64,000 bases of DNA from Kineococcus sp. NBC_00420 (GTDB lineage Bacteria > Actinomycetota > Actinomycetes > Actinomycetales > Kineococcaceae). Both the position numbers and the translations under genes were made by a program. This document shows, piece after piece, positions 1-64,000 of this stretch. Below the pieces are notes generated by a model. The model did not search any database. It was not told the DNA's origin and saw only the letters and a program-made list of their open reading frames with translations. Within the stretch, counting starts at the first letter, position 1. Each line of letters opens with the position of its first letter. Location of the stretch: the NCBI RefSeq assembly GCF_036021035.1, contig NZ_CP107930.1:2542001-2606000 (forward strand). The letters run 5' to 3'.

Positions 1-1656
1 GCTCTCGACGGTGACCGACCGGGTGGGTTCGAGTTCCTCGAGACCCTGCTTCGCCCTGATCGCGGCGATCTCCTGCTCGCTCGGGTTCTGCGGGCTCCCC
101 AACCCCGTCCACGCGGTGTGGGAGTTGCTGTGGACGGCATCGATGCGGTGGTGGCTCAGCGAGTAGTCCCGACCGGACAGGCCCTCGACCCGCAGGTCCA
201 CGGGCACCGGTCCGTCGTCGCTGCGGTACTGGTCGTCGGTGTGCCGCCACACGAGGACGGTCACCCGGCCCGCGGCGTCGCTGGAGGCCAGCACGTCGAC
301 CTCCTCGCGCATGCTGCGGCCGTCACCGGAGTCGAGGTCCTCGGCCGGGCTCATGGCGTCCGAGGTCGCCGCCAACCGCCGGCCGCCGAGGCGGGCCATC
401 ATGCGGTAGGCGTTGAGGAAGGGTTTCTCGATGCCTCCCGCGGTGAGGAAGCTCCGGGTGCCCTCGAAGAACCGCTCGCCCTCGAAGTAGAAGCTCCAGG
501 ACGTGGCCTGCTCGACCTTCACCTCCTCGGACTCGTTGAGGTCGAGGATCTTCTTGAACAGCTTGACCTGGAACACCGGGTAGTACTCGGTGTTCTGGAA
601 CTGGAAGTTCGCGTTGTCGTAGACGCTGAAGTGCGCGGGGACCCCCGCGTCGCACTCGTCGACGATGGCGGGGAGCGACCGGTACTGCGGGAACTCGGCG
701 ATGACCTGCTGCATGCGGCGGATCTCGTAGAGCATCTTGTGCGCCGAGGGGCTCTGCTGCTCCGGTGCGGGGGCACCCGTCGGGCCGTAGACCCGCCAGG
801 GCGTGAACGCCGACCCCTTGGTGTGGAAGGAGACGAAGTCGAGGGGGGTGTCGTGCTCCGAGGTGTGCTGCAGGAACGTGCGCAGGAACTCCACGCCACC
901 GCCGGTGACGGCCGGCCCGCCGACCTTGGCGTCCGGCAGGACGCTGCGGACGGCTTCGGCAGTCACGGTGTAGAGCTCGCAGAACTGTTCCGGTGTTCCC
1001 TTCCAGTAGAAGATGTCCGGTTCGTTCCACAGTTCCCAGAGCCACTCGCGGACCTCGTCGGCCCCGTAGCGCTCCAGGCAGTGCCGGGCGTGCTCGGCGA
1101 CCAGACCCCGCCACTTCTCGAAGTCCTTGGGCGGGTAGGCCCAGGCCCCGGCCTCGTAGTTGCTGTAGACGGTGGGGCTCGAGACGACCTTCAGCTCGTC
1201 GGCCTCCGGCGGCAGCAGGTCGCGCGGGGTGAACGCGAGTTCCACCAGGACGTGGTGACCGGCCTCGACGATGGAGTCGTAGGTCTGGTCGACGATGGTG
1301 AAGTCGTAGACCGGGTTCCCGTGCTCGTCCTCGTGGTAGACGTTCCCGTTGCCCCAGTGCGGGATCCCGAAGCCGGTGCCCGAGCAGAACACGTAGTGCG
1401 GGCGCACCAGGAACGGCCGGGGCGAGAGTTCCCCGAAGGTCTTCAGCAGCCGACGGCCGGTGGGGGTGTAGGTCCAGTTGATCTCGTCGTAGCCGATGCT
1501 CTCCCAGATGCGGGCCAGTGGTCCGGTCTCGCGGGACGCGTCGACGACGACGGTCGCGGATCCGACGTGCGGCGCGGTGGGGTCGCTGGGTGCGGAGCGC
1601 GGGAAGTGGTTGGTGTCGGTGGACAGGCCGGGGTTGTGAGCAGTGCTGGTGCTCAT
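1..1656 (-). CDS. GH39 family beta-xylosidase-like glycoside hydrolase, 3' end cut by window edge
   Basis: The minus strand is open for 552 codons from ATG at 1656 to the window edge, so the C-terminus lies outside. Translation shows WNEPD at residues 210-214, where E212 fits the acid/base of clan GH-A enzymes. VDECDAG follows at 332-338, where E334 fits the nucleophile. This spacing and the flanking sequence match GH39 beta-xylosidases, which release xylose from xylo-oligosaccharides. No signal peptide is seen, so it is probably cytoplasmic. The start is supported by GGAAGG seven bases upstream. The gene lies 69 bp downstream of a GntR regulator on the same strand and is probably in its operon. 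The plus strand over this gene is also open but is only a GC-rich shadow. The exact substrate is inferred. Confidence 0.8.
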   Translation of the reverse strand, partial: MSTSTAHNPGLSTDTNHFPRSAPSDPTAPHVGSATVVVDASRETGPLARIWESIGYDEINWTYTPTGRRLLKTFGELSPRPFLVRPHYVFCSGTGFGIPHWGNGNVYHEDEHGNPVYDFTIVDQTYDSIVEAGHHVLVELAFTPRDLLPPEADELKVVSSPTVYSNYEAGAWAYPPKDFEKWRGLVAEHARHCLERYGADEVREWLWELWNEPDIFYWKGTPEQFCELYTVTAEAVRSVLPDAKVGGPAVTGGGVEFLRTFLQHTSEHDTPLDFVSFHTKGSAFTPWRVYGPTGAPAPEQQSPSAHKMLYEIRRMQQVIAEFPQYRSLPAIVDECDAGVPAHFSVYDNANFQFQNTEYYPVFQVKLFKKILDLNESEEVKVEQATSWSFYFEGERFFEGTRSFLTAGGIEKPFLNAYRMMARLGGRRLAATSDAMSPAEDLDSGDGRSMREEVDVLASSDAAGRVTVLVWRHTDDQYRSDDGPVPVDLRVEGLSGRDYSLSHHRIDAVHSNSHTAWTGLGSPQNPSEQEIAAIRAKQGLEELEPTRSVTVES

Positions 1657-1725
1657 GGGGCGCCTTCCGGGCGTGGGTGATCGCGACGTCGCGAACGGGA
1701 GTGGTGGAGGGGGTGGAGCAGTGGG

Positions 1726-2439
1726 TCAGGCGTGGGCGGCGTCGGGGGCGTCGTACGCCCCGAGCGCGCGGTCCCGGGCCTCGGTGATGTGTGCGGCCAT
1801 CGCCGCACGGGCGACGGCCGGGTCACCGGAACGGAGTCCGGCGAGGACACGGGTGTGCTCGGCGACGCAGTGGTCGGAGTCGGTGACCCCGCCGCCCCCG
1901 AAGAGGCGGAACCGTTGGATCTGGCCGCCGAGGGCGGTGTACGCCGACATCAGGAACTCGTTCCCGGTGGCCCGGGCGATGATCCGGTGGAACCGTTCGT
2001 CGGCTTCCCAGTACTGCCGGAACTCGTGGAACGACGGCCCGAGGGGTGCCGCCGCGAGGTCGTGCACGGCGAGCTCGAGTTCGGCCAGGAGTTCGGGGGT
2101 GAGGTGGTGCGCGGCGAGCTCGGCGAGCGCCGGCTCCAGGACGAGCCGGGCCTGCATGAGCCGGACGAGCTCTTCGGGCGTTGCCACGGGGGCGACCCGG
2201 TAGCCCTTGAGGGCGGTCCGGCGGACCAGTCCCGTGGACTCCAGGCGGGCGAGCGCCTCGCGGACGGGTGTCTGCGAGACCTCGAACTGCCGGGCGAGAC
2301 CGTCGATCCCGAGGGTGGCGCCCGCCTGCAGTTCGCCGTCGATGAGCAGGTCGAGGACCGCGTCGTAGACGTGGTCGGCGAGCATCTGCCGGCTCGGCGC
2401 CAGAGACCGTCGCGTCGTCGGCTGATCCACGAACGTCAT
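1726..2439 (-). CDS. GntR family transcriptional regulator with FCD ligand domain
   Basis: The 237-aa protein has an N-terminal winged helix (about residues 18-82, with the typical SQTPVREALARLESTGLV recognition helix) and a C-terminal FCD all-helical ligand domain (about 90-215). The FCD domain keeps the acidic and histidine residues that usually bind a metal and an organic acid (DERFHR near 150, EH near 190). ATG is preceded by AGGAGG at good spacing. It lies just upstream of the xylosidase-like gene and divergent from an ABC exporter. A perfect palindrome lies about 100 bp upstream. Regulation of the glycosidase gene and autoregulation are inferred; the effector is unknown. Confidence 0.88.
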   Translation of the reverse strand: MTFVDQPTTRRSLAPSRQMLADHVYDAVLDLLIDGELQAGATLGIDGLARQFEVSQTPVREALARLESTGLVRRTALKGYRVAPVATPEELVRLMQARLVLEPALAELAAHHLTPELLAELELAVHDLAAAPLGPSFHEFRQYWEADERFHRIIARATGNEFLMSAYTALGGQIQRFRLFGGGGVTDSDHCVAEHTRVLAGLRSGDPAVARAAMAAHITEARDRALGAYDAPDAAHA

Positions 2440-2507
2440 CGTAGACAGCCCTCCTGAGGGGGGTGGTGGAGAACGGGTGGTGCGGCACGTGGATCACCTC
2501 CTCGACC

Positions 2508-2527
2508 TCAGCTCTGCGGTGAGCTGA
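2508..2527. repeat. Small inverted repeat in gntR leader region
   Basis: Arms TCAGCTC and GAGCTGA (7 bp each) flank a 6-base loop. It lies between the gntR start and the 26-bp palindrome and could be a leader hairpin or a second operator half. There is no further support. Confidence 0.4.
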
Positions 2528-2535
2528 TGTCGTAA

Positions 2536-2561
2536 ACCGTAGATCGTGCACGATCTACGGT
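2536..2561. promoter_or_regulatory. Perfect 26-bp palindrome, candidate GntR operator
   Basis: Two uninterrupted 13-bp arms (accgtagatcgtg and its exact complement) meet without a loop. The site lies in the divergent region, about 97 bp from the gntR start and about 85 bp from the ABC gene start. FCD-type GntR regulators usually bind short palindromes in their own promoter, and the centre TCGTGCACGA resembles such sites. Binding by the adjacent GntR protein is inferred. Confidence 0.7.
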
Positions 2562-2645
2562 CAAGGGTCTCCGCCCGGTGTTTCGGAGAAACATCGAGCC
2601 GTCGGCTGAGACGCGGGGCAGACCCTCCTGTGAAAGGGTTTACCA

Positions 2646-4481
2646 GTGAGCGGCACCTTCATCATCGGCGTGAAGACACTGGCCCGGGGCGTCCGCGAGG
2701 AGCCGCGCCCCTTCCGGATCGCCATCGTCGGCTCGCTCATCTACGGCATCGGCAACGCGGCCTCGGGATGGATGATCGGGCGCGTCACGAACCGGATCGT
2801 CGTCCCCGCCCTCACCGGGAGCGCCTCGATCAGCGCCGGTGACGTGTGGCTGGCCGGCGCGACGCTCATGGCGATCACGCTGGTGCTGGTCGGCGGCGTC
2901 CTGCTGCGCCGCATCTTCGGTGGCGCCTTCACCTACGCCCTGCAGGCCCGCTACCGACGGCTCCTGTCCCGTCGCTACCTCGATCTCCCGCTGGCCTGGC
3001 ACCACGCCCACCCCGCCGGACGGCTGCTCGCGACCGCGGGTTCGGACGTCGAGGCCATGTGGCAGGCGACCCTCGTGCTGCCCTTCGCCCTGGGGACTGC
3101 CGTCCTCATCCTCTTCGCGGGGATCGCGATGGTCTCGGCCGACCCCGTCCTCGCGGCGGTGGGTCTCATCGTGGTTCCCGCGCTGGTGATCGCGAACATC
3201 GCCTACCAGCGCCGGATGTCCCCGCTCGTCGTCCGGGTGCAGCACCTGCGCGGTGAGGTGTCGACGACCGCCCACGAGAGTTTCGAGGGCGCCCTCGTCG
3301 TGAAGACCCTGGGCCTGGCCGACGACGAGGTCGACCGGTTCCGCGGGGACGCCGAACGCCTGCGCGACGCCAACGTCGCCGCCGGCCGGACCCGCGGCGC
3401 TTTCGACCCCATCATCGAAGCCCTCCCCTCGCTCGGGACCCTGATGGTCCTGGTGCTGGGAACGGTGCGGGTGGCGGCCGGGACCACCACCGTCGGCGAC
3501 CTGGTCCAGATCGCCTACCTGCTGGGCCTGCTCGCCTTCCCTGTCCGCTCCTTCGGCTGGCTGCTGGCCGACCTCCCCCGCACGGTCGCCGGCGACGCCC
3601 GGGTGCAGGACGTGCTCCAGTCCGACGAGACGACCCCCTGGGGTGCCCGACCCGTCGACGCGGGTGGCCCGCTGACCGTCTCGACGACGGACCTGTCCTA
3701 CCGCCACCCGGCCCCGGCCGTGGACCCGCTCGCCGAGGAACCCGCGAAACCCCACCCGGCCCCCGTGCCCGTCCTCTCGGACGTGACCCTCGACGTCACC
3801 GCCGGTACGACGGTCGCCATCGTCGGCGGCACGGGTGCGGGGAAGTCGACGCTGGCCGGTCTCCTCGTGCGGCTGGTCGACCCGACGACCGGTCACGTGC
3901 TGCTCGACGGGGTCGACGTGCGCGAACTCGCCGAAGGCGCGATCGCCGGCGCCGCCTCGCTCGTCCCCCAGTCGACCTTCGTCTTCGACGACACCATCCG
4001 CGGCAACGTCGCCCTCGGCCTCGACGTCACCGACGACGAGGTGTGGGAGGCCCTGGAGCTCGCGCAGGCCGAGGGATTCGTGAAGTCGTTGCCACTGGGC
4101 CTGGACGAACTCGTCGGTGAACGAGGCTCGACGTTGTCCGGCGGTCAGCGCCAACGACTCGCCCTGGCGCGCGCCCTGGTGCGGCGACCCCGACTCCTCG
4201 TGCTCGACGACGCGACCAGCGCGCTCGACCCGACCGTCGAGCGAGCCGTCCTCGACGGGTTGGAGCGGACGGGGATCGGGACGACGGTCGTCGTCGTGGC
4301 CTACCGCCCTGCGACGATCGCCCTCGCCGACGAGGTGGTGCACCTGGAACACGGCCGGGTCGTCGACCGCGGGCCCGCCGCCGAGGTGGAAGCACGCGAC
4401 GCGGGCTACCGGGAACTGGTGACGGCTTACGCACGAGCAGCCGCGGCGCGTGCCGCTGCCGAGGAGGAAGAAGTCGCGTGA
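2646..4481 (+). CDS. ABC exporter half-transporter with degenerate ATPase site (subunit 1 of a heterodimer)
   Basis: The 611-aa half-transporter has an N-terminal six-helix membrane domain (about 20-320) and a C-terminal ATPase. Walker A is GGTGAGKST near 395 and the signature is an intact LSGGQ near 496. Walker B reads LLVLDDATS, so Asp replaces the catalytic Glu. The H-loop reads AYRPAT, so Tyr replaces the switch His. These changes are typical of the degenerate-site subunit of heterodimeric exporters such as TM287/288. The start is GTG with GAAAGGG upstream. The next gene overlaps it by 4 bp and supplies the partner. Export of a lipid, peptide or drug is likely; the substrate cannot be told. 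Confidence 0.88.
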   Translation: MSGTFIIGVKTLARGVREEPRPFRIAIVGSLIYGIGNAASGWMIGRVTNRIVVPALTGSASISAGDVWLAGATLMAITLVLVGGVLLRRIFGGAFTYALQARYRRLLSRRYLDLPLAWHHAHPAGRLLATAGSDVEAMWQATLVLPFALGTAVLILFAGIAMVSADPVLAAVGLIVVPALVIANIAYQRRMSPLVVRVQHLRGEVSTTAHESFEGALVVKTLGLADDEVDRFRGDAERLRDANVAAGRTRGAFDPIIEALPSLGTLMVLVLGTVRVAAGTTTVGDLVQIAYLLGLLAFPVRSFGWLLADLPRTVAGDARVQDVLQSDETTPWGARPVDAGGPLTVSTTDLSYRHPAPAVDPLAEEPAKPHPAPVPVLSDVTLDVTAGTTVAIVGGTGAGKSTLAGLLVRLVDPTTGHVLLDGVDVRELAEGAIAGAASLVPQSTFVFDDTIRGNVALGLDVTDDEVWEALELAQAEGFVKSLPLGLDELVGERGSTLSGGQRQRLALARALVRRPRLLVLDDATSALDPTVERAVLDGLERTGIGTTVVVVAYRPATIALADEVVHLEHGRVVDRGPAAEVEARDAGYRELVTAYARAAAARAAAEEEEVA

Positions 4482-6241
4482 GCACCGCAACGACCGTCGA
4501 GCGCGGGGTCATCGCCCGGGCGAAGGAACTCACGCCGGAGTTCGCGGAGGGCCTCGGGGTGACCCTCGCGATCGCCGCGGCGACCACGCTGGGGAAGCTG
4601 ACCGTCCCCATCGCGGTGCAGCAGACGATCGACACCGGCGTCGAGGCCGGCGGTGGGCCCGACGTCGGGCACGTCGTCCTCCTCTGCGCGCTGGCGGCCC
4701 TCGTGCTGCTGGTGACCTCGGGAACCGCGTGGCTCGTCAACGTCCGGTTGTTCCAGGCCACCGAGGCGGGGCTCGCGAGCCTGCGGGTGCGGGCCTTCCG
4801 CCACGTCCACGACCTCGCCGTCCTGACCCAGAGCGGCGAACGGCGCGGATCCCTGGTGAGTCGCGTGACCAGTGATGTCGACACCATCTCGACGTTCCTG
4901 CAGACGGGCATGCTCGTCCTCGTGCTGTCCGCCGGCCAGGTGCTGCTCGCGACGGCGCTGATGTTCTTCTACTCGTGGCAGTTGGCGCTGGTGGTCATCG
5001 GCTGCTTCGTCCCGCTCGTCCTGGCCCGGCAACGACTGCAGCGCCCGGTGTCCCGCGCCTACCAGGCGGTCCGGGCCCGAATGGGCGAACTGCTCGCCGC
5101 CATCTCGGAGACGGTGGTGGGCGCTGACGTGATCCGCGCCCACGCGGCGTCGGACCGCTCGTGGCGCCGCATCGACGGCGCGATCGAGGCGCACCGCCAG
5201 CAGGCGGTGAAGGCCCAGACCGCGACAGCCGTGACGTTCACCGCCGGTGTCTTCGTGTCCGGTCTCGTCAGCGCCCTCGTCATCGTCCTCGGAACCCTGC
5301 TCGGGCTCGCCGGGGACATCACCCTCGGCAAGATGCTGGCGTTCCTGTTCCTGGCCCAGCTGTGGGTGGGCCCCGTCCAAGCGGCGACGGAGGTCCTCAA
5401 CGAACTGCAGAACGCGCTCGCCGGCTGGCGTCGCGTGGTCGACCTCATCGACACCCCCGTCACCGTGCCCGAACCCGCGACACCGCGGACGCTGCCCACC
5501 GGCCCGATCGACGTGCGCGTGGACGACGTCGCCTACTCCTACCCGGGGACCGACAAGGTCGTCCTCGCCGGGGTGTCCCTGTACTTCCTCGCCGGCTCGC
5601 GCACCGCGATCGTCGGCGAGACCGGTTCCGGCAAGACGACGCTGTCCCGCCTCATCACCCGCTTGGTCGACCCCACGTCCGGGACGGTGCTGCTGAACGG
5701 CGTCGACGCCCGCGACCTGCCGTCGAGGGAATTGCACCACCGCGTGGTGGCCGTCCCGCAGGAAGGTTTCCTCTTCGACGCGACCGTCGGCGAGAACGTA
5801 CGCCGCGGCCGCCCCGGTTCCACCGAGGACGACGTACGTGCTGCGTTCGTCGACCTGGGCCTCGGCGGCTGGCTCGACGGCCTCCCCGAAGGTCTCGATA
5901 CCCCTGTAGGCCAACGCGGAGAACGACTCTCGGCCGGCGAACGCCAACTGGTGGCCCTCGCCCGCGCCCACCTCGCCGACCCCGACCTGCTCGTCCTGGA
6001 CGAGGCCACGTCGTCGGTGGACCCCGCGACAGAGGTCCGGTTGCAGCGGGCCCTCGAGGGCGTTCTCAGCGGTCGGACGTCCGTCGCCATCGCCCACCGG
6101 TTGTCGACGGCGGAAGCCGCGGACACCGTGATCGTCGTCGATGCCGGTCGTGTCGTCGAGGTCGGCTCAGCGGCAGAGCTCGCCCACGCCGGCGGTCCCT
6201 ACTCGCGCCTGCACGCCTCGTGGACGGCACAGCACGCCTGA
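4478..6241 (+). CDS. ABC exporter half-transporter with consensus ATPase site (subunit 2 of a heterodimer)
   Basis: The 587-aa protein has an exporter-type membrane domain (about 25-310) and an ATPase domain with GETGSGKT near 380, Q-loop VPQEGF, Walker B LLVLDEATS near 504 with the catalytic Glu, and H-loop AHRLST near 539. Its signature is LSAGE rather than LSGGQ. In the predicted heterodimer this altered signature faces the degenerate Walker site of subunit 1, while its own Walker site pairs with the good LSGGQ of subunit 1. The result is one active and one inactive ATP site. GTG overlaps the stop of the previous gene (GTGA), indicating translational coupling. Confidence 0.88.
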   Translation: MSTATTVERGVIARAKELTPEFAEGLGVTLAIAAATTLGKLTVPIAVQQTIDTGVEAGGGPDVGHVVLLCALAALVLLVTSGTAWLVNVRLFQATEAGLASLRVRAFRHVHDLAVLTQSGERRGSLVSRVTSDVDTISTFLQTGMLVLVLSAGQVLLATALMFFYSWQLALVVIGCFVPLVLARQRLQRPVSRAYQAVRARMGELLAAISETVVGADVIRAHAASDRSWRRIDGAIEAHRQQAVKAQTATAVTFTAGVFVSGLVSALVIVLGTLLGLAGDITLGKMLAFLFLAQLWVGPVQAATEVLNELQNALAGWRRVVDLIDTPVTVPEPATPRTLPTGPIDVRVDDVAYSYPGTDKVVLAGVSLYFLAGSRTAIVGETGSGKTTLSRLITRLVDPTSGTVLLNGVDARDLPSRELHHRVVAVPQEGFLFDATVGENVRRGRPGSTEDDVRAAFVDLGLGGWLDGLPEGLDTPVGQRGERLSAGERQLVALARAHLADPDLLVLDEATSSVDPATEVRLQRALEGVLSGRTSVAIAHRLSTAEAADTVIVVDAGRVVEVGSAAELAHAGGPYSRLHASWTAQHA

Positions 6242-6266
6242 TCTGTCACCTGATCTGTCACCTGAG
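6238..6266. repeat. 12-bp tandem duplication at the ABC gene stop codon
   Basis: The unit ctgatctgtcac occurs twice in tandem and a third copy begins (ctgag). The first copy contains the stop codon of the second ABC gene. The repeat places extra TGA triplets just downstream in the same frame. It is probably a simple slippage duplication. Confidence 0.6.
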
Positions 6267-6417
6267 CTCGCCCGGGCCGGCGGCTATCGCGACGGTTCTC
6301 TGCGCCGAGGCAGAGCAGGTCTTGGTGTTGCCGCCGATCACGTCGGGTGGACCCCCGCGGTCTGAAGATCCCTCCCCCACGACATCGCGGGAAGGACGCA
6401 ACTACACCCGGAAACAC

Positions 6418-6455
6418 GTGTGGGGAGCAACCCCTAGAAGGGTTGCTCCCCACAC
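6418..6455 (-). terminator. Strong hairpin, likely rRNA operon terminator
   Basis: Perfect 16-bp arms (gtgtggggagcaaccc and its complement) enclose a 6-base loop. It lies about 25 bp beyond the 3' end of 5S rRNA, where an rrn terminator is expected. No clear U-tract follows on either strand. Its symmetry means it could also stop transcription from the ABC operon arriving from the left. Confidence 0.75.
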
Positions 6456-6478
6456 GCTTACCCACTACAAGAGTGAGT

Positions 6479-6595
6479 GGCCGGCGGTGACCTACTCTCC
6501 CACCCAGTCTCCCGAGCAGTACCATCGGCGCAGGTGGGCTTAGCTTCCGGGTTCGGAATGAGACCGGGCGTTTCCCCACCGCTATGACCACCGGA
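6479..6595 (-). rRNA. rrf: 5S ribosomal RNA
   Basis: The minus strand matches the actinobacterial 5S pattern: GGTCATAGCGGTGGGGAAAC at the 5' side, CATTCCGAACCCGGAAG in the middle and GGGAGAGTAGGTCACCGCC at the 3' side. It is about 117 nt long. It follows 23S rRNA by about 200 bp in the operon order 16S-23S-5S. The ends are approximate to a few bases. Confidence 0.95.
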
Positions 6596-6802
6596 CCACA
6601 AAGGCCAGGATCAAACCACACCCCCCACCCCCACGAATAGGACTGGAGCATGTGTTCGAGTTCTCTCCCGAGAACCACACAATGGACGCGAACACCACAA
6701 CAGCAGTGAAATCGTTAGTTGGATTGTTATCACACTCACCCCGACCCACCAAACCCACCACCATCAACCCAAAGAGTCGACACGGCGGCAGCTGGTGCGT
6801 GG

Positions 6803-12121
<5,319 letters not shown>

Positions 12122-12308
12122 AAAACCTACGACCACACCACCACCAAAAGCAGCAGCACAGCCAAGATCTTTAGCACTTCATAGTTGACCCTTGGACTCG
12201 AAAACCCCACCCCCCACTGGCGTGAAAGAGGCGGAGATCAATCCCAAAGGAACCCCAAACCATCACCCACCCACGCAGAAAACGCAGCGCAGTGACAGTC
12301 GATTGGGG

Positions 12309-12331
12309 GTTGATACATATATGGCATCAAC
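12309..12331. repeat. AT-rich imperfect palindrome in the rRNA leader
   Basis: Arms GTTGAT and ATCAAC surround a CATATATG core over 23 bp, unusually AT-rich for this genome. It lies between the putative promoter and 16S, next to the conserved leader block. It may help RNA processing or simply be leader structure. Confidence 0.4.
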
Positions 12332-12337
12332 ATTTTT

Positions 12338-12360
12338 GGCACACTGTTGAGTTCTCAAGA
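12338..12360 (-). promoter_or_regulatory. Conserved rrn leader block (boxA-like)
   Basis: The minus strand reads TTGAGAACTCAACAGTGTGCC. Such a block is conserved in actinobacterial rRNA leaders and is linked to antitermination or pre-rRNA processing. A related copy lies in the 16S-23S spacer near 10209-10228. Confidence 0.55.
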
Positions 12361-12424
12361 ACCGGACGCACCCACCCACAACAACCCCCACACAGAGGGC
12401 CACCCGAAGAGGGGCAACTTTCCC

Positions 12425-12454
12425 ACCTTAACCACCAACCAGGCCAAACTGCAA
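12425..12454 (-). promoter_or_regulatory. Candidate rRNA operon promoter
   Basis: The minus strand has TTGCAG (12454-12449), an 18-base spacer and TAAGGT (12430-12425). TAAGGT is a common -10 form at actinobacterial rrn promoters. The site is about 300 bp upstream of 16S, a normal leader length. Other promoters may lie further upstream (12460-12700), where I see no clearer match. Confidence 0.4.
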
Positions 12455-12753
12455 CCCAGCCGCGATCAAGGCTTCCGGCGCCACCCGTCAGACGCGGACC
12501 ACCCAAGCTGCGAAGCTCCGGTTTTCCGCCCCGTCGGGGCGACATGAGGAACAGTACGCGGCTCCTGACGGCATCTGCAAATCGCCTCCACCGGAGCCGG
12601 TTCGACTGCGGGTGGTTCCCCGGCAGCCCTGTACCCAGAACTCTTCATCGGCAGTCCACCAACTGACCTGAGCCCGCAGGGTGATCAGCCCGGACTTCTA
12701 CCGGTCATGCCCCTTCGCCGACCGGCTGGTCGCTCCGTTCTGGTCCCTCACGC

Positions 12754-13480
12754 TCATCGGCGCACAGGATCACGTCGAGGCAGGTCCCTGAGCTCCCGAC
12801 GTACGTCGCTCCACCGGCTTCCGTGCTGCCGCAACCGACGGTGCTCGAACACCGTCAGGCCGAGCACGACCAGCGATCCTCCGACCGCCAGCCAGGCGAG
12901 GACGAGTTCCACGCCTGGCCCGGGGTCGACGGCTCCTGACACGTTCTCCGCCCCGGAGAACAGCGCGATGAGGAACGCCAGCACCGATGACAACAGCGGA
13001 TGCACGTCCCCGACGCAGAACAGGTACCGGACGCCGTGCACGAGCGCGGACGCCGCGCCGACGAACAGCAGCGGTATCGCGAGGACGACACCACGAGCAC
13101 TGCCAGGCCCAGGAGCGGGAAGTCCGGACGGGTCGCGGATCCGTCCAAGCGTTCGACGATCGTCACCGCGAACCACGGCAGTCCGATCGCGGCGCCGAGC
13201 AGACCCAACGTCCGCAGGGCCGGCTCGATCCGGGCGAGCCGCTGAGGGGGTGACTCACGATGGCGATGATCACGATCGCGACGGCGACGATCGGGACGGC
13301 GACCACTGCCTTGACGAAGAACCCGATCACGGCCCCTTCGAACAGCTGCTGTCCCAGGTCGTCGGGGGCGCTGCCGTAGAGCCCGACCGCCACAACCACC
13401 GACGCGTAGCCGAGCCAGGATCGCCAGGCCTGCAGCTTCTCGACGAACAGGTCAGGCCGACGACGGGGACGCATCGTCAC
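12754..13480 (-). pseudogene. Frameshifted membrane-protein gene, paralogue of the intact gene at 18,879-19,736
   Basis: Three minus-strand frames together encode one protein similar to the intact protein at 18,879-19,736. The first frame (start at 13480) carries KLQAWRSWLGYASVVVAVGL, nearly identical to RLQAWRSWLGYASVVVAVGL in the paralogue. It shifts near 13,245 into a frame with RTLGLLGAAIGLPWFAVTIV. It shifts again near 13,090 into a frame with VRYLFCVGDVHPLLSSVLAF (paralogue VRHLFCAGDVHPLLPSVLAF). Two frameshifts make a working product unlikely. Hydrophobic segments suggest a multi-pass membrane protein of unknown function. Confidence 0.75.
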
Positions 13481-13563
13481 CCTCTACCGCTCCTCGTTGC
13501 GGAACAACGCCCGGGGGAGAGGCGCCACGACCCTCACCCGGAGGCCATCGACCACACCGCAGC

Positions 13564-14376
13564 TCACTCGACCGACTCGGTGGCCGTGGGCGAGCGGGAT
13601 CCCTGCGTCTCGTCCACGACGACGACCTGGACCCCGCGAGCTCGCAACGCCGCGACGCGCTCCGTCGGCGCAGTGGTGTCGGTGACGATCGTCCACGGCA
13701 GGGGGATCCGGAACCAGGCGTGGAAGGGGCGGGCACCGATCTTCTCGCCGTGGGCGAGGACGTAGACCCGCTCGGCGCGGCGCACCATGAGCTCCTTCAG
13801 GCGGACCTGCCCCAGGTCGGCCTCGCAGATCTCCCCCTCGTCGGAGATCCCGTCCGTTCCCAGGAACACGGCGTCGGCGCTGACCCGTTCCAGGGCCGCC
13901 TCGGTGAGCGGTCCGAGGAAGCCCTGGCTCAACGGTCGGAGCCGGCCACCGAGGCACTCGACGACGACTCCGCCGGCGTCGCTCAGTTCGGTGACGACGG
14001 TGAGGCTGGCGGTGATGACCGTCAGGCCTCGCGCTCCCGTCAACGCCGCCGCGAGTGCTCCGACGGTGGAGCCGACGTCGAGCAGGACGGTGTCGCCGGT
14101 GGCGACCTGCGTCGCGGCCCACTGCCCGATCGCGACCTTCGCAGAGTGCGCCTCGTCCATGCGTTGCCGCAGCGTCGACTCGCTGTGCGCCCCGATGGGG
14201 ATCGCGCCGCCGTACGTGCGGGCGATGCGGCCCTCGGTGGTGAGGATCGCGAGGTCGCGCCGGATGGTCGAGGGAGACACGTCGAAGCGGGACGCGAGGG
14301 TCTCGACGTTGGCGAGGCCCTCGTGGGCGAGGTCGACGATGGCTGAACGCCGGGTCTCGGTCGCCACGGAGGGCAT
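13564..14376 (-). CDS. DeoR family transcriptional regulator
   Basis: The 270-aa protein has an N-terminal DeoR-type helix-turn-helix (about 6-60, with SPSTIRRDLAILTTEGRI) and a C-terminal sugar-phosphate-sensing domain (about 75-235, with TVLLDVGSTVGALA and VFLGTDGI). DeoR/GlpR repressors usually respond to a phosphorylated sugar made by the pathway they control. The start is ATG with GGGAG five bases upstream. It lies 11 bp after the sugar-acid kinase/dehydrogenase fusion on the same strand, so the two form an operon. It probably represses that operon and perhaps the divergent aldolase gene. The effector is inferred. Confidence 0.88.
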   Translation of the reverse strand: MPSVATETRRSAIVDLAHEGLANVETLASRFDVSPSTIRRDLAILTTEGRIARTYGGAIPIGAHSESTLRQRMDEAHSAKVAIGQWAATQVATGDTVLLDVGSTVGALAAALTGARGLTVITASLTVVTELSDAGGVVVECLGGRLRPLSQGFLGPLTEAALERVSADAVFLGTDGISDEGEICEADLGQVRLKELMVRRAERVYVLAHGEKIGARPFHAWFRIPLPWTIVTDTTAPTERVAALRARGVQVVVVDETQGSRSPTATESVE

Positions 14377-14387
14377 GTGTCTCCCTG

Positions 14388-16550
14388 TCAGTCCTGCGTG
14401 GGGCGGGGGGCCACCTCGATGGCCTGCCGCATGGCCTCGACCATGCTGCGGGTGTCCACCTTGCCAGTCCCCGCGATGTCGAACGCGGTGCCGTGGTCCA
14501 CGGAGGTGCGGATGACGGGCAGCCCGACCGTGATGTTGACGCCGGCCTCGATGCCGAGCACCTTCACCGGCCCGTGTCCCTGGTCGTGGTACATCGCGAC
14601 GACGAGGTCGAAGTCACCGCGGCCGGCCAGGAAGAACAACGTGTCGGCGGGCAGCGGTCCGCGGGCGTCGATCCCGTCGGCGCGCGCGGCCTCGATGCCG
14701 GGCGTGATCTTCTCGGCCTCCTCGCCGTAGCCGAACAACCCACCTTCCCCCGCGTGCGGGTTGATCGCGCAGACGCCGATCTTGGGGTTCGCGTTCCCGG
14801 CGGCGACGAGCGCGGTGTGCCCACGGCGGATCGTGCGTTCGACGAGTCCCGGTTCGATCTTGGCGACGGCGTCGACCAACCCGATGTGGGTGGTCACGTG
14901 GATGACCTTAAGGGTCGGCGTCGAGAGCATCATCGACACCTCCTCCGTCCCGGTGAGTTCCGCGAGCAGCTCGGTGTGACCGGGGTAGACGTGGCCGCCG
15001 AGGTGCAGCGCCTCCTTGTTCAGCGGGGCGGTGCAGATCGCCTGGACCTCACCGCGCATCGCCATCTCGCTGGCGACCCGCACGTAGTGGTAGGCCGCGT
15101 CCCCTGCCACAGGGGACAACTGTCCCCAGGCCAGGTCGGCGGGCAGCAGTTCGAGGTCCACGACGTTGATCCGACCGGGTTCGAAGACGGCGTCCGCGAC
15201 TCCCTCCACCGGGACGATCTTCACGTCCACCCCGAGGACGTCCGCGGCGAGCCGCAGCCGGGCGGCGTCCCCGACGACGACGGATCGGGAGTTCTCGACG
15301 ACGCTCGGGTGCAGGAGCGCGGCGACGACGATCTCCGGGCCGACACCGGCTCCGTCCCCCATGGTCACGGCGATGGCGGGACTCGTGCTGCTGCTCATGG
15401 GAAGGCCTTCCAGAGGTGGGAGGAGTTCGGGGTTCAGCGATCGCACGATCCGGAGCAGGCTGTCCGGGCCGCCGAAGCTGCCGGGGCGGGTGACGACGTG
15501 ACGACCGTCGGGGGTCTCGGAGCGGACGGCGCCGTGTTCGATCTGCGAGAGGAACCGCAACGAGGGGACGTGCAGGGCGTCGAGGACGTGGCGGGCCGTC
15601 TCGCCGCCGGTGAGGACGAGGTCGGCGGGCCCGACCGCATCGGCGACGACGCGACCCAACGCCCGGGACAGTTGTCGGCCGTGGGCTGTCCCGGTGAGCC
15701 GGACGACGGTCAGGGAGTTCCGCGAGACGGCCTGGGCGAGCTGGGCGACGGCGGTGCCGCGCAGGACGTCGGCGCACGGCAGGTCGACCGGGGTGGCGCC
15801 GGCGTCGACGAGTTCTTCGGCCTGGCGCTGCGCGGTGGGTTCGGCGGTGCCGACGACCACGACGAGGCGCGGGACGTTCCGTGCGTCGGGTTGCTCGTGG
15901 GCCGCCTCCGCGGGGAGCGCGCGGGCGACGGCGGCGACCAGTCCAGCCGAACCGACCAGCGGCCGGCCGTGGGAGGCGGTGACGATCAGGTCGAGGTCGT
16001 CGTCGGTCTCGGCGTCGCAGACGACGACGGTTCCCGCTGGGACCTGCGCGATCTGCGCGATCAGATCGCTCGACCGCACGACGTCGAGGGTGATCGTCGT
16101 GGTCGCGACTCCCGGTAGGGCGTCGGAGACCGTCGCCGGTGCCTCGCGCCCCTCCGTCGCCCAGGCAGCGGTCTCGGCGAGCGGCCGGCCCTCGACGAGC
16201 AGCCGCCCACCGACCACCGTCCGACCGGCGACGGGAAGCGCGGGCGCTAGGACGACCGCCCCGCCCAGAGCACGCACGACGGGGGCGAGGTTGCCGCGGA
16301 GCAGGCTGTCGATCTTCGTGACCACCGTCCGGCCGGGTGCTACCCGGAGGACCTCGGCGACGCGCGCTCCGGTCTCCCGGGCGGTGAGGTGACGGGAGTC
16401 GAGGTCGAGGACGGTGTCGTGGTCGGTGATCCGCGTGGGCCAGAGGCCGATGCGCACCGGGCCGGCCCTGCGCGAACCACGCACGCGAAGCGCGCCTGCG
16501 GACTCGGCGGCGCCCGAGAGGTCGTCCGCGAGGACGAGCAAGCCAGCCAC
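14388..16550 (-). CDS. Fused four-carbon acid sugar kinase (DUF1537) and PdxA-type 4-phosphate dehydrogenase
   Basis: This 720-aa protein joins two enzymes usually encoded separately. Residues 1 to about 380 are a four-carbon acid sugar kinase (LADDLSGAAE, TKIDSLLRGN, LTGGETA). Residues from about 387 to the end are a PdxA/PdxA2-type dehydrogenase (MGDGAGVGPEI, THIGL, NPHAGEGG, YHDQGHGPVK), keeping the three metal-site histidines. In known D-threonate/D-erythronate catabolism, the kinase makes the 4-phosphate and PdxA2 oxidatively decarboxylates it to dihydroxyacetone phosphate, so the fusion joins successive steps. The start is GTG with AGGAGG upstream. Inside, an ATG at about 15399 is preceded by GGAAGG, so separate PdxA2 could also be made. 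Assignment to threonate rather than erythronate is uncertain. No PLP genes lie nearby, against a vitamin B6 role. Confidence 0.87.
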   Translation of the reverse strand: MAGLLVLADDLSGAAESAGALRVRGSRRAGPVRIGLWPTRITDHDTVLDLDSRHLTARETGARVAEVLRVAPGRTVVTKIDSLLRGNLAPVVRALGGAVVLAPALPVAGRTVVGGRLLVEGRPLAETAAWATEGREAPATVSDALPGVATTTITLDVVRSSDLIAQIAQVPAGTVVVCDAETDDDLDLIVTASHGRPLVGSAGLVAAVARALPAEAAHEQPDARNVPRLVVVVGTAEPTAQRQAEELVDAGATPVDLPCADVLRGTAVAQLAQAVSRNSLTVVRLTGTAHGRQLSRALGRVVADAVGPADLVLTGGETARHVLDALHVPSLRFLSQIEHGAVRSETPDGRHVVTRPGSFGGPDSLLRIVRSLNPELLPPLEGLPMSSSTSPAIAVTMGDGAGVGPEIVVAALLHPSVVENSRSVVVGDAARLRLAADVLGVDVKIVPVEGVADAVFEPGRINVVDLELLPADLAWGQLSPVAGDAAYHYVRVASEMAMRGEVQAICTAPLNKEALHLGGHVYPGHTELLAELTGTEEVSMMLSTPTLKVIHVTTHIGLVDAVAKIEPGLVERTIRRGHTALVAAGNANPKIGVCAINPHAGEGGLFGYGEEAEKITPGIEAARADGIDARGPLPADTLFFLAGRGDFDLVVAMYHDQGHGPVKVLGIEAGVNITVGLPVIRTSVDHGTAFDIAGTGKVDTRSMVEAMRQAIEVAPRPTQD

Positions 16551-16601
16551 CGAACCTCCTCCGCGACCGACGCGACGCTGCGCCGACCGAGGTCTCCATC
16601 A

Positions 16602-16614
16602 CGCACAACGTGCG
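16602..16614. promoter_or_regulatory. Short inverted repeat in divergent promoter, possible DeoR operator
   Basis: CGCAC and GTGCG flank AAC between the divergent kinase/dehydrogenase and aldolase genes. The position suits an operator for the DeoR regulator, but the repeat is short and could be chance in GC-rich DNA. Confidence 0.3.
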
Positions 16615-16757
16615 CGAACCACGCTAGTCCGTCTGCGTGGACTGCGCAATCGCCGTGGCCGGCGAACGCCTCCCCCTTGCCGAGCGCCGTCCTGACGGCG
16701 TGAGATGCCGTCGGGCCTTCCCGCCCGTGACCAACCCACGAGTCTGGAGATCCACCC

Positions 16758-17546
16758 GTGCCCGAACACACCGCCTCCCCCGAGTTCGCCCGCAAGTTCC
16801 GCGCCCGCGAACCCCTCGTCGGCTACTGGGTGATGCTCGACTCACCCGCCTCCACCGAACGCCTCGCCCGTGTCGGCTACGACTACATCTGCCTCGACCA
16901 GCAGCACGGCCTCATGGGTTACGACGGGCTGCTGCGTGGGCTGATGGCCGTGGACGCCGGTGCGCGGCTGGGCGACGTGGACACGGTAGGGATCGTGCGC
17001 GCGGCGGCAAACGACATCACGTGGATGGGCCAGGCCCTCGACGCAGGTGCGTCCGCGATCATCGTGCCGCTGGTCGACTCGGCCGCCGACGCGCGGCTCG
17101 CGGTGCAGAACGCGAAGTACCCGCCGATGGGGCGCCGGTCGTTCGGACCGATGCGGGCCCAACTGCGATTGGGGCGTTCCACCGAGGTGCCGAACCGCGA
17201 CGTGCTGGTGCTGGCGATGATCGAGACGGCGGACGGGCTGGCGAACGTCGAGGAGATCGCCGCGGTCGAGGGACTCGACGGGTTGTACATCGGGCCGTCG
17301 GACCTGTCGCTCGGGTTGGGAGCCGTGTTCCCCGGCGACCCCGCGATCTCGGACGAGTTCGACGCGGCGTTGGAGCGGATCAAGGCGGCTGGGCGGGCGG
17401 CGGGGAAGAGCGTGGGGATCCACACTCCGAGCGGGGACGTCGCGGCCAAGCGGTTGGCGGAGGGGTTCGACGTGGTGACGGTGGCGGGGGACGTGGTGCA
17501 CCTGGAGGAGATCGCCACCGCGCACCTGCGGTCGGTCCGCGACTGA
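16758..17546 (+). CDS. HpcH/HpaI family aldolase
   Basis: The 262-aa protein has the class II aldolase/citrate-lyase-beta TIM-barrel signature: LDQQHG near 48, an Arg in IVRAA, a metal-binding Glu in MIETADG near 155 and Asp in IGPSDLSLGLG near 182. Relatives split 2-keto-3-deoxy sugar acids or 4-hydroxy-2-oxo acids to pyruvate plus an aldehyde. It is divergent from the kinase/dehydrogenase-DeoR operon, which suggests work on related sugar acids. The start is GTG with GGAGA seven bases upstream. It converges on the fic gene with a 6-bp gap. The exact substrate is unknown. Confidence 0.85.
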   Translation: MPEHTASPEFARKFRAREPLVGYWVMLDSPASTERLARVGYDYICLDQQHGLMGYDGLLRGLMAVDAGARLGDVDTVGIVRAAANDITWMGQALDAGASAIIVPLVDSAADARLAVQNAKYPPMGRRSFGPMRAQLRLGRSTEVPNRDVLVLAMIETADGLANVEEIAAVEGLDGLYIGPSDLSLGLGAVFPGDPAISDEFDAALERIKAAGRAAGKSVGIHTPSGDVAAKRLAEGFDVVTVAGDVVHLEEIATAHLRSVRD

Positions 17547-17552
17547 CCGGGG

Positions 17553-18818
17553 TCAGCGGTTCGGCGAGCGCCGGGGAACGGGGCGAGCAGGCGGTTCGAC
17601 AGCGGTGTCCCCGACGGGTGAGGCCAGTGACCGCTCGAACCCGGTGATGAGGTCGATCAGGCCGTCGACCTCGAACGCGCGGTTGCGTCGGCCGGCGGTC
17701 GTCTGCACCAGGACTCCGGCCGTGTGCAGCCGGTCGACGGCCTCGTTGACGGCCTGGGTCGACCGGTCCGTCAGCCGGACCAACTGCGCGACCGTCGTCA
17801 CCGGGGTCTGCGGCAGGACGTCGTCGAGCAACTGGGCGACCGTCGACCCCGCACGCAGCGGTCCCACCGCCTCCCGCCAGCGCTGGCTGAGTCCTGCCAG
17901 TCCGTCGGTAAGTCCCGACACCCGTGCGCAGGCTTCGGTCGTCGCCGCGGCGAAGGTCGCGATCCACTCGGCGATCCCGGTGTGGCCGTCCTCGCGGAAG
18001 GATTCGAGACCGGCGACGTAGTCCCGGCTCCGGGTGGCCAGGACGAGGCTGACCGGCGGGACGTGGTGGGGACTCAGGCCGCGACGGGTCAGGACGACGT
18101 GGATGAGGGCGCGACCCGTCCGACCGTTGCCGTCGGCGAACGGGTGGATCGTCTCGAACTGCGCGTGGGCCAGCGCGGCCTGGACGACCGGCGGGTGGAC
18201 GTCCGAGTCCACGTACTCGACGAGGTCCTCGAGCAGCGCCTCGACCTCGTCCGGGGGTGGCGGCACGAAGTCGGCGGCGCACGGGTTGAAGCTCGACCCA
18301 CCGATCCAGTTCTGGCGGTCGCGGACGGTTCCCGCCCAGCTCGCGTCGCGAGTGCCGGCCAACAGGGCGCGGTGGATGTCGCGGATCGCGTCCACGTCCA
18401 GCCGGGGCCGTCGGGCGACGTCGTCGACGGCGGCTCGCATGGCGTCGATGTTGCCGAGGACGTCAGCCGCCCCCTGGTCGGGAGAGGATCCGTCGAGCTC
18501 CAGCGCGGCGTCGGCGCGCGCCAGTCGGCGGCCACCGATCTCCAGCCCTTCGATGCGGGAGGACGCGACCGCCTCCGCTCTCAGCAGCAGTCGGGCGATG
18601 GCTTTGTAGCCGCGGTAGGGCAGACCAGAGGCGTTGAGCTGCTGGACGGCGCGTTCGGCGTCGGAGACGTCGGCGGCGACGTCGGCGGGCAGCATGACCT
18701 CGCGTCCGACGAGGCGGGCGGGGACGAAGGCGTCGTAGCGGCAGGGTTGGCGGTGGCGTCGGGGCACGCCGGTGATGTCCCGGTCGGGGGTCCACTGCGT
18801 GCTGACGAGTCGGCCCAT
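17553..18818 (-). CDS. Fic family protein (AMP-transferase) with inhibitory helix and C-terminal winged helix
   Basis: The 421-aa protein carries the complete Fic motif HPFADGNGRTGR near 223-234, so it should be active in AMP transfer or a related nucleotide modification. Residues 86-91 read SSRIEG and fit the inhibitory (S/T)xxxE(G/N) motif ahead of the Fic core, so it is self-inhibited as in class II Fic proteins. The C-terminal 100 residues look like a winged helix (TTVAQLVRLTDRSTQAVNEA), which may bind DNA. TATGAT lies exactly 6 nt before the ATG, predicting a leaderless mRNA. The target is unknown. It sits at the left end of the defence island. Confidence 0.88.
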   Translation of the reverse strand: MGRLVSTQWTPDRDITGVPRRHRQPCRYDAFVPARLVGREVMLPADVAADVSDAERAVQQLNASGLPYRGYKAIARLLLRAEAVASSRIEGLEIGGRRLARADAALELDGSSPDQGAADVLGNIDAMRAAVDDVARRPRLDVDAIRDIHRALLAGTRDASWAGTVRDRQNWIGGSSFNPCAADFVPPPPDEVEALLEDLVEYVDSDVHPPVVQAALAHAQFETIHPFADGNGRTGRALIHVVLTRRGLSPHHVPPVSLVLATRSRDYVAGLESFREDGHTGIAEWIATFAAATTEACARVSGLTDGLAGLSQRWREAVGPLRAGSTVAQLLDDVLPQTPVTTVAQLVRLTDRSTQAVNEAVDRLHTAGVLVQTTAGRRNRAFEVDGLIDLITGFERSLASPVGDTAVEPPARPVPRRSPNR

Positions 18819-18824
18819 GCCGAC

Positions 18825-18830
18825 ATCATA
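18825..18830 (-). promoter_or_regulatory. -10 box of leaderless fic promoter
   Basis: TATGAT on the minus strand is followed by 6 nt and then the ATG of fic. Transcription would therefore begin at or next to the start codon. There is no Shine-Dalgarno sequence. Confidence 0.5.
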
Positions 18831-18878
18831 ATCAAGGTTGAAGCTGAAGCTTGAACAAGATAGGGACGACGACCAGGT

Positions 18879-19736
18879 TCACGTCGACCTCTGAGCGAGC
18901 CGGTGGACCGGGTGCGCGGCCGGCAGCTCGTGCAGCGGCACCCGCAGGTCGGACCACCGCCACCCCAGCCGCCGCAACCGGTACCGCCGCAACCGGTGGT
19001 GCTCGTAGGCGGTGAGCCCCAGGACGGTCAGGGCCCCCCCGAGCGCGAGGAGGGACAACGTCCGCTCGACGCCGACGGCGGGCTGCAGGGCCTGGTGGAC
19101 GTTCTCCGCGCCGCTGGCGAGCGCCACCGCGAAGGCGAGGACGGACGGCAGCAGCGGGTGCACGTCACCGGCGCAGAAGAGGTGGCGGACGCCGCGCACC
19201 ACGACGGCCGCGGCCGCCACCACCAAGAAGGGCCAGGTGAAGTACAGGACCACGCCGCCGCTCACCAGGACCGGCGCGAGGTGCTCGACCGCGACGGAGC
19301 CGGCTGGTCGCCGCTCTGCCCACTCCTTCAACTGCAGCACGAGCAGTGGAACGGCGATGACGGTCACGAGCAGCGAGAGGGGACGAACCACCGGACGGAG
19401 GCGTCCGCGACGTTGCGTGCGGTGGCTGCAGAGGGAGACGACGGCCAGGGACACGAGCACGACGACGACTGCGACCGCCGCCTTCAGCAGGAAACCTACG
19501 ATCGCCCCCGTGAGCATCTTGTCCGCCAAGCCCGTCGTCTCCTCCCCCGACAAGCCGACGGCGACGACCACGCTGGCGTAGCCGAGCCAGGAGCGCCACG
19601 CCTGCAGGCGCTCCACGTGCGGGTCGATGCGCCACCGCGGGGTCATCCAGCGGGAGACCCCGCGCCAGCAGCGGACCAGCAGGCCCACGTACCAGGCGAT
19701 GAACCGGACACCCAGCTCGATCAGCACACCCGCCAT
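18879..19736 (-). CDS. Multi-pass membrane protein of unknown function
   Basis: The chosen start is ATG at 19736, with GGGAAG upstream and a hydrophobic first segment (MAGVLIELGVRFIAWYVGLL). Longer upstream starts would read through unrelated sequence. The 285-aa protein has about five to six hydrophobic segments and a basic C-terminus rich in Arg and His. I do not recognise the family. The block VRHLFCAGDVHPLLPSVLAF recurs almost unchanged in the broken paralogue at 12,754-13,480. It lies 109 bp downstream of the HEPN-like gene on the same strand, so it may be a third member of that operon. A membrane effector or sensor role is speculation. Confidence 0.7.
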   Translation of the reverse strand: MAGVLIELGVRFIAWYVGLLVRCWRGVSRWMTPRWRIDPHVERLQAWRSWLGYASVVVAVGLSGEETTGLADKMLTGAIVGFLLKAAVAVVVVLVSLAVVSLCSHRTQRRGRLRPVVRPLSLLVTVIAVPLLVLQLKEWAERRPAGSVAVEHLAPVLVSGGVVLYFTWPFLVVAAAAVVVRGVRHLFCAGDVHPLLPSVLAFAVALASGAENVHQALQPAVGVERTLSLLALGGALTVLGLTAYEHHRLRRYRLRRLGWRWSDLRVPLHELPAAHPVHRLAQRST

Positions 19737-19845
19737 GACGACTTCCCGCTGCAGTGACGCTCCGTCGCCGACTGTGGCGGAGGAAGCCGACACGGTGAGG
19801 AGAACACCAGGGCACTCGCTCTCGGACCGGTCTCGTCGATCGACC

Positions 19846-20256
19846 TCAGCCGGCTCGCACCGCGAGGTCGTACAGCCGGCGCGCCCACTGGACGGCCTGC
19901 TCAGCGCGAGGGGCGGAGACCATCGTGGCGGCGTAGTGCGCCTGGTCCTTGATCTCAAGGAGGCGCCGCAGGTCCTTCGCCATCGCCACCCCGTCGGGTC
20001 GGACGGTGGCGAGCAGATCGACGGCTTGCCGGTGGTCTTGCCCTCGCGAGCGCTGCCCCAGTCGGCTGCAGCACACCGCGTCGGACGCGGCGATGCCGGA
20101 CAGGACCGCCAACGACGCTGCCACCTGCGGGGTGGCGAGACCGTCATCGGTCTCGTCGATGACCAGTTCGGCGACCTCGAGGAACGCTCGCGCCTGCTCC
20201 AGCCGGGTGTGCCCCTCAGCGGGGGAACAGTCGCTCGTGCGACCGGACGGGCTCAC
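19846..20256 (-). CDS. HEPN-like domain protein, partner of a MNT nucleotidyltransferase
   Basis: The 136-aa all-helical protein starts at GTG 20256, overlapping the stop of the upstream nucleotidyltransferase gene by 4 bp (GTGA). The helix LLEIKDQAHYAA resembles the C-terminal helix of HEPN proteins, which in toxin forms holds the RNase R/K-x4-6-H motif. Here only KDQAHY is seen, so catalysis is uncertain. Pairs of a MNT nucleotidyltransferase and HEPN protein are widespread toxin-antitoxin systems in which MNT AMPylates and inactivates HEPN. The tight coupling supports such a pair. Family assignment rests on context and a short motif. Confidence 0.6.
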   Translation of the reverse strand: MSPSGRTSDCSPAEGHTRLEQARAFLEVAELVIDETDDGLATPQVAASLAVLSGIAASDAVCCSRLGQRSRGQDHRQAVDLLATVRPDGVAMAKDLRRLLEIKDQAHYAATMVSAPRAEQAVQWARRLYDLAVRAG

Positions 20257-20882
20257 CGCGCCACGTTCCGCAGCAGGGCGCTGAGGTCTCGACCGACCAG
20301 GGTGATGGCCTCTCGCCGCCACGAGCCGACGATCGGTTCGTCGGCTTCGACGTGGTCTCGGAGGTCGCTCACCGAGATGTCGTATGGCTGCGCCGGGTTG
20401 CCGCTCCAGGACTGGACGGCGGTCACGAGGGAGTCCACCTGGTCGTCCCAGGCGAGGGCTCGTTCCCCCGTCACCTCGTCAGCACGGACGAGCAAGAGGT
20501 CGACGTCGGAATCGACACTCCCCTCCCCTCGGGCGAGGGAACCGAAGACCGCGGCTGTCTCGACCGGTACGGCCCAGGACCGGACCCGTTCCTCGATGCG
20601 GCGCAGGAGTTCCCGGCGCAAGTCGGCGAGGATCTCCACCGCGGGCCAGGCGAGGTGGTTCCGGTTGGCGCTGTAGTACGCAGCGTTCCTCCGGCGCTCG
20701 ACGGTGATGACCCCCTCCTCGGCGAGGCGAGTGAGGACGCGTTGCACCCCGGCTGGGGACGCTGTTCCGACAAGGCGGGCGACCTCACGGCCAGACATCG
20801 CAACCGTCAATCCGGCCAGCGCGACGAGCACCGGCCCATCCAAGGACGGGACGACGACTCGAACGGGATGGCCGAGATCCAC
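20253..20882 (-). CDS. Winged-helix plus MNT-type nucleotidyltransferase (likely antitoxin)
   Basis: The 209-aa protein has an N-terminal winged helix (about 20-75, MSGREVARLVGTASPAGVQR) and a minimal nucleotidyltransferase domain with GSLARGEGSVDSDVDLLLV near 112-130. This is the GS-x10-DxD metal site of MNT proteins. I chose GTG 20882 because TATACT lies exactly 6 nt upstream, which predicts a leaderless transcript. A longer form would have to cross that promoter. MNT partners of HEPN toxins act as antitoxins, and the DNA-binding part suggests autoregulation. It is divergent from the helicase gene at 21,101. Confidence 0.78.
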   Translation of the reverse strand: MDLGHPVRVVVPSLDGPVLVALAGLTVAMSGREVARLVGTASPAGVQRVLTRLAEEGVITVERRRNAAYYSANRNHLAWPAVEILADLRRELLRRIEERVRSWAVPVETAAVFGSLARGEGSVDSDVDLLLVRADEVTGERALAWDDQVDSLVTAVQSWSGNPAQPYDISVSDLRDHVEADEPIVGSWRREAITLVGRDLSALLRNVAR

Positions 20883-20888
20883 GTGCCC

Positions 20889-20894
20889 AGTATA
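20889..20894 (-). promoter_or_regulatory. -10 box of leaderless promoter for the MNT/HEPN pair
   Basis: TATACT on the minus strand lies 6 nt before GTG 20882. It matches the actinobacterial TAnnnT -10 form. No clear -35 hexamer is seen. Confidence 0.55.
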
Positions 20895-21100
20895 AGAGTC
20901 GAATGACCGGAAAAGTAGGCACGTGGTCAACCCGGCACCGCCTTTCACCCGGCGGGGTGCCGGCAATCGCGTGGGCGTCCCTCATCAGGGGGACACCACG
21001 AAGAGAGCACCGCGGCTCGTGACATCGCCCCGGGCGAATCACTGCTGGTGAGCCCGATAGCTTGATCGTCCAGGCTGGAACCAAGGACCACGAGGTGACG

Positions 21101-24100
21101 ATGTCCGCGATCGACGGCCCACTCAGCCGGGGGCTGTGGGAGGAACTCGTCTCCGAGGGCTTGGCCGCGCAGCTCGTGAGCGCACACGAGGCCGCTCAGC
21201 TGGGGTCAGTGGACGAGGAGGACGCCCCGCACGTCGTCAGCGCGCACCTCAACCGGGCCATCCTCAAAGCCCTCCAAGCCCGGTCCAGCACGGCTTCGCA
21301 GCACGAGCTCGTCCGCGGCATCCTGGCAGTCCTCAACGCGACGCCCCACACACCGGTGCTCGACGACAAGGGACGCTTCCAGCAGCTGCTGTCGCTCGCG
21401 ACAGGAATCGTCCCGCCGCGCCCAACCACTCCCCTGTCGGAGGCGGCACTCCTGACCAACAGTCCGGGTGAACCCGGACTGGGCAGCGAGATCCGTGCGG
21501 AACTGGAAAGCGCCGACTCCGTCGACCTCATCGTCGCCTTCCTCAAGTGGTCCGGGCTGCGCCTACTCGATGAGCCTCTGAAACGCCTGCGCGATCGTGG
21601 CGCGAAGGTGCGCATCATCACCACGACGTACATGGGCGCCACGGACCGACGCACGGTCGACGCCCTCGTCCGGGACTACGGCGCCGAAGTCAAGGTCATC
21701 TACGAGACCACGCGCACTCGACTCCACGCCAAGGCTTGGATCTTCCGACGCAACACGGGCTTCCACACCGGGTATGTCGGCTCATCGAACCTGTCTCGGT
21801 CTGCTCTGCTCGATGGGCTCGAGTGGAACGTTCGGTTGTCGAACGTGGCCACCCCGGCGCTGCTGCAGAAGTTCGACGCCACCTTCGAGAGCTACTGGGC
21901 CAACCCGGCCTTCGAGACGTACGACCCGGATCGCGACGCAGGTCGACTCGATGCAGCGCTGCGGGACGCGGGCTCGACGGGTCGCAGCGGCGCTCCGGTC
22001 GACATGTCGTCCATCGAGGTGACGCCACGACCACACCAGCAGGAGATGCTGGAGCAGCTCGCGGGTGAGCGTCAGCTCCACGACCGACACCGCAACCTCG
22101 TGGTAGCGGCCACGGGCACCGGCAAAACCGTCCTGGCGGCGCTCGACTACCGCAACCTGTGCCGGCTGCACGGACGAGACTTGAAGCTGCTGTTCGTCGC
22201 CCACCGCAAGGAACTCCTCGAACAGGCGATGCGCACGTACCGCCAGGTCCTCGCGGACGGGACCTTCGGAGAACTCCTCGTCGGCGGCTACGAGCCGGCC
22301 GAGGGGCGTCACGTGTTCGCCAGCGTCCAATCGCTGACGCCTGCACGCATCGCGACGTTCGCGGCCGACGCCTTCGAAGTGGTTGTCCTCGACGAGTGCC
22401 ACCACGGGACGGCACCCACGTACCGCCGGGTCGTCGAACACTTCGCACCGCTGGAACTCCTCGGCCTCACTGCGACCCCCGAGCGTGGTGACGGCCAGGA
22501 CGTCCTGGCCCTCTTCGACGGCCGGATCGCAACGGAGCTGCGGCTCTGGGACGCGCTGACCGACGACCTCCTGGTCCCCTTCCACTACTTCGGTGTGAAC
22601 GACGAGATCGACCTCTCGGCCGTGACGTGGACACGGGGGCGCTACGACGTTGAGGGGCTCGAGAACCTCTACACGGGCAACGACGCCCGCGCCCGCATCG
22701 TCCTTCGAGAACTGGAACGGCGCGTCAGCCATCCCGCGGGGATCAAGGGACTCGGCTTCTGCGTCTCCGTGGCGCACGCCAAGTACATGGCACGGGTGTT
22801 CACCGCGGCAGGCATTCCCGCGGTCGCCGTGTCCGGTGAGAGCAGCGTGGAGGACCGCAGCACCGCGTTGGGTCGGCTGCGTCGAGGCGAGATCGCCACG
22901 ATCTTCACGGTGGACCTGTACAACGAAGGTGTCGACGTTCCTGAAGTCGACACCGTCCTCTTCTTGCGACCGACAGAATCGTCCACTGTCTTCCTCCAGC
23001 AGTTGGGCCGCGGACTCCGGACCGCCCACGGGAAGGCCGTCCTCACCGTGCTCGACTTCGTGGGCAACCAGAACGAGAGCTTCCGGTTCGACGCCCGCTT
23101 CCAGGCCTTGACCGGCCTCGCGCGCGGGCGACTGTCCCAGCAAGTCGAGAAGGGATTCCCTCTCCTACCGGCAGGCTGCTCCATCGTCCTGGACCGTGTC
23201 GTCCGAGAGCGAGTGCTCAGCAGCCTGAAACGACAACTCCAGCCGATGCGCCGGGCCCTGGTCAACGAGGTCAGGAGCATCGGTACCACCGATCTTTCGC
23301 AGTTCCTGGCGGAGTCGGGCCACGCGCTGCGAGAAGTTCTCAAGAACGACCGCTCGTGGACGACGCTCTGCCGTGAGGCTGGCCTCGACGTCCCTGCGGG
23401 CGGCGCCCTGGAGCAGAAGCTCCTCAAGCGGGTCGCTGCGTTCGCGCACGTCGACGACAGCTCACGCGCCCGCGTCTACCGACGCCTCCTCCGCGGAGAA
23501 CAGCCGACCAGCCCCGTCGAGCAGGTCCTCGCACGGATGCTGACGGCCTCGCTGGTACCGGGGACCTACACCGACGGGCAGGTCGGGCAGCTCGCGAGCG
23601 TCGGCGGAGAGTCAGCCGTCAGCACGGAACTCGGGCAGGTCGTCGACCTGGCCTTCGACAGCGCCCGCCGACCGACCGTCGAGCTCACCGGTTCCCTGCA
23701 CGGCGTCCCTCTGGCCGTTCACGCGCGATACTCCCGCAACGAGATCGTGGCAGCCCTCGGGTTGATCAGCGACAAACGTCCGCCGGAGCGCTTCCGTGAA
23801 GGTGTTCTCTGGGCGCCCCACCTGAACACGGACGCCTTTCTCATCACCCTCAACAAGTCCGACGCTGACTTCTCCCCCACGACGATGTACCAGGACTACC
23901 CGCTGACCCGCGACCTCTTCCACTGGGAATCGCAGTCGACAACCAGCGTCAGCTCGGTGACGGGCCAGCGGTACCTCAACCACCGCGAGAACGAAACGCA
24001 CGTCATGCTCTTCGTACGGCCCACGAAGACGGGTGACCTCGGCCCCGACCCCTTCCTCTTCCTCGGTGAGGCCGAGTACGTGAGCCACCGGGGAGATCGC

Positions 24101-24181
24101 CCGATCGCCATCACCTGGAAGCTGCATCATGAGATGCCGATGGACTTCTTCGCCGCTGCGACGGTGGTGCAGTCAGCCTGA
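21101..24181 (+). CDS. PLD nuclease-like, DEAD/DEAH helicase and DUF3427 fusion protein
   Basis: The 1026-aa protein has three parts. A phospholipase D-type domain (about 125-270) carries one HxK motif, LHAKAWIF near 207, followed by GSSNLS. An SF2 helicase (about 310-680) has AATGTGKT near 335, DECHH near 430, LTATPERGD and QLGRGLR. The C-terminal region resembles DUF3427. PLD-helicase-DUF3427 proteins are common in bacterial defence islands and are predicted to translocate on and cut foreign DNA; none of this is tested here. I chose ATG 21101 because GAGG lies 5 bases upstream. A TTG 13 codons earlier has no such site. It is a stand-alone gene, convergent with vsr. Confidence 0.85.
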   Translation: MSAIDGPLSRGLWEELVSEGLAAQLVSAHEAAQLGSVDEEDAPHVVSAHLNRAILKALQARSSTASQHELVRGILAVLNATPHTPVLDDKGRFQQLLSLATGIVPPRPTTPLSEAALLTNSPGEPGLGSEIRAELESADSVDLIVAFLKWSGLRLLDEPLKRLRDRGAKVRIITTTYMGATDRRTVDALVRDYGAEVKVIYETTRTRLHAKAWIFRRNTGFHTGYVGSSNLSRSALLDGLEWNVRLSNVATPALLQKFDATFESYWANPAFETYDPDRDAGRLDAALRDAGSTGRSGAPVDMSSIEVTPRPHQQEMLEQLAGERQLHDRHRNLVVAATGTGKTVLAALDYRNLCRLHGRDLKLLFVAHRKELLEQAMRTYRQVLADGTFGELLVGGYEPAEGRHVFASVQSLTPARIATFAADAFEVVVLDECHHGTAPTYRRVVEHFAPLELLGLTATPERGDGQDVLALFDGRIATELRLWDALTDDLLVPFHYFGVNDEIDLSAVTWTRGRYDVEGLENLYTGNDARARIVLRELERRVSHPAGIKGLGFCVSVAHAKYMARVFTAAGIPAVAVSGESSVEDRSTALGRLRRGEIATIFTVDLYNEGVDVPEVDTVLFLRPTESSTVFLQQLGRGLRTAHGKAVLTVLDFVGNQNESFRFDARFQALTGLARGRLSQQVEKGFPLLPAGCSIVLDRVVRERVLSSLKRQLQPMRRALVNEVRSIGTTDLSQFLAESGHALREVLKNDRSWTTLCREAGLDVPAGGALEQKLLKRVAAFAHVDDSSRARVYRRLLRGEQPTSPVEQVLARMLTASLVPGTYTDGQVGQLASVGGESAVSTELGQVVDLAFDSARRPTVELTGSLHGVPLAVHARYSRNEIVAALGLISDKRPPERFREGVLWAPHLNTDAFLITLNKSDADFSPTTMYQDYPLTRDLFHWESQSTTSVSSVTGQRYLNHRENETHVMLFVRPTKTGDLGPDPFLFLGEAEYVSHRGDRPIAITWKLHHEMPMDFFAAATVVQSA

Positions 24182-24384
24182 CGATGGAAGAGCGGTTCCT
24201 CAAGGACTGCGGGTGACTCCGCTTCGTCACCGCACGCAGGCGTGCGCCGACCCGGCAGTGCAACGGATGGCCGAGGATCCGGTCATCCTCATCGAAGACG
24301 CCACACGCCACGCCGTAGCCTGCATCGCCTGCACATCGCGCCTGTGGACAGCCTCTGGCAGTGATCCAGCCTCCCACGGAACAG

Positions 24385-24834
24385 TCACCGGACAGGGCGC
24401 CGTACACCTCGAACGAGCCGCTCGACCCGGTCCGCTGCCTCGACGACGTCCTCGTGCTCCCACACCCGGTGCGACCGCCAGCCGGCACCGGCCAGTTGCG
24501 CGTCGGTGTCGCGGTCGCGGGCGGTGATGCTCGCGAGCTTCACGCGCCACCAGTCAGCGTTGGCCTTCGGCAGGTGTAGGTGGACGGGGCAAGAGTGCCA
24601 GAAGCAGCCGTCGACGAACACCGCGACGCGGGCACCGCGGAACACCAGGTCCGCACGACGTCGGCGGTTGGTCCCCGGTGGGGTCCGGTCCACGAGGTAC
24701 CGCAGACCCCTGCGGTGCAGTTCCCGACGCAACGCCAACTCCGGCGCAGTGTCCCGCCGACCCGTCCTGCGCATGATCGCCGCGACCGCCGGGGTGGAGG
24801 GCGGAGGCGCCGGGCCGGGTTCCTCCCAGGTCAC
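24385..24834 (-). CDS. vsr: Vsr-type very short patch mismatch endonuclease
   Basis: The 149-aa protein (GTG start with GAGGTG upstream) has the Vsr pattern: MRRTGRRDTAPELALRREL at the start, then RRRADLVFRG with the catalytic Asp, then DGCFWHSCPVH and DWW further on. Vsr nicks 5' to the T of T:G mismatches made by deamination of 5-methylcytosine and is normally next to a cytosine-5 methylase. No methylase gene is present in this window. A longer reading frame reaches 24957, but its extra 41 residues do not look conserved. Identification is firm; the role here is uncertain. Confidence 0.85.
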   Translation of the reverse strand: MTWEEPGPAPPPSTPAVAAIMRRTGRRDTAPELALRRELHRRGLRYLVDRTPPGTNRRRRADLVFRGARVAVFVDGCFWHSCPVHLHLPKANADWWRVKLASITARDRDTDAQLAGAGWRSHRVWEHEDVVEAADRVERLVRGVRRPVR

Positions 24835-25167
24835 GGTCGTCCGCACCTCAAGGACTGTACGGGCGACCGCTCGAGACCAGCTCCGGTTGTCCACAGCCGG
24901 CCGATCAGCCAAGGTCGCCCTCGCGGCCTGTCGTTCACCCGCGACAACACCCCACACGCAACGAAGACCTCGTGTCGTTCACGGGCACCGCGTCCGGAGT
25001 ACTCCGTGTTCAGCGGAGCGTCTGGCGGACGGGGTTGGAGAGTTCCCCCTCCCTGCGCCGATCCAGCGTCCTCGAAGAGGAGGGATGCTGCGTACCAGTG
25101 CTCCCGGGACGAGACCTGCTCGACGACTCGCACCATGAACTCGTCCCGGCACCCGAACCCCGCAGAA
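24835..25167. other. Intergenic region without recognisable gene
   Basis: This 333-bp gap separates vsr from the large helicase gene. A minus-strand frame starting near 25136 begins with MVRVVEQVSSREHWYAASLL, which looks protein-like, but then loses character and has no recognisable domain. It may be a decayed remnant. Confidence 0.3.
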
Positions 25168-28100
25168 CTACGGCTCCAGCACGTGCGCTTCCTGGTACGC
25201 CGCGATCAACTCCGGCCGCAGCCGACCCCGTTCCCCGACCTCCCAGCCGTTCTCCCGCCCCCACGCACGAACCTCCGCAGGCGACACAGAGAGAGTGCGG
25301 GCAGCAACACGTGTCTGAGGCACCTCGACGACAACCCGCTCCGGAACGACCTGCGTCGGCGCCGAAGTTGGGGCCACGTCGGTAATGACCCCGATGTGAG
25401 GTTCTTCCTCGACCGTCGATTCGTGCGGCTCGATCCCCCGGCCCGCGAGCGCCGTCCACAGACTCTCCAGCGCCCGCTCGGGGTCCCAGTTGAACTCGCT
25501 GTCGCGAACCCGCCAGAACCGCCACCCGGCGCGCTTGAGCTCTTGTTCGCGGTGCACGTCGTTGTCGACCTGGTCGGCGCTGGTGTGCCAGGCGTCGCCG
25601 TCGCACTCGACGGCGAGCCGGCCCCTCGCGCCGGTCACGACGAGGTCGATGCGGCGGCCGTTCACCTCCCACTGCGGCGTCACCTGGTAGCCGCGGTCAC
25701 GGATCGCGAGGAAGACGCGTTGCTCGAAGAGTGAGTCGAAGGCGGGGTGCTTCTCGCCGGCGGTGACGTTGCCGAGGTCTTCCGACGACCGGGCGGCGGG
25801 CGGGTCGCTGAGGTGGGCCAGCAGGAGCCGCCGCAGGTCCTTGGGCGACAGGACGTCCTGGGTCACCGAGTGGAACAGCCACATCTGGTCCTGGGCGCGG
25901 CTGGCAGCGACGTTGTAGCGCCGGCGTTGTTCCTCGAGCACCTGGGCGGTGTTCTTGCGGTTGGCGCCTACGACGAGGCTGAGCATCATGACGTGTCGCT
26001 CGTCGCCTTGGAAGTCCGGCGGCGTCCCGACCCGGAGGCGGCGTTGTTCGTACACGTCGGGCGCGATGCGGCTGCGCAGTTCGTTCTCGATCGCGTCCAC
26101 CTGCGCCTGGCCCTGCAGGACGACGACGCCGAACGTCTTGCCGTCGTAGCGCGGGTCGGCGATGCAGTCGGCGACCTGCTGCGCGATGGCCGCGGCCTCG
26201 CGCGGGTTGCGGAGCCTGGCGTTCTCGCCCTCGCTGGGCGCACCCTGTACGTAGCGGACCTTCAGCGGCGCGAGCCGGTCGCGGCCGAACTGCCGCAACG
26301 GGACGAGGGGAGCATCGGCGTAGAACTCGCGCGAGGACCAGTCGATGATCTCCGGCATGCAGCGGAAGTGCTCGCGCAGTCGCACCACTGAACCAAACCG
26401 GGTGGTCAACAGGCTGAAGAGGCTGTCCTTGGGCGTCATGGACACCCGCAGGTAGTTCGGCAATTCCGACAGGTAGCTGTCGAGCTTGTCAAAGATCGGT
26501 TGCAGCGCACCCATGGCGACCTGGGACGGGGCGCACTGGCGGTCGTCGCCGACGACGATGACCCTGGGCGCCAGCCACAACAGGTAGAGGGTCTCGATGC
26601 TGGCCTGGCTGGCCTCGTCGATGATGACGACGTCGAAGGAGTTCTTGTGCGGCGGGACCGTCTCGAGCACCTCGGCGAGCGGCATGATCCATGCAGGGAC
26701 CGCGCCGCGCGCCTCGGCCATGGCCTCTTTGGCCGCAGCGGAGAACCGGTGGGCGAACTTCCCCGTTCCGGCCCCTCGCGAGGCGCTGGCGCTCTGGTAG
26801 GCGCGCAACGCCTGCGACTGGTGCGAGGTCATGCGGGTGAGCGTGGCGTTCCACGCCTTCTCGGCCGCGAGTTCGCCGGTCACTGAACCGAACGAGGTCG
26901 TCACCTCGGCGAGCTGCTGGTCGAGCGCGGCCTCGCGGCCGGGACGGCGCTGGTCCTCGAAGAACGTCAGGGCCTTGGCCCACGCCCAGGCGCCCTGGAG
27001 GTCGCCGAGGCGGGTCGACCACTCCTCGTCGGTGGCGGTGGCGTCGATGAGGGCCAGCAGCCCTGGGTGCTGCGCACTCACCTCGCGGGCGAGTTCGTCG
27101 GCTCGTCGTTGGCTCTCGGCCTCGACGGCGGCGACCGCGAGCGCCGCGTGGGCCTGCGCGTACCCGGGGACATCGCGCAGGGCCAGGGCCTGGACGAGGT
27201 CGCGTACCTCGGGGGCCGACCGTTCGACGTCGGCGAGATGACGAACGCCGGCCAGGGCGGCCTCGACGGCGAGCTGGGCGTCCTGCGCCTCCAGCTGCGC
27301 GGCGACCCCGGGGAGGGCCTCGGAGAACGCCGTCCAGTCCTCCCTCGATTCCAGCGCAACCGTCACGCCGGAGTCGCGGAGCAGGACGCGAACGGCCGCC
27401 ATCGCGGCCAGGGCCTGCACTGCGCGCGACAGCGCCAGGTGGGCGTCCACCAACGCGGACACGGTGAACCGGACGGACGCCTGTGTGCCGATGACGTGGC
27501 CGACCTCGGCCCAGCGTGCGACGAGCGCATCGGCCTCCACCTCCGCGGTCAGCCGGGTCAGGACGGCGTCGAGTTGTTCGGGGGTGCTCGGGGCCACGTC
27601 GTTGACGGTCGCGGCGAGCAGTCGTTCGGCGTTCTTCTCCGGTTGGGAACGGAACAGGCCCTTGGCGCGGATCTTGCCGCCGTTCGCGGCATGTGTGCGG
27701 AGAGCCCGCCCTGCGGTGAGCTGTGCCGACCTGCCCGTCGGGCCGGACGCGTCGAACTCGGGGAGGGCGATCTGCTGCAACGCGAGGGCGTCGAGGGAAC
27801 TGTTCAGCTCCTCCGCCCGACCCGAGACCTGGTGCAGCCCCTGCCAGAGCGAAGTGTTCCGGTCGCGCAGCGAGTCGTCGATGCAGCGTCGCTGCCAGTC
27901 GTCGCCGGCGTCACCTCGAGCCAGCCCGGCGAGCGTCGTGCGGACCGCCTCGTTCTGCTGGTTGAGCTGGGTCAGGACGGCGCGGTCCACGGGTTCCATT
28001 GCGCGCACCAGGTCAGAGGCAGCAGCACCTGCTGCGGCGGCCGTCGCCTGCTCGGCCGCGACGAGTCGGGCGACCTCGTCGGGTGCCGGGACGTCCGCCG

Positions 28101-29826
28101 TCGCGGGGATCACCTGAGCGGTCCGGGCCCGTCGTTCCGGGGTGCTCAGCGCGGTCAACCGGACGAGTTCCGCCACGTCCACGGGGTCGAGGGGCAAGCT
28201 GGGGGGCGCCGCCGCCGGCAGCGGTGTCGGGATCCAGGCGTGGCGGTGGTCGCGTTCGCGCAGACGCCCGGCGATCGCGGCCAGGGTCCCGCCGTAACCG
28301 GGCGCGACGGTCTCCTCTGGGTGGACGAAGGTCTCGGCCTCCCGCAGGGCCCGGATCTCCTCCATCAGCTCGACCTGACGGGACTGTGCCGCAGCGCGTT
28401 CCCCCGTCAGGCGCTCGATGCGCTGGGCGTACCGGACGGCGTCGTACGTCCCGTAGCGGTCGACGAGCGCGTTCACACTGCGCGAGAGTTCCACTGAACC
28501 ACCGCGCCCCTGGTCGGTCATGGACACGCAGAGGTTGCGGACCTCGGTGGGGATCTTCTCGCGCAGGACGCTCAGGGCCTGCGCCTTCTGGCTGGTCACG
28601 AGAACCCGCTGCCCCTCGGCGACGAGTGCGGAGACGAGGTTGGCGATGGTGTGGGTCTTGCCGGTACCGGGTGGTCCCTGGACGACGACGCCGGTGTCCC
28701 GGCCGAGGCGGGCGATGATCTGGCGCTGTTCGTCGTTGGCGGGCAACGGGAACAGCGGGTCCGCCGCGACGGCGCTGCTGGACGAGCCGTCCTCGGCCTC
28801 CAACCAGGCCAGCCGCTCCTCGGGTTCCATCGACTGCAGCAGCTGGACCAGACCGAGGGGTGCCTCGGCGTCCGGGCCCTGCAGGGCCGCGGACATCTGG
28901 TCGTAGTAGGCGAGGAGGCTCGCCCGACCGCGCGGGCGCAGCACCACGGCCGGAGCGAATGTCAACGCCGGCACGGCGTCGATCTGCGCGGGTGGGGTCA
29001 GATCCTTCGCGTAGGCGCGGCAGGAGGGCAAGGCGAGTGCCCGCCACTGCTCGAGCAGCTCGTGGACGGACTCGTCCAGCGGGACCTCCAGGCCCTCGCG
29101 GACCTCCGCCCGCACCGGCTCGGCCCGCGCGCCGTCGAAGGCCTCGACGCCGTCGAGCAGCTCGCGATCGTGCAGGCGGGGCGTCGGTGGATCCGCGACG
29201 AGCAGCGCGATGGCCCCGGTCCTGGGATCCACCGCGAGGGAGAGCCGGGTGCTCAGCAGGTGGTTGCGGGTGCGTTCGCCGCCGTCCGGTGCCCAGGTGA
29301 GCAACCCCGTCTGCAGGACGAGTTCGAACTGGTCGTCCTGCTGGGAGAGCTGGCGGTGGATCCCGCTGAGGGCCTCGTACCAGCGCCGCGAGGGCGCCGA
29401 GCGCCGCTCGTGCTCCGCCCAGGCACGCCACTCCCCGCTCCAGCGGGCGTACTCACGGCGGATCCCGGAGTCCCCGACGAAGCCGTCGACGGTGCCCGAT
29501 GCGTCGGCCGTGGGGTCGACGAGCAACGGGACCGCGGTCGTCGGGTCGGCCAGTCGGGTCGCGTCGACCCAGTCGACCAGGGCCTCGGGCAGCGGTGGGT
29601 GCGGCTCAGCGGCGAGGGCCGGGAAGGTCGCCAGCCGGCTACCCGGGCCGGCGGTGGCGTCACCGCTGATCTCGGCCGGGAGGTCGTGGAGCCAGAGGAC
29701 CTGCGGGTGCGTGTCGACGTCGCGGACGGGGGCAGAGCCCATCGTCGCCAAGGCGCGCAAAAAGTCCACCAGCGCACTGACCTGGCTGACCATCTCGCGG
29801 CGGTGCGCCGTGTTCGTCTCTTCCAC
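25168..29826 (-). CDS. Giant SF1 helicase with endonuclease domain and C-terminal Lsr2-like DNA-binding domain
   Basis: The 1552-aa protein has an SF1 (UPF1/DNA2-like) helicase with Walker A GPPGTGKT at 384-391 and Walker B VVIIDEASQ near 1070. Between them lies a long helical insert (about 450-1000). Helicase motifs DDRQCAPSQ and VGTPPDFQGDE follow. A PD-(D/E)XK-type nuclease domain (DUF559/Vsr-like) lies near 1380-1470 with RRIDLVV, AVECDGDAWH and WRFWRVRD. The last 45 residues (VSPAEVRAWGRENGWEV, then ERGRLRPELIAAYQ) closely resemble the C-terminal DNA-binding domain of Lsr2, including the minor-groove RGR. The start is GTG with GGGAG upstream. A defence helicase-nuclease is likely; targeting of AT-rich DNA through the tail is inferred. 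Confidence 0.85.
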   Translation of the reverse strand: MEETNTAHRREMVSQVSALVDFLRALATMGSAPVRDVDTHPQVLWLHDLPAEISGDATAGPGSRLATFPALAAEPHPPLPEALVDWVDATRLADPTTAVPLLVDPTADASGTVDGFVGDSGIRREYARWSGEWRAWAEHERRSAPSRRWYEALSGIHRQLSQQDDQFELVLQTGLLTWAPDGGERTRNHLLSTRLSLAVDPRTGAIALLVADPPTPRLHDRELLDGVEAFDGARAEPVRAEVREGLEVPLDESVHELLEQWRALALPSCRAYAKDLTPPAQIDAVPALTFAPAVVLRPRGRASLLAYYDQMSAALQGPDAEAPLGLVQLLQSMEPEERLAWLEAEDGSSSSAVAADPLFPLPANDEQRQIIARLGRDTGVVVQGPPGTGKTHTIANLVSALVAEGQRVLVTSQKAQALSVLREKIPTEVRNLCVSMTDQGRGGSVELSRSVNALVDRYGTYDAVRYAQRIERLTGERAAAQSRQVELMEEIRALREAETFVHPEETVAPGYGGTLAAIAGRLRERDHRHAWIPTPLPAAAPPSLPLDPVDVAELVRLTALSTPERRARTAQVIPATADVPAPDEVARLVAAEQATAAAAGAAASDLVRAMEPVDRAVLTQLNQQNEAVRTTLAGLARGDAGDDWQRRCIDDSLRDRNTSLWQGLHQVSGRAEELNSSLDALALQQIALPEFDASGPTGRSAQLTAGRALRTHAANGGKIRAKGLFRSQPEKNAERLLAATVNDVAPSTPEQLDAVLTRLTAEVEADALVARWAEVGHVIGTQASVRFTVSALVDAHLALSRAVQALAAMAAVRVLLRDSGVTVALESREDWTAFSEALPGVAAQLEAQDAQLAVEAALAGVRHLADVERSAPEVRDLVQALALRDVPGYAQAHAALAVAAVEAESQRRADELAREVSAQHPGLLALIDATATDEEWSTRLGDLQGAWAWAKALTFFEDQRRPGREAALDQQLAEVTTSFGSVTGELAAEKAWNATLTRMTSHQSQALRAYQSASASRGAGTGKFAHRFSAAAKEAMAEARGAVPAWIMPLAEVLETVPPHKNSFDVVIIDEASQASIETLYLLWLAPRVIVVGDDRQCAPSQVAMGALQPIFDKLDSYLSELPNYLRVSMTPKDSLFSLLTTRFGSVVRLREHFRCMPEIIDWSSREFYADAPLVPLRQFGRDRLAPLKVRYVQGAPSEGENARLRNPREAAAIAQQVADCIADPRYDGKTFGVVVLQGQAQVDAIENELRSRIAPDVYEQRRLRVGTPPDFQGDERHVMMLSLVVGANRKNTAQVLEEQRRRYNVAASRAQDQMWLFHSVTQDVLSPKDLRRLLLAHLSDPPAARSSEDLGNVTAGEKHPAFDSLFEQRVFLAIRDRGYQVTPQWEVNGRRIDLVVTGARGRLAVECDGDAWHTSADQVDNDVHREQELKRAGWRFWRVRDSEFNWDPERALESLWTALAGRGIEPHESTVEEEPHIGVITDVAPTSAPTQVVPERVVVEVPQTRVAARTLSVSPAEVRAWGRENGWEVGERGRLRPELIAAYQEAHVLEP

Positions 29827-29970
29827 GTGGATCTCCCTTCACGCTCTGGAGTCATCCTGCCGGAGGGTGGTGACATGCGAGGGCTGAGGACGATCCTGAC
29901 CGTCTGAAGCTGGCCGTCCTCCGCGACTCTCGTGACGGCGATCAAGTGCAGATGACTGCCCTCTTGTGCC

Positions 29971-30060
29971 TCGACTTCCGCAACACAGTACCCTCGAGTT
30001 CCGCAGGAAAGAGGCCTCTAGAATCGCAATTCCCGGGCCTCGCTTCCGCAGCTCGCGTAC
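29971..30060 (+). repeat. Four imperfect 23-bp-pitch repeats over the promoter of the first DUF4143 ATPase gene
   Basis: Repeat units start at 29971, 29994, 30017 and 30040. Three contain TTCCGCA after a TCG-rich start (tcgacttccgca, tcgagttccgca, tcgcttccgca). The third unit is degenerate (tctagaatcgca). The first three starts are exactly 23 bp apart; the fourth unit lacks one base. The array ends on the -10 box of the leaderless promoter, so a protein bound here would control transcription. See the matching array at 36,878-36,964. Confidence 0.7.
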
Positions 30061-30063
30061 ACT
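30058..30063 (+). promoter_or_regulatory. -10 box of leaderless promoter for the first DUF4143 ATPase
   Basis: TACACT lies 6 nt before GTG 30070. No -35 hexamer is visible because the region is occupied by the repeat array. Confidence 0.5.
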
Positions 30064-30069
30064 GGTCGC

Positions 30070-31329
30070 GTGCAAGACGCGCAGCTGGGTCGGCGCATGG
30101 CCGACATCGCCGCCACCAGGTTGACCGAGGAGCAGGTTCTCCTCATCGAGGGTCCGCGCTCGGTCGGCAAGTCGACGCTCCTGCGCCACCTGGCTACCCA
30201 GGCCGGCGTGGAGGTCATCGACCTCGACGACCTCGACACACGTGAAGCGGTGAGCCGAGACCTCCGGCTCTTCGCCGCCGGCGACCCTCCGGTCTGCTTC
30301 GACGAGTACCAGAAGGTCCCGCTGGTCCTCGACGCCATCAAGGCAGAGCTCAACCACGCCGGACGACCGGGGCGTTTCGTCCTGGCCGGCTCCACGCGCT
30401 TCGACGCGCTCCCGACGGCAGCGCAGTCACTCACCGGCCGCCTGCACCGGCTCACCCTTCGGCCCTTCTCCCAGGGCGAGCTCGACCGGCACGAGGAGCA
30501 CTTCCTGCCGATGGCCTTCGAAACGCCCAAGTCCCTGGTCGAGCTCGGTCCGTCACGCGTCGGGCGCGACGAGGTCATCCGTCGCGTCACCACCGGCGGC
30601 TTTCCGCTGGCCGTCGAGCGACCGACCACCGCTGCCCGCAACCGGTGGTTCGACGACTACGTACGACTGACTCTCGAGCGCGACGTCCGCGACCTGTCCC
30701 GGGTCCGTCAGGCCGCCGCGCTCCCACAGCTCCTGGAACGGCTGGCCGGACAGACGGCCCAGGTGCTCAACGTCAGCGCAGCCGCCGCCAGCGTCGGCCT
30801 CGACGACCGGACGGCCGACGGCTACACGAAGCTGCTGGAAGCGGTCTTCCTCCTCCAGCGCATCCCCGCCTGGGCGAGGACCACCTCCGCTCGCTCAGCT
30901 CTGCGTCCCAAGGTCCACCTCGTCGACTCCGGTGTCGCCGCGCGGCTGCTGCGACTGACACCCGAGAAGCTGGGACAACGCTCCGCGGTGGCCCTTCAGC
31001 AGTTCGGTCACCTGCTGGAGACTTTCGCGGTCATGGAGGTCGCCAAACAGGCGTCCTGGCGGGACGACATCGACGGGCTCCACCACTGGCGCACCCACGA
31101 CGGACTTGAGGTCGACCTGGCCGTCGAGAGGGACGACGGCACGGTGATCGGGATCGAGATCAAGGCCGGTGGGCGCCTGCCGGGTGATGACTTCCGGGGC
31201 CTTCGTGCCCTGCGGGACCAGATCGGGGAGCAGTTCGTGGCGGGGTACGCGCTCTACCTCGGCGAACACGCTTACACCTACGAGGACAGGCTGCACGCCC
31301 TGCCACTCGACCGCTTGTGGACGGCGTGA
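30070..31329 (+). CDS. AAA ATPase with C-terminal DUF4143 domain
   Basis: The 419-aa protein has a P-loop near 28-35 (IEGPRSVGKSTLL) and an acidic Walker B (PPVCFDEYQKVP, about 73-84), as in AAA_14 ATPases. A DUF4143 region (about 215-400) ends with EVDLAVERDDG and GIEIKAGG, which resembles a PD-(D/E)XK nuclease core (D...E-x-K). The start is GTG, leaderless (TACACT plus 6 nt). Its function in bacteria is poorly known; such genes are common in defence islands and as solitary genes. Four 23-bp-pitch repeats cover its promoter. It is followed by MazG on the same strand. Another family member, with its own array, lies at 35,591-36,871. Confidence 0.82.
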   Translation: MQDAQLGRRMADIAATRLTEEQVLLIEGPRSVGKSTLLRHLATQAGVEVIDLDDLDTREAVSRDLRLFAAGDPPVCFDEYQKVPLVLDAIKAELNHAGRPGRFVLAGSTRFDALPTAAQSLTGRLHRLTLRPFSQGELDRHEEHFLPMAFETPKSLVELGPSRVGRDEVIRRVTTGGFPLAVERPTTAARNRWFDDYVRLTLERDVRDLSRVRQAAALPQLLERLAGQTAQVLNVSAAAASVGLDDRTADGYTKLLEAVFLLQRIPAWARTTSARSALRPKVHLVDSGVAARLLRLTPEKLGQRSAVALQQFGHLLETFAVMEVAKQASWRDDIDGLHHWRTHDGLEVDLAVERDDGTVIGIEIKAGGRLPGDDFRGLRALRDQIGEQFVAGYALYLGEHAYTYEDRLHALPLDRLWTA

Positions 31330-31400
31330 GGGCACGATCCCCGCGGAAGTCACGGCGTACGCGATGCAGCAGTCGGCGACGCCTGACCGAGGCTCAGAAC

Positions 31401-31406
31401 TAGGAT
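31401..31406 (+). promoter_or_regulatory. -10 box of leaderless promoter for the MazG gene
   Basis: TAGGAT lies exactly 6 nt before ATG 31413, a good -10 match, and no Shine-Dalgarno sequence is present. The MazG/helicase pair therefore has its own promoter. Confidence 0.5.
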
Positions 31407-31412
31407 CCGATC

Positions 31413-31733
31413 ATGGACGAACGGACCGTGCAGGAGCAGCTGCGCGAGATGGTGGCCGAGCGCGACTGGGCTCAGTTCCACACCCCCGAGAACCTCGCGA
31501 AGAGCATCGCCATCGAGGCGGGCGAGCTGCTGGAATGCTTCCAGTGGTCCTCCGAGGCCGACCCGCAGCGAGTGCGGGGTGAGCTGGCGGACGTGTTCAC
31601 CTACTGCCTCCTCCTCGCCGACGCGCTCGGCATGGACGCGGACACCGTCGTCGTGGAGAAGCTCGCCGAGACGCGGCTGAAGTACCCGGTCGAGAAGGCG
31701 CGAGGGCGGAGCACCAAGCATGACCGACTTTGA
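31413..31733 (+). CDS. MazG-like nucleotide pyrophosphohydrolase
   Basis: The 106-aa protein has the all-alpha NTP pyrophosphatase metal motif: E35-x2-E38 in IEAGELLECFQW and E57-x2-D60 in ELADVF. Such enzymes cleave NTPs or dNTPs to monophosphate and pyrophosphate. The ATG is preceded by TAGGAT and 6 nt, so it should be leaderless. It overlaps the next gene by 14 bp and is surely co-translated with it. Pairing with a GIY-YIG/DUF2075 helicase suggests a role in nucleotide control during stress or phage infection; this is inference. Confidence 0.85.
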   Translation: MDERTVQEQLREMVAERDWAQFHTPENLAKSIAIEAGELLECFQWSSEADPQRVRGELADVFTYCLLLADALGMDADTVVVEKLAETRLKYPVEKARGRSTKHDRL

Positions 31734-33429
31734 GATCCAGCAGTTCACGTTCTCCGGCGAGGACCTCAAGGCCTGGCAGGCGCTCGACGGGCGGCACCGC
31801 AACTGGCCGGTCGTGTACACGCTGGACGGAGCGGGGAAGGTCTACGTCGGCGAATCGCTGAACGCCGCCGGGCGCTTCAAGCAGCACCTCGACACGACGA
31901 AGAAGGCACTGCGTCACGCTCGCGTCGTACTGGACCCGACCTTCAACAAGTCGGTGTGCCTCGACCTGGAATCACACCTGATCCGCTGGTTCCACGGGGA
32001 CGAGAAGTACCAGGTCCTCAACCGGAACGACGGGATCACCAACGCCGACTACTACCTCCGCTCGACGTACCGGCCCACCTTCGAGGCGATCTTCGACGAG
32101 CTGCGCGAGCTGGGTGCGTTCAGCCGCTCCATCAAGGAGATCGAGAACACCGACCTCTTCAAGCTGTCGCCCTTCAAGGCCCTCACCCCGGACCAGGCGA
32201 TCGCCGTCGAGGACATCCTCTCGGGACTGTTCGACGACCTCGAGCACGACCGGTCCAGCCGCATCGTGATCCAGGGCGATCCTGGAACCGGTAAGACGGT
32301 CGTCGGGATCTACCTGATGAAGCTTCTGAGCGACATCAAGAACGCGGACCTGAGCGAACCCGTCGACAGCGACTCCTTGCTCTCCGAGTTCTTCGTCGAG
32401 GGCTACCCGCAGCTCTTGCGGGACTTCCGGGTCGGCCTGGTGGTGCCGCAGCAGTCCCTGCGCGGCTCGATCCGGAAGGTCTTCAAGAAAACGCCCGGCC
32501 TCGGCCCTGACATGGTCATCACGGCCTTCGAGGCCGGCAAGGCGGACGACATGTTCGACCTGCTGATCGTGGACGAGGCACACCGCCTCAACCAGCGGGC
32601 CAGTCTCGGCTCCGGTCCGCAGAACGCCGACTTCCGCGTCGTGAACGAGAAGCTCTTCGGACACGACGACCCGGAACTCACGCAGCTCGACTGGATCAAC
32701 AAGATCAGCCGGCACCAGATCTACCTCATCGACGCAGCGCAGACGGTCCGCCCCGCGGACCTGCCGCGAGCGGCTCTGGACGCCCTGGTGTCGACGGCAC
32801 ACACGGCGAAGCGGCACTACCGGCTCACGTCCCAGATGCGCGTCCAGGCTGGGTCCGACTACGTCGGCTACGTGCGCGGCGTCCTCGACGGCTCGGTGAC
32901 GAAACGCCAGACGTTCGAGGGGTACGACCTCCGGTTCTTCGACAGTCTGCAGGCCATGCGGACAGCGATCATCGAGCAGGACGCGTCGCACGGTCTCGCT
33001 CGTCTCCTGGCCGGCTACGCGTGGCCCTGGGCGAGCAAGAAGGATCCCCAGGCCTTCGACATCGTCGTCGACGGAGTCGAGCTGTGGTGGAACAAGACGC
33101 AGGTCGACTGGGTCAACACGACAACGTCCCTCGACGAGGTCGGTTCCATCCACACCATCCAGGGGTACGACCTCAACATTGCGGGCGTCATCATCGGCGG
33201 CGACCTGCGGTTCGATCCCGCCAGCGAGCGCCTCGTCTTTGACAAGGCGAGCTACTTCGACGCCAAGGGGAAGCAGAACAACGTCAAGCGCGGGATCACG
33301 TACTCCGACGAGGAGCTGCTCCAGTTCGTCAAGAACATCTACGCGGTGCTGTTGACACGAGGAATCCTGGGGACCTACGTCTACGTCCACGACACGACGT
33401 TGAGGGAGTACCTCCGCCGGTTCTTCTGA
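31720..33429 (+). CDS. GIY-YIG nuclease fused to DUF2075 SF1-type helicase
   Basis: The 569-aa protein starts with a GIY-YIG domain (about 28-110): VVYTL at 31-35, KVYVGESLNAAGRFKQH at 40-56 and a Glu in LDLESHL near 84. A DUF2075 helicase follows (about 150-569) with QGDPGTGKT near 185, LLIVDEAHR near 281 and SQMRVQAGSDYV. It should bind and perhaps cut and unwind nucleic acid. It overlaps the MazG gene by 14 bp, a coupling that suggests one functional unit. The two nuclease motifs appear complete. Its exact role is unknown. Confidence 0.85.
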   Translation: MTDFEIQQFTFSGEDLKAWQALDGRHRNWPVVYTLDGAGKVYVGESLNAAGRFKQHLDTTKKALRHARVVLDPTFNKSVCLDLESHLIRWFHGDEKYQVLNRNDGITNADYYLRSTYRPTFEAIFDELRELGAFSRSIKEIENTDLFKLSPFKALTPDQAIAVEDILSGLFDDLEHDRSSRIVIQGDPGTGKTVVGIYLMKLLSDIKNADLSEPVDSDSLLSEFFVEGYPQLLRDFRVGLVVPQQSLRGSIRKVFKKTPGLGPDMVITAFEAGKADDMFDLLIVDEAHRLNQRASLGSGPQNADFRVVNEKLFGHDDPELTQLDWINKISRHQIYLIDAAQTVRPADLPRAALDALVSTAHTAKRHYRLTSQMRVQAGSDYVGYVRGVLDGSVTKRQTFEGYDLRFFDSLQAMRTAIIEQDASHGLARLLAGYAWPWASKKDPQAFDIVVDGVELWWNKTQVDWVNTTTSLDEVGSIHTIQGYDLNIAGVIIGGDLRFDPASERLVFDKASYFDAKGKQNNVKRGITYSDEELLQFVKNIYAVLLTRGILGTYVYVHDTTLREYLRRFF

Positions 33430-33511
33430 TGTACGAGGGCATGTCCACTACTGCGCGTGGCGTGGTCGGACCCGATGGACCACCGCGAGAAACGTCCTGG
33501 AGGGAGACACC

Positions 33512-34570
33512 ATGGACCCGCTCGACCTCGGCGCCCGCCTCGCCCAGCTCCTGGCGACAGGCCGTCGCGTCTCGACGTACAAGCTCGCGACCCTGGACGC
33601 CCTCGTCCAACACTGCCTGGAGAACCCCGTCGCCGACGACGCGCCGCTCAGCGTACCCGTCCGCGACCTCGCGTCCCGGGTCGTCGAGGCGTACTGGCCG
33701 CAGGTCCGGGTGTTCGGTGAGCACGGGGTGCTGCGGCAGATCCAGCACACCCGTCCAGGCGCCGTGTCGGTCATCGATCTGGTCACCGATCTGCGGCGGA
33801 ACAGCGACCGTCGGGGCCTGTCCACGCCGGCGCAGTTCCGGACCGAGGAGCCCCACCAGTGGACGGCCACGGTGCGGAAGATCGCGATCACCCTGGCCAG
33901 GCAGCCTCTGTTCCGCCTGCAGAAGACGGGAGGTCGGGAGCCGGGGGTCGCGTTCCTGTACGACGATTCCTGGCTCAGCGATGACGTCGGCATCGGGAAC
34001 CTCGACGCGCACGACTGGTCCATCGAGTTGTTTCCCGGGGTCGCAACGGCCTTGGCGCGGGTTTCCCCGATGCTGCAACCCGTCCTGCAGCAGTGGTGGG
34101 TCGAGGACGTCCAGCGCCACAACAGCGCCGAACTCGAGATCCCCGACCTGCACGCGTTCCTGTTCGACGCGGACCGCACGGCCGTTGCACGACTGGCCCC
34201 CGGTCTGCGGGAGTTCCAGCAGAACCGCTGCTTCTACTGCGGTAGGACCCTCACCGGGGCGGTGCACGTCGACCACGTGCTGCCGTGGTCGCGGGTCGCC
34301 ATCGACGGGGTGCGGAACCTGGTGCTCACCGATCCGCGTTGCAACGGCGACAAGGCGGCCACACTGCCGGTCCTCGACCACGTGCGGGAGGTCCTGGCCC
34401 GGCCCGAGGCGGACCTCGTCGTCATCTCTGCACCGGTGCGCTGGCCGGTCGAGACGGAGCGGGTGCGCGGCGCGGCCCGCGGGCTGTACCGGTCGACGGG
34501 CGCGGGCTCTCCGCTGTGGCGCGCTCCCGGGTTGTACGACTTCCACGACGGCACCGCCGTCCCGCTCTGA
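33512..34570 (+). CDS. HNH endonuclease family protein
   Basis: The 352-aa protein has a C-terminal HNH domain (about 238-285): CFYCG near 240, VHVDHVLPWS near 252 and a later N and DPRCNGDKA, whose Cys may complete a zinc site. The N-terminal 230 residues are not recognised; they may read the target. ATG 33512 is preceded by GGAGGGAG. It lies 82 bp after the helicase gene on the same strand. A restriction-like role is likely given the setting. No methylase is nearby. Confidence 0.8.
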   Translation: MDPLDLGARLAQLLATGRRVSTYKLATLDALVQHCLENPVADDAPLSVPVRDLASRVVEAYWPQVRVFGEHGVLRQIQHTRPGAVSVIDLVTDLRRNSDRRGLSTPAQFRTEEPHQWTATVRKIAITLARQPLFRLQKTGGREPGVAFLYDDSWLSDDVGIGNLDAHDWSIELFPGVATALARVSPMLQPVLQQWWVEDVQRHNSAELEIPDLHAFLFDADRTAVARLAPGLREFQQNRCFYCGRTLTGAVHVDHVLPWSRVAIDGVRNLVLTDPRCNGDKAATLPVLDHVREVLARPEADLVVISAPVRWPVETERVRGAARGLYRSTGAGSPLWRAPGLYDFHDGTAVPL

Positions 34571-34701
34571 CCACCTGTTTCCCAGCCCGTCGCGGCGCTC
34601 ATCCGAATCGAGACGACAACGGATCCGCAGCCCCTTCCGCCATTGCCCCAGCCGGGTGACGCCCCATCAAGCGGCCGGCACCGGCTCCCGAAACCCCTGG
34701 C

Positions 34702-35586
34702 ATGGGGGCTGCCGGGGCAGGAGCAGACGAGCAGGCCCGACGCGCGGCGGCGCACGTGGAGCGGCTCCGTCGCCAACCCACGACCGAGGACACGACAGCC
34801 CGCCTCGACGCCGCCGAACGACGCCACCACGCGTGGTCCGCCGGGGCCGAAGGCGAGCGCCTGGTCGCCGAGACCCTCGGGGAGCTCGAGGCCGAGGGAT
34901 GGTTCGTCCTGCACGACGTCCACTGGCCCGGCCGCCCGAAGGCGAACCTCGACCACGTCGCGGTCGGTCCCGGCGGGGTCGTCGTCATCGACGCGAAGAA
35001 CTGGTCGGGGCAGGTGACCGTCCGGGACGGTGTGCTGCGCAACGAGTCGTGGCGCAAGGACCGGGAACTGGAAGGGATCGCGAGCGCCGCCGCGGCCGTC
35101 GCCGCGCTGCTGGAACCGGCGGTCCGCTCGACGACACAGGGCCTGCTCTGCCTGGTCGCCCAGGACCAGCAGCCCCAGGCGACGACGTCCGGGGTCACCG
35201 TCGTGGGGCGCGCCCACCTCGTCGCCGTCGTGCGCGGGCTGGAACGTCGACTGGGGGCCGACGAGGTCGAGCGGATCGCGACCTTCCTGCGGGCCACCCT
35301 CGACGGTGCCCGCAGCCCCGTGCTCGTGACCACCGCCGACGTCGGCACCCCGACACCCGCACCCCACGAACCGCCCGCGCGAGCGAGGCGCCCGGTGGCG
35401 GCACGCCCCAGGCCGATCCCGCGGAGGACGCACCGCCGGCCCTCGTGGTCTCGGCGGCTGCTGCTCGTGCTCCTCACCCTGGCCATGGCGGGGCTCATCG
35501 GGTTCCTCGGGATGGTGGTCGGGCTGACGGTGCTCCAGGGGATGGCCGACAGCCTGGTCCCACCGCCGGCGGCGAGCAGCCCCTGA
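34702..35586 (+). CDS. NERD domain protein with C-terminal membrane segment
   Basis: The 294-aa protein has a NERD (nuclease-related) domain at about 45-160, with GAEGERLVAETL, NLDHVAVGPGGVVVIDAKNW (the D...D-x-K-like core) and WRKDREL. A Pro/Arg-rich linker and one membrane helix (LLLVLLTLAMAGLIGFLGM, about 252-275) follow, so the NERD domain should face the cytoplasm. NERD proteins are thought to act on DNA or RNA, but few are tested. It converges on the DUF4143 gene at 35,591 with a 4-bp gap. No clear Shine-Dalgarno sequence precedes ATG 34702, so the start is less certain. Confidence 0.8.
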   Translation: MGAAGAGADEQARRAAAHVERLRRQPTTEDTTARLDAAERRHHAWSAGAEGERLVAETLGELEAEGWFVLHDVHWPGRPKANLDHVAVGPGGVVVIDAKNWSGQVTVRDGVLRNESWRKDRELEGIASAAAAVAALLEPAVRSTTQGLLCLVAQDQQPQATTSGVTVVGRAHLVAVVRGLERRLGADEVERIATFLRATLDGARSPVLVTTADVGTPTPAPHEPPARARRPVAARPRPIPRRTHRRPSWSRRLLLVLLTLAMAGLIGFLGMVVGLTVLQGMADSLVPPPAASSP

Positions 35587-35590
35587 CGGC

Positions 35591-36871
35591 TCACGGCCCG
35601 AGCAACGCCGCGGGCACCACTGCGATCCCGTCCCGTCGGCGGTAGGCCTCGGGGCCGGTCGTGACGACGACGGCGTCGAGCAGGTTCTCACCGAGCGCCC
35701 CTCGCAACCAGGTCAGGTGCTTCACGTCGGCGTCGGTCACCGCCCCGGCCACCTTCACCTCGAGGGCTACGACCTTGCCGTCGTTCCGCTCGATGATCAG
35801 GTCCACCTCGTGGTCCCCGCCGCGCAGACGAAGGTGCCCGGTCCGGGCTTCCGCCGCCTGCGCGTACGCCCGCACGTCGAGCGTCACCAACGACTCGAAC
35901 AGCTGGCCCAGCAACGTCGCCTCTCGCCCGGGCCGCCGGGCCGGCTCGGCACCCGCGAGCGCCGCGGCGTCGACGCCGAGCAGTCGTGCCGCGAAGGCCG
36001 GGTCGGCGAGGTGGTGCTTGGGTGCCGCCGCGAGGCGGGCGAGGTGGTTGCGGGACGGCGTCCAGGCGGGAACGGGGTCGAGGAACCACAACCGTTGGAG
36101 GATGTCCCGGTAGGCGGTGGTCGTGGTCTTGGCGGGCTTGTCGAGGTCTCCCGGAGTCGCCGCCTCGAGCAGGCGGTCGTACGCGGTCGACGTGGAAACG
36201 GCTGCGGCGTAGGCCGACATCCAGCGACGCAGCGGGGCGGGATTGCGAACGGCCCGTCCGAGGTCCGGGAAGTCGCGGTCGATGATGCTGTCCACGTAGC
36301 CGTCGAGCTGGGCTCGGCGGAGGCGCGGCGACAGCGCCCGCACAGCGGGTAGTCCCGAGCGACAGATCTCGTCGGCGTACTCGTCGATCCCGACGCCGGT
36401 CGCGCCGGCGACGTCGCCCCGTCGCCCCGTCAGGAGCTGCGCCAAGGAGACCGTCGGCCGCGCGACACCACGTTCGGACAGCGTCATGGGGCGCATTCGC
36501 AGGCGCACGATCCGACCGGCACCGCTGTGGACACCGGTGTTCCTGGGCACGGCCGACCCCGCGAGCAAGAACGATCCGGGCGCAGTTCCGTCGTCCACGG
36601 CCCGTCGCACCGCGTCCCAGGTCGGCGGGACTCGTTGCCACTCGTCGATGAGCACCGGGGGCTCGCCCCGGAGAACTCGGCCGGGGTCGGCCGCCACGAG
36701 ATCGCGCTGGGCGGGGTCGTCCAACTGGACGACCGTCTCAACGTGCTGGAGACCGGAGCGGGTCTTGCCGACGCCCTTCGCACCCTCGAGGGCGACTGCC
36801 GCCAAGCCCGCCAGGTACTTGGCGAGCTCCGCGTCGACGACGCGAGGCGAGTACCCGCCAGCAGCAGCCAT
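35591..36871 (-). CDS. Second AAA ATPase with DUF4143 domain
   Basis: The 426-aa protein has a P-loop GAKGVGKT at 30-37 and Walker B PPVLIDEWQRVP near 70-82. A DUF4143 region with a terminal EVDLIIERNDGKVVALEVKV block has the D...E-x-K look of a nuclease core. It is the same family as the protein at 30,070-31,329 but clearly diverged. ATG 36871 is preceded by TAGCGT and exactly 6 nt, which suggests a leaderless transcript. The upstream 90 bp hold four 23-bp-pitch repeats unlike those of the other gene. It is divergent from the Wadjet operon; whether it controls or assists Wadjet is unknown. Confidence 0.83.
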   Translation of the reverse strand: MAAAGGYSPRVVDAELAKYLAGLAAVALEGAKGVGKTRSGLQHVETVVQLDDPAQRDLVAADPGRVLRGEPPVLIDEWQRVPPTWDAVRRAVDDGTAPGSFLLAGSAVPRNTGVHSGAGRIVRLRMRPMTLSERGVARPTVSLAQLLTGRRGDVAGATGVGIDEYADEICRSGLPAVRALSPRLRRAQLDGYVDSIIDRDFPDLGRAVRNPAPLRRWMSAYAAAVSTSTAYDRLLEAATPGDLDKPAKTTTTAYRDILQRLWFLDPVPAWTPSRNHLARLAAAPKHHLADPAFAARLLGVDAAALAGAEPARRPGREATLLGQLFESLVTLDVRAYAQAAEARTGHLRLRGGDHEVDLIIERNDGKVVALEVKVAGAVTDADVKHLTWLRGALGENLLDAVVVTTGPEAYRRRDGIAVVPAALLGP

Positions 36872-36877
36872 GCAGCG

Positions 36878-36883
36878 ACGCTA
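36878..36883 (-). promoter_or_regulatory. -10 box of leaderless promoter for the second DUF4143 ATPase
   Basis: TAGCGT on the minus strand lies 6 nt before ATG 36871 and is itself part of the first repeat unit. Confidence 0.45.
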
Positions 36884-36964
36884 ACCTTCCACTACTCATC
36901 TACGCTACTTTCTGGCGTTTTCCGACGCTACCTTCTGGCGGCGCGAGGAGCTACCTCCTGACGC
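36878..36964 (-). repeat. Four imperfect 23-bp-pitch repeats over the promoter of the second DUF4143 ATPase gene
   Basis: On the minus strand the consensus is CGCCAGAAGGTAGCGT. The shared GCTA (plus strand) falls at 36880, 36904, 36927 and 36950, spacings of 24, 23 and 23. The two central units match at 15 of 16 bases; the outer units are weaker. The copy nearest the gene includes the TAGCGT -10 box. The array also lies about 80 bp upstream of the Wadjet start. Confidence 0.7.
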
Positions 36965-36996
36965 TCGAGAACCGCGACTCGACGCGCCGCGGGTCG

Positions 36997-37002
36997 TAAG
37001 GT
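36997..37002 (+). promoter_or_regulatory. Candidate -10 box of the Wadjet operon
   Basis: TAAGGT is a common actinobacterial -10 form and lies 42 bp before the jetA GTG. No convincing -35 is seen. The DUF4143 repeat array ends about 33 bp upstream, so the two divergent promoters may influence each other. Confidence 0.35.
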
Positions 37003-37044
37003 CGTCGCCACGACCACCACCGGACCAGCGGAGGCGAGCTCGAC

Positions 37045-38589
37045 GTGCAGTACCAGCCCTTCGCCCACCTGGGGACGGAGCTGACGGAGACCTACCGGGC
37101 GGTCCTCGACGTCTTCGCGGAGGCCCGCGCCCGCTACGTCCTGCACCTGCGCCCCGAGGACGTCCTCGCCGAGCTCACCGGCCGGGACCCACTCGACCTG
37201 AACCGGGTGAGCACCGCCCTGGGACGCCTGGTCGACTGGGGAAACCTGCGTGCCGATCCGGACACCGCGCGGGTCGAGACGGTCGAGGACTTCCACCGGG
37301 CCCGGTTCCTGTACCAGCTCACCCCCGAGGGTCTCGCCGCCGAACGCGCCCTCCAGACCTACGACGAGAACCTGGGCCGACGGGGAGCTCTGCAGGCCGT
37401 CGCCCTCGGCGACATCGTCGAGCACCTGCGCGCTCTGGTCGTCCTGGCCGAGTCCGGCGAGCCCGATCCAGCGCAGGCCTCGGTGTTGCTCGCGGTGCTC
37501 GTGACCCGGCTGGAGTCGTTGGCGGACAACGCGTCGGTCTTCATGGGGTCGTTGCAACGCTCGATCGACCTGCACGACGCCGACACCGACGCGTTCCTCG
37601 CCTACAAGGACCGCATCATCGACTACCTCGAACGGTTCCTCTCCGACCTCGTGACGATCGGCGCAGAGATCAGCGGGCTGGTCGCGCGGGCCGAGGACCT
37701 CGACGTGGACCGCCTGCTGGTGGCGGTCGCGGAACGTGAGGCCTCCGACGTGGCCCCGGGGACCGAGGACGACTCCGCACGCGCCGCGGAGCTGGCCCGG
37801 CTGACGCTGCTGTGGCGACAGCGGTGGTGCGGCCTGCACGACTGGTTCCGCGGAACGCGGTCGAGCCCGAGCCAGAAGGACCTCCTCCGGCGCAGAGCCC
37901 GTTCGGCGATCCCCCAACTGCTGCGGGCCGTCGCCGTCCTCAACGAACGCCGCACCGGCCGCTCGGACCGTTCGGCCGACTTCCGCCGGCTCGCGGTGTG
38001 GTTCGCCGAGGCGCCGGACGACGCCGCCCGGCACCGGTTGTGGCGCGCCGCCTTCGGGGTGAGCCCGGCACGCCACCTCAGCATCGACACCGACTCGCTG
38101 ACCGCCCGCGACGAGCAGCCCGTGCCGTCGAGCACCCCGTGGGCGCAGGCTCCACCGTTGCAGATCAGTCCTCAGTTCCGTCGCACCGGACACCACGAAC
38201 GCCGCGGTCGCATCGCACAGGTCGCCGACCGGTCCCTCGCCCGCCGGCACCTGGCCGAGCAGGCCGACGCCGAGGTGGCCCAACTCGCGGCTGCCCGCGC
38301 GGAACTCCTCCGCAGCGGAGCCACCCGGCTCTCGGAACTTCCCGAACTCTCCACCCCGGCCTTCGGGTTGTTCCTCGGCCTGCTCGGGCAGGCCGTCACC
38401 GCCCGGCACGCCGACCGGCGGTCCGCCCCGGTCCGGGCGACGTCCGCCGACGGTTCGCTGGACATCGTCCTGACCCCCGTCGCCGAGGCCGGGAGGACCA
38501 CCGTGAGAACTCCGGACGGCGCCTTCACGATCGACGACTGCCTCCTGGTGATCGTCGACAACGACGAAGCACCGGACGGTGCGGCGTGA
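37045..38589 (+). CDS. jetA: Wadjet type I subunit JetA (kleisin-like)
   Basis: The 514-aa protein resembles the TIGR02677 (DUF2397) family. It has an N-terminal winged-helix region (TALGRLVDWGNLRADPDTARV) with a long helical middle, as in MukF-like kleisins. With JetB and JetC it forms the SMC complex that loads on plasmid DNA, extrudes loops and lets JetD cut small circles. The start is GTG with GGAGG ten bases upstream. Its stop overlaps jetB by 4 bp (GTGA). The order A-B-C-D and the families define type I Wadjet. Confidence 0.88.
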   Translation: MQYQPFAHLGTELTETYRAVLDVFAEARARYVLHLRPEDVLAELTGRDPLDLNRVSTALGRLVDWGNLRADPDTARVETVEDFHRARFLYQLTPEGLAAERALQTYDENLGRRGALQAVALGDIVEHLRALVVLAESGEPDPAQASVLLAVLVTRLESLADNASVFMGSLQRSIDLHDADTDAFLAYKDRIIDYLERFLSDLVTIGAEISGLVARAEDLDVDRLLVAVAEREASDVAPGTEDDSARAAELARLTLLWRQRWCGLHDWFRGTRSSPSQKDLLRRRARSAIPQLLRAVAVLNERRTGRSDRSADFRRLAVWFAEAPDDAARHRLWRAAFGVSPARHLSIDTDSLTARDEQPVPSSTPWAQAPPLQISPQFRRTGHHERRGRIAQVADRSLARRHLAEQADAEVAQLAAARAELLRSGATRLSELPELSTPAFGLFLGLLGQAVTARHADRRSAPVRATSADGSLDIVLTPVAEAGRTTVRTPDGAFTIDDCLLVIVDNDEAPDGAA

Positions 38590-39785
38590 GCGAGCGACTC
38601 AGCCGACGGCTGGAACTCGACCGCAGCAGCGAACGCCGCAGGGCGGCCCGGACCCTGCTGGCGAACCCCCTGCTGTTGCCCCGGGGACCCCAGGCCGACG
38701 AGTTCGTCCTCGTGCGCCGGCACGCCGACCACCTGCGGAGGTGGTTCGACCGGGAGACCGGGTGGCGGCTGCGGGTGGAACCGGAACTCGCCCGGCTGGA
38801 GAAGGTCCCGGCCGATGCGACGGACGGGACACGGCCCGCGCTGGACCGCCAGGGCCGCCCGCTGACCCGACGCCGCTACGTCCTGCTCTGTCTCGCGCTG
38901 GCCGCCCTGGAACGCTCCGAGGCCCAGACGACCCTCGGCCAACTGGCGGAGGAGGTCCTGCTCATGGTCACCGACGAGGAGTTCAGCAGCGTCGGTCTGA
39001 CGTTCAGCCTCGAGACGCGCGACGAACGTGGGGACCTGGTCGCCGTGGTCCGGGCCCTCCTCGCCCTGGGCGTGCTCAGCCGCATCAGCGGGGACGAGGA
39101 CGCCTTCGTCGCGAGCGGTGGTGACGTCCTCTACGACGTGGACCGGCACGTGCTGGCCGCGCTGCTGGTGGCACCGCGGGGGCCGTCGTTGCTCGCCGAG
39201 GTGGCACCCGAGGACCGGTTGACCGAACTCCTCGCCACCACGCCACCCCTCACCGACGACGCCCGCAACCACGCACTGCGGCAACGTCTCACGCGCCGAT
39301 TGCTGGACGACCCGGTCCTGCTGGCGGCTGAACTGGACGCCGACGAGCGGGCCTACCTCCTCAGCCAGCGGCGCGCCCTCGTGGACCGCGTCGAGGAGTT
39401 CACCGGACTGCGCGCGGAGATCCGGGCCGAGGGGGTCGCCATGGTGGATCCCGCAGACGACCTCACCGACCTCCGGATGCCGGAGGACGGGACCGACGGG
39501 CACGTGGCCCTGCTGGTCGCCGAGCGGCTGCTGGACGCCGACCCCGACGCCGTCCCCGTGCGGGTGCTGCACGCGATGGTCGCGTCGCAAGCGAGCCGGT
39601 ACGCCGCCTACTGGCGCAAGGACGCCCGACTGGCGGGGGCGGAGGTGGGCCTCGTCACCATCGCGGTCGACCGTCTCGAGGCACTGCACCTCGCCCGACG
39701 CGAGACCGACGCCGTCCGCGCCCTCCCCCCGCTGCACCGCTACGCACTGACCCCGGCCGGACCCCTCGGAGGCTCGACACCGTGA
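38586..39785 (+). CDS. jetB: Wadjet type I subunit JetB (KITE/MukE-like)
   Basis: The 399-aa protein (MSERLSRRLELDRSSERRRA...) resembles TIGR02678 (DUF2398). It contains winged-helix segments near RRRYVLLCLALAALERSEAQ. KITE proteins bind the kleisin and help shape the SMC ring. I placed the start at GTG 38586, which overlaps the jetA stop. A longer in-frame extension to 37812 would lie wholly inside jetA and is a shadow. Its stop overlaps jetC by 4 bp. Confidence 0.87.
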   Translation: MSERLSRRLELDRSSERRRAARTLLANPLLLPRGPQADEFVLVRRHADHLRRWFDRETGWRLRVEPELARLEKVPADATDGTRPALDRQGRPLTRRRYVLLCLALAALERSEAQTTLGQLAEEVLLMVTDEEFSSVGLTFSLETRDERGDLVAVVRALLALGVLSRISGDEDAFVASGGDVLYDVDRHVLAALLVAPRGPSLLAEVAPEDRLTELLATTPPLTDDARNHALRQRLTRRLLDDPVLLAAELDADERAYLLSQRRALVDRVEEFTGLRAEIRAEGVAMVDPADDLTDLRMPEDGTDGHVALLVAERLLDADPDAVPVRVLHAMVASQASRYAAYWRKDARLAGAEVGLVTIAVDRLEALHLARRETDAVRALPPLHRYALTPAGPLGGSTP

Positions 39786-42700
39786 ACCTGCCCGTCCCGC
39801 ACCTCGATCGCTGGCAACCGCTGCGGCTCGGTCTCGTCGACCTGTACCACTACGACACCGAGGAGTTCTGGTTCCACGACGGCCGTCTCCTGCTGCGCGG
39901 CAACAACGGAGCGGGCAAGTCGAAAGTGCTCGCGTTGACGCTCCCGTTCCTGCTGGACGGGGATACCTCGCCCTACCGCGTCGAGCCCGACGGTGACCGG
40001 AAGAAGCACATGGAGTGGAACCTGCTCCTCGGGGGAGCCCACGAGAACTCCGAACGGACCGGGTACGCGTGGCTGGAGTTCGGCCGGCTCGACGCCGAGA
40101 CCGGCCCGGAGTTCTTCGGGATCGGCTGCGGGATGAAGGCCGTCCGCGGTCGCAGCGGCGTCACGACGTGGTTCTTCACGACCTCCCGGCGCATCGGCGC
40201 GGAGCTCTCGCTGATCAGCCCGTCCCGCACAGCCTTGGCCAAGGCCCGCCTCGCCGAGGCCATCGGAGCGACGGGCACCGTCCACGACACCGCCAAGGGC
40301 TACCGCAAGCAGCTCGACGAGAAGCTGTTCCGGCTCGGTGAGGACCGGTACGCCGCTCTGGTGGACCTGCTGATCCAGCTGCGCCGACCGCAACTGACGA
40401 AGGAACCGGACGAAGCGCTGACGTCGGCCGCGCTCACCGAAGCGCTGCCCCCGATCGACGGGGGCATTCTCGCCGACGTCGCGGAGGCGTTCCGCGCGCT
40501 GGAGGAGGACCGCCGGGACCTCGAGGCGGTGGTCGAGGCCCGCGACGCCGCCGGCCGGTTCCTCGAGCACTACCACCGCTACGCGTGCACGGCAGCCCGC
40601 CGCCGCGCCGAGGCCCCCCGGCTGGCCCAGTCCGCCTACGAGGAGGTCCGTCGACAGCTGGGCCTGGCGCACGCGCAACGGCAAGAGGCCGAAACTGCCG
40701 TCCGAAGGGCCGAGACCACGCTCGAGGAACTCGACCTGGAACTGCAGCGCCTGCAGGCCCGGGAGAAGGCCCTGCAGGACAGTGACGACGCGCGGGCCGC
40801 GACAGACCTCCAGCAGGTCGCGGCCGCCGCGACGCGGGCACGTGAGGCAGCCCGGACCTCAGCCGAGCTGCACGATCAGGCGCTGGCCCGGGAACGCACC
40901 GCCGAGCGGGAGCTGGAGGACGCACGCACCGAGCACGACCGGGCCGCCACCGAGACCAGCGCGGCCGCTCACGACGTGCTGACCGCCGCGACCGCCGCCG
41001 GCCTGCCGACCGACGACCTCGAGGCGACCGACCCTGCCACGGTGCGCACCCGCGCGGAGCGCGAGACCGCGCGGCGTGCCGGGCAGGTGCGTCACGTCTC
41101 CGCCCTGCTCGACGAGGTCGCCTCCCTCGAGCGTGAACACCGACGGCTGCAGACCCAACTCGACCGGGAGGAGGCCGCCGCCGCCAGACTGCAGGAGCGT
41201 CTCGCCCTCGCGCGGGCCGACGTCGCCACCCGCGCCGCCGAGCACGTCGCCGACCTGCGCGCGCACCTCGCGTCGACGTCGCAACTCCGCGTCGACGACC
41301 TGGAAGGTCTGCTCTCCCGGACCCAGGTCTGGACCGAGTCGATGACCGGTGCCTCGCCGGCCCGCACGGCCGTCACCACAGCGGTCGAACGGCGCAGTCG
41401 GACGCTGGGGGGCCGCGACGCGGACCTGAGGAGTGCGCAGAGGGCGCGGAGCGACGCCATCGACACCCTGGAGGCCGAACGCGGACGACTCCTCGCCGGA
41501 GAGGACAGCTCGCCCCCCGCGGCGCGGTTCCGCGGGTCCGGCCGCGACCGTGACGGAGCACCCCTGTGGCGCCTGGTCGACTTCCGGGAGGATCTGACGG
41601 CCCTCGAGCGAGCGGGTCTCGAGGGAGCCCTGGAGGCCTCCGGGTTGCTCGACGGCTGGGTGTCCCCCGCGGGCGACCTCACCAGCCCGGACGGAGAGGC
41701 GCTGCTGGTGCCCACCACCGGGCGACCGCGACGATCCCTGGCGGGTCTGCTGCGTCCAGCCGTGGACCGCGAGGAACCTCGGGCGGCGACGGTCTCCGAC
41801 CCCACCCTCACGACCCTGCTCGAGTGCATCGGGACGGGCGAGGGCGAGGTGCGGGCCGACGTCGACGGCAGCTACCAGCTCGGGGTCCTGACGGGGCGGT
41901 GGTCGAAACCCGAGGCGGAGTTCCTGGGTCGGGGCGCCCGGGAAGCGGCGCGCCGCCGACGCCTGCGCGAGATCGACGAAGAGACCCGGCTCCTGCAGTC
42001 CGAGGTCGCCGCGCTCCAGGAGCAGATCACCGAGGTCGAGGAGCACCTGCGCGTCCTCGGCGTCGAACTCGCGGAGGTTCCCGACGAAGGCCCCCTGCGG
42101 AGTGCCCACTCGCTGGTCCTCACGCTGAGCACCGCGGTGACCGAAGCGGAGGAGCAGCTCGAACGCGATCGCGCGGACGTGACCGCGGCCCGGGAACGGG
42201 CCCTCTCCCGCCGCGCGGGCGGCGAGGACGACGCCGGACAACTCGGGCTGCCGTTCACCAGCGAGGGCCTCCAGGAGGTCACCGGGGCCCTGGCGGAGTT
42301 CCGGCTGGCCGTCGCCGGCTACGTCCCGGCCCGCGTCCGCCTGCAGCTCGCCACGACTCGGGTGAGCACGACGTCGGGCGCCGCGCAGCTGCGGCAGGAG
42401 GAGTCGAGAGCCGCGCAGCGGGAACTGGCGACCCGACGCGGCGAGGAGGCCGCCGCCGCCGAACGCTTCACCACACTCGAGGCCACGGTGGGTGCGGCCG
42501 TTCAGGAACTCCGCCGGCGCCTCGGGGAGGTGGAGACGGCCCGTAGGAAGGCCCGGGACAGTGAACGCACCACCCGTTCCCGCCTCACGACGACGACCGA
42601 GGCGCTCGGTCACGCGAAGGGGGAGATCGTGCGCCTCGACCTCGACCTCGCCCAGGAGACCGAACGACGCGCGACGGCCGCCGAGAGCCTGTACCGGTTC

Positions 42701-43855
42701 GCCTGCACGGGTGTCCTCGCTGTCGCCCTCCCCGAGCTGGAGATCCCGGACACCGCAGTGGTGTGGGCCCCGGACCCCACCGTCCGTCTGGCGCGCCAGG
42801 TCGAACAGGCCCTCGAGATCCCCTTCGACGACAACGCCTGGCGCCGGGTGCAGCAGACCGTGACGGAGGAGGTGAAACCCCTCGCCGACACGCTCTCCCG
42901 TCACGGGCACTCGGCGGAACTCAACCTGTCCGAGGACGTCGTCCGCGTCGAGGTCCGCTACGCCGGACGACCCAGGACCGTGCCGGCGCTGCGCGATGAA
43001 CTCGTCGCCGACGCGGAGCAGCGTCGACAACTCCTCGACGCGCGGGAACGCGAGGTCCTGGAGAACCACCTCGTCGCCGAGGTCGCGAGCGCCCTGCAGG
43101 AACTCATCGGAGCCGCCGACCGCCAGGTCAACGACATGAACGCCGAACTGGAACGCCGCCCCACGAGCACCGGCATGCGGTTGCGGATGCAGTGGCGTGT
43201 CGTCGAGGACGGTCCCGCGGGTCTCACCCAGGCGCGGGAACGGCTGTTGCGGCAGAGCGCCGATGCCTGGTCGCTCTCCGACCAGTCCGCGGTCGGAGCC
43301 TTCCTCAAGGACCGCATCGACGCCGTGCGCGCCGACCGCGAAGGGGTCGGCACGTGGCTGGAACACCTCACGACCGCGTTGGACTACCGGTCGTGGCACC
43401 GGTTCGTCGTGCAGCGCTACCAAAACGGGCAGTGGCGGCCCGCGTCCGGCCCCGCGTCGGGCGGGGAGAAGGTGCTCGCCGCCAGCGTTCCCCTCTTCGC
43501 CGCGGCCTCGGCGCACTACCGCTCGGCAGGCAACCCGCACGCGCCCCGGATCATCACCCTCGACGAAGCCTTCGCCGGCGTGGACGACACCGCGCGGGCC
43601 GACTACCTCGGGTTGCTGGCCGAGTTCGACCTCGACGTCGTCATGACCAGCGAACGAGAGTGGGCGTGCTACCCGCAGGTGCCGGGGATCGCGATCAGCA
43701 ACGTCTCCCGTCGGGAGGGCGTCGACGCCGTCCTCGTCACCTCCTACCGGTGGGACGGGCGTCGCAAGCAGCGGGTCGCACGCCCGGTCAGTCAGGAACT
43801 GCCGGTCGTCGCGCCCCGGACCGGCGTTCCGGACCAGGAGGGCCTGTTCCCGTGA
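39782..43855 (+). CDS. jetC: Wadjet type I subunit JetC (SMC/MukB-like ATPase)
   Basis: The 1357-aa SMC-like ATPase (TIGR02680 type) has Walker A GNNGAGKS at 40-47, two long coiled-coil stretches (about 285-480 and 700-1010) around a hinge-like region, an ABC signature SGGEK near 1226 and Walker B IITLDEAF near 1258. It drives DNA loop extrusion. All key motifs look intact. The start is GTG, overlapping the jetB stop, and the stop overlaps jetD, so the operon is tightly coupled. The very long antisense frame over this gene is a GC-rich shadow. Confidence 0.92.
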   Translation: MNLPVPHLDRWQPLRLGLVDLYHYDTEEFWFHDGRLLLRGNNGAGKSKVLALTLPFLLDGDTSPYRVEPDGDRKKHMEWNLLLGGAHENSERTGYAWLEFGRLDAETGPEFFGIGCGMKAVRGRSGVTTWFFTTSRRIGAELSLISPSRTALAKARLAEAIGATGTVHDTAKGYRKQLDEKLFRLGEDRYAALVDLLIQLRRPQLTKEPDEALTSAALTEALPPIDGGILADVAEAFRALEEDRRDLEAVVEARDAAGRFLEHYHRYACTAARRRAEAPRLAQSAYEEVRRQLGLAHAQRQEAETAVRRAETTLEELDLELQRLQAREKALQDSDDARAATDLQQVAAAATRAREAARTSAELHDQALARERTAERELEDARTEHDRAATETSAAAHDVLTAATAAGLPTDDLEATDPATVRTRAERETARRAGQVRHVSALLDEVASLEREHRRLQTQLDREEAAAARLQERLALARADVATRAAEHVADLRAHLASTSQLRVDDLEGLLSRTQVWTESMTGASPARTAVTTAVERRSRTLGGRDADLRSAQRARSDAIDTLEAERGRLLAGEDSSPPAARFRGSGRDRDGAPLWRLVDFREDLTALERAGLEGALEASGLLDGWVSPAGDLTSPDGEALLVPTTGRPRRSLAGLLRPAVDREEPRAATVSDPTLTTLLECIGTGEGEVRADVDGSYQLGVLTGRWSKPEAEFLGRGAREAARRRRLREIDEETRLLQSEVAALQEQITEVEEHLRVLGVELAEVPDEGPLRSAHSLVLTLSTAVTEAEEQLERDRADVTAARERALSRRAGGEDDAGQLGLPFTSEGLQEVTGALAEFRLAVAGYVPARVRLQLATTRVSTTSGAAQLRQEESRAAQRELATRRGEEAAAAERFTTLEATVGAAVQELRRRLGEVETARRKARDSERTTRSRLTTTTEALGHAKGEIVRLDLDLAQETERRATAAESLYRFACTGVLAVALPELEIPDTAVVWAPDPTVRLARQVEQALEIPFDDNAWRRVQQTVTEEVKPLADTLSRHGHSAELNLSEDVVRVEVRYAGRPRTVPALRDELVADAEQRRQLLDAREREVLENHLVAEVASALQELIGAADRQVNDMNAELERRPTSTGMRLRMQWRVVEDGPAGLTQARERLLRQSADAWSLSDQSAVGAFLKDRIDAVRADREGVGTWLEHLTTALDYRSWHRFVVQRYQNGQWRPASGPASGGEKVLAASVPLFAAASAHYRSAGNPHAPRIITLDEAFAGVDDTARADYLGLLAEFDLDVVMTSEREWACYPQVPGIAISNVSRREGVDAVLVTSYRWDGRRKQRVARPVSQELPVVAPRTGVPDQEGLFP

Positions 43856-45087
43856 GCGATGCCCGGCTGGAGCGGCTGCTGGGTGGACCCCACACCCGCT
43901 GGCTGGTCGACCGGGTGCGGCGCCGCCTCGCGGCGGGGAGCACGACGCAGGGCACCGTCACCCTCCCTCGAGCCTCGGCCGAGCAGCGGGCTGCGCTCGA
44001 GACCCTGCTGGGTCGCCCGGCAGGACGCGGTCGGTCTCTGAGCGTCCGCCTGGAGGACGTCGACGCGGTGCTGCGCACTGCCGGTCTCCCCGGCCTCGCC
44101 ACGGCCGTCGAGACCTTGACGGGTCCGGTGCAGATCCGGGCGCACCTGCTCGCCGAGCGGGCGAGCGCGTGGGACGAACTCGTCGCCCCGCTCGACCAGG
44201 TGTGCGCGGTGGAGCGGTGGGCCGACTGGTGGGCCGCCACCCGCGATGCCAGCCCCCTCCGGCGAACGCTGGCCGCGCAGACGGACGCCGCAGGGTTCAC
44301 CGCGTCCCTCGCCGCGGTCCTCGACGCACTCCCCGGTCGTGACGAGGCACTCGGAGCCTTCGCGCAGCGGACGTGCCACAACCCGCACGCGCTCGACGAC
44401 GGCCCGCTGGCCGACCTCGTCCTCGCCGCCGGCGCCCGCTGGCACGACCTGGAGCGCCCCGTCTCGGCAGCGGGACGTCGGGCCCTGTGGGCTCGGCTCG
44501 GCGTGGTCCGCGACGAACTCTCCTCCACCGTCCTCAGCCTCGGCCTGCCCGGCGACGGGACACCCACGGGCCGGGCGCTCACCGCCTGGCGGGACACCGG
44601 GACCCCGGTGGTGCTGACCCTGCGCCACCTCGCCCGGTCCCCCCTCGAGTTCCCCGACCTCGCGGGGGTCACCGTCCACGTCTGCGAGAACCCCGTCGTC
44701 GTCGCGGCTGCCGCGGACGAGCTGGCGGCCGGGGCCCCTCCCCTGGTGTGCACGTCAGGGCGCCCCGGCGCAGCGGTCGTCGCACTGCTGCGCGCCGTCC
44801 TCGCCTGCGGTGGCCGACTGGCCCACCACGGCGACTTCGACTGGGGCGGGATGGCGATCGCCAGGACCGTGATGGAACTCGGCCCGGCGGAGCCGTGGCG
44901 GCTCGACGCCGACAGCTACCGTTCGGCCGTCCACCAGCACGTCGGGCGACCGCTCCGCGGACGGGCCGTCGCGACCCCGTGGGACCCGGAACTCCGTGAA
45001 GCGATGGAGGAGAACGGGTCCGGGGTCGACGAGGAGGCCGTTCTCCCCGAACTGCTCACCGATCTCCGCCGGGCCCACCGCCCGTGA
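43852..45087 (+). CDS. jetD: Wadjet type I subunit JetD (TOPRIM nuclease)
   Basis: The 411-aa protein resembles TIGR02679 (DUF2399). The C-terminal TOPRIM-like domain has a catalytic-type Glu in HVCENPVVV near 280 and the DxD pattern in HHGDFDWGGMAIA near 320-332. JetD cleaves plasmid DNA after the SMC complex stalls on a small circle. The start is GTG 43852 in a GTGA overlap with jetC. Active-site residues are present, so the complete system should work. Confidence 0.89.
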   Translation: MSDARLERLLGGPHTRWLVDRVRRRLAAGSTTQGTVTLPRASAEQRAALETLLGRPAGRGRSLSVRLEDVDAVLRTAGLPGLATAVETLTGPVQIRAHLLAERASAWDELVAPLDQVCAVERWADWWAATRDASPLRRTLAAQTDAAGFTASLAAVLDALPGRDEALGAFAQRTCHNPHALDDGPLADLVLAAGARWHDLERPVSAAGRRALWARLGVVRDELSSTVLSLGLPGDGTPTGRALTAWRDTGTPVVLTLRHLARSPLEFPDLAGVTVHVCENPVVVAAAADELAAGAPPLVCTSGRPGAAVVALLRAVLACGGRLAHHGDFDWGGMAIARTVMELGPAEPWRLDADSYRSAVHQHVGRPLRGRAVATPWDPELREAMEENGSGVDEEAVLPELLTDLRRAHRP

Positions 45088-45750
45088 TCCGCAGGAACGC
45101 CCCCACTCGGCCCGCCCGTCGGGACTCGAGGGCAGGTGGTCCCAGCGCGCGGGACAGCGCCACGTCGAGCCGGCGGTCGGGGGCGCGAACACCTCGACGA
45201 GCACAGCCCGGAATCCTCCTGCGCGACGTGCAACAGGTCCTGAACGCGGAGCCGTTCCAGCCCGGCGGTCTCGCTCCCGGCACCGCCCGCACATCCGCAC
45301 CTCGACGGAACCCGGCCGCTCGCGCTGGGTCTCGAGCAACCGCACCAGTCGCTCGGTGCGGATCAGGAACACGGGAACGAGTTCGCCGACGCGTCGCGAG
45401 ACCCGCTGCCCGGATCCGTGGGCGAGGTGCACCTCCGGTTGCACCGGGATTCCCGTCCGCTCGAGCAGGTGCGCGTAGGCGGCGAGTTGGAGCAGCGCCG
45501 TCACCCGTTCGGCATCGCTTCCCGGGAGGCGGGATCCAACGCCATCAGCGCCGCAGCGCTGTCGTAGGCGTCCGGGACGGTCCAGCGTTCGCACGCCGGC
45601 CCACCAGCCGAACCGGTCCACGTACCCGGCGAGGAGGCACTGTTCGTGCGCGTCACCGACCGCGGCGACCACGAGGTCGAAGGCCGGGTGCACGAGCGAG
45701 CCGTCGTCGAGCACGAACCCCGGACGGCGCTCCGGGCGAGGCTTCAGTTC
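45080..45750 (-). pseudogene. Decayed RecB-type (TM0106 family) nuclease gene
   Basis: On the minus strand, fragments typical of the TM0106/RecB family nucleases follow in order: PGFVLDDGSLVHPAFDL, GDAHEQCLLAGYVDRFG, then VTALLQLAAYAHLLERTGIP, then VHLAHGSGQRVSRRVGEL. The segments between them, including the catalytic PD-(D/E)XK part, are missing or out of place. Near 45,280 the frame shifts into one containing ETAGLERLRVQDLLHVAQED. The pattern shows internal deletions plus a frameshift, so the gene is dead. It lies between jetD and the DUF262 gene. Confidence 0.6.
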
Positions 45751-47878
45751 ACTCCGCCGCGTCGTCGACGCCGTCCCCCGCCGCGAGCTGCTCCCGGAGT
45801 TTCCGCAGCGTGGTCACCCCCGCGCGATCGGTGGACCAGAACCACCAACCGTTCAGGGCGTGCCCGGCCACGGCCTTGGCCGCACCCGACAGGGTCTCGA
45901 ACGCGACACCGTCGACGACGATCCACCCCTCGGCCCGGACCCGGGCTTCGTGCTCACGCTCCGCACGGCGAGCGTAGATCGGCTGGTCCGGCTGCAGCAG
46001 ACCGGCCTGCAACAGGTCGCGGACCGAGATGTGCGCCAGGTCGGTGCTGCCGAGGTCGGGACGGACGGCGTGGCCGGCGGGTGCGGGCCAGACCTGGAGC
46101 AGTCGTCCGGTCAGTTCGTCGGTCCGCACGTCGATCACCGTCTCGTCCCAGCCGTCCTCGCCGGCCTCGCGAACACGCCGGTTCAGCATGAGGACGTCGT
46201 GGGCGTTGAGAGCCTCGCGCTTCCCGCCGGTCCCGAGCCACGGACCGTTGGAGACCTTGCTGTTCAGGCTGCCCGTGACCAGGGTCAGGTTCCCGAGGAC
46301 GTGGACGTGCTCGGTCCGGCGCTGCTTCGCGACGGGGTTGTCCCCGATGCTCCAGTTCGTCTCCCACGTCTGCGGCAGGACGTGCTCGATCGCCAGCTTG
46401 TTCCGGCCCACGCGGGAATCGGCGAAACGCTTGGCCCCGGGGATGCCATAGCCGCGCGCGTGGTCCTCGACCGCCTCGAGCACCATGCGCAGCCGGCCGC
46501 GTCGCAGACGCCGGTAGACCGGCGAGGTCCGCAGCTGATCACGGACCTCGGCGTCCGGTGGCCAGTACGTCCCGGACGACGTCTGCTGCGCCAGGACGCG
46601 TGTCGTCACGGAGCCGGCCTCCGACCGCGGGGAGTTCCTCAGCACCTGCAAGAGCTCCGCCACCAACCGCGCGTACCCGGCGGTGCTGAGCCGCAGCAGC
46701 GATCTGCGCACGGCCCAGCTCTCCACCGACCCCAGGAGTTCGTCGAGCTGGTCCCCGGGGATCGGCTCCTGGTCCGGATCCAGCGCCCACAGCAGGACCG
46801 CGCGGACGCTTTCCTGGTTCAACGCGCCCGTGCGGTAGACGAACAACCCCAGCCGGTCGAGGTCTCCGTCGTACCGCTGGCCGCTCACGATGAACTCGCG
46901 GTACACGACGGCCGAGGCGTGGAGCCGCGGGAGGAGGTCCGTCATCGCCTCGCTGGCCTCGACCTGGGCGTAGTGCTTGAAGCGGGTGAAGACCTGTCGC
47001 GGCGGCACCTCTTCGGCCACCCGCGCGGTCAGCCACTGGGTGAGGAACACGGACGATCGGGGTTGCGGTGTCGTCCCGACGGTGACCTCCTTCTCCCAGA
47101 ACGGGGTCTCGAACTGCCGCCAGAACTTCTCGTACATCGTCTGCGCCTGGCTCGGGGTGGCGTCGAGCCGCTGGAACACGAAGTTCTTCACCAGGTCGGC
47201 TGCCGACAGCGGAGTGCCGCGGGCGTTGAGGGTCTCGAAGATCTCCTGGGCGTCTTCGTCGACGCCGAGCTGGATGACGACGAGCTGCAGCTTGGTCCGC
47301 AGGACGTGGGTCAGCGCCGTCGCCCGCCGAACGGCGTCCTCGTCCCCGATCCACTCCTCGGCGACGTCGCGGAACCAGGTGTGTGCCGCCGCCACCTGCT
47401 GCTGCCCCACCGCCGGGCCCGTGTGTCCGGTGCCCGTCATGGCGGCGACGAACGCGTCGCGGTCGCGGTTCGTGGGCCACACCTTGAACCGGTCGTGCTC
47501 GACCCCACGGAAGGGCGCGTCGTTCTCGACGAGCGTGCGCAACTGGTCGGCGGCCTGGTGCGCGCCGGCCTCGAGGGCGACGGAACGGACGGCGTCGAGC
47601 AGCAGCTGCAACGTCGTGAGCCGTTGTTGCCCGTCGATCACCGTGAGGTTCGGGATGCCACCGACGACGTACGGGCGGCTCTGCAGGACGACCGCCCCCA
47701 GGAAGTGCGGCACGGTGTCCGGACCGTTCAGAGCGAGTTCGGCCAGCCGCCGGACGTCGGCCCAGAGGGGTGCCCACTGTCCTTCGCGGGTCCAGACGTA
47801 CGGCCGCTGGAACAGCGGTACGTCGAGGCGCTGGGGCGCGTAGAACACCTCGTGGGGTGTCCGGACGATCGTCTCCAC
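45749..47878 (-). CDS. DUF262/DUF1524 GmrSD-like modification-dependent restriction protein
   Basis: The 709-aa protein has an N-terminal DUF262 (ParB-like) domain with the NTP-binding DGQQRLTTLQ near 80-90 and FETLNARGTPLSAAD near 215. A DUF1524 HNH nuclease domain has IEHVLPQTW near 494 and LGNLTLVTGSLNSK near 525. A C-terminal segment (about 645-700, with VVDGVAFETLSGAAKAV and NGWWFW) resembles RAMA-type domains, proposed to read modified bases. GmrSD relatives use nucleotide hydrolysis to cut DNA with modified cytosines, such as phage DNA. Start GTG 47878 has no clear Shine-Dalgarno sequence. Target modification is unknown. Confidence 0.87.
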   Translation of the reverse strand: METIVRTPHEVFYAPQRLDVPLFQRPYVWTREGQWAPLWADVRRLAELALNGPDTVPHFLGAVVLQSRPYVVGGIPNLTVIDGQQRLTTLQLLLDAVRSVALEAGAHQAADQLRTLVENDAPFRGVEHDRFKVWPTNRDRDAFVAAMTGTGHTGPAVGQQQVAAAHTWFRDVAEEWIGDEDAVRRATALTHVLRTKLQLVVIQLGVDEDAQEIFETLNARGTPLSAADLVKNFVFQRLDATPSQAQTMYEKFWRQFETPFWEKEVTVGTTPQPRSSVFLTQWLTARVAEEVPPRQVFTRFKHYAQVEASEAMTDLLPRLHASAVVYREFIVSGQRYDGDLDRLGLFVYRTGALNQESVRAVLLWALDPDQEPIPGDQLDELLGSVESWAVRRSLLRLSTAGYARLVAELLQVLRNSPRSEAGSVTTRVLAQQTSSGTYWPPDAEVRDQLRTSPVYRRLRRGRLRMVLEAVEDHARGYGIPGAKRFADSRVGRNKLAIEHVLPQTWETNWSIGDNPVAKQRRTEHVHVLGNLTLVTGSLNSKVSNGPWLGTGGKREALNAHDVLMLNRRVREAGEDGWDETVIDVRTDELTGRLLQVWPAPAGHAVRPDLGSTDLAHISVRDLLQAGLLQPDQPIYARRAEREHEARVRAEGWIVVDGVAFETLSGAAKAVAGHALNGWWFWSTDRAGVTTLRKLREQLAAGDGVDDAAE

Positions 47879-47986
47879 GTGATCATCCTGCCGCGCGACC
47901 GAGCAGCCGCCACCGTGTCGGGTGTCGCCGGCCCACGACGGCCGGGAAGCGCAGCTCGACCGACGTGAGCCGACCGCGGAGCGGCC

Positions 47987-48538
47987 TCAGCCGTGTCCCA
48001 CCTCGAGGGCCTCCTGGAACGCCGCCGCGACGCGCAGGACGTCGAGCACGGTCTCCGCGGTGACCTCCCCCGGCGAGGCGTCGAACCAGGTGTCCTCCGT
48101 CGTGCCCCGGTTCAGCTCCCGACACCGCTGAGCCTCCGCAGGGGTGAGCTCCACGGCGGACCTGTCGAAGTCGAGCACCCCGCGCAGCGCGTCGGCGCCG
48201 GGGCCGGTGTGCCGGGCGAGGACGTCCGCTGCGGCGTCCAACCAGCCGTGCTCTTCCGGGACGGACGACTCGAGCTCATCAAGCACCACCTCGTGGAGCA
48301 GCATGAACGCCTCCCACACCGCCGGCACCGTCTGCTCGTGTTCGTCGTAGGGCAACGCCAGCGCCCGCTCCACGAGACGGCGGGCCCGCGCTTCGTCGGT
48401 GTTCAGGCAGTCGAACGCCTTGCGCAGCAGGTTGCCGGCGGCCGACGACAACCGGGTGCTCTCTGCGGCTCCGGCAGCACTGCCACCGACGGCGAGGCCG
48501 AAGGCGCTGGAGAAGGGGTCCACGGTGGCGTCCGACAC
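47987..48538 (-). CDS. Protein of unknown function
   Basis: The 183-aa acidic, mostly helical protein shows no family I recognise. Visible pieces are NLLRKAFDCLNTDEARARR near the middle and WEAFMLLHEVVLDELE, and a repeat-like pattern of helices. I chose GTG 48538 because TACCCT, a possible -10, lies 7 nt upstream, suggesting a leaderless transcript. A GTG 8 codons earlier is also possible. It follows the defence island and precedes a thioredoxin-like gene. It may be an ordinary chromosomal gene. Confidence 0.65.
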   Translation of the reverse strand: MSDATVDPFSSAFGLAVGGSAAGAAESTRLSSAAGNLLRKAFDCLNTDEARARRLVERALALPYDEHEQTVPAVWEAFMLLHEVVLDELESSVPEEHGWLDAAADVLARHTGPGADALRGVLDFDRSAVELTPAEAQRCRELNRGTTEDTWFDASPGEVTAETVLDVLRVAAAFQEALEVGHG

Positions 48539-48706
48539 GGACGTCAGGGTAGCCAATCGCACTGGGCCTCAGGACACGCACCGACGCCGTGCCGCGATCC
48601 AGGTCAGCGGTGCACGGTCGGGTTCCGGGGTTCGCAGGCCGCCTGTCGGAGCACGTGCGGGTTGTGCACGGGAGTCGCCCGCGGAACTCCTGCGCAACCT
48701 GTCCGA

Positions 48707-50605
48707 CTACGCCCCCCGCAGGTCCAACGGCAGTTCCGCCGCCGCTCCGTCGACCAACCGCACCGGGATCCCCCAGTCCTGCTGGTACAGGTGGCACGCC
48801 GCGAACTCCGGCACCTCCCCGGTCTCCGGGTCCCCGTCGCACGCGGCCGCCTGGACGCTCACGTGCAGCACCCCGTTCTCGACCCCGGGAGCGAACTCCA
48901 GCGTCCGCGACAACCCCTCGAAGGAACCCGCTCCGGAGACCAGGAGCTCCGGCGGGGTCGAGGCGACGGTGAGGCGGGTCGGGTCGCCCCAGCGGTCGTC
49001 GAGCTTCTGCCCGGTCGGCGGGGTGAAGGAGACCGAGAGGGAGACCACGCCGGGTGCGAGGTCGGTCGGGGGCCGCTGCACGCGGTGGGCGGACCCGTCG
49101 ACCCGCACGCTCGCGGGAGCGAGTTCCCGGGTCAGGCGGTGCGCGGAACTCTCCACCACCACCAACGTGTCGCCGTCGACGAGGACGTCGGAGGGTTCCA
49201 CGAGGTCCCGCACGAGCGTCGAGACCTCGCCCGTCGCCGGGTCGAACCGGCGCAGCGCGCCGTTGTAGGTGTCGGCGACGAGGATCGATCCGTCGTCGGC
49301 GACCGCGACGCCCAACGGGTGCTGCAGCAACGCCTCCGCGGCGGGACCGTCGCGGAACCCGAAGTCGAACAACCCCTGCCCGACGTGGGTCTCCACGACG
49401 TAGCCCGAACCCGCGACGGCGGCGACGTTCGCCATCCGGTCGTCGGAGACCACGGGAACGGAACGGTCCACCGAACCACTGCGCCGCAGCGACCGGAGCG
49501 CGGACGTCTCGGCGTCCACCAGCCACACCGTCGAGCCGTCGGGCGACACCGCGAGGCCGGAGGTCTGCGCGAACCAGGCCTCCTCGGCCGGGCCGTCCTT
49601 GATGCCTTCCGCGGTGGTCCCGGCGAGGACCCGCACGACCGACGTGAGCGGGTCGAACGCCCACAACTGGTGCACCCCGGCCATCGCGATCACGACCTGA
49701 CCGTCGAACCACGCGACGTCCCACGGCGTCGAGAGGGCCTGTTCCAGCGCGGGCCCGCCACCCTCGCGGCGTCGGAGCTGGGAACCGGTCCCCGCCACGG
49801 TGACCACGGAACCCGTCGAGAGCGACAGACCGCGCAACGCGTGGTTCACGCTGTCCGCGACGACCACGTCGTACCCCACCTGCTCCGCGACCTCGGGCGG
49901 CAGCACGACCGCCCCCTGGGGTTCCGCGAACGTGTCGGGGGTGAACCCGCGAGCGCCGGTCCCGAACCGGCGACGTTCGGTCTCCAGGTCCGCGTCGAGC
50001 TCGACGAGCTGGTGGTGACCGGTGTCGACGACGAGGGCCCCGCCGTCGGGCAGCCGCACGACCCGCGACGGGAACCGCAACGCGGACCCCGCGGGCGCCG
50101 GTGGCACGTACGGGCTGTCGCCCCGGCGCAACGTCCCGGCGGCCTCGTGCTCGGCGACGAGCTCGGAGACCAGGACGTCCAACCCGTGGGCGTGCCCCTC
50201 CCCGGACATCGACGCGACGACGTAGCCGGTGGGGTCGACGACGACGAGCGTCGGCCAGGCACGGGCCGCGTAGGCCTGCCAGGTCGTGAGCTGGGGGTCG
50301 TCGAGCACCGGGTGGTGGACGGCGTAGCGGTCGACGGCCGCGTCCAGCGTCGCGGGCTCGGCCTCGTGGGCGAACTTCGGCGAGTGCACCCCGACGGTCA
50401 CGAGGACGTCGGCGAACTTCTCCTCCAGCGGCCGCAGCTCGTCGAGGACGTGCAGGCAGTTCACGCAGCAGCTCGTCCAGAAGTCCAGCAGGACGATCTT
50501 GCCGCGCAGGTCGGCCAGCGACAGGTCGCCCTCGGTGTTGAGCCAACGGCGGCCCACCAGCTGCGGGGCACGGACACGGGGACGACGGACGGGCGTGCTG
50601 GTCAC
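48707..50605 (-). CDS. Thioredoxin-like and NHL beta-propeller protein
   Basis: The protein (about 632 aa) joins an N-terminal thioredoxin/TlpA-like domain (about 15-155), with CVNC in the motif FWTSCCVNCLHVLDEL, to an NHL-repeat propeller (about 160-490) with repeats of the type FPSRVVRLPDGGALVVDTGHH and PLGVAVADDGSILVADTYN. A C-terminal beta domain follows. It resembles animal NHLRC2 and its bacterial relatives. No signal peptide is evident. A redox or scaffold role is inferred. The start may be GTG 50605 or six codons earlier. No close operon partners. Confidence 0.8.
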   Translation of the reverse strand: MTSTPVRRPRVRAPQLVGRRWLNTEGDLSLADLRGKIVLLDFWTSCCVNCLHVLDELRPLEEKFADVLVTVGVHSPKFAHEAEPATLDAAVDRYAVHHPVLDDPQLTTWQAYAARAWPTLVVVDPTGYVVASMSGEGHAHGLDVLVSELVAEHEAAGTLRRGDSPYVPPAPAGSALRFPSRVVRLPDGGALVVDTGHHQLVELDADLETERRRFGTGARGFTPDTFAEPQGAVVLPPEVAEQVGYDVVVADSVNHALRGLSLSTGSVVTVAGTGSQLRRREGGGPALEQALSTPWDVAWFDGQVVIAMAGVHQLWAFDPLTSVVRVLAGTTAEGIKDGPAEEAWFAQTSGLAVSPDGSTVWLVDAETSALRSLRRSGSVDRSVPVVSDDRMANVAAVAGSGYVVETHVGQGLFDFGFRDGPAAEALLQHPLGVAVADDGSILVADTYNGALRRFDPATGEVSTLVRDLVEPSDVLVDGDTLVVVESSAHRLTRELAPASVRVDGSAHRVQRPPTDLAPGVVSLSVSFTPPTGQKLDDRWGDPTRLTVASTPPELLVSGAGSFEGLSRTLEFAPGVENGVLHVSVQAAACDGDPETGEVPEFAACHLYQQDWGIPVRLVDGAAAELPLDLRGA

Positions 50606-50902
50606 GGGTCCATCGTGCCCCACACGGTCCTGCGGACCACGAGGCGATCACCGGTGAGTGCACCCCCTGCGCCACCCGGGCGAACGGAGACGCCCATCCG
50701 AGTGACTCGGCTCCGCGCCGCCGCCCGTCGCGCCGAAGCAGGGGTGTGACCACTTCCCAGAACGCCCTCGCCGCCGACGGACACCTCCGGACCACCGTCG
50801 AGACCGCGTGAGCTAAGTCTTCCTCGGGCACAGCCCGCCGCCTAGCCTGGCCGGCGTGCCCCACCTCCCCACGAACCGCCGATCCGGGACGGGAGCCTCC
50901 TC

Positions 50903-52111
50903 GTGAGGATCGTCGCCGCCGACGTCGTCGTCACCAGCCCGGGCCGGAACTTCGTCACCCTGAAGCTCACCACCGACGAGGGTCTCACCGGGCTCGGTGA
51001 CGCCACCCTCAACGGCCGCGAACAGGCGGTCGTCGCCTACCTGCGCGAGCACGTCGTCCCATTGCTGCTGGGCACCGACCCGCACCGCATCGAGGACACC
51101 TGGCAGTCGTTGTACCGGGGCGCGTACTGGCGGCGCGGGCCGGTGACGATGGCGGCCATCGCCGCGGTCGACGTCGCGCTGTGGGACGTCAAGGCCAAGG
51201 TCGCGGGTCTGCCGCTGTACCAACTGCTCGGTGGCGCCTCCCGGGAACGGGTCCGCACCTACGGCCACGCCAACGGTCGCGACGTCCCGGAACTCCTCGA
51301 CTCCGTCCGCGCGCGCCGGGCCGAGGGGTACCAGGCGGTGCGGGTGCAGACCGGGGTGCCCGGGCTGCGGACGGTCTACGGCGTGCACACCGGCGAGGCC
51401 ATCGCTCGCCCGACGCACCGTGCGCTCCCGGTCGTCGAGGACTGGGACACCCCGGCGTACCTGCGGCACCTGCCGAGCGTCCTCGAGGCGGTGCGGAACG
51501 AGTTCGGTCCGGAACTCCCGCTGCTGCACGACGCCCACCACCGCCTCACCCCGGTGCAGGCCGCCAAGCTCGGCAAGGACGTCGAGCGCTACGACCTGTT
51601 CTGGCTCGAGGACTGCACCCCCGCGGAGAACCAGGAGGGTTTCCGCACCGTCCGCCGGCACACGACGACCCCGCTGGCCGTCGGGGAGGTGTTCAACTCC
51701 GTCCACGACTACCAGACCCTCATCACCGAGCAGCTCATCGACTACGCCCGGTCCGCGGTGACGCACTTCGGCGGGATCTCACCGCTGAAGAAGCTCTTCG
51801 ACTTCGCCGCGGTGTACCAGGTCAAGAGCGCCGTCCACGGCCCCGAGGACATCTCCCCCGTCGGGACGGCGGCCGCGATCCACCTCGACCTCGCGATCCA
51901 CAACTTCGGGATCCAGGAGTACTCCGGGCACACCGACCTCACGAACGAGGTGTTCCGGCACGCCTACACGTTCACCGACGGACACCTGCACCCCGGTGAC
52001 GCGCCGGGGATCGGGGTCGAGCTCGACGAGGAACTGGCCGCCGCGCACCCCTACGAGGCCGCCTACCTGCCCGTGAACCGGCTCGCGGACGGGACCGTGC
52101 ACGACTGGTGA
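50903..52111 (+). CDS. Enolase-superfamily dehydratase, D-mannonate dehydratase-like (ManD/RspA)
   Basis: The 402-aa protein has the enolase-superfamily layout: an N-terminal capping domain (about 1-115) and a barrel with a Mg-binding Asp in LLHDAHH near 211, Glu in WLEDCTP near 237 and Glu in VGEVFNS near 263. The block [19 protein letters not shown] and the C-terminal HTDLTNEVF fit ManD/RspA-type dehydratases of sugar acids such as D-mannonate. Start GTG 50903 is preceded by GGGAG. No clear operon partner; regulation is unknown. Substrate assignment within ManD is often wrong, so treat as family only. Confidence 0.85.
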
Positions 52112-52228
52112 GACCACCGGCGGAACTCGTGGCCCGGCACGTGCAACACGGAGCCCTCCTCGCGCGTCTCCTCGTCGGAACCCGGACCACCGGGTCCCGA
52201 GGCAGACCTTCGAGAACTGGACACCGAG

Positions 52229-53029
52229 ATGACCACCCACCGTCCGCAGCACGAGACGTCGACCGACCGGACCGCGCAGGGCACCCGCCTGCGGCGCACC
52301 GTTCGCCTCGCCCTCGCCACCGCGGCGCTCGCCGCGTGCGGACTGGCCGTCCTCACCCACGCCGAGGCGGCACCGACCACCCCGAAGACCACGACCGTTG
52401 CGGTGCAGACCGTCGCGTTCACCCAGACGTCGCTGAAGGCCGGCGCACGCGGGCCCGAGGTCCTCGCGCTGCAGCAGCGGCTGGCCGGCCTGAACTACTG
52501 GCTGGGCACCCCGGACGGCAGTTTCGGGGAGAACACGAAGCAGGCCGTGATGGCCCTGCAGGGGGCGGCCGGCCTCACCCGCGACGGTGTCGTCGGACCC
52601 GCCACCCGGGCCGCCCTGGCACGCGGCGCGCAGCCCGCGGTCGGGGTCCGCACCGGTCACGTCGTCGAGGTCGACCGTGGGGCGGGAACCCTCACCGTCG
52701 CCGACGACGGCCGCATCGCCGCGATCTTCCACACCTCGACCGGTACCTACCAGACGTACCGCTCACCGAGTGGTCACACGGACCTCGCGGACACCCCCGC
52801 GGGGAGCTTCCACGTCTACCGCAGCGTCGACGGGATCCGGAACGCGGAACTCGGACGGCTCTACCGGCCGCGCTACTTCGACCCCAGCCAGGGGATCGCG
52901 GTGCACGGGGCGGCCAGCGTCCCGGGTTACCCGGCCTCGCACGGTTGCGCGCGCGTCACGAACGCGGCGATGGACGTGATCTGGTCGCGCGACCTCATGC
53001 CGCAGGGGTCGCTCGTCGTCGTGCGCTGA
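52229..53029 (+). CDS. L,D-transpeptidase with peptidoglycan-binding domain
   Basis: The 266-aa protein has an N-terminal signal-like segment (about 20-47, LALATAALAACGLAVLTHAEA) and a PG_binding_1 domain (about 66-112, GPEVLALQQRL and GVVGPATRAALA). A YkuD domain (about 120-266) has HGAASVPGYPASHGCARV and catalytic Cys at about 240. It would crosslink peptidoglycan by 3-3 bonds outside the membrane. The SHGCxR motif is intact. It converges on the gene at 53,031 with a 1-bp gap. Confidence 0.9.
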   Translation: MTTHRPQHETSTDRTAQGTRLRRTVRLALATAALAACGLAVLTHAEAAPTTPKTTTVAVQTVAFTQTSLKAGARGPEVLALQQRLAGLNYWLGTPDGSFGENTKQAVMALQGAAGLTRDGVVGPATRAALARGAQPAVGVRTGHVVEVDRGAGTLTVADDGRIAAIFHTSTGTYQTYRSPSGHTDLADTPAGSFHVYRSVDGIRNAELGRLYRPRYFDPSQGIAVHGAASVPGYPASHGCARVTNAAMDVIWSRDLMPQGSLVVVR

Positions 53030-53030
53030 C

Positions 53031-53642
53031 TCAGACGCCGACGGTCACCGCAGCGGGGGTGAGCCCGGCGCGGTCCTCGTCGGTCCAGTCCTCGCTCAGC
53101 CCGAGGGCCTCGCGGTGCTGGACCCAGGACAGGACCTCGGTGCGCGGGGTGTTCCCGTCCAGGCACCAGTGGCTGATCGTGCGCCCACGCCACGGGGTCC
53201 CGGTGCTCTTGCCGACGAAACCGGCGACCTTGCCGCGGGCGCGCAGGGCGCTCAGCGCCATCGCGATCCGACCGGACGCGGTGTTGGAGGTCGGACCGAA
53301 CATCGTGTGACCGGCTTCGGCGACGTGCTTGGCGAAGACCTCGGGGGCGCGCTCACGCAGGCGGGCCTCGACCACGCCGAACTCCAGCCAGGGGCCGCCG
53401 ACCTCGAAGACCTGCGACAAGGGTTCGAGGAGGTCGGCGGTCACGCCGCCGTTCTCCACCCGGGCGGCCGTGCGCCGCACGATCCGGGTGGACTCGATCG
53501 CGGGGTAGACGGTGAAGACCCAGGGACCGGTACCGCCGTGGTCGTCGAGGCAGGTGTGGATCACACCGCCGTCAGGGGCGCTCATGGGCAGCTGCATCTG
53601 CGCGTCGTCCTGGCAGTTGGTGCAGAACATGAAGTCGGCCAC
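53031..53642 (-). CDS. Protein of unknown function with N-terminal Cys pair
   Basis: The 203-aa protein begins VADFMFCTNCQDDAQMQLPM. The start GTG 53642 is supported by GAGGAG eight bases upstream; a longer frame to 53792 is not convincing. CTNC suggests a small metal-binding start. The rest has no recognised domain; SGRIAMALSALRARGKVAGF could be a helix-turn-helix-like segment. Downstream of and parallel to a DnaQ-type exonuclease gene. Confidence 0.65.
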   Translation of the reverse strand: MADFMFCTNCQDDAQMQLPMSAPDGGVIHTCLDDHGGTGPWVFTVYPAIESTRIVRRTAARVENGGVTADLLEPLSQVFEVGGPWLEFGVVEARLRERAPEVFAKHVAEAGHTMFGPTSNTASGRIAMALSALRARGKVAGFVGKSTGTPWRGRTISHWCLDGNTPRTEVLSWVQHREALGLSEDWTDEDRAGLTPAAVTVGV

Positions 53643-53800
53643 GGATGGGCTCCTCGCCTCATCGAGCGCTGCACGAGGTGCAGAAGAGCCGACGAACTCG
53701 CCCCCGGCGCGCCGACCGGACCGCCGGACAGCGGCTTCGTTGGAGGGGCGTCCGCCCCCACCATCGCACGGAAGCCGCCCCCCGACGAGCACGGCTCACC

Positions 53801-54463
53801 TCACGGCAGGCGCAGCCAACCCCGCAGCCGAGCACGGATCCGACCGGACCGGGACAGCGGAGCGACCCCCCGCGGCGTGACCACCGGCAGCCGCACGCGC
53901 TGCTCCGCGGCCGTGACGAGCGCCTCCCGCAGCACCTCGACCAGGACCCGGGTGTCGTCCTCGGCGTCGTGGGCGCGCAACTGCTGCACACCCCAGTGCC
54001 GGGCGAGCGTCGCGAGCTTCAGGTTCTCCACCGGGAGGTCGAGCCGCTGCGCCAGCTTCCACGTGCACAGCCGTTCCCGGACCGGGAGGTCCACACCGGC
54101 GGACCGCATCTCGGCGGTCACGAACTTCCAGTCGAACCGGGCGTTGTGGGCCACGAAGACCCGCCCGGCCAGGAGTTGGGCGACCTGCGGCGCGATCTCG
54201 CCGAAGGTGGGGGCGCCGACGAGCCGTTCGGCGGTGATGCCGTGCACGTGGGTGGGTCCGGGATCGCGCTGCGGGTCGACCAGCGTCGACCAGCTCCGTT
54301 CGACGACCCCGTGGTGGTCCAGCAGCGTCACGGCGATCTGGACGACCCTGTCCCCCGCGTCCGGGCGCAGACCCGTCGTCTCGACGTCCAGCACGGCGTA
54401 GCGGTGCCGGTAGCGCCGGGTGACCGCGCGGGGGAAGCGCGCGGTGGGGTCGATGACGGTCAT
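53801..54463 (-). CDS. DEDDh-type 3'-5' exonuclease (DnaQ/epsilon-like)
   Basis: The 220-aa protein carries the DnaQ exonuclease motifs: Exo I DVETTG near 26, Exo II AHNARFDWKF near 110 and Exo III HDAEDDTRV near 155, all with their acidic and His residues. It should degrade single-stranded DNA or RNA 3' to 5'. ATG 54463 is preceded by AAGGAG. A longer reading frame to 54517 adds 18 residues without support. It could be a stand-alone exonuclease or a proofreading accessory. Confidence 0.87.
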   Translation of the reverse strand: MTVIDPTARFPRAVTRRYRHRYAVLDVETTGLRPDAGDRVVQIAVTLLDHHGVVERSWSTLVDPQRDPGPTHVHGITAERLVGAPTFGEIAPQVAQLLAGRVFVAHNARFDWKFVTAEMRSAGVDLPVRERLCTWKLAQRLDLPVENLKLATLARHWGVQQLRAHDAEDDTRVLVEVLREALVTAAEQRVRLPVVTPRGVAPLSRSGRIRARLRGWLRLP

Positions 54464-54668
54464 CGGGTCTCTCCTTGCCTGTCGAACAGGACAGACGATG
54501 ACAGAGGGGTCCGACACGACCCCGGACGGGCGAGGCGTTGCGTTCGAACGGCTTCCGAACGTGGGGGCGGTCGGTCACGGGTACGACGAGCCGGTGCCCG
54601 ACGGAGGCCCCGCCGGGAGCGCGGCGCTCAGCAGCGGGTCCTGACCGACGCGATCTCGGCGCCGACGC

Positions 54669-55760
54669 TCACAACCACTTCTTCGCCTTGAGGACGGCGT
54701 ACAACGCCGTGCAGATGCTGACGATGACCGCGAGCACGACGAAGTAGCCGTAGCGGGTCGACAGTTCGGGCATGTTGTCGAAGTTCATCCCGTAGATGCC
54801 GGCGATCGCGGTGGGGACGAGAGCGATCGCCGCCCACGCCGAGATCCGGCGCATGTCCTCGTTCTGCTGTGCGGCGACGCGGCTCTGACGGACGCTGACC
54901 TGGGCCAGGTGCGCCTGGAGGACGTCGGTGAGGAGACGGTCGTACCCGTCGATGGCGTCCGCGGCCCGCAGGAGGTGGTCCAGGACGTCCCGGTAGGTGG
55001 CAGAACGCTGACGCTGCTCCTCGTGGCCGGGAACCTCGCCGGGGACGAACGCCTCTCCTTCGACGAGCCGCTGGAGGGGTGCGCACAGGGGGACGACGGC
55101 GCGCTTGAACTCCAGCACCTCCCGCTTGAGCTTGTAGATGCGTTCGGCGTGCTCGTCGTCGGCGCCGCCGAAGACCCGTTCCTCGATGTCCTCGACGTCC
55201 ACGGCGATGCCGTCGACCGCGTCGAGGTACCCGTCCACGACGCGGTCCACCAGGCGGTAGAGGACCGAGGCCGGACCCACCGGCTCCGAGGCCAGGAGGT
55301 CGACGTCGGCACGGACGTCGGCGACGACGGTGGAGTCACCGTGGCGAACGGTGACGACGAAGTTCCGGCCGAGGAAGAGGGCGATCTCGCTGACGTCGAC
55401 CACCTCGTCGTGGTCGACGTAGCGGACGGGTTTCAGCACCGCGAAGCTCTGGCCGCCGTAGCGCTCGAACTTGGGCCGCTGGTGCGCGTTCACGGCGTCC
55501 TCCACCGCCAGCGCCGGCAGGTCGAAGATCGACGTGAGCCGGTGGACGTCGGCCGCCGAGGCGGCGTTCAACCCGATCCAGACGAAGCCGCCGGAGGACT
55601 GCGCCTGCTGCAGGGCCTGCGTCACGTCGTGCACGACCTGCGGCGCCGTCCCGGGGCGGTACAGCTTGCAGGCCACGACCGGCAGCGCCGCCAGCGACGC
55701 ACCGGCCTCCGGGGCGTGCCGGGTGGCGTCGTCGGTCGGGTGTCGGTGCGCTCTGGCCAC
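54669..55760 (-). CDS. corA: CorA family magnesium/cobalt transporter
   Basis: The 363-aa protein has a large cytoplasmic helical N-terminal domain and two C-terminal membrane helices (about 305-325 and 335-357). The signature GMN of CorA channels is in IYGMNFDNMPEL between them. The last residues KAKKWL are basic, as expected of the inner end. The start is GTG 55760 (MARAHRHPTDD). It would move Mg2+ (or Co2+) into the cell. It is divergent from the kdp genes, with the repeat cluster in the shared intergenic region. Confidence 0.9.
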   Translation of the reverse strand: MARAHRHPTDDATRHAPEAGASLAALPVVACKLYRPGTAPQVVHDVTQALQQAQSSGGFVWIGLNAASAADVHRLTSIFDLPALAVEDAVNAHQRPKFERYGGQSFAVLKPVRYVDHDEVVDVSEIALFLGRNFVVTVRHGDSTVVADVRADVDLLASEPVGPASVLYRLVDRVVDGYLDAVDGIAVDVEDIEERVFGGADDEHAERIYKLKREVLEFKRAVVPLCAPLQRLVEGEAFVPGEVPGHEEQRQRSATYRDVLDHLLRAADAIDGYDRLLTDVLQAHLAQVSVRQSRVAAQQNEDMRRISAWAAIALVPTAIAGIYGMNFDNMPELSTRYGYFVVLAVIVSICTALYAVLKAKKWL

Positions 55761-55816
55761 GGGCCCAGTGTCGGTCCCCCCGCCGGCCCGGTGGGCGAGC
55801 TCGCGCAGTGGGGGCC

Positions 55817-55866
55817 GTCAAGATGCCGTCAAGATCCGGGGACGGGCGTCAAGAGGGCGTCAGGAT
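55817..55866 (+). promoter_or_regulatory. Four GTCAAGA-type direct repeats, candidate KdpE operator
   Basis: GTCAAGA/GTCAGGA occurs at 55817, 55828, 55848 and 55859, spacings of 11, 20 and 11. OmpR-family regulators, to which KdpE belongs, bind direct repeats with about 11-bp pitch as dimers, so two dimer sites are predicted. The site lies 75-125 bp upstream of the first kdp ORF and 57-106 bp from the corA start. KdpE binding is inferred. Confidence 0.6.
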
Positions 55867-55940
55867 CGCCTGATCACGGTGTCGCGGGTGCTTCTCTGAT
55901 CGAGCACACACGTGCCCCACACACCTTCTCTGGAGTCCCC

Positions 55941-56024
55941 GTGCTGGATGTCGGCTTCACCGCCCTCACGCTCGTCCTGGCCCTCGCCGCGACCCTCCTG
56001 GTCCGCGCGCTGGAGCGCCGATGA
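55941..56024 (+). CDS. 27-aa small membrane protein coupled to kdpF
   Basis: The frame from GTG 55941 reads MLDVGFTALTLVLALAATLL and then VRALERR. It is one hydrophobic helix followed by a positive tail, like KdpF in size and shape. GGAG lies 6 bases upstream, and the stop overlaps the kdpF ATG by 4 bp (ATGA), so it is probably translated. It could be an extra small stabilising subunit of the Kdp pump, or a leader for coupling. I know no assigned family for it. Confidence 0.6.
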   Translation: MLDVGFTALTLVLALAATLLVRALERR

Positions 56025-56110
56025 GCCTCGAGGGGGCCACCGGACTCGTCCTGTCGGTCCTCGTCGCCGGATACCTGCTCTACGCGCTGCTGCGCCCCGA
56101 GAAGTTCTGA
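56021..56110 (+). CDS. kdpF: KdpF small subunit of K+-transporting ATPase
   Basis: The 29-aa protein (MSLEGATGLVLSVLVAGYLL, then YALLRPEKF) is a single-pass membrane peptide typical of KdpF, which stabilises the KdpABC complex. The ATG overlaps the previous stop and it lies 12 bp before kdpA. Confidence 0.85.
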   Translation: MSLEGATGLVLSVLVAGYLLYALLRPEKF

Positions 56111-56122
56111 CGGGAACCACTG

Positions 56123-57790
56123 ATGACGCTCTCCGACAGCACCGCCGGCCTGCTCCAGATCGGCCTCCTCGTCGTCCTGCTCGCCGCGGTCCACGTTCCT
56201 CTCGGCGACTACATGGCCCGCACCCTCACCAGCGCGAAGCACCTGCGGGTGGAACGGGGGATCTACCGCGTCCTGCGCGTCGACGGTGACGCCGACACCC
56301 GGTGGCCGGTCTACGCGCTCTCCGTCCTCGGCTTCTCGACCGTCTCGATCCTCTTCCTGTACGCGTTCCTGCGCCTGCAGGGCCACCTCCCGCTGTCGCT
56401 GGGTTTCGGCGGCATGGAACCGACCCAGGCGTGGAACACCGCGGTGTCGTTCGTGACGAACACGAACTGGCAGTCCTACTCCGGGGAGTCCGCGCTGGGG
56501 CACCTGGTGCAGATGGGCGGCCTGGCGGTCCAGAACTTCCTCTCCGCCGCCGTCGGCCTCTGCGTCGCGGTCGCCCTGGTCCGGGGCCTGGTCCGCGTCG
56601 GGACCGGCACCATCGGCAACTTCTGGGTGGACCTGGTGCGCAGCACCCTGCGCATCCTGCTGCCGCTGGCCTTCCTCGCCGCGATCGTCCTCGTCCTCAC
56701 CGGGGTCGTGCAGAACTTCACCGGCGCGACCGCGTACACGACTCTGACCGGCGGGACGCAATCGATCGTCGGGGGCCCGATCGCCTCGCAGGAGGCCATC
56801 AAGGAACTCGGCACCAACGGTGGTGGGTTCTTCAACGCCAACTCCGCGCACCCCTTCGAGAACCCGACCGCGATCTCCAACCTGTTCGAGATCTTCCTCA
56901 TCCTCGCGATCCCCTTCAGCCTGCCCCGCACGTTCGGGACGCTGGTCGGCAACCAGCGCCAGGGGGGCGCGATCCTCGCCGTGATGGCCGGCATCTTCGC
57001 CGTCTCCAGCGCCGTCACGCTCTACGCCGAGACCCACGCCCTGGGCACCGTCCCGCAGGCCGTCGGCGCGGCCATGGAGGGCAAGGAGACCCGGTTCGGC
57101 GAGTGGGCCTCGGCCCTGTTCGCGACGGCGACGACGTCGACGTCGACGGGGGCCGTGAACTCCTTTCACGACAGCTACACCGCCCTCGGCGGCGGCGCCC
57201 TGCTGGTCAACATGATGCTGGGCGAGGTCACCCCCGGTGGCGTCGGTTCGGGCCTCTACGGGATGCTCGTCCTGGCGATCATCACCGTGTTCGTCGCCGG
57301 GTTGATGGTCGGACGGACCCCGGAGTACCTGGGCAAGAAGATCGGCCAGCGCGAGATCACCCTGGCCGCGCTCTACATCCTGGCCACCCCGTTCGCGCTG
57401 CTCGTCGGCGTGGCGATCGCGCTCTCGAGCGAGTCCACCCGCGCGATGATGCTGAACTCCGGGCCGCACGGTCTCAGCGAGATGCTGTACGCCTTCGCCT
57501 CGACGGCGAACAACAACGGCAGTGCCTTCGCCGGGGTCAGCGTCAACACGCCGTTCTACAACGTCGCCCTCGGACTGTGCATGTACGTCGGCCGGTTCCT
57601 CCCGATGCTGCTGGTCATCGCCCTCGCCGGCACCTTCGCCCGGCAGCGACCCGCCAGCGTCACCGCCGGGACCCTGCCCACCCAGACCGTCACGTTCGCC
57701 GGCATGCACGCGGCCGTCGTGGTCGTCGTCACCGGTCTCACCTTCTTCCCCGCCCTCGCCCTCGGACCCCTCGCAGAGGCACTCGCATGA
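56123..57790 (+). CDS. kdpA: KdpA, K+-binding and channel subunit of the Kdp ATPase
   Basis: The 555-aa membrane protein has about ten helices. The four selectivity-filter-like repeats include [11 protein letters not shown] near 110, [19 protein letters not shown] near 230 and [11 protein letters not shown] near 345, matching KdpA. It forms the high-affinity K+ entrance of the P-type pump. Length is typical. Its stop overlaps the kdpB start by 4 bp. Confidence 0.95.
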
Positions 57791-59913
57791 GCACCCCGAC
57801 CCTCCCCGACACCACGAACCCCGCCGCGGCGGGAAACCCCGCGAGCGCGGGACCGCACCGGATCGCGAGCGGTGCCTTCAGCCCGCGCCAGCTCGTGAGT
57901 TCCCTCCCGGACGCGTTCCGGAAGCTCGACCCGCGCCACCTCGTGCGGACGCCGGTCATGTTCGTCGTCGCCATCGGTGCCGCGCTCTCCACCGTGCTGG
58001 CGATCACCGACCCGTCGGTCTTCGCCTGGGTCATCGTCGCCTGGCTGTGGATCACGGTCCTCTTCGCCAACCTCGCCGAGGCCGTCGCCGAAGGTCGCGG
58101 CCGCGCCCAGGCGGCGTCCCTGCGCAAAGTCAGTTCGGACACCACCGCGCGTCGGCTGGTGGACCCCACCGGGTTCCACGGCGACGAGGTCAACGTCCCC
58201 TCCAGCCAGTTGCGGGTCGGTGACCTCGTGGTCGTCGAAGCGGGCCAGACCGTCCCCGGTGACGGCGACGTCGTCGACGGGGTCGCCAGCGTCGACGAGT
58301 CGGCCATCACGGGCGAGTCCGCTCCGGTCATCCGCGAGTCCGGCGGCGACCGCAGCGCCGTCACCGGTGGGACGACGGTCCTCTCGGACCGGATCGTGGT
58401 GCGGATCACCGCGAAACCCGGGGAGAGCTTCGTCGACCGGATGATCGCTCTCGTCGAGGGTTCCTCGCGTCAGCGCACGCCCAACGAGATCGCCCTGAAC
58501 ATCCTGCTGGCGAGCCTCACCCTGGTGTTCCTGCTCGCCGTGGTCACGTTGCAGCCCATGGCCATCTACTCCGGACGCCCGCAGTCCCTCATCGTGCTGG
58601 TGGCCCTGCTGGTCTGCCTCATCCCGACCACGATCGGGGCGCTGCTCTCCGCGATCGGGATCGCCGGTATGGACCGGTTGGTGCAGCGCAACGTCCTGGC
58701 CATGTCCGGGCGGGCCGTCGAGGCCGCCGGGGACGTCGGGACGCTGCTCCTCGACAAGACCGGCACCATCACCCTCGGGAACCGGCAGGCCCACGAACTC
58801 GTCGCCGCGCCGGGGATCGACATCACGGAACTCGCCGACGCCGCCCAGTTGTCCAGCCTCGCCGACGCGACTCCCGAGGGCCGTTCCGTCGTCGTCCTGG
58901 TCAAGGAGCGCTACGGCCTGCGGGGCCGGGCGGACGGGGAACTGCCCGGGGCGACCTTCGTCCCGTTCACCGCCCAGACCCGCATGTCCGGGGTCGACCT
59001 CGTCACCGACGAGGGTGAACGCCAGGTCCGCAAGGGCGCAGCCGCGGCCGCGACCCGCTGGGTCCGCGAACTCGGCGGTGACGTCGCCCGTGAGGTCGAC
59101 CAGGCCGTCGAGGACATCTCCACCGCCGGCGGAACCCCGCTCGTCGTCGCCGAGAACCGCGACGGCCGGGCCCGCGTCCTCGGGGTCATCCACCTCAAGG
59201 ACGTCGTCAAGGAAGGCATGCGCGAACGCTTCGAGCAGCTGCGCGCCATGGGCATCCGGACCGTCATGGTGACCGGGGACAACGCCCGCACGGCGCAGGC
59301 CATCGCCCTCGAGGCCGGCGTCGACGACGTCCTGGCCGAGGCCACCCCGGAGGACAAGCTGGAACTCATCCGCCGGGAGCAGTCCGGTGGGCGGCTCGTC
59401 GCGATGATGGGTGACGGCACGAACGACGCACCGGCGCTGGCCCAGGCCGACGTCGGGGTGGCGATGAACACCGGTACCTCCGCCGCGAAGGAGGCCGGGA
59501 ACATGGTCGACCTGGACTCGAACCCGACGAAGCTCATCGAGATCGTCGAGATCGGCAAGCAGCTGCTCATCACCCGCGGCGCGCTGACCACGTTCTCCAT
59601 CGCCAACGACATCGCCAAGTACTTCGCCATCATCCCGGCGATGTTCGTCACGACGTTCCCGCAGCTCGACGCGCTGAACATCATGCGGCTCTCGACCCCG
59701 GAGTCGGCCATCGTCTCCGCCGTCGTGTTCAACGCCCTCGTCATCGTCGCGCTCATCCCGTTGGCCCTGCGCGGGGTGCGTTACCGGCCCTCCAGCGCGG
59801 CGGCCCTGCTGCGTCGCAACCTGCTGGTCTACGGCCTCGGCGGGATCGTCGTCCCGTTCATCGGCATCAAGCTCCTCGACCTCGTCATCTCCACCATCCC
59901 CGGGATCGGCTGA
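57787..59913 (+). CDS. kdpB: KdpB, P-type ATPase subunit
   Basis: The 708-aa catalytic subunit has the phosphorylation motif DKTGTIT near 323, the TGES dephosphorylation loop near 177 and [10 protein letters not shown] near 545. These are the key P-type ATPase elements. The start is ATG 57787, overlapping the kdpA stop; a longer frame to 56302 lies within kdpA and is a shadow. It hydrolyses ATP to power K+ uptake. Confidence 0.95.
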
Positions 59914-59918
59914 TCACC

Positions 59919-60533
59919 ATGTCCACCACCACGCTGCGCCCCTCGGCCTCCATCTCGAACCTGCTGCGCCAGTCCCGCACCGGTCTGGTCCTCCTCGTGG
60001 GCGCCACCCTCCTGCTCGGCGTGATCTACCCGCTCGCCGTCTACGGCGTGGGCCGATTCGTCCCCGGCCGCGCCGACGGCCAGGTCGTCAGCGTCGGCGG
60101 GACCCCGGTCGGCTCGGCGATCATCGGCCAGACCTTCGACGGCGACGAGTGGTTCGCCTCCCGTCCCTCCGCCGCCGGCGACGGGTACGACCCGCTGGCC
60201 TCCTCGGCCTCGAACCTCGGCCCCGAGTCCACCGACCTGGCGAAGCTCGTCGAGGAACGCCGGGCGGCCGTCGCCGCCGCCGACGGGATCGCCCCGGCCG
60301 ACGTCGCCCCGGACGCCCTCACCGCCTCCGGCAGCGGTCTCGACCCCGACATCTCCCCCGAGTACGCGCAGCAGCAGATCGCCCGCGTCGCCGCCGCCCG
60401 CGGCCTCACCGACCAGGCCGTCGCCACCCTGGTCGCCGAGCACACCCAGGACCGGGCGCTGGGTTTCCTCGGTGAACCCCACGTCAACGTGCTCGAGCTC
60501 AACCTCGCCCTGAAGCGCCTGGCACAGGGCTGA
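59919..60533 (+). CDS. kdpC: KdpC subunit of K+-transporting ATPase
   Basis: The 204-aa protein has one N-terminal membrane helix (about 22-45) and a periplasmic-side domain with GQTFDGDEWFASRPSAAG and the conserved C-terminal RALGFLGEPHVNVLELN. It is essential in KdpABC assembly and K+ affinity. It begins 5 bp after kdpB and precedes kdpD by 8 bp, so all are in one operon. Confidence 0.94.
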   Translation: MSTTTLRPSASISNLLRQSRTGLVLLVGATLLLGVIYPLAVYGVGRFVPGRADGQVVSVGGTPVGSAIIGQTFDGDEWFASRPSAAGDGYDPLASSASNLGPESTDLAKLVEERRAAVAAADGIAPADVAPDALTASGSGLDPDISPEYAQQQIARVAAARGLTDQAVATLVAEHTQDRALGFLGEPHVNVLELNLALKRLAQG

Positions 60534-60541
60534 GTCGGCCG

Positions 60542-63145
60542 GTGCTGAGGGAGCGGTACGCGAACGAGCGCCGGGGACGGTTGCGGGTGTTCCTCGGGGC
60601 GGCGCCCGGGGTCGGCAAGACGTTCACGATGCTGGACGAGGCCCGTCGACGCTGCGAACGCGGGGTGGACGTCGTGGTCGCGGTGGTCGAGACCCACGGC
60701 CGTCCGCAGACCGCCGCGGCCCTGGGTTCCCTCGAGGTGCTCCCCCGCCGCAGCGTCGAACACCGCGGTGTCGCCGTGCAGGAGATGGACCTCGACGCCG
60801 TCCTGGCCCGCCAGCCCGAGGTGGCCGTCGTCGACGAACTCGCCCACACCAACGCTCCCGGTTCCCGCCACGAGAAGCGCTGGCAGGACGTCCAGGAACT
60901 CCTGGCCGCCGGGATCGACGTCGTCTCCACGGTCAACATCCAGCACCTCGAATCCCTCAACGACGTCGTCGAGTCCATCACCGGCGTGGTGCAGCGGGAA
61001 ACCCTGCCCGACGAGGTGCTGCGCCGCGCCGAGCAGGTACAACTCGTCGACATGACGCCTGAGGCGCTGCAGCGCAGGCTCTCCCACGGTAACGTCTACG
61101 CCGAGGAGAAGGTCGACGCGGCGCTGTCGAACTACTTCCGCATCGGCAACCTGACGGCCCTGCGCGAACTCGCCCTGCTCTGGCTGGCCGACCGCGTCGA
61201 CGAAGGGCTGGAGCGGTACCGCGCCCAGCAGGGCATCTCGACGAGCTGGCCGACCCGCGAGCGGGTCGTCGTCGCCCTCACCGGCGGCGCGGAGGGCGAG
61301 ACGCTGGTCCGCCGCGCCGCCCGCATCGCCGGCCGGGGGGCCGGGGGGGAACTGCACGCCGTCCACGTCGCCAGCGGCGACGGTCTCGTCCGCACCTCCC
61401 CCGCCCGCCTCGCCGCCCAGCGGACGCTGGTCGAGAACCTCGGCGGCACCTACCACCAGGTCGTCGGGGACGACGTCGCCGAATCCGTCCTCGGGTTCGC
61501 GAAGGGTCTGAACGCCGCGCAGATCGTGGTCGGCGCGAGCCGGCACGGGGGCCTGTCCTCGTTGTTCCGCTCCGGGGTCGGCGATGCCGTCGTCCGCGGT
61601 TCCGGTGCCATCGACGTCCTCGTCGTCACCCACGACCAGCAGGGTCAGGCGTTGCGGCTACCCGCCCCGGCCCGTGCGGCCCTCTCCCGCAACCGTCGGA
61701 TGCTGGGGTGGGTGCTGGCCCTCGTCGGCCCGGCGCTGGTCACGCTGCTGCTGGTGGCCGTCCCGCAGCAGGAACTCGCCACCGACCTCATGGCCTTCCT
61801 CGTCGTCGTCGTGGTCTCCGCCCTCGCCGGCGGGGTCTGGCCGGCGCTGGCCTCGGCGTTCCTCGGGAGCCTGGCGGTGAACTGGTTCTTCACCCCACCC
61901 GTGCACCAGCTGACCATCGCCCAGCCCGCGAACGCCGTCGCCCTCGCCGTCTTCCTGCTCGTAGCCGTCGCGGTCTCGAACACCGTCGACCGCGCCGCCC
62001 GACGCACGGTCGAGGCCACCCGCAGTCGCGCCGAGACGGAGGCGTTGTCGGTGCTGACCCGCACGGCGCTCGTCGCCACCCACCCCCTCGACGAGGCGAT
62101 GGAGCACACCCGTCGCACCTTCGCGGTCGACTCCGTCACCCTCCTCGAACGCGACGACGCCGCGGCGCCCTGGCGCATCACCACCACCGCCGGGGCCCCG
62201 GTCTGCACGACCCCCGCCGAGGGGGACGCCGAGGTCGTCGTCGAGGACACGTTCTCCCTGGCCTTGCGCGGACGCCTCCTCAGCGCCGACGACCGACGCG
62301 TCCTGGAGGCCTTCGCCGCCCAGATCGCCGCGCTGCGCCAACGGCAGCGGTTGCGCGCCGAGGCCGCCCAGGTCCGCCGGCTGGAAGAGGGCGACGCCGT
62401 CCGCGGTGCGCTGCTGACCGCCGTCTCCCACGACCTGCGCACCCCGCTGGCGACGCTGAAGGCGTCCGTGGACAGCCTGCGAGCCGTCGACATCCAGCTC
62501 GGCGAGGCCGACCGTGCGGAGCTGCTCGCCGGGGTCGCCGACTCCGCCGACCGGCTGCAGGCGCTCATCGACGACCTGCTCGACCTCACCCGCGTGCGGA
62601 GCGGGATCGTCGAACCGCACATGCTCGTGGTCTCCCTGCACGACGTCCTCGAACTCGTCGTCGCCGAGGTCGGTCCGGGTGTCGACCGCGTCACCGTCCC
62701 CGAGGACCTGCCCCTCGTCTCCACCGATCCCGGCCTCCTGCAGCGGGTCGTCACGAACCTGGTGCAGAACGCGCTGCGCCACGGGAGGGCCGCGGGGGAC
62801 CGCCCGGGGAGCGGGGTCGAGATCCACGTCCAGGAGAGCGTCGAGAACTCCGACCGGAGGGTTCGCCTGCTCGTGGTCGACCACGGACCCGGTCTGCCCG
62901 CGGCGGCGAAGGAACAGGCCTTCACCCCCTTCCAGCGTCTGGGTGACCGTTCCGGCGCGGGCCTCGGCCTGGGTCTCGCCGTCGCCCGCGGCCTGGCCGA
63001 GGCCGTCGGCGGTCGCCTCCTGGCCGAGGACACCCCCGGAGGGGGGCTGACCATGGTGCTCGACCTCCCTCTCGCCGGGAACGCCCACGAACTGGCCGAG
63101 ACCGGGTCGCGCTCGGACACCGGATCCCCGGTCGGCACGGTGTGA
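60542..63145 (+). CDS. kdpD: KdpD sensor histidine kinase
   Basis: The 867-aa sensor starts with the KdpD N-terminal domain (Walker A GAAPGVGKTF near 19, VVDELAHTN near 97), then a USP-like domain (about 240-365) and four membrane helices (about 385-480). A GAF-like region precedes the HisKA domain, with His in SHDLRTPLATLKAS near 630, and HATPase_c (NLVQNALRHG, GLGLGLAVARG). It senses low K+ or ionic stress and phosphorylates KdpE. The start is GTG. Its stop overlaps kdpE by 4 bp. Confidence 0.94.
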   Translation: MLRERYANERRGRLRVFLGAAPGVGKTFTMLDEARRRCERGVDVVVAVVETHGRPQTAAALGSLEVLPRRSVEHRGVAVQEMDLDAVLARQPEVAVVDELAHTNAPGSRHEKRWQDVQELLAAGIDVVSTVNIQHLESLNDVVESITGVVQRETLPDEVLRRAEQVQLVDMTPEALQRRLSHGNVYAEEKVDAALSNYFRIGNLTALRELALLWLADRVDEGLERYRAQQGISTSWPTRERVVVALTGGAEGETLVRRAARIAGRGAGGELHAVHVASGDGLVRTSPARLAAQRTLVENLGGTYHQVVGDDVAESVLGFAKGLNAAQIVVGASRHGGLSSLFRSGVGDAVVRGSGAIDVLVVTHDQQGQALRLPAPARAALSRNRRMLGWVLALVGPALVTLLLVAVPQQELATDLMAFLVVVVVSALAGGVWPALASAFLGSLAVNWFFTPPVHQLTIAQPANAVALAVFLLVAVAVSNTVDRAARRTVEATRSRAETEALSVLTRTALVATHPLDEAMEHTRRTFAVDSVTLLERDDAAAPWRITTTAGAPVCTTPAEGDAEVVVEDTFSLALRGRLLSADDRRVLEAFAAQIAALRQRQRLRAEAAQVRRLEEGDAVRGALLTAVSHDLRTPLATLKASVDSLRAVDIQLGEADRAELLAGVADSADRLQALIDDLLDLTRVRSGIVEPHMLVVSLHDVLELVVAEVGPGVDRVTVPEDLPLVSTDPGLLQRVVTNLVQNALRHGRAAGDRPGSGVEIHVQESVENSDRRVRLLVVDHGPGLPAAAKEQAFTPFQRLGDRSGAGLGLGLAVARGLAEAVGGRLLAEDTPGGGLTMVLDLPLAGNAHELAETGSRSDTGSPVGTV

Positions 63146-63816
63146 GCCGCGTCCTCGTCGTGGAGGACGAACCCGGGCTGCGGCGGACCCTCGACATCCA
63201 CCTCAGCGCCCGCGGCTGGGACGTCTCGACCGCCGCCGACGGCCGGACCGCGCTGACCCTGGCCGAGCGGGAGCCGGACGTCGTCCTCCTGGACCTCGGG
63301 CTGCCCGACATGGACGGCCTCGAGGTGCTGAGCCGGCTGCGGGAACGCGGCAGGACACCCGTCGTGGTGCTCACGGCCCGCACGTCGACCGCGGACACCG
63401 TCGCCGCCCTCGACGCCGGCGCCGACGACTACGTCACCAAGCCGTTCAGCTTCGAGGTGCTCATCGCCCGGTTGCGGGCCGCCACGCGGCGGGACGCGAG
63501 GCCGGTCCGGCAGCACACCCTGTTCGAGGCCGGGGCCCTGCGCATCGACCTCGACGCACCGTCGGTCACCCGGCACGGGGCGACGGTGAAGCTCACGCCC
63601 ATCGAGTGGCGGCTGCTGCGGGTCCTGCTCGGGCAGGCCGGCCGGCTGGTCGGTCAGCAACGCCTGCTGAGCGAGGTGTGGGGACCGACCTACGGCCACC
63701 AGACGAACTACCTGCGGGTCTACCTCGCGCAGATGAGGCGCAAGCTCGAGGACGATCCCGCGCGTCCGCGCCACCTCATCACCGAGCCCGGGATGGGGTA
63801 CCGGTTCGACCCGTGA
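63142..63816 (+). CDS. kdpE: KdpE response regulator, OmpR family
   Basis: The 224-aa protein has a receiver domain with phospho-acceptor Asp51 (VVLLDLGLPDMDGL) and Lys in VTKPFSFE near 102, and an OmpR-type winged helix (about 130-222, RVLLGQAGRLVGQQRLLSEV and NYLRVYLAQMRRKL). It is the output of KdpD and should bind the GTCAAGA repeats upstream of the kdp operon. GTG starts within the kdpD stop. Confidence 0.94.
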   Translation: MSRVLVVEDEPGLRRTLDIHLSARGWDVSTAADGRTALTLAEREPDVVLLDLGLPDMDGLEVLSRLRERGRTPVVVLTARTSTADTVAALDAGADDYVTKPFSFEVLIARLRAATRRDARPVRQHTLFEAGALRIDLDAPSVTRHGATVKLTPIEWRLLRVLLGQAGRLVGQQRLLSEVWGPTYGHQTNYLRVYLAQMRRKLEDDPARPRHLITEPGMGYRFDP

Positions 63817-63841
63817 CCCGATCGCCGCCGGGTCGCGCGCC

Positions 63842-63858
63842 CGTCGGAAACACCGACG
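63842..63858 (+). terminator. Weak hairpin after kdpE
   Basis: CGTCGG and CCGACG (6 bp each) around 5 bases lie 26 bp after the kdpE stop. There is no U-tract. It may mark the end of the kdp operon. Confidence 0.3.
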
Positions 63859-63883
63859 AAACCCGGGTAGGAGAGGGTGGGGC

Positions 63884-64000
63884 ATGACGACGAGACGTGT
63901 GCACATCGGGTGCGAGTTCGTTCACTCTGCGCAGTGGAGTGTCCCGGCCATCGCCCAGGTCACACCTCGACGTGACGAAGACGTCGCCATCAGTGACGAG
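63884..64000 (+). CDS. Start of a gene cut by the right edge, possibly transglutaminase-like
   Basis: ATG 63884 follows GGAGAGGG and the frame stays open to the edge (39 codons: MTTRRVHIGCEFVHSAQWSV...). The start resembles the N-terminal beta domain of bacterial transglutaminase-family proteins (GCEF followed by a PA-x-x-QV pattern). The visible part is too short for firm assignment. Confidence 0.45.
   Translation, partial: MTTRRVHIGCEFVHSAQWSVPAIAQVTPRRDEDVAISDE

What the first reader, a model, noticed from the sequence alone, without database searches (positions are those of the whole stretch)
36872..36964. The second DUF4143 ATPase gene has its own, different 23-bp-pitch array
Units of consensus CGCCAGAAGGTAGCGT recur at spacings of 24, 23 and 23, immediately upstream of ATG 36871; the nearest unit contains the -10 box. 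The sequence differs from the array at 29,971-30,060, but pitch, copy number, position and the 6-nt -10-to-start spacing agree. The same layout with a gene-specific sequence suggests each ATPase pairs with its own repeat, as in an autoregulated or self/non-self recognition system. I know of no described DUF4143 system with this feature.
Basis: partly seen in the sequence, partly recalled or inferred. Interest (0 to 1): 0.82.

Follow-up and report, generated by a model that had tools for sequence, protein, structure and literature searches.

The report
Self-read promoter arrays of ATPase-nucleases
A very common but uncharacterised bacterial ATPase-nuclease, suspected of defending against phages, carries in its own promoter a row of about 23-base repeats whose letters change in step with two DNA-reading spots of the protein, so each protein appears to read and control its own private address.

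Summary
In detail: four units (spacing 23, 23, 24) upstream of the DUF4143 gene at 36871, and a different four-unit array upstream of the gene at 30070. Within this window the statistics are modest. Across relatives they are overwhelming: lag 23 is the best self-match upstream of 115 of 137 actinomycete loci and 74 of 80 orthologues from many phyla, against 5 of 149 other genes and 1 of 218 coding windows. Arrays mark one large clade of DUF4143 proteins, not the whole family.

The repeat letters covary with the protein. In 87 orthologues, residue 248 (start of the winged-helix recognition helix) sets unit base 13: Lys never goes with T (0 of 52), Arg usually does (22 of 24). Residue 350 (a hairpin beside the PD-(D/E)XK active site) sets base 8: Arg/Lys with C in 39 of 40, others in 3 of 46. 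Both predict held-out bases much better than the nearest relative does. The same two regions emerge, less cleanly, in a second clade about 30% identical.

So the ATPase very probably binds its own array. The last unit overlaps the -10 box, which argues for autorepression. Self/non-self recognition remains untested.

The parts
35591..36871 (-). AAA_14 + DUF4143 ATPase-nuclease gene (A2), ATG start, leaderless layout
   Evidence: Pfam AAA_14 1.1e-9 and DUF4143 4.8e-22; PADLOC PDC-S01 1.7e-75
36880..36963 (-). A2 array: four units at 36950-36963, 36927-36940, 36904-36917, 36880-36893
   Evidence: positions; lag 23 best
36878..36883 (-). -10-like TAGCGT inside the gene-proximal unit, 6 nt before ATG
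   Evidence: read; in relatives last units carry TANNNT in 82 of 102 arrays against 113 of 232 upstream units
36092..36130 (-). codons of A2 recognition helix 248-260; residues 247-249 covary with unit bases 13-18
   Evidence: helix in AlphaFold2 model; covariation
35789..35845 (-). codons of A2 beta-hairpin 343-361; turn residues 350-353 covary with unit bases 5-8; E355 and D357 belong to the nuclease motif
   Evidence: model; covariation; conservation
30070..31329 (+). AAA_14 + DUF4143 ATPase-nuclease gene (A1), GTG start, leaderless layout; 31% identical to A2
29969..30050 (+). A1 array: units at 29969-29982, 29992-30005, 30015-30028, 30038-30050
   Evidence: positions; lag 23 best
30058..30063 (+). 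-10-like TACACT just downstream of the last A1 unit, 6 nt before GTG
   Evidence: read

Best explanation
The array is a private operator of the ATPase. One protomer reads one directly repeated unit: the start of the recognition helix of its winged-helix domain reads the gene-proximal half (bases 13-18), and a hairpin beside the active site of its PD-(D/E)XK domain reads the distal half (bases 5-8). Usually three to four protomers line up head to tail, all pointing at the gene, and reach over the promoter (in the A2 clade over the -10 box itself), so the protein represses its own transcription until something removes it. Shown by computation: arrays, their clade, position, orientation, and covariation with the two reading spots. 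Inferred: physical binding, one protomer per unit, head-to-tail oligomer through the ATPase domains, repression, and release by an unknown trigger (infection being the guess, from the phage-defence-candidate label).
For: Arrays: 115 of 137 and 74 of 80 loci with lag 23; controls 1 of 218 and 5 of 149. Covariation in 87 non-redundant A2-clade proteins: the strongest of all 426 x 23 residue-base pairs is 248-13 (Z 36 against 40 permutations), then 350-8 (Z 19.5) and 235-7 (Z 16). 248 (76 rows with a resolved base): K with T in 0 of 52, R with T in 22 of 24; 16 changes on a tree built without these columns; of 8 supported independent pairs 7 go together, 0 opposite. 350 (86 rows): R/K with C in 39 of 40, others 3 of 46; 19 changes; H with G in 16 of 16. 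Half-unit scans, A2 clade: left half best with windows 346-347 (0.22, highest of 200 permutations 0.156), right half with windows 246-247 (0.37, highest 0.294). Held-out prediction: 248 gives 69 of 76 bases (majority 48, nearest relative 41); 350 gives 70 of 86 (42, 35); arbitrary control columns 100 and 300 give 48 of 86 and 43 of 76. Second clade (53 A1-like proteins): left half tracks windows starting at 343-350 and 371-373, right half windows starting at 245-248; residue 350 is the best column among 802 close pairs (r 0.44); R/K350 with C in 33 of 33 resolved (others 8 of 15). Orientation towards the gene 101 of 101 (A2 clade), 44 of 53 (A1-like). Last unit carries TANNNT in 82 of 102 versus 113 of 232 upstream units, p 4e-8. 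In two genes with a leader the array stays at the promoter, not at the start codon: about 16 nt upstream of TATCTTTG in Bacteroides ovatus and of TATAAT in Collinsella (read; box names recalled).
Against: No binding, expression or structure experiment exists here. Permutation Z values ignore kinship; the tree-aware sign tests reach p 0.016 (248) and a median 0.03, range 0.016-0.22 (350) only, because few supported independent pairs exist; pairs for 235 and 353-R are too few to test. Residues outside the two spots also reach Z 8-10 with some base (69-7, 104-7). 353 and 249 hardly beat the majority base in held-out prediction (46 of 83 against 41; 44 of 79 against 40). The whole-unit window scan of the A2 clade tops at the recognition helix but barely passes its null (0.245 against 0.244). 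In the A1-like clade the tree-aware test is not significant (2.8 same, 0 opposite, 3.2 no difference) and the His rule fails in 5 of 6, possibly a register error; the whole-unit scan stays within its null (0.233 against a 95% limit of 0.237), the half-unit scans had no null, and windows at 277 (left) and 58-62, 92 (right) also score. The window's own A2 has L235, which goes with G/T at base 7, but its units have C or T. Some clade members lack a detectable array (6 of 51; 6 of 80).
Confidence: 0.8

Rival explanations
1. The ATPase binds its own array but as an activator (positive autoregulation), the units acting like an enhancer.
For: Binding itself is as well supported as for repression; STAND relatives such as MalT activate transcription (recalled).
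Against: In the A2 clade the gene-proximal unit sits on the -10 box and matches it better than other units do, which suits occlusion rather than recruitment. Where the array ends about 16 nt before the -10 box (Bacteroides, Collinsella) an activator is not excluded.
Confidence: 0.15
2. Another regulator binds the array; the ATPase is only the regulated gene.
For: No call shows that the ATPase binds DNA.
Against: The repeat follows two specific spots of the ATPase itself in two clades, while the nearest relative's array predicts it poorly; paralogues in one genome have different units (by eye, G154 and G209).
Confidence: 0.04
3. The array is a set of tandem promoters, the 23-bp pitch being the 6+17 bp distance between -35 and -10 boxes.
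For: Pitch equals the usual hexamer-to-hexamer distance (recalled); A2-clade units contain TAGCGT.
Against: By eye, units of other subfamilies hold no -10-like hexamer in their conserved part (e.g. L083, L133) yet keep the layout, and upstream A2 units often lack TANNNT (119 of 232); covariation with the protein is unexplained.
Confidence: 0.03
4. The array is an iteron-like replication or partition site used by an ORC/Cdc6-like ATPase.
For: The ATPase plus winged-helix part also resembles ORC/Cdc6 (Z about 9-10), and some copies are on plasmids.
Against: Usually only 3-4 units; nuclease residues kept in 217-221 of 221; two such genes close together in one chromosome here.
Confidence: 0.03

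Closest known systems
PDC-S01 phage defence candidate (PADLOC; AAA_14 + DUF4143)
   Same: Both window genes hit PDLC04790 strongly. A 2026 survey (PMC12988326, passages read) calls PDC-S01 the fourth most common defence across prokaryotes, an ATPase fused to a PD-(D/E)XK domain, and says validation is pending for most such candidates.
   Different: No promoter array or DNA-reading code is mentioned in the passages read; the same PADLOC model also hits proteins of the clade without arrays (10 of 10 array and 10 of 10 no-array proteins scanned), so PDC-S01 is a mixture.
STAND / NB-ARC ATPases (archaeal ATPases 2qen and 2fna, CED-4, plant NLRs)
   Same: Residues 2-323 fold like ATPase plus winged helix (2qen Z 15.1, rmsd 4.2, 248 aligned; 2fna Z 13.9; RPP1 12.6; CED-4 12.5).
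   Different: Here the winged helix carries a base-reading code and a PD-(D/E)XK domain follows it; the proteins are short (about 420 aa) and lack a long sensor region.
ORC/Cdc6 initiators on origin DNA
   Same: ATPase with a winged helix that binds DNA (recalled); ORC chains appear at Z 9-10.
   Different: Repeats are at the protein's own promoter and differ from gene to gene; nuclease domain present.
Iteron-binding Rep proteins and autorepressing regulators with operator arrays (recalled)
   Same: Direct repeats of about 20-23 bp near the own promoter, autoregulation expected.

Membership tests
AAA_14 / DUF4143 ATPases | Pfam AAA_14 and DUF4143 above gathering score | tested here: met
   both window proteins
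PDC-S01 (PADLOC) | strong hit to a PDC-S01 profile over the whole protein | tested here: met
   2.5e-142 and 1.7e-75 to PDLC04790
PDC-S01 (PADLOC) | anti-phage activity | not tested
   no experiment; literature passages say validation pending
STAND / NB-ARC-like ATPase | ATPase + helical + winged-helix arrangement | tested here: met
   model pLDDT 88, pTM 0.90; 2qen Z 15.1, CED-4 12.5
STAND / NB-ARC-like ATPase | Walker A and B residues | tested here: met
   G30, G35, K36, D76 in 221 of 221, E77 in 220 of 221
PD-(D/E)XK nucleases | fold | tested here: met
   C-terminal model: EndoMS Z 8.5, Can2 8.0, McrC 7.6, FokI 6.6, EcoRV 6.4; no Foldseek E below 0.001, so a modest match
PD-(D/E)XK nucleases | catalytic acidic residues and ExK | tested here: met
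   E355 221, D357 219, E371 217, K373 219 of 221
PD-(D/E)XK nucleases | nuclease activity | not testable with these tools
   needs enzyme assay
Autorepressor with own operator array | array at own promoter, overlapping -10 | tested here: met
   (overlap shown for the A2 clade; in A1, Bacteroides and Collinsella the -10 lies just downstream of the last unit)
Autorepressor with own operator array | protein residues covary with operator bases | tested here: met
Autorepressor with own operator array | binding and repression shown | not testable with these tools
   needs footprint and reporter

The most novel reading that the evidence does not exclude
The array is a lock as well as an operator: the nuclease sits on its private address as a head-to-tail ATP-dependent row of protomers, which both silences its gene and holds its catalytic domain in a harmless pose next to the DNA it reads. 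Infection or plasmid entry breaks the row, which at once frees active nuclease and derepresses the gene. Because each gene has its own address code, several such sentinels can coexist in one genome without cross-talk.
Probability: 0.25. Interest if true: 0.93.

Novelty: new variant of a known kind. Interest (0 to 1): 0.87.

Why it matters
PDC-S01 is reported as one of the commonest defence candidates in prokaryotes, with validation pending (PMC12988326, passages). This finding gives one large clade of it a likely DNA ligand, a reading code of named residues and bases, and an immediate assay (binding to a 23-bp unit). It turns 'DUF4143' from an unknown domain into winged helix plus nuclease-fold hairpin that read DNA, and splits the family into a clade with arrays and one without. 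If right, it also supplies many naturally different protein-operator pairs. Simple swaps (Lys248 to Arg with GG to TG; Arg350 to His with C to G) would test the code directly.

Tried and rejected
Self/non-self recognition: no evidence found either way. Link to Wadjet: the A2 array lies in the divergent region shared with jetA, but JetA/JetC matches turned up only in the window's own genome (L002, L003) among 183 loci over 3 kb (flanks are mostly 1.5-2.5 kb), so no conserved partner was seen. Arrays as a trait of all DUF4143 proteins: rejected. Phage-borne copies: no relative confirmed in viral contigs (134 pattern matches); 4 faecal phage records of 50,697 hold a distant relative. A three-unit pattern scan of viral contigs gave 2 stretches, both a perfect 23-bp tandem repeat with no DUF4143 match in the held DNA; set aside. 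Uniqueness of the A1 unit in the own genome could not be judged: the pattern is too common (237+228 matches with up to 2 mismatches, control 153+138) and the capped listing did not show the two exact window copies that one search finds; so the listing may also be incomplete. MI in the A1-like clade gave mostly pairs that I read as kinship; only the half-unit and close-pair analyses pointed to the same spots. Non-actinomycete plasmid loci: top lag 22 or 23 in 11 of 19 plus Prosthecochloris; among the 11, L233 (Moraxella) is really an inverted repeat and L148 and L236 are weak; L237 has 22-bp units but top lag 26. None clear in L231, L234, L235, L239, L240, L243 and L244 (Aliarcobacter, Thiothrix, Nitrosomonas, two Thermus, Phaeobacter, Mesorhizobium). 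Archaeal members were not reached. Literature searches with no description of such arrays: (open-licence PMC only; listings, and passages of three papers; two searches were swamped by common words). Absence of other families from the fold lists is not used.

Full report
WHAT IS THERE. Two genes in the window encode AAA_14 + DUF4143 proteins: A2 at 35591-36871 (-) and A1 at 30070-31329 (+), 31% identical. They are the only two DUF4143 matches found in the 5.43-Mb genome. PADLOC files both as PDC-S01, a single-gene phage defence candidate. Upstream of A2 are four degenerate direct repeats at 36950-36963, 36927-36940, 36904-36917 and 36880-36893; upstream of A1 four others at 29969-29982, 29992-30005, 30015-30028 and 30038-30050. 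Lag 23 is the best self-match in both regions; 94 and 8 of 5000 shuffles do as well at any lag 15-35.

THE ARRAYS ARE A CLADE TRAIT. Relatives were fetched by protein only. Lag 23 is the best of lags 12-40 upstream of 115 of 137 actinomycete loci (22 in 11, 24 in 2; 1 more too short) and of 74 of 80 A2 orthologues, mostly MAG contigs whose titles name Actinomycetota, Planctomycetaceae, Acidobacteria, Gemmatimonadales, Chlorobiaceae, Chloroflexi, Proteobacteria and Myxococcales. At least four loci are in both sets. Controls: 1 of 218 coding windows, 5 of 149 upstream regions of other genes in the same loci. Of 19 plasmid loci of other groups 11 have top lag 22 or 23, clear ones being 23 bp in two Bacteroides, Collinsella and Sulfitobacter and 22 bp in several Proteobacteria; Prosthecochloris adds one. 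A mixed set (six genomes of other groups, those plasmids, seven further actinobacterial orthologues; 77 loci, 62 scored) showed that arrays are not universal. On a tree of 89 proteins a branch with SH-aLRT 99 separates 51 rows (45 with array) from 38 rows (1 with array, a 341-aa protein with a 22-bp signal that may be chance); the label needs 7 changes, against a shuffled mean of 29.9 (28 of the 46 array labels came from earlier calls, and two long branches meet in the no-array part). Ten proteins of each kind all hit the same PADLOC model.

WHERE THEY SIT. In the A2 clade 70 of 101 arrays have three units by my count, 28 four and 3 two. The right part of the unit coincides with the -10 hexamer: TANNNT at unit positions 15-20 is present in 82 of 102 gene-proximal units but 113 of 232 upstream units (p 4e-8). 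The distance from that hexamer to the start codon is 4-9 nt in 58 of 101, the leaderless layout seen in the window. In A1 the -10 lies just downstream of the last unit. In two genes with a leader the array stays at the promoter: in Bacteroides ovatus it ends about 16 nt before TATCTTTG, in Collinsella about 16 nt before TATAAT (read; box names recalled). So the array is most simply a DNA element of the promoter, not of the mRNA. Scored leave-one-out against the family consensus, 101 of 101 A2-clade arrays and 44 of 53 A1-like arrays point the same way relative to the gene.

THE PROTEIN READS IT. Units of 87 non-redundant A2-clade genes were aligned without using protein data, and every protein column was compared with every unit position (40 permutations). 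The strongest pair by far is residue 248 with base 13 (Z 36), then 350 with 8 (Z 19.5) and 235 with 7; 353 with 5, 351 with 7 and 249 with 16-18 follow at 5 to 10, a range that a few residues elsewhere also reach. Contents: K248 never goes with T (0 of 52), R248 with T in 22 of 24; R/K350 with C in 39 of 40 and other residues in 3 of 46; H350 with G in 16 of 16; R353 with G in 11 of 11; R235 with C or A in 51 of 56, L235 with G or T in 22 of 26. An Arg or Lys opposite a G of the other strand is ordinary DNA-recognition chemistry (recalled). On a tree built without these columns residue 248 changes 16 times and the base follows in 7 of 8 supported independent pairs, never the opposite way (sign test p 0.016); for 350 it follows in 6.4 of 8 on average, never the opposite way (median p 0.03, range 0.016-0.22); for 235 and 353-R too few pairs exist. 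Predicting from sequences under 65% identical, residue 248 gets 69 of 76 bases right (majority base 48, nearest relative 41) and residue 350 gets 70 of 86; 235 gets 55 of 83, 353 46 of 83, 249 44 of 79; arbitrary columns 100 and 300 give 48 of 86 and 43 of 76. Thus arrays drift fast, but in step with residues 248 and 350 above all.

REPLICATION. Split into halves, the A2-clade left half tracks protein windows starting at 346-347 (0.22; highest of 200 permutations 0.156) and the right half windows 246-247 (0.37; 0.294). In 53 A1-like proteins the left half tracks windows starting at 343-350 and 371-373, the right half windows 245-248, and residue 350 is the best single column among 802 close pairs (r 0.44) (no null was run for these halves, and windows at 277 and at 58-62 and 92 score too). 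It is the same two spots in a clade about 30% identical. R/K350 goes with C in 33 of 33 resolved rows (others 8 of 15). Against: Ala follows the A2 rule in 3 of 4 but His in only 1 of 6 (a one-base register doubt), the tree-aware test is not significant, and the whole-unit window scan lies inside its permutation null; that of the A2 clade tops at the recognition helix but barely passes its null.

WHAT THE PROTEIN IS. The AlphaFold2 model (pLDDT 88, pTM 0.90) has helices 231-238 and 248-260 (helix-turn-helix) and strands 343-349 and 355-361 whose turn holds 350-353. No coordinates were available to me, so whether these spots lie on one face was not measured. Residues 2-323 fold like STAND/NB-ARC ATPases with a winged helix (2qen Z 15.1; 2fna 13.9; CED-4 and plant NLRs about 12; ORC about 10). 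The C-terminal 127 residues modelled alone resemble PD-(D/E)XK nucleases (EndoMS Z 8.5, Can2 8.0, McrC 7.6, FokI 6.6), a modest match (no Foldseek E under 0.001). Walker residues and E355, D357, E371, K373 are kept in 217-221 of 221, so both activities are probably alive. The base-reading turn lies between the nearly invariant H346 (214) and R348 (219) and the catalytic E355/D357. No solved structure of the family was found by sequence (one weak FlhF match).

MECHANISM. Most likely: autorepression by head-to-tail binding of one protomer per unit. Shown: array, clade, position, orientation, covariation. Inferred: binding, stoichiometry, repression, trigger. In the own genome the two exact matches listed for the A2 unit pattern are both in the array (matches with up to 3 mismatches 43+59 against control 64+61), which suggests that A2 regulates mainly itself; the listing tool missed exact copies in another search, so this is soft. 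A lead on induction: a Thermus thermophilus AAA_14/DUF4143 gene, TT_P0211, rose 6.6-fold when both a plasmid and Argonaute were present (PMC4406477, passages). Whether TT_P0211 belongs to the array clade was not tested, and the three Thermus loci seen here have weak or no arrays.

LITERATURE. Passages of PMC12988326 call PDC-S01 the fourth most common defence in prokaryotes, with 29,494 bacterial and 9,986 archaeal instances and validation pending for most such candidates; PMC13356809 (passages) finds it the most frequent individual locus in rumen genomes. Only one paper of the library holds the word DUF4143. No paper on such arrays was found; subscription papers and most preprints were not searched.

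VERDICT. 'Its own repeat for each ATPase' is right for one large clade, and the proposed residue-repeat covariation exists and is strong. Autoregulation is likely, self/non-self untested. As a kind, self-binding operators are known; a STAND-like ATPase-nuclease with a two-element reading code for a private promoter array is, as far as these searches reach, undescribed.

Noticed in passing
window 37045-45087 (+): Wadjet type II operon: JetA 37045-38589, JetB within 37812-39785, JetC 39782-43855, JetD 43852-45087; divergent from the A2 gene, with the A2 array between them.
   Followed up: partly
window 25168-36871: Dense defence-like island: a 1552-aa AAA/REase_MTES_1575 helicase with an Lsr2-type DNA-binding end (PADLOC PDC-S37, MkoA, MkoC, Hhe models), MazG-like 31413-31733, SLFN-g3 helicase 31720-33429, HNH protein 33512-34570, NERD protein 34702-35586.
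   Followed up: partly
genome G755 (holds L175, record titled Acidobacteria MAG): 38 DUF4143 matches in one 7.6-Mb genome; most of those that my script could read are of the clade without arrays.
   Followed up: partly
L233 (Moraxella bovis plasmid), just upstream of 589: Instead of direct repeats, a long inverted repeat (AACCTAGTTTAATTTAAGAT...) precedes the DUF4143 gene: possibly another operator type (read).
   Followed up: no
L229 20-73 and L230 11718-11771 (viral contigs): Perfect tandem copies of a 23-bp unit containing GGTAGCGT with no DUF4143 match in the held DNA; could be chance or a decoy.
   Followed up: partly
L087, L088, L249 and L133, L112, L146, L238, L241, L242: Some members use a 24-bp (first three) or 22-bp pitch with the same layout, so pitch looks like a subfamily trait.
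   Followed up: partly
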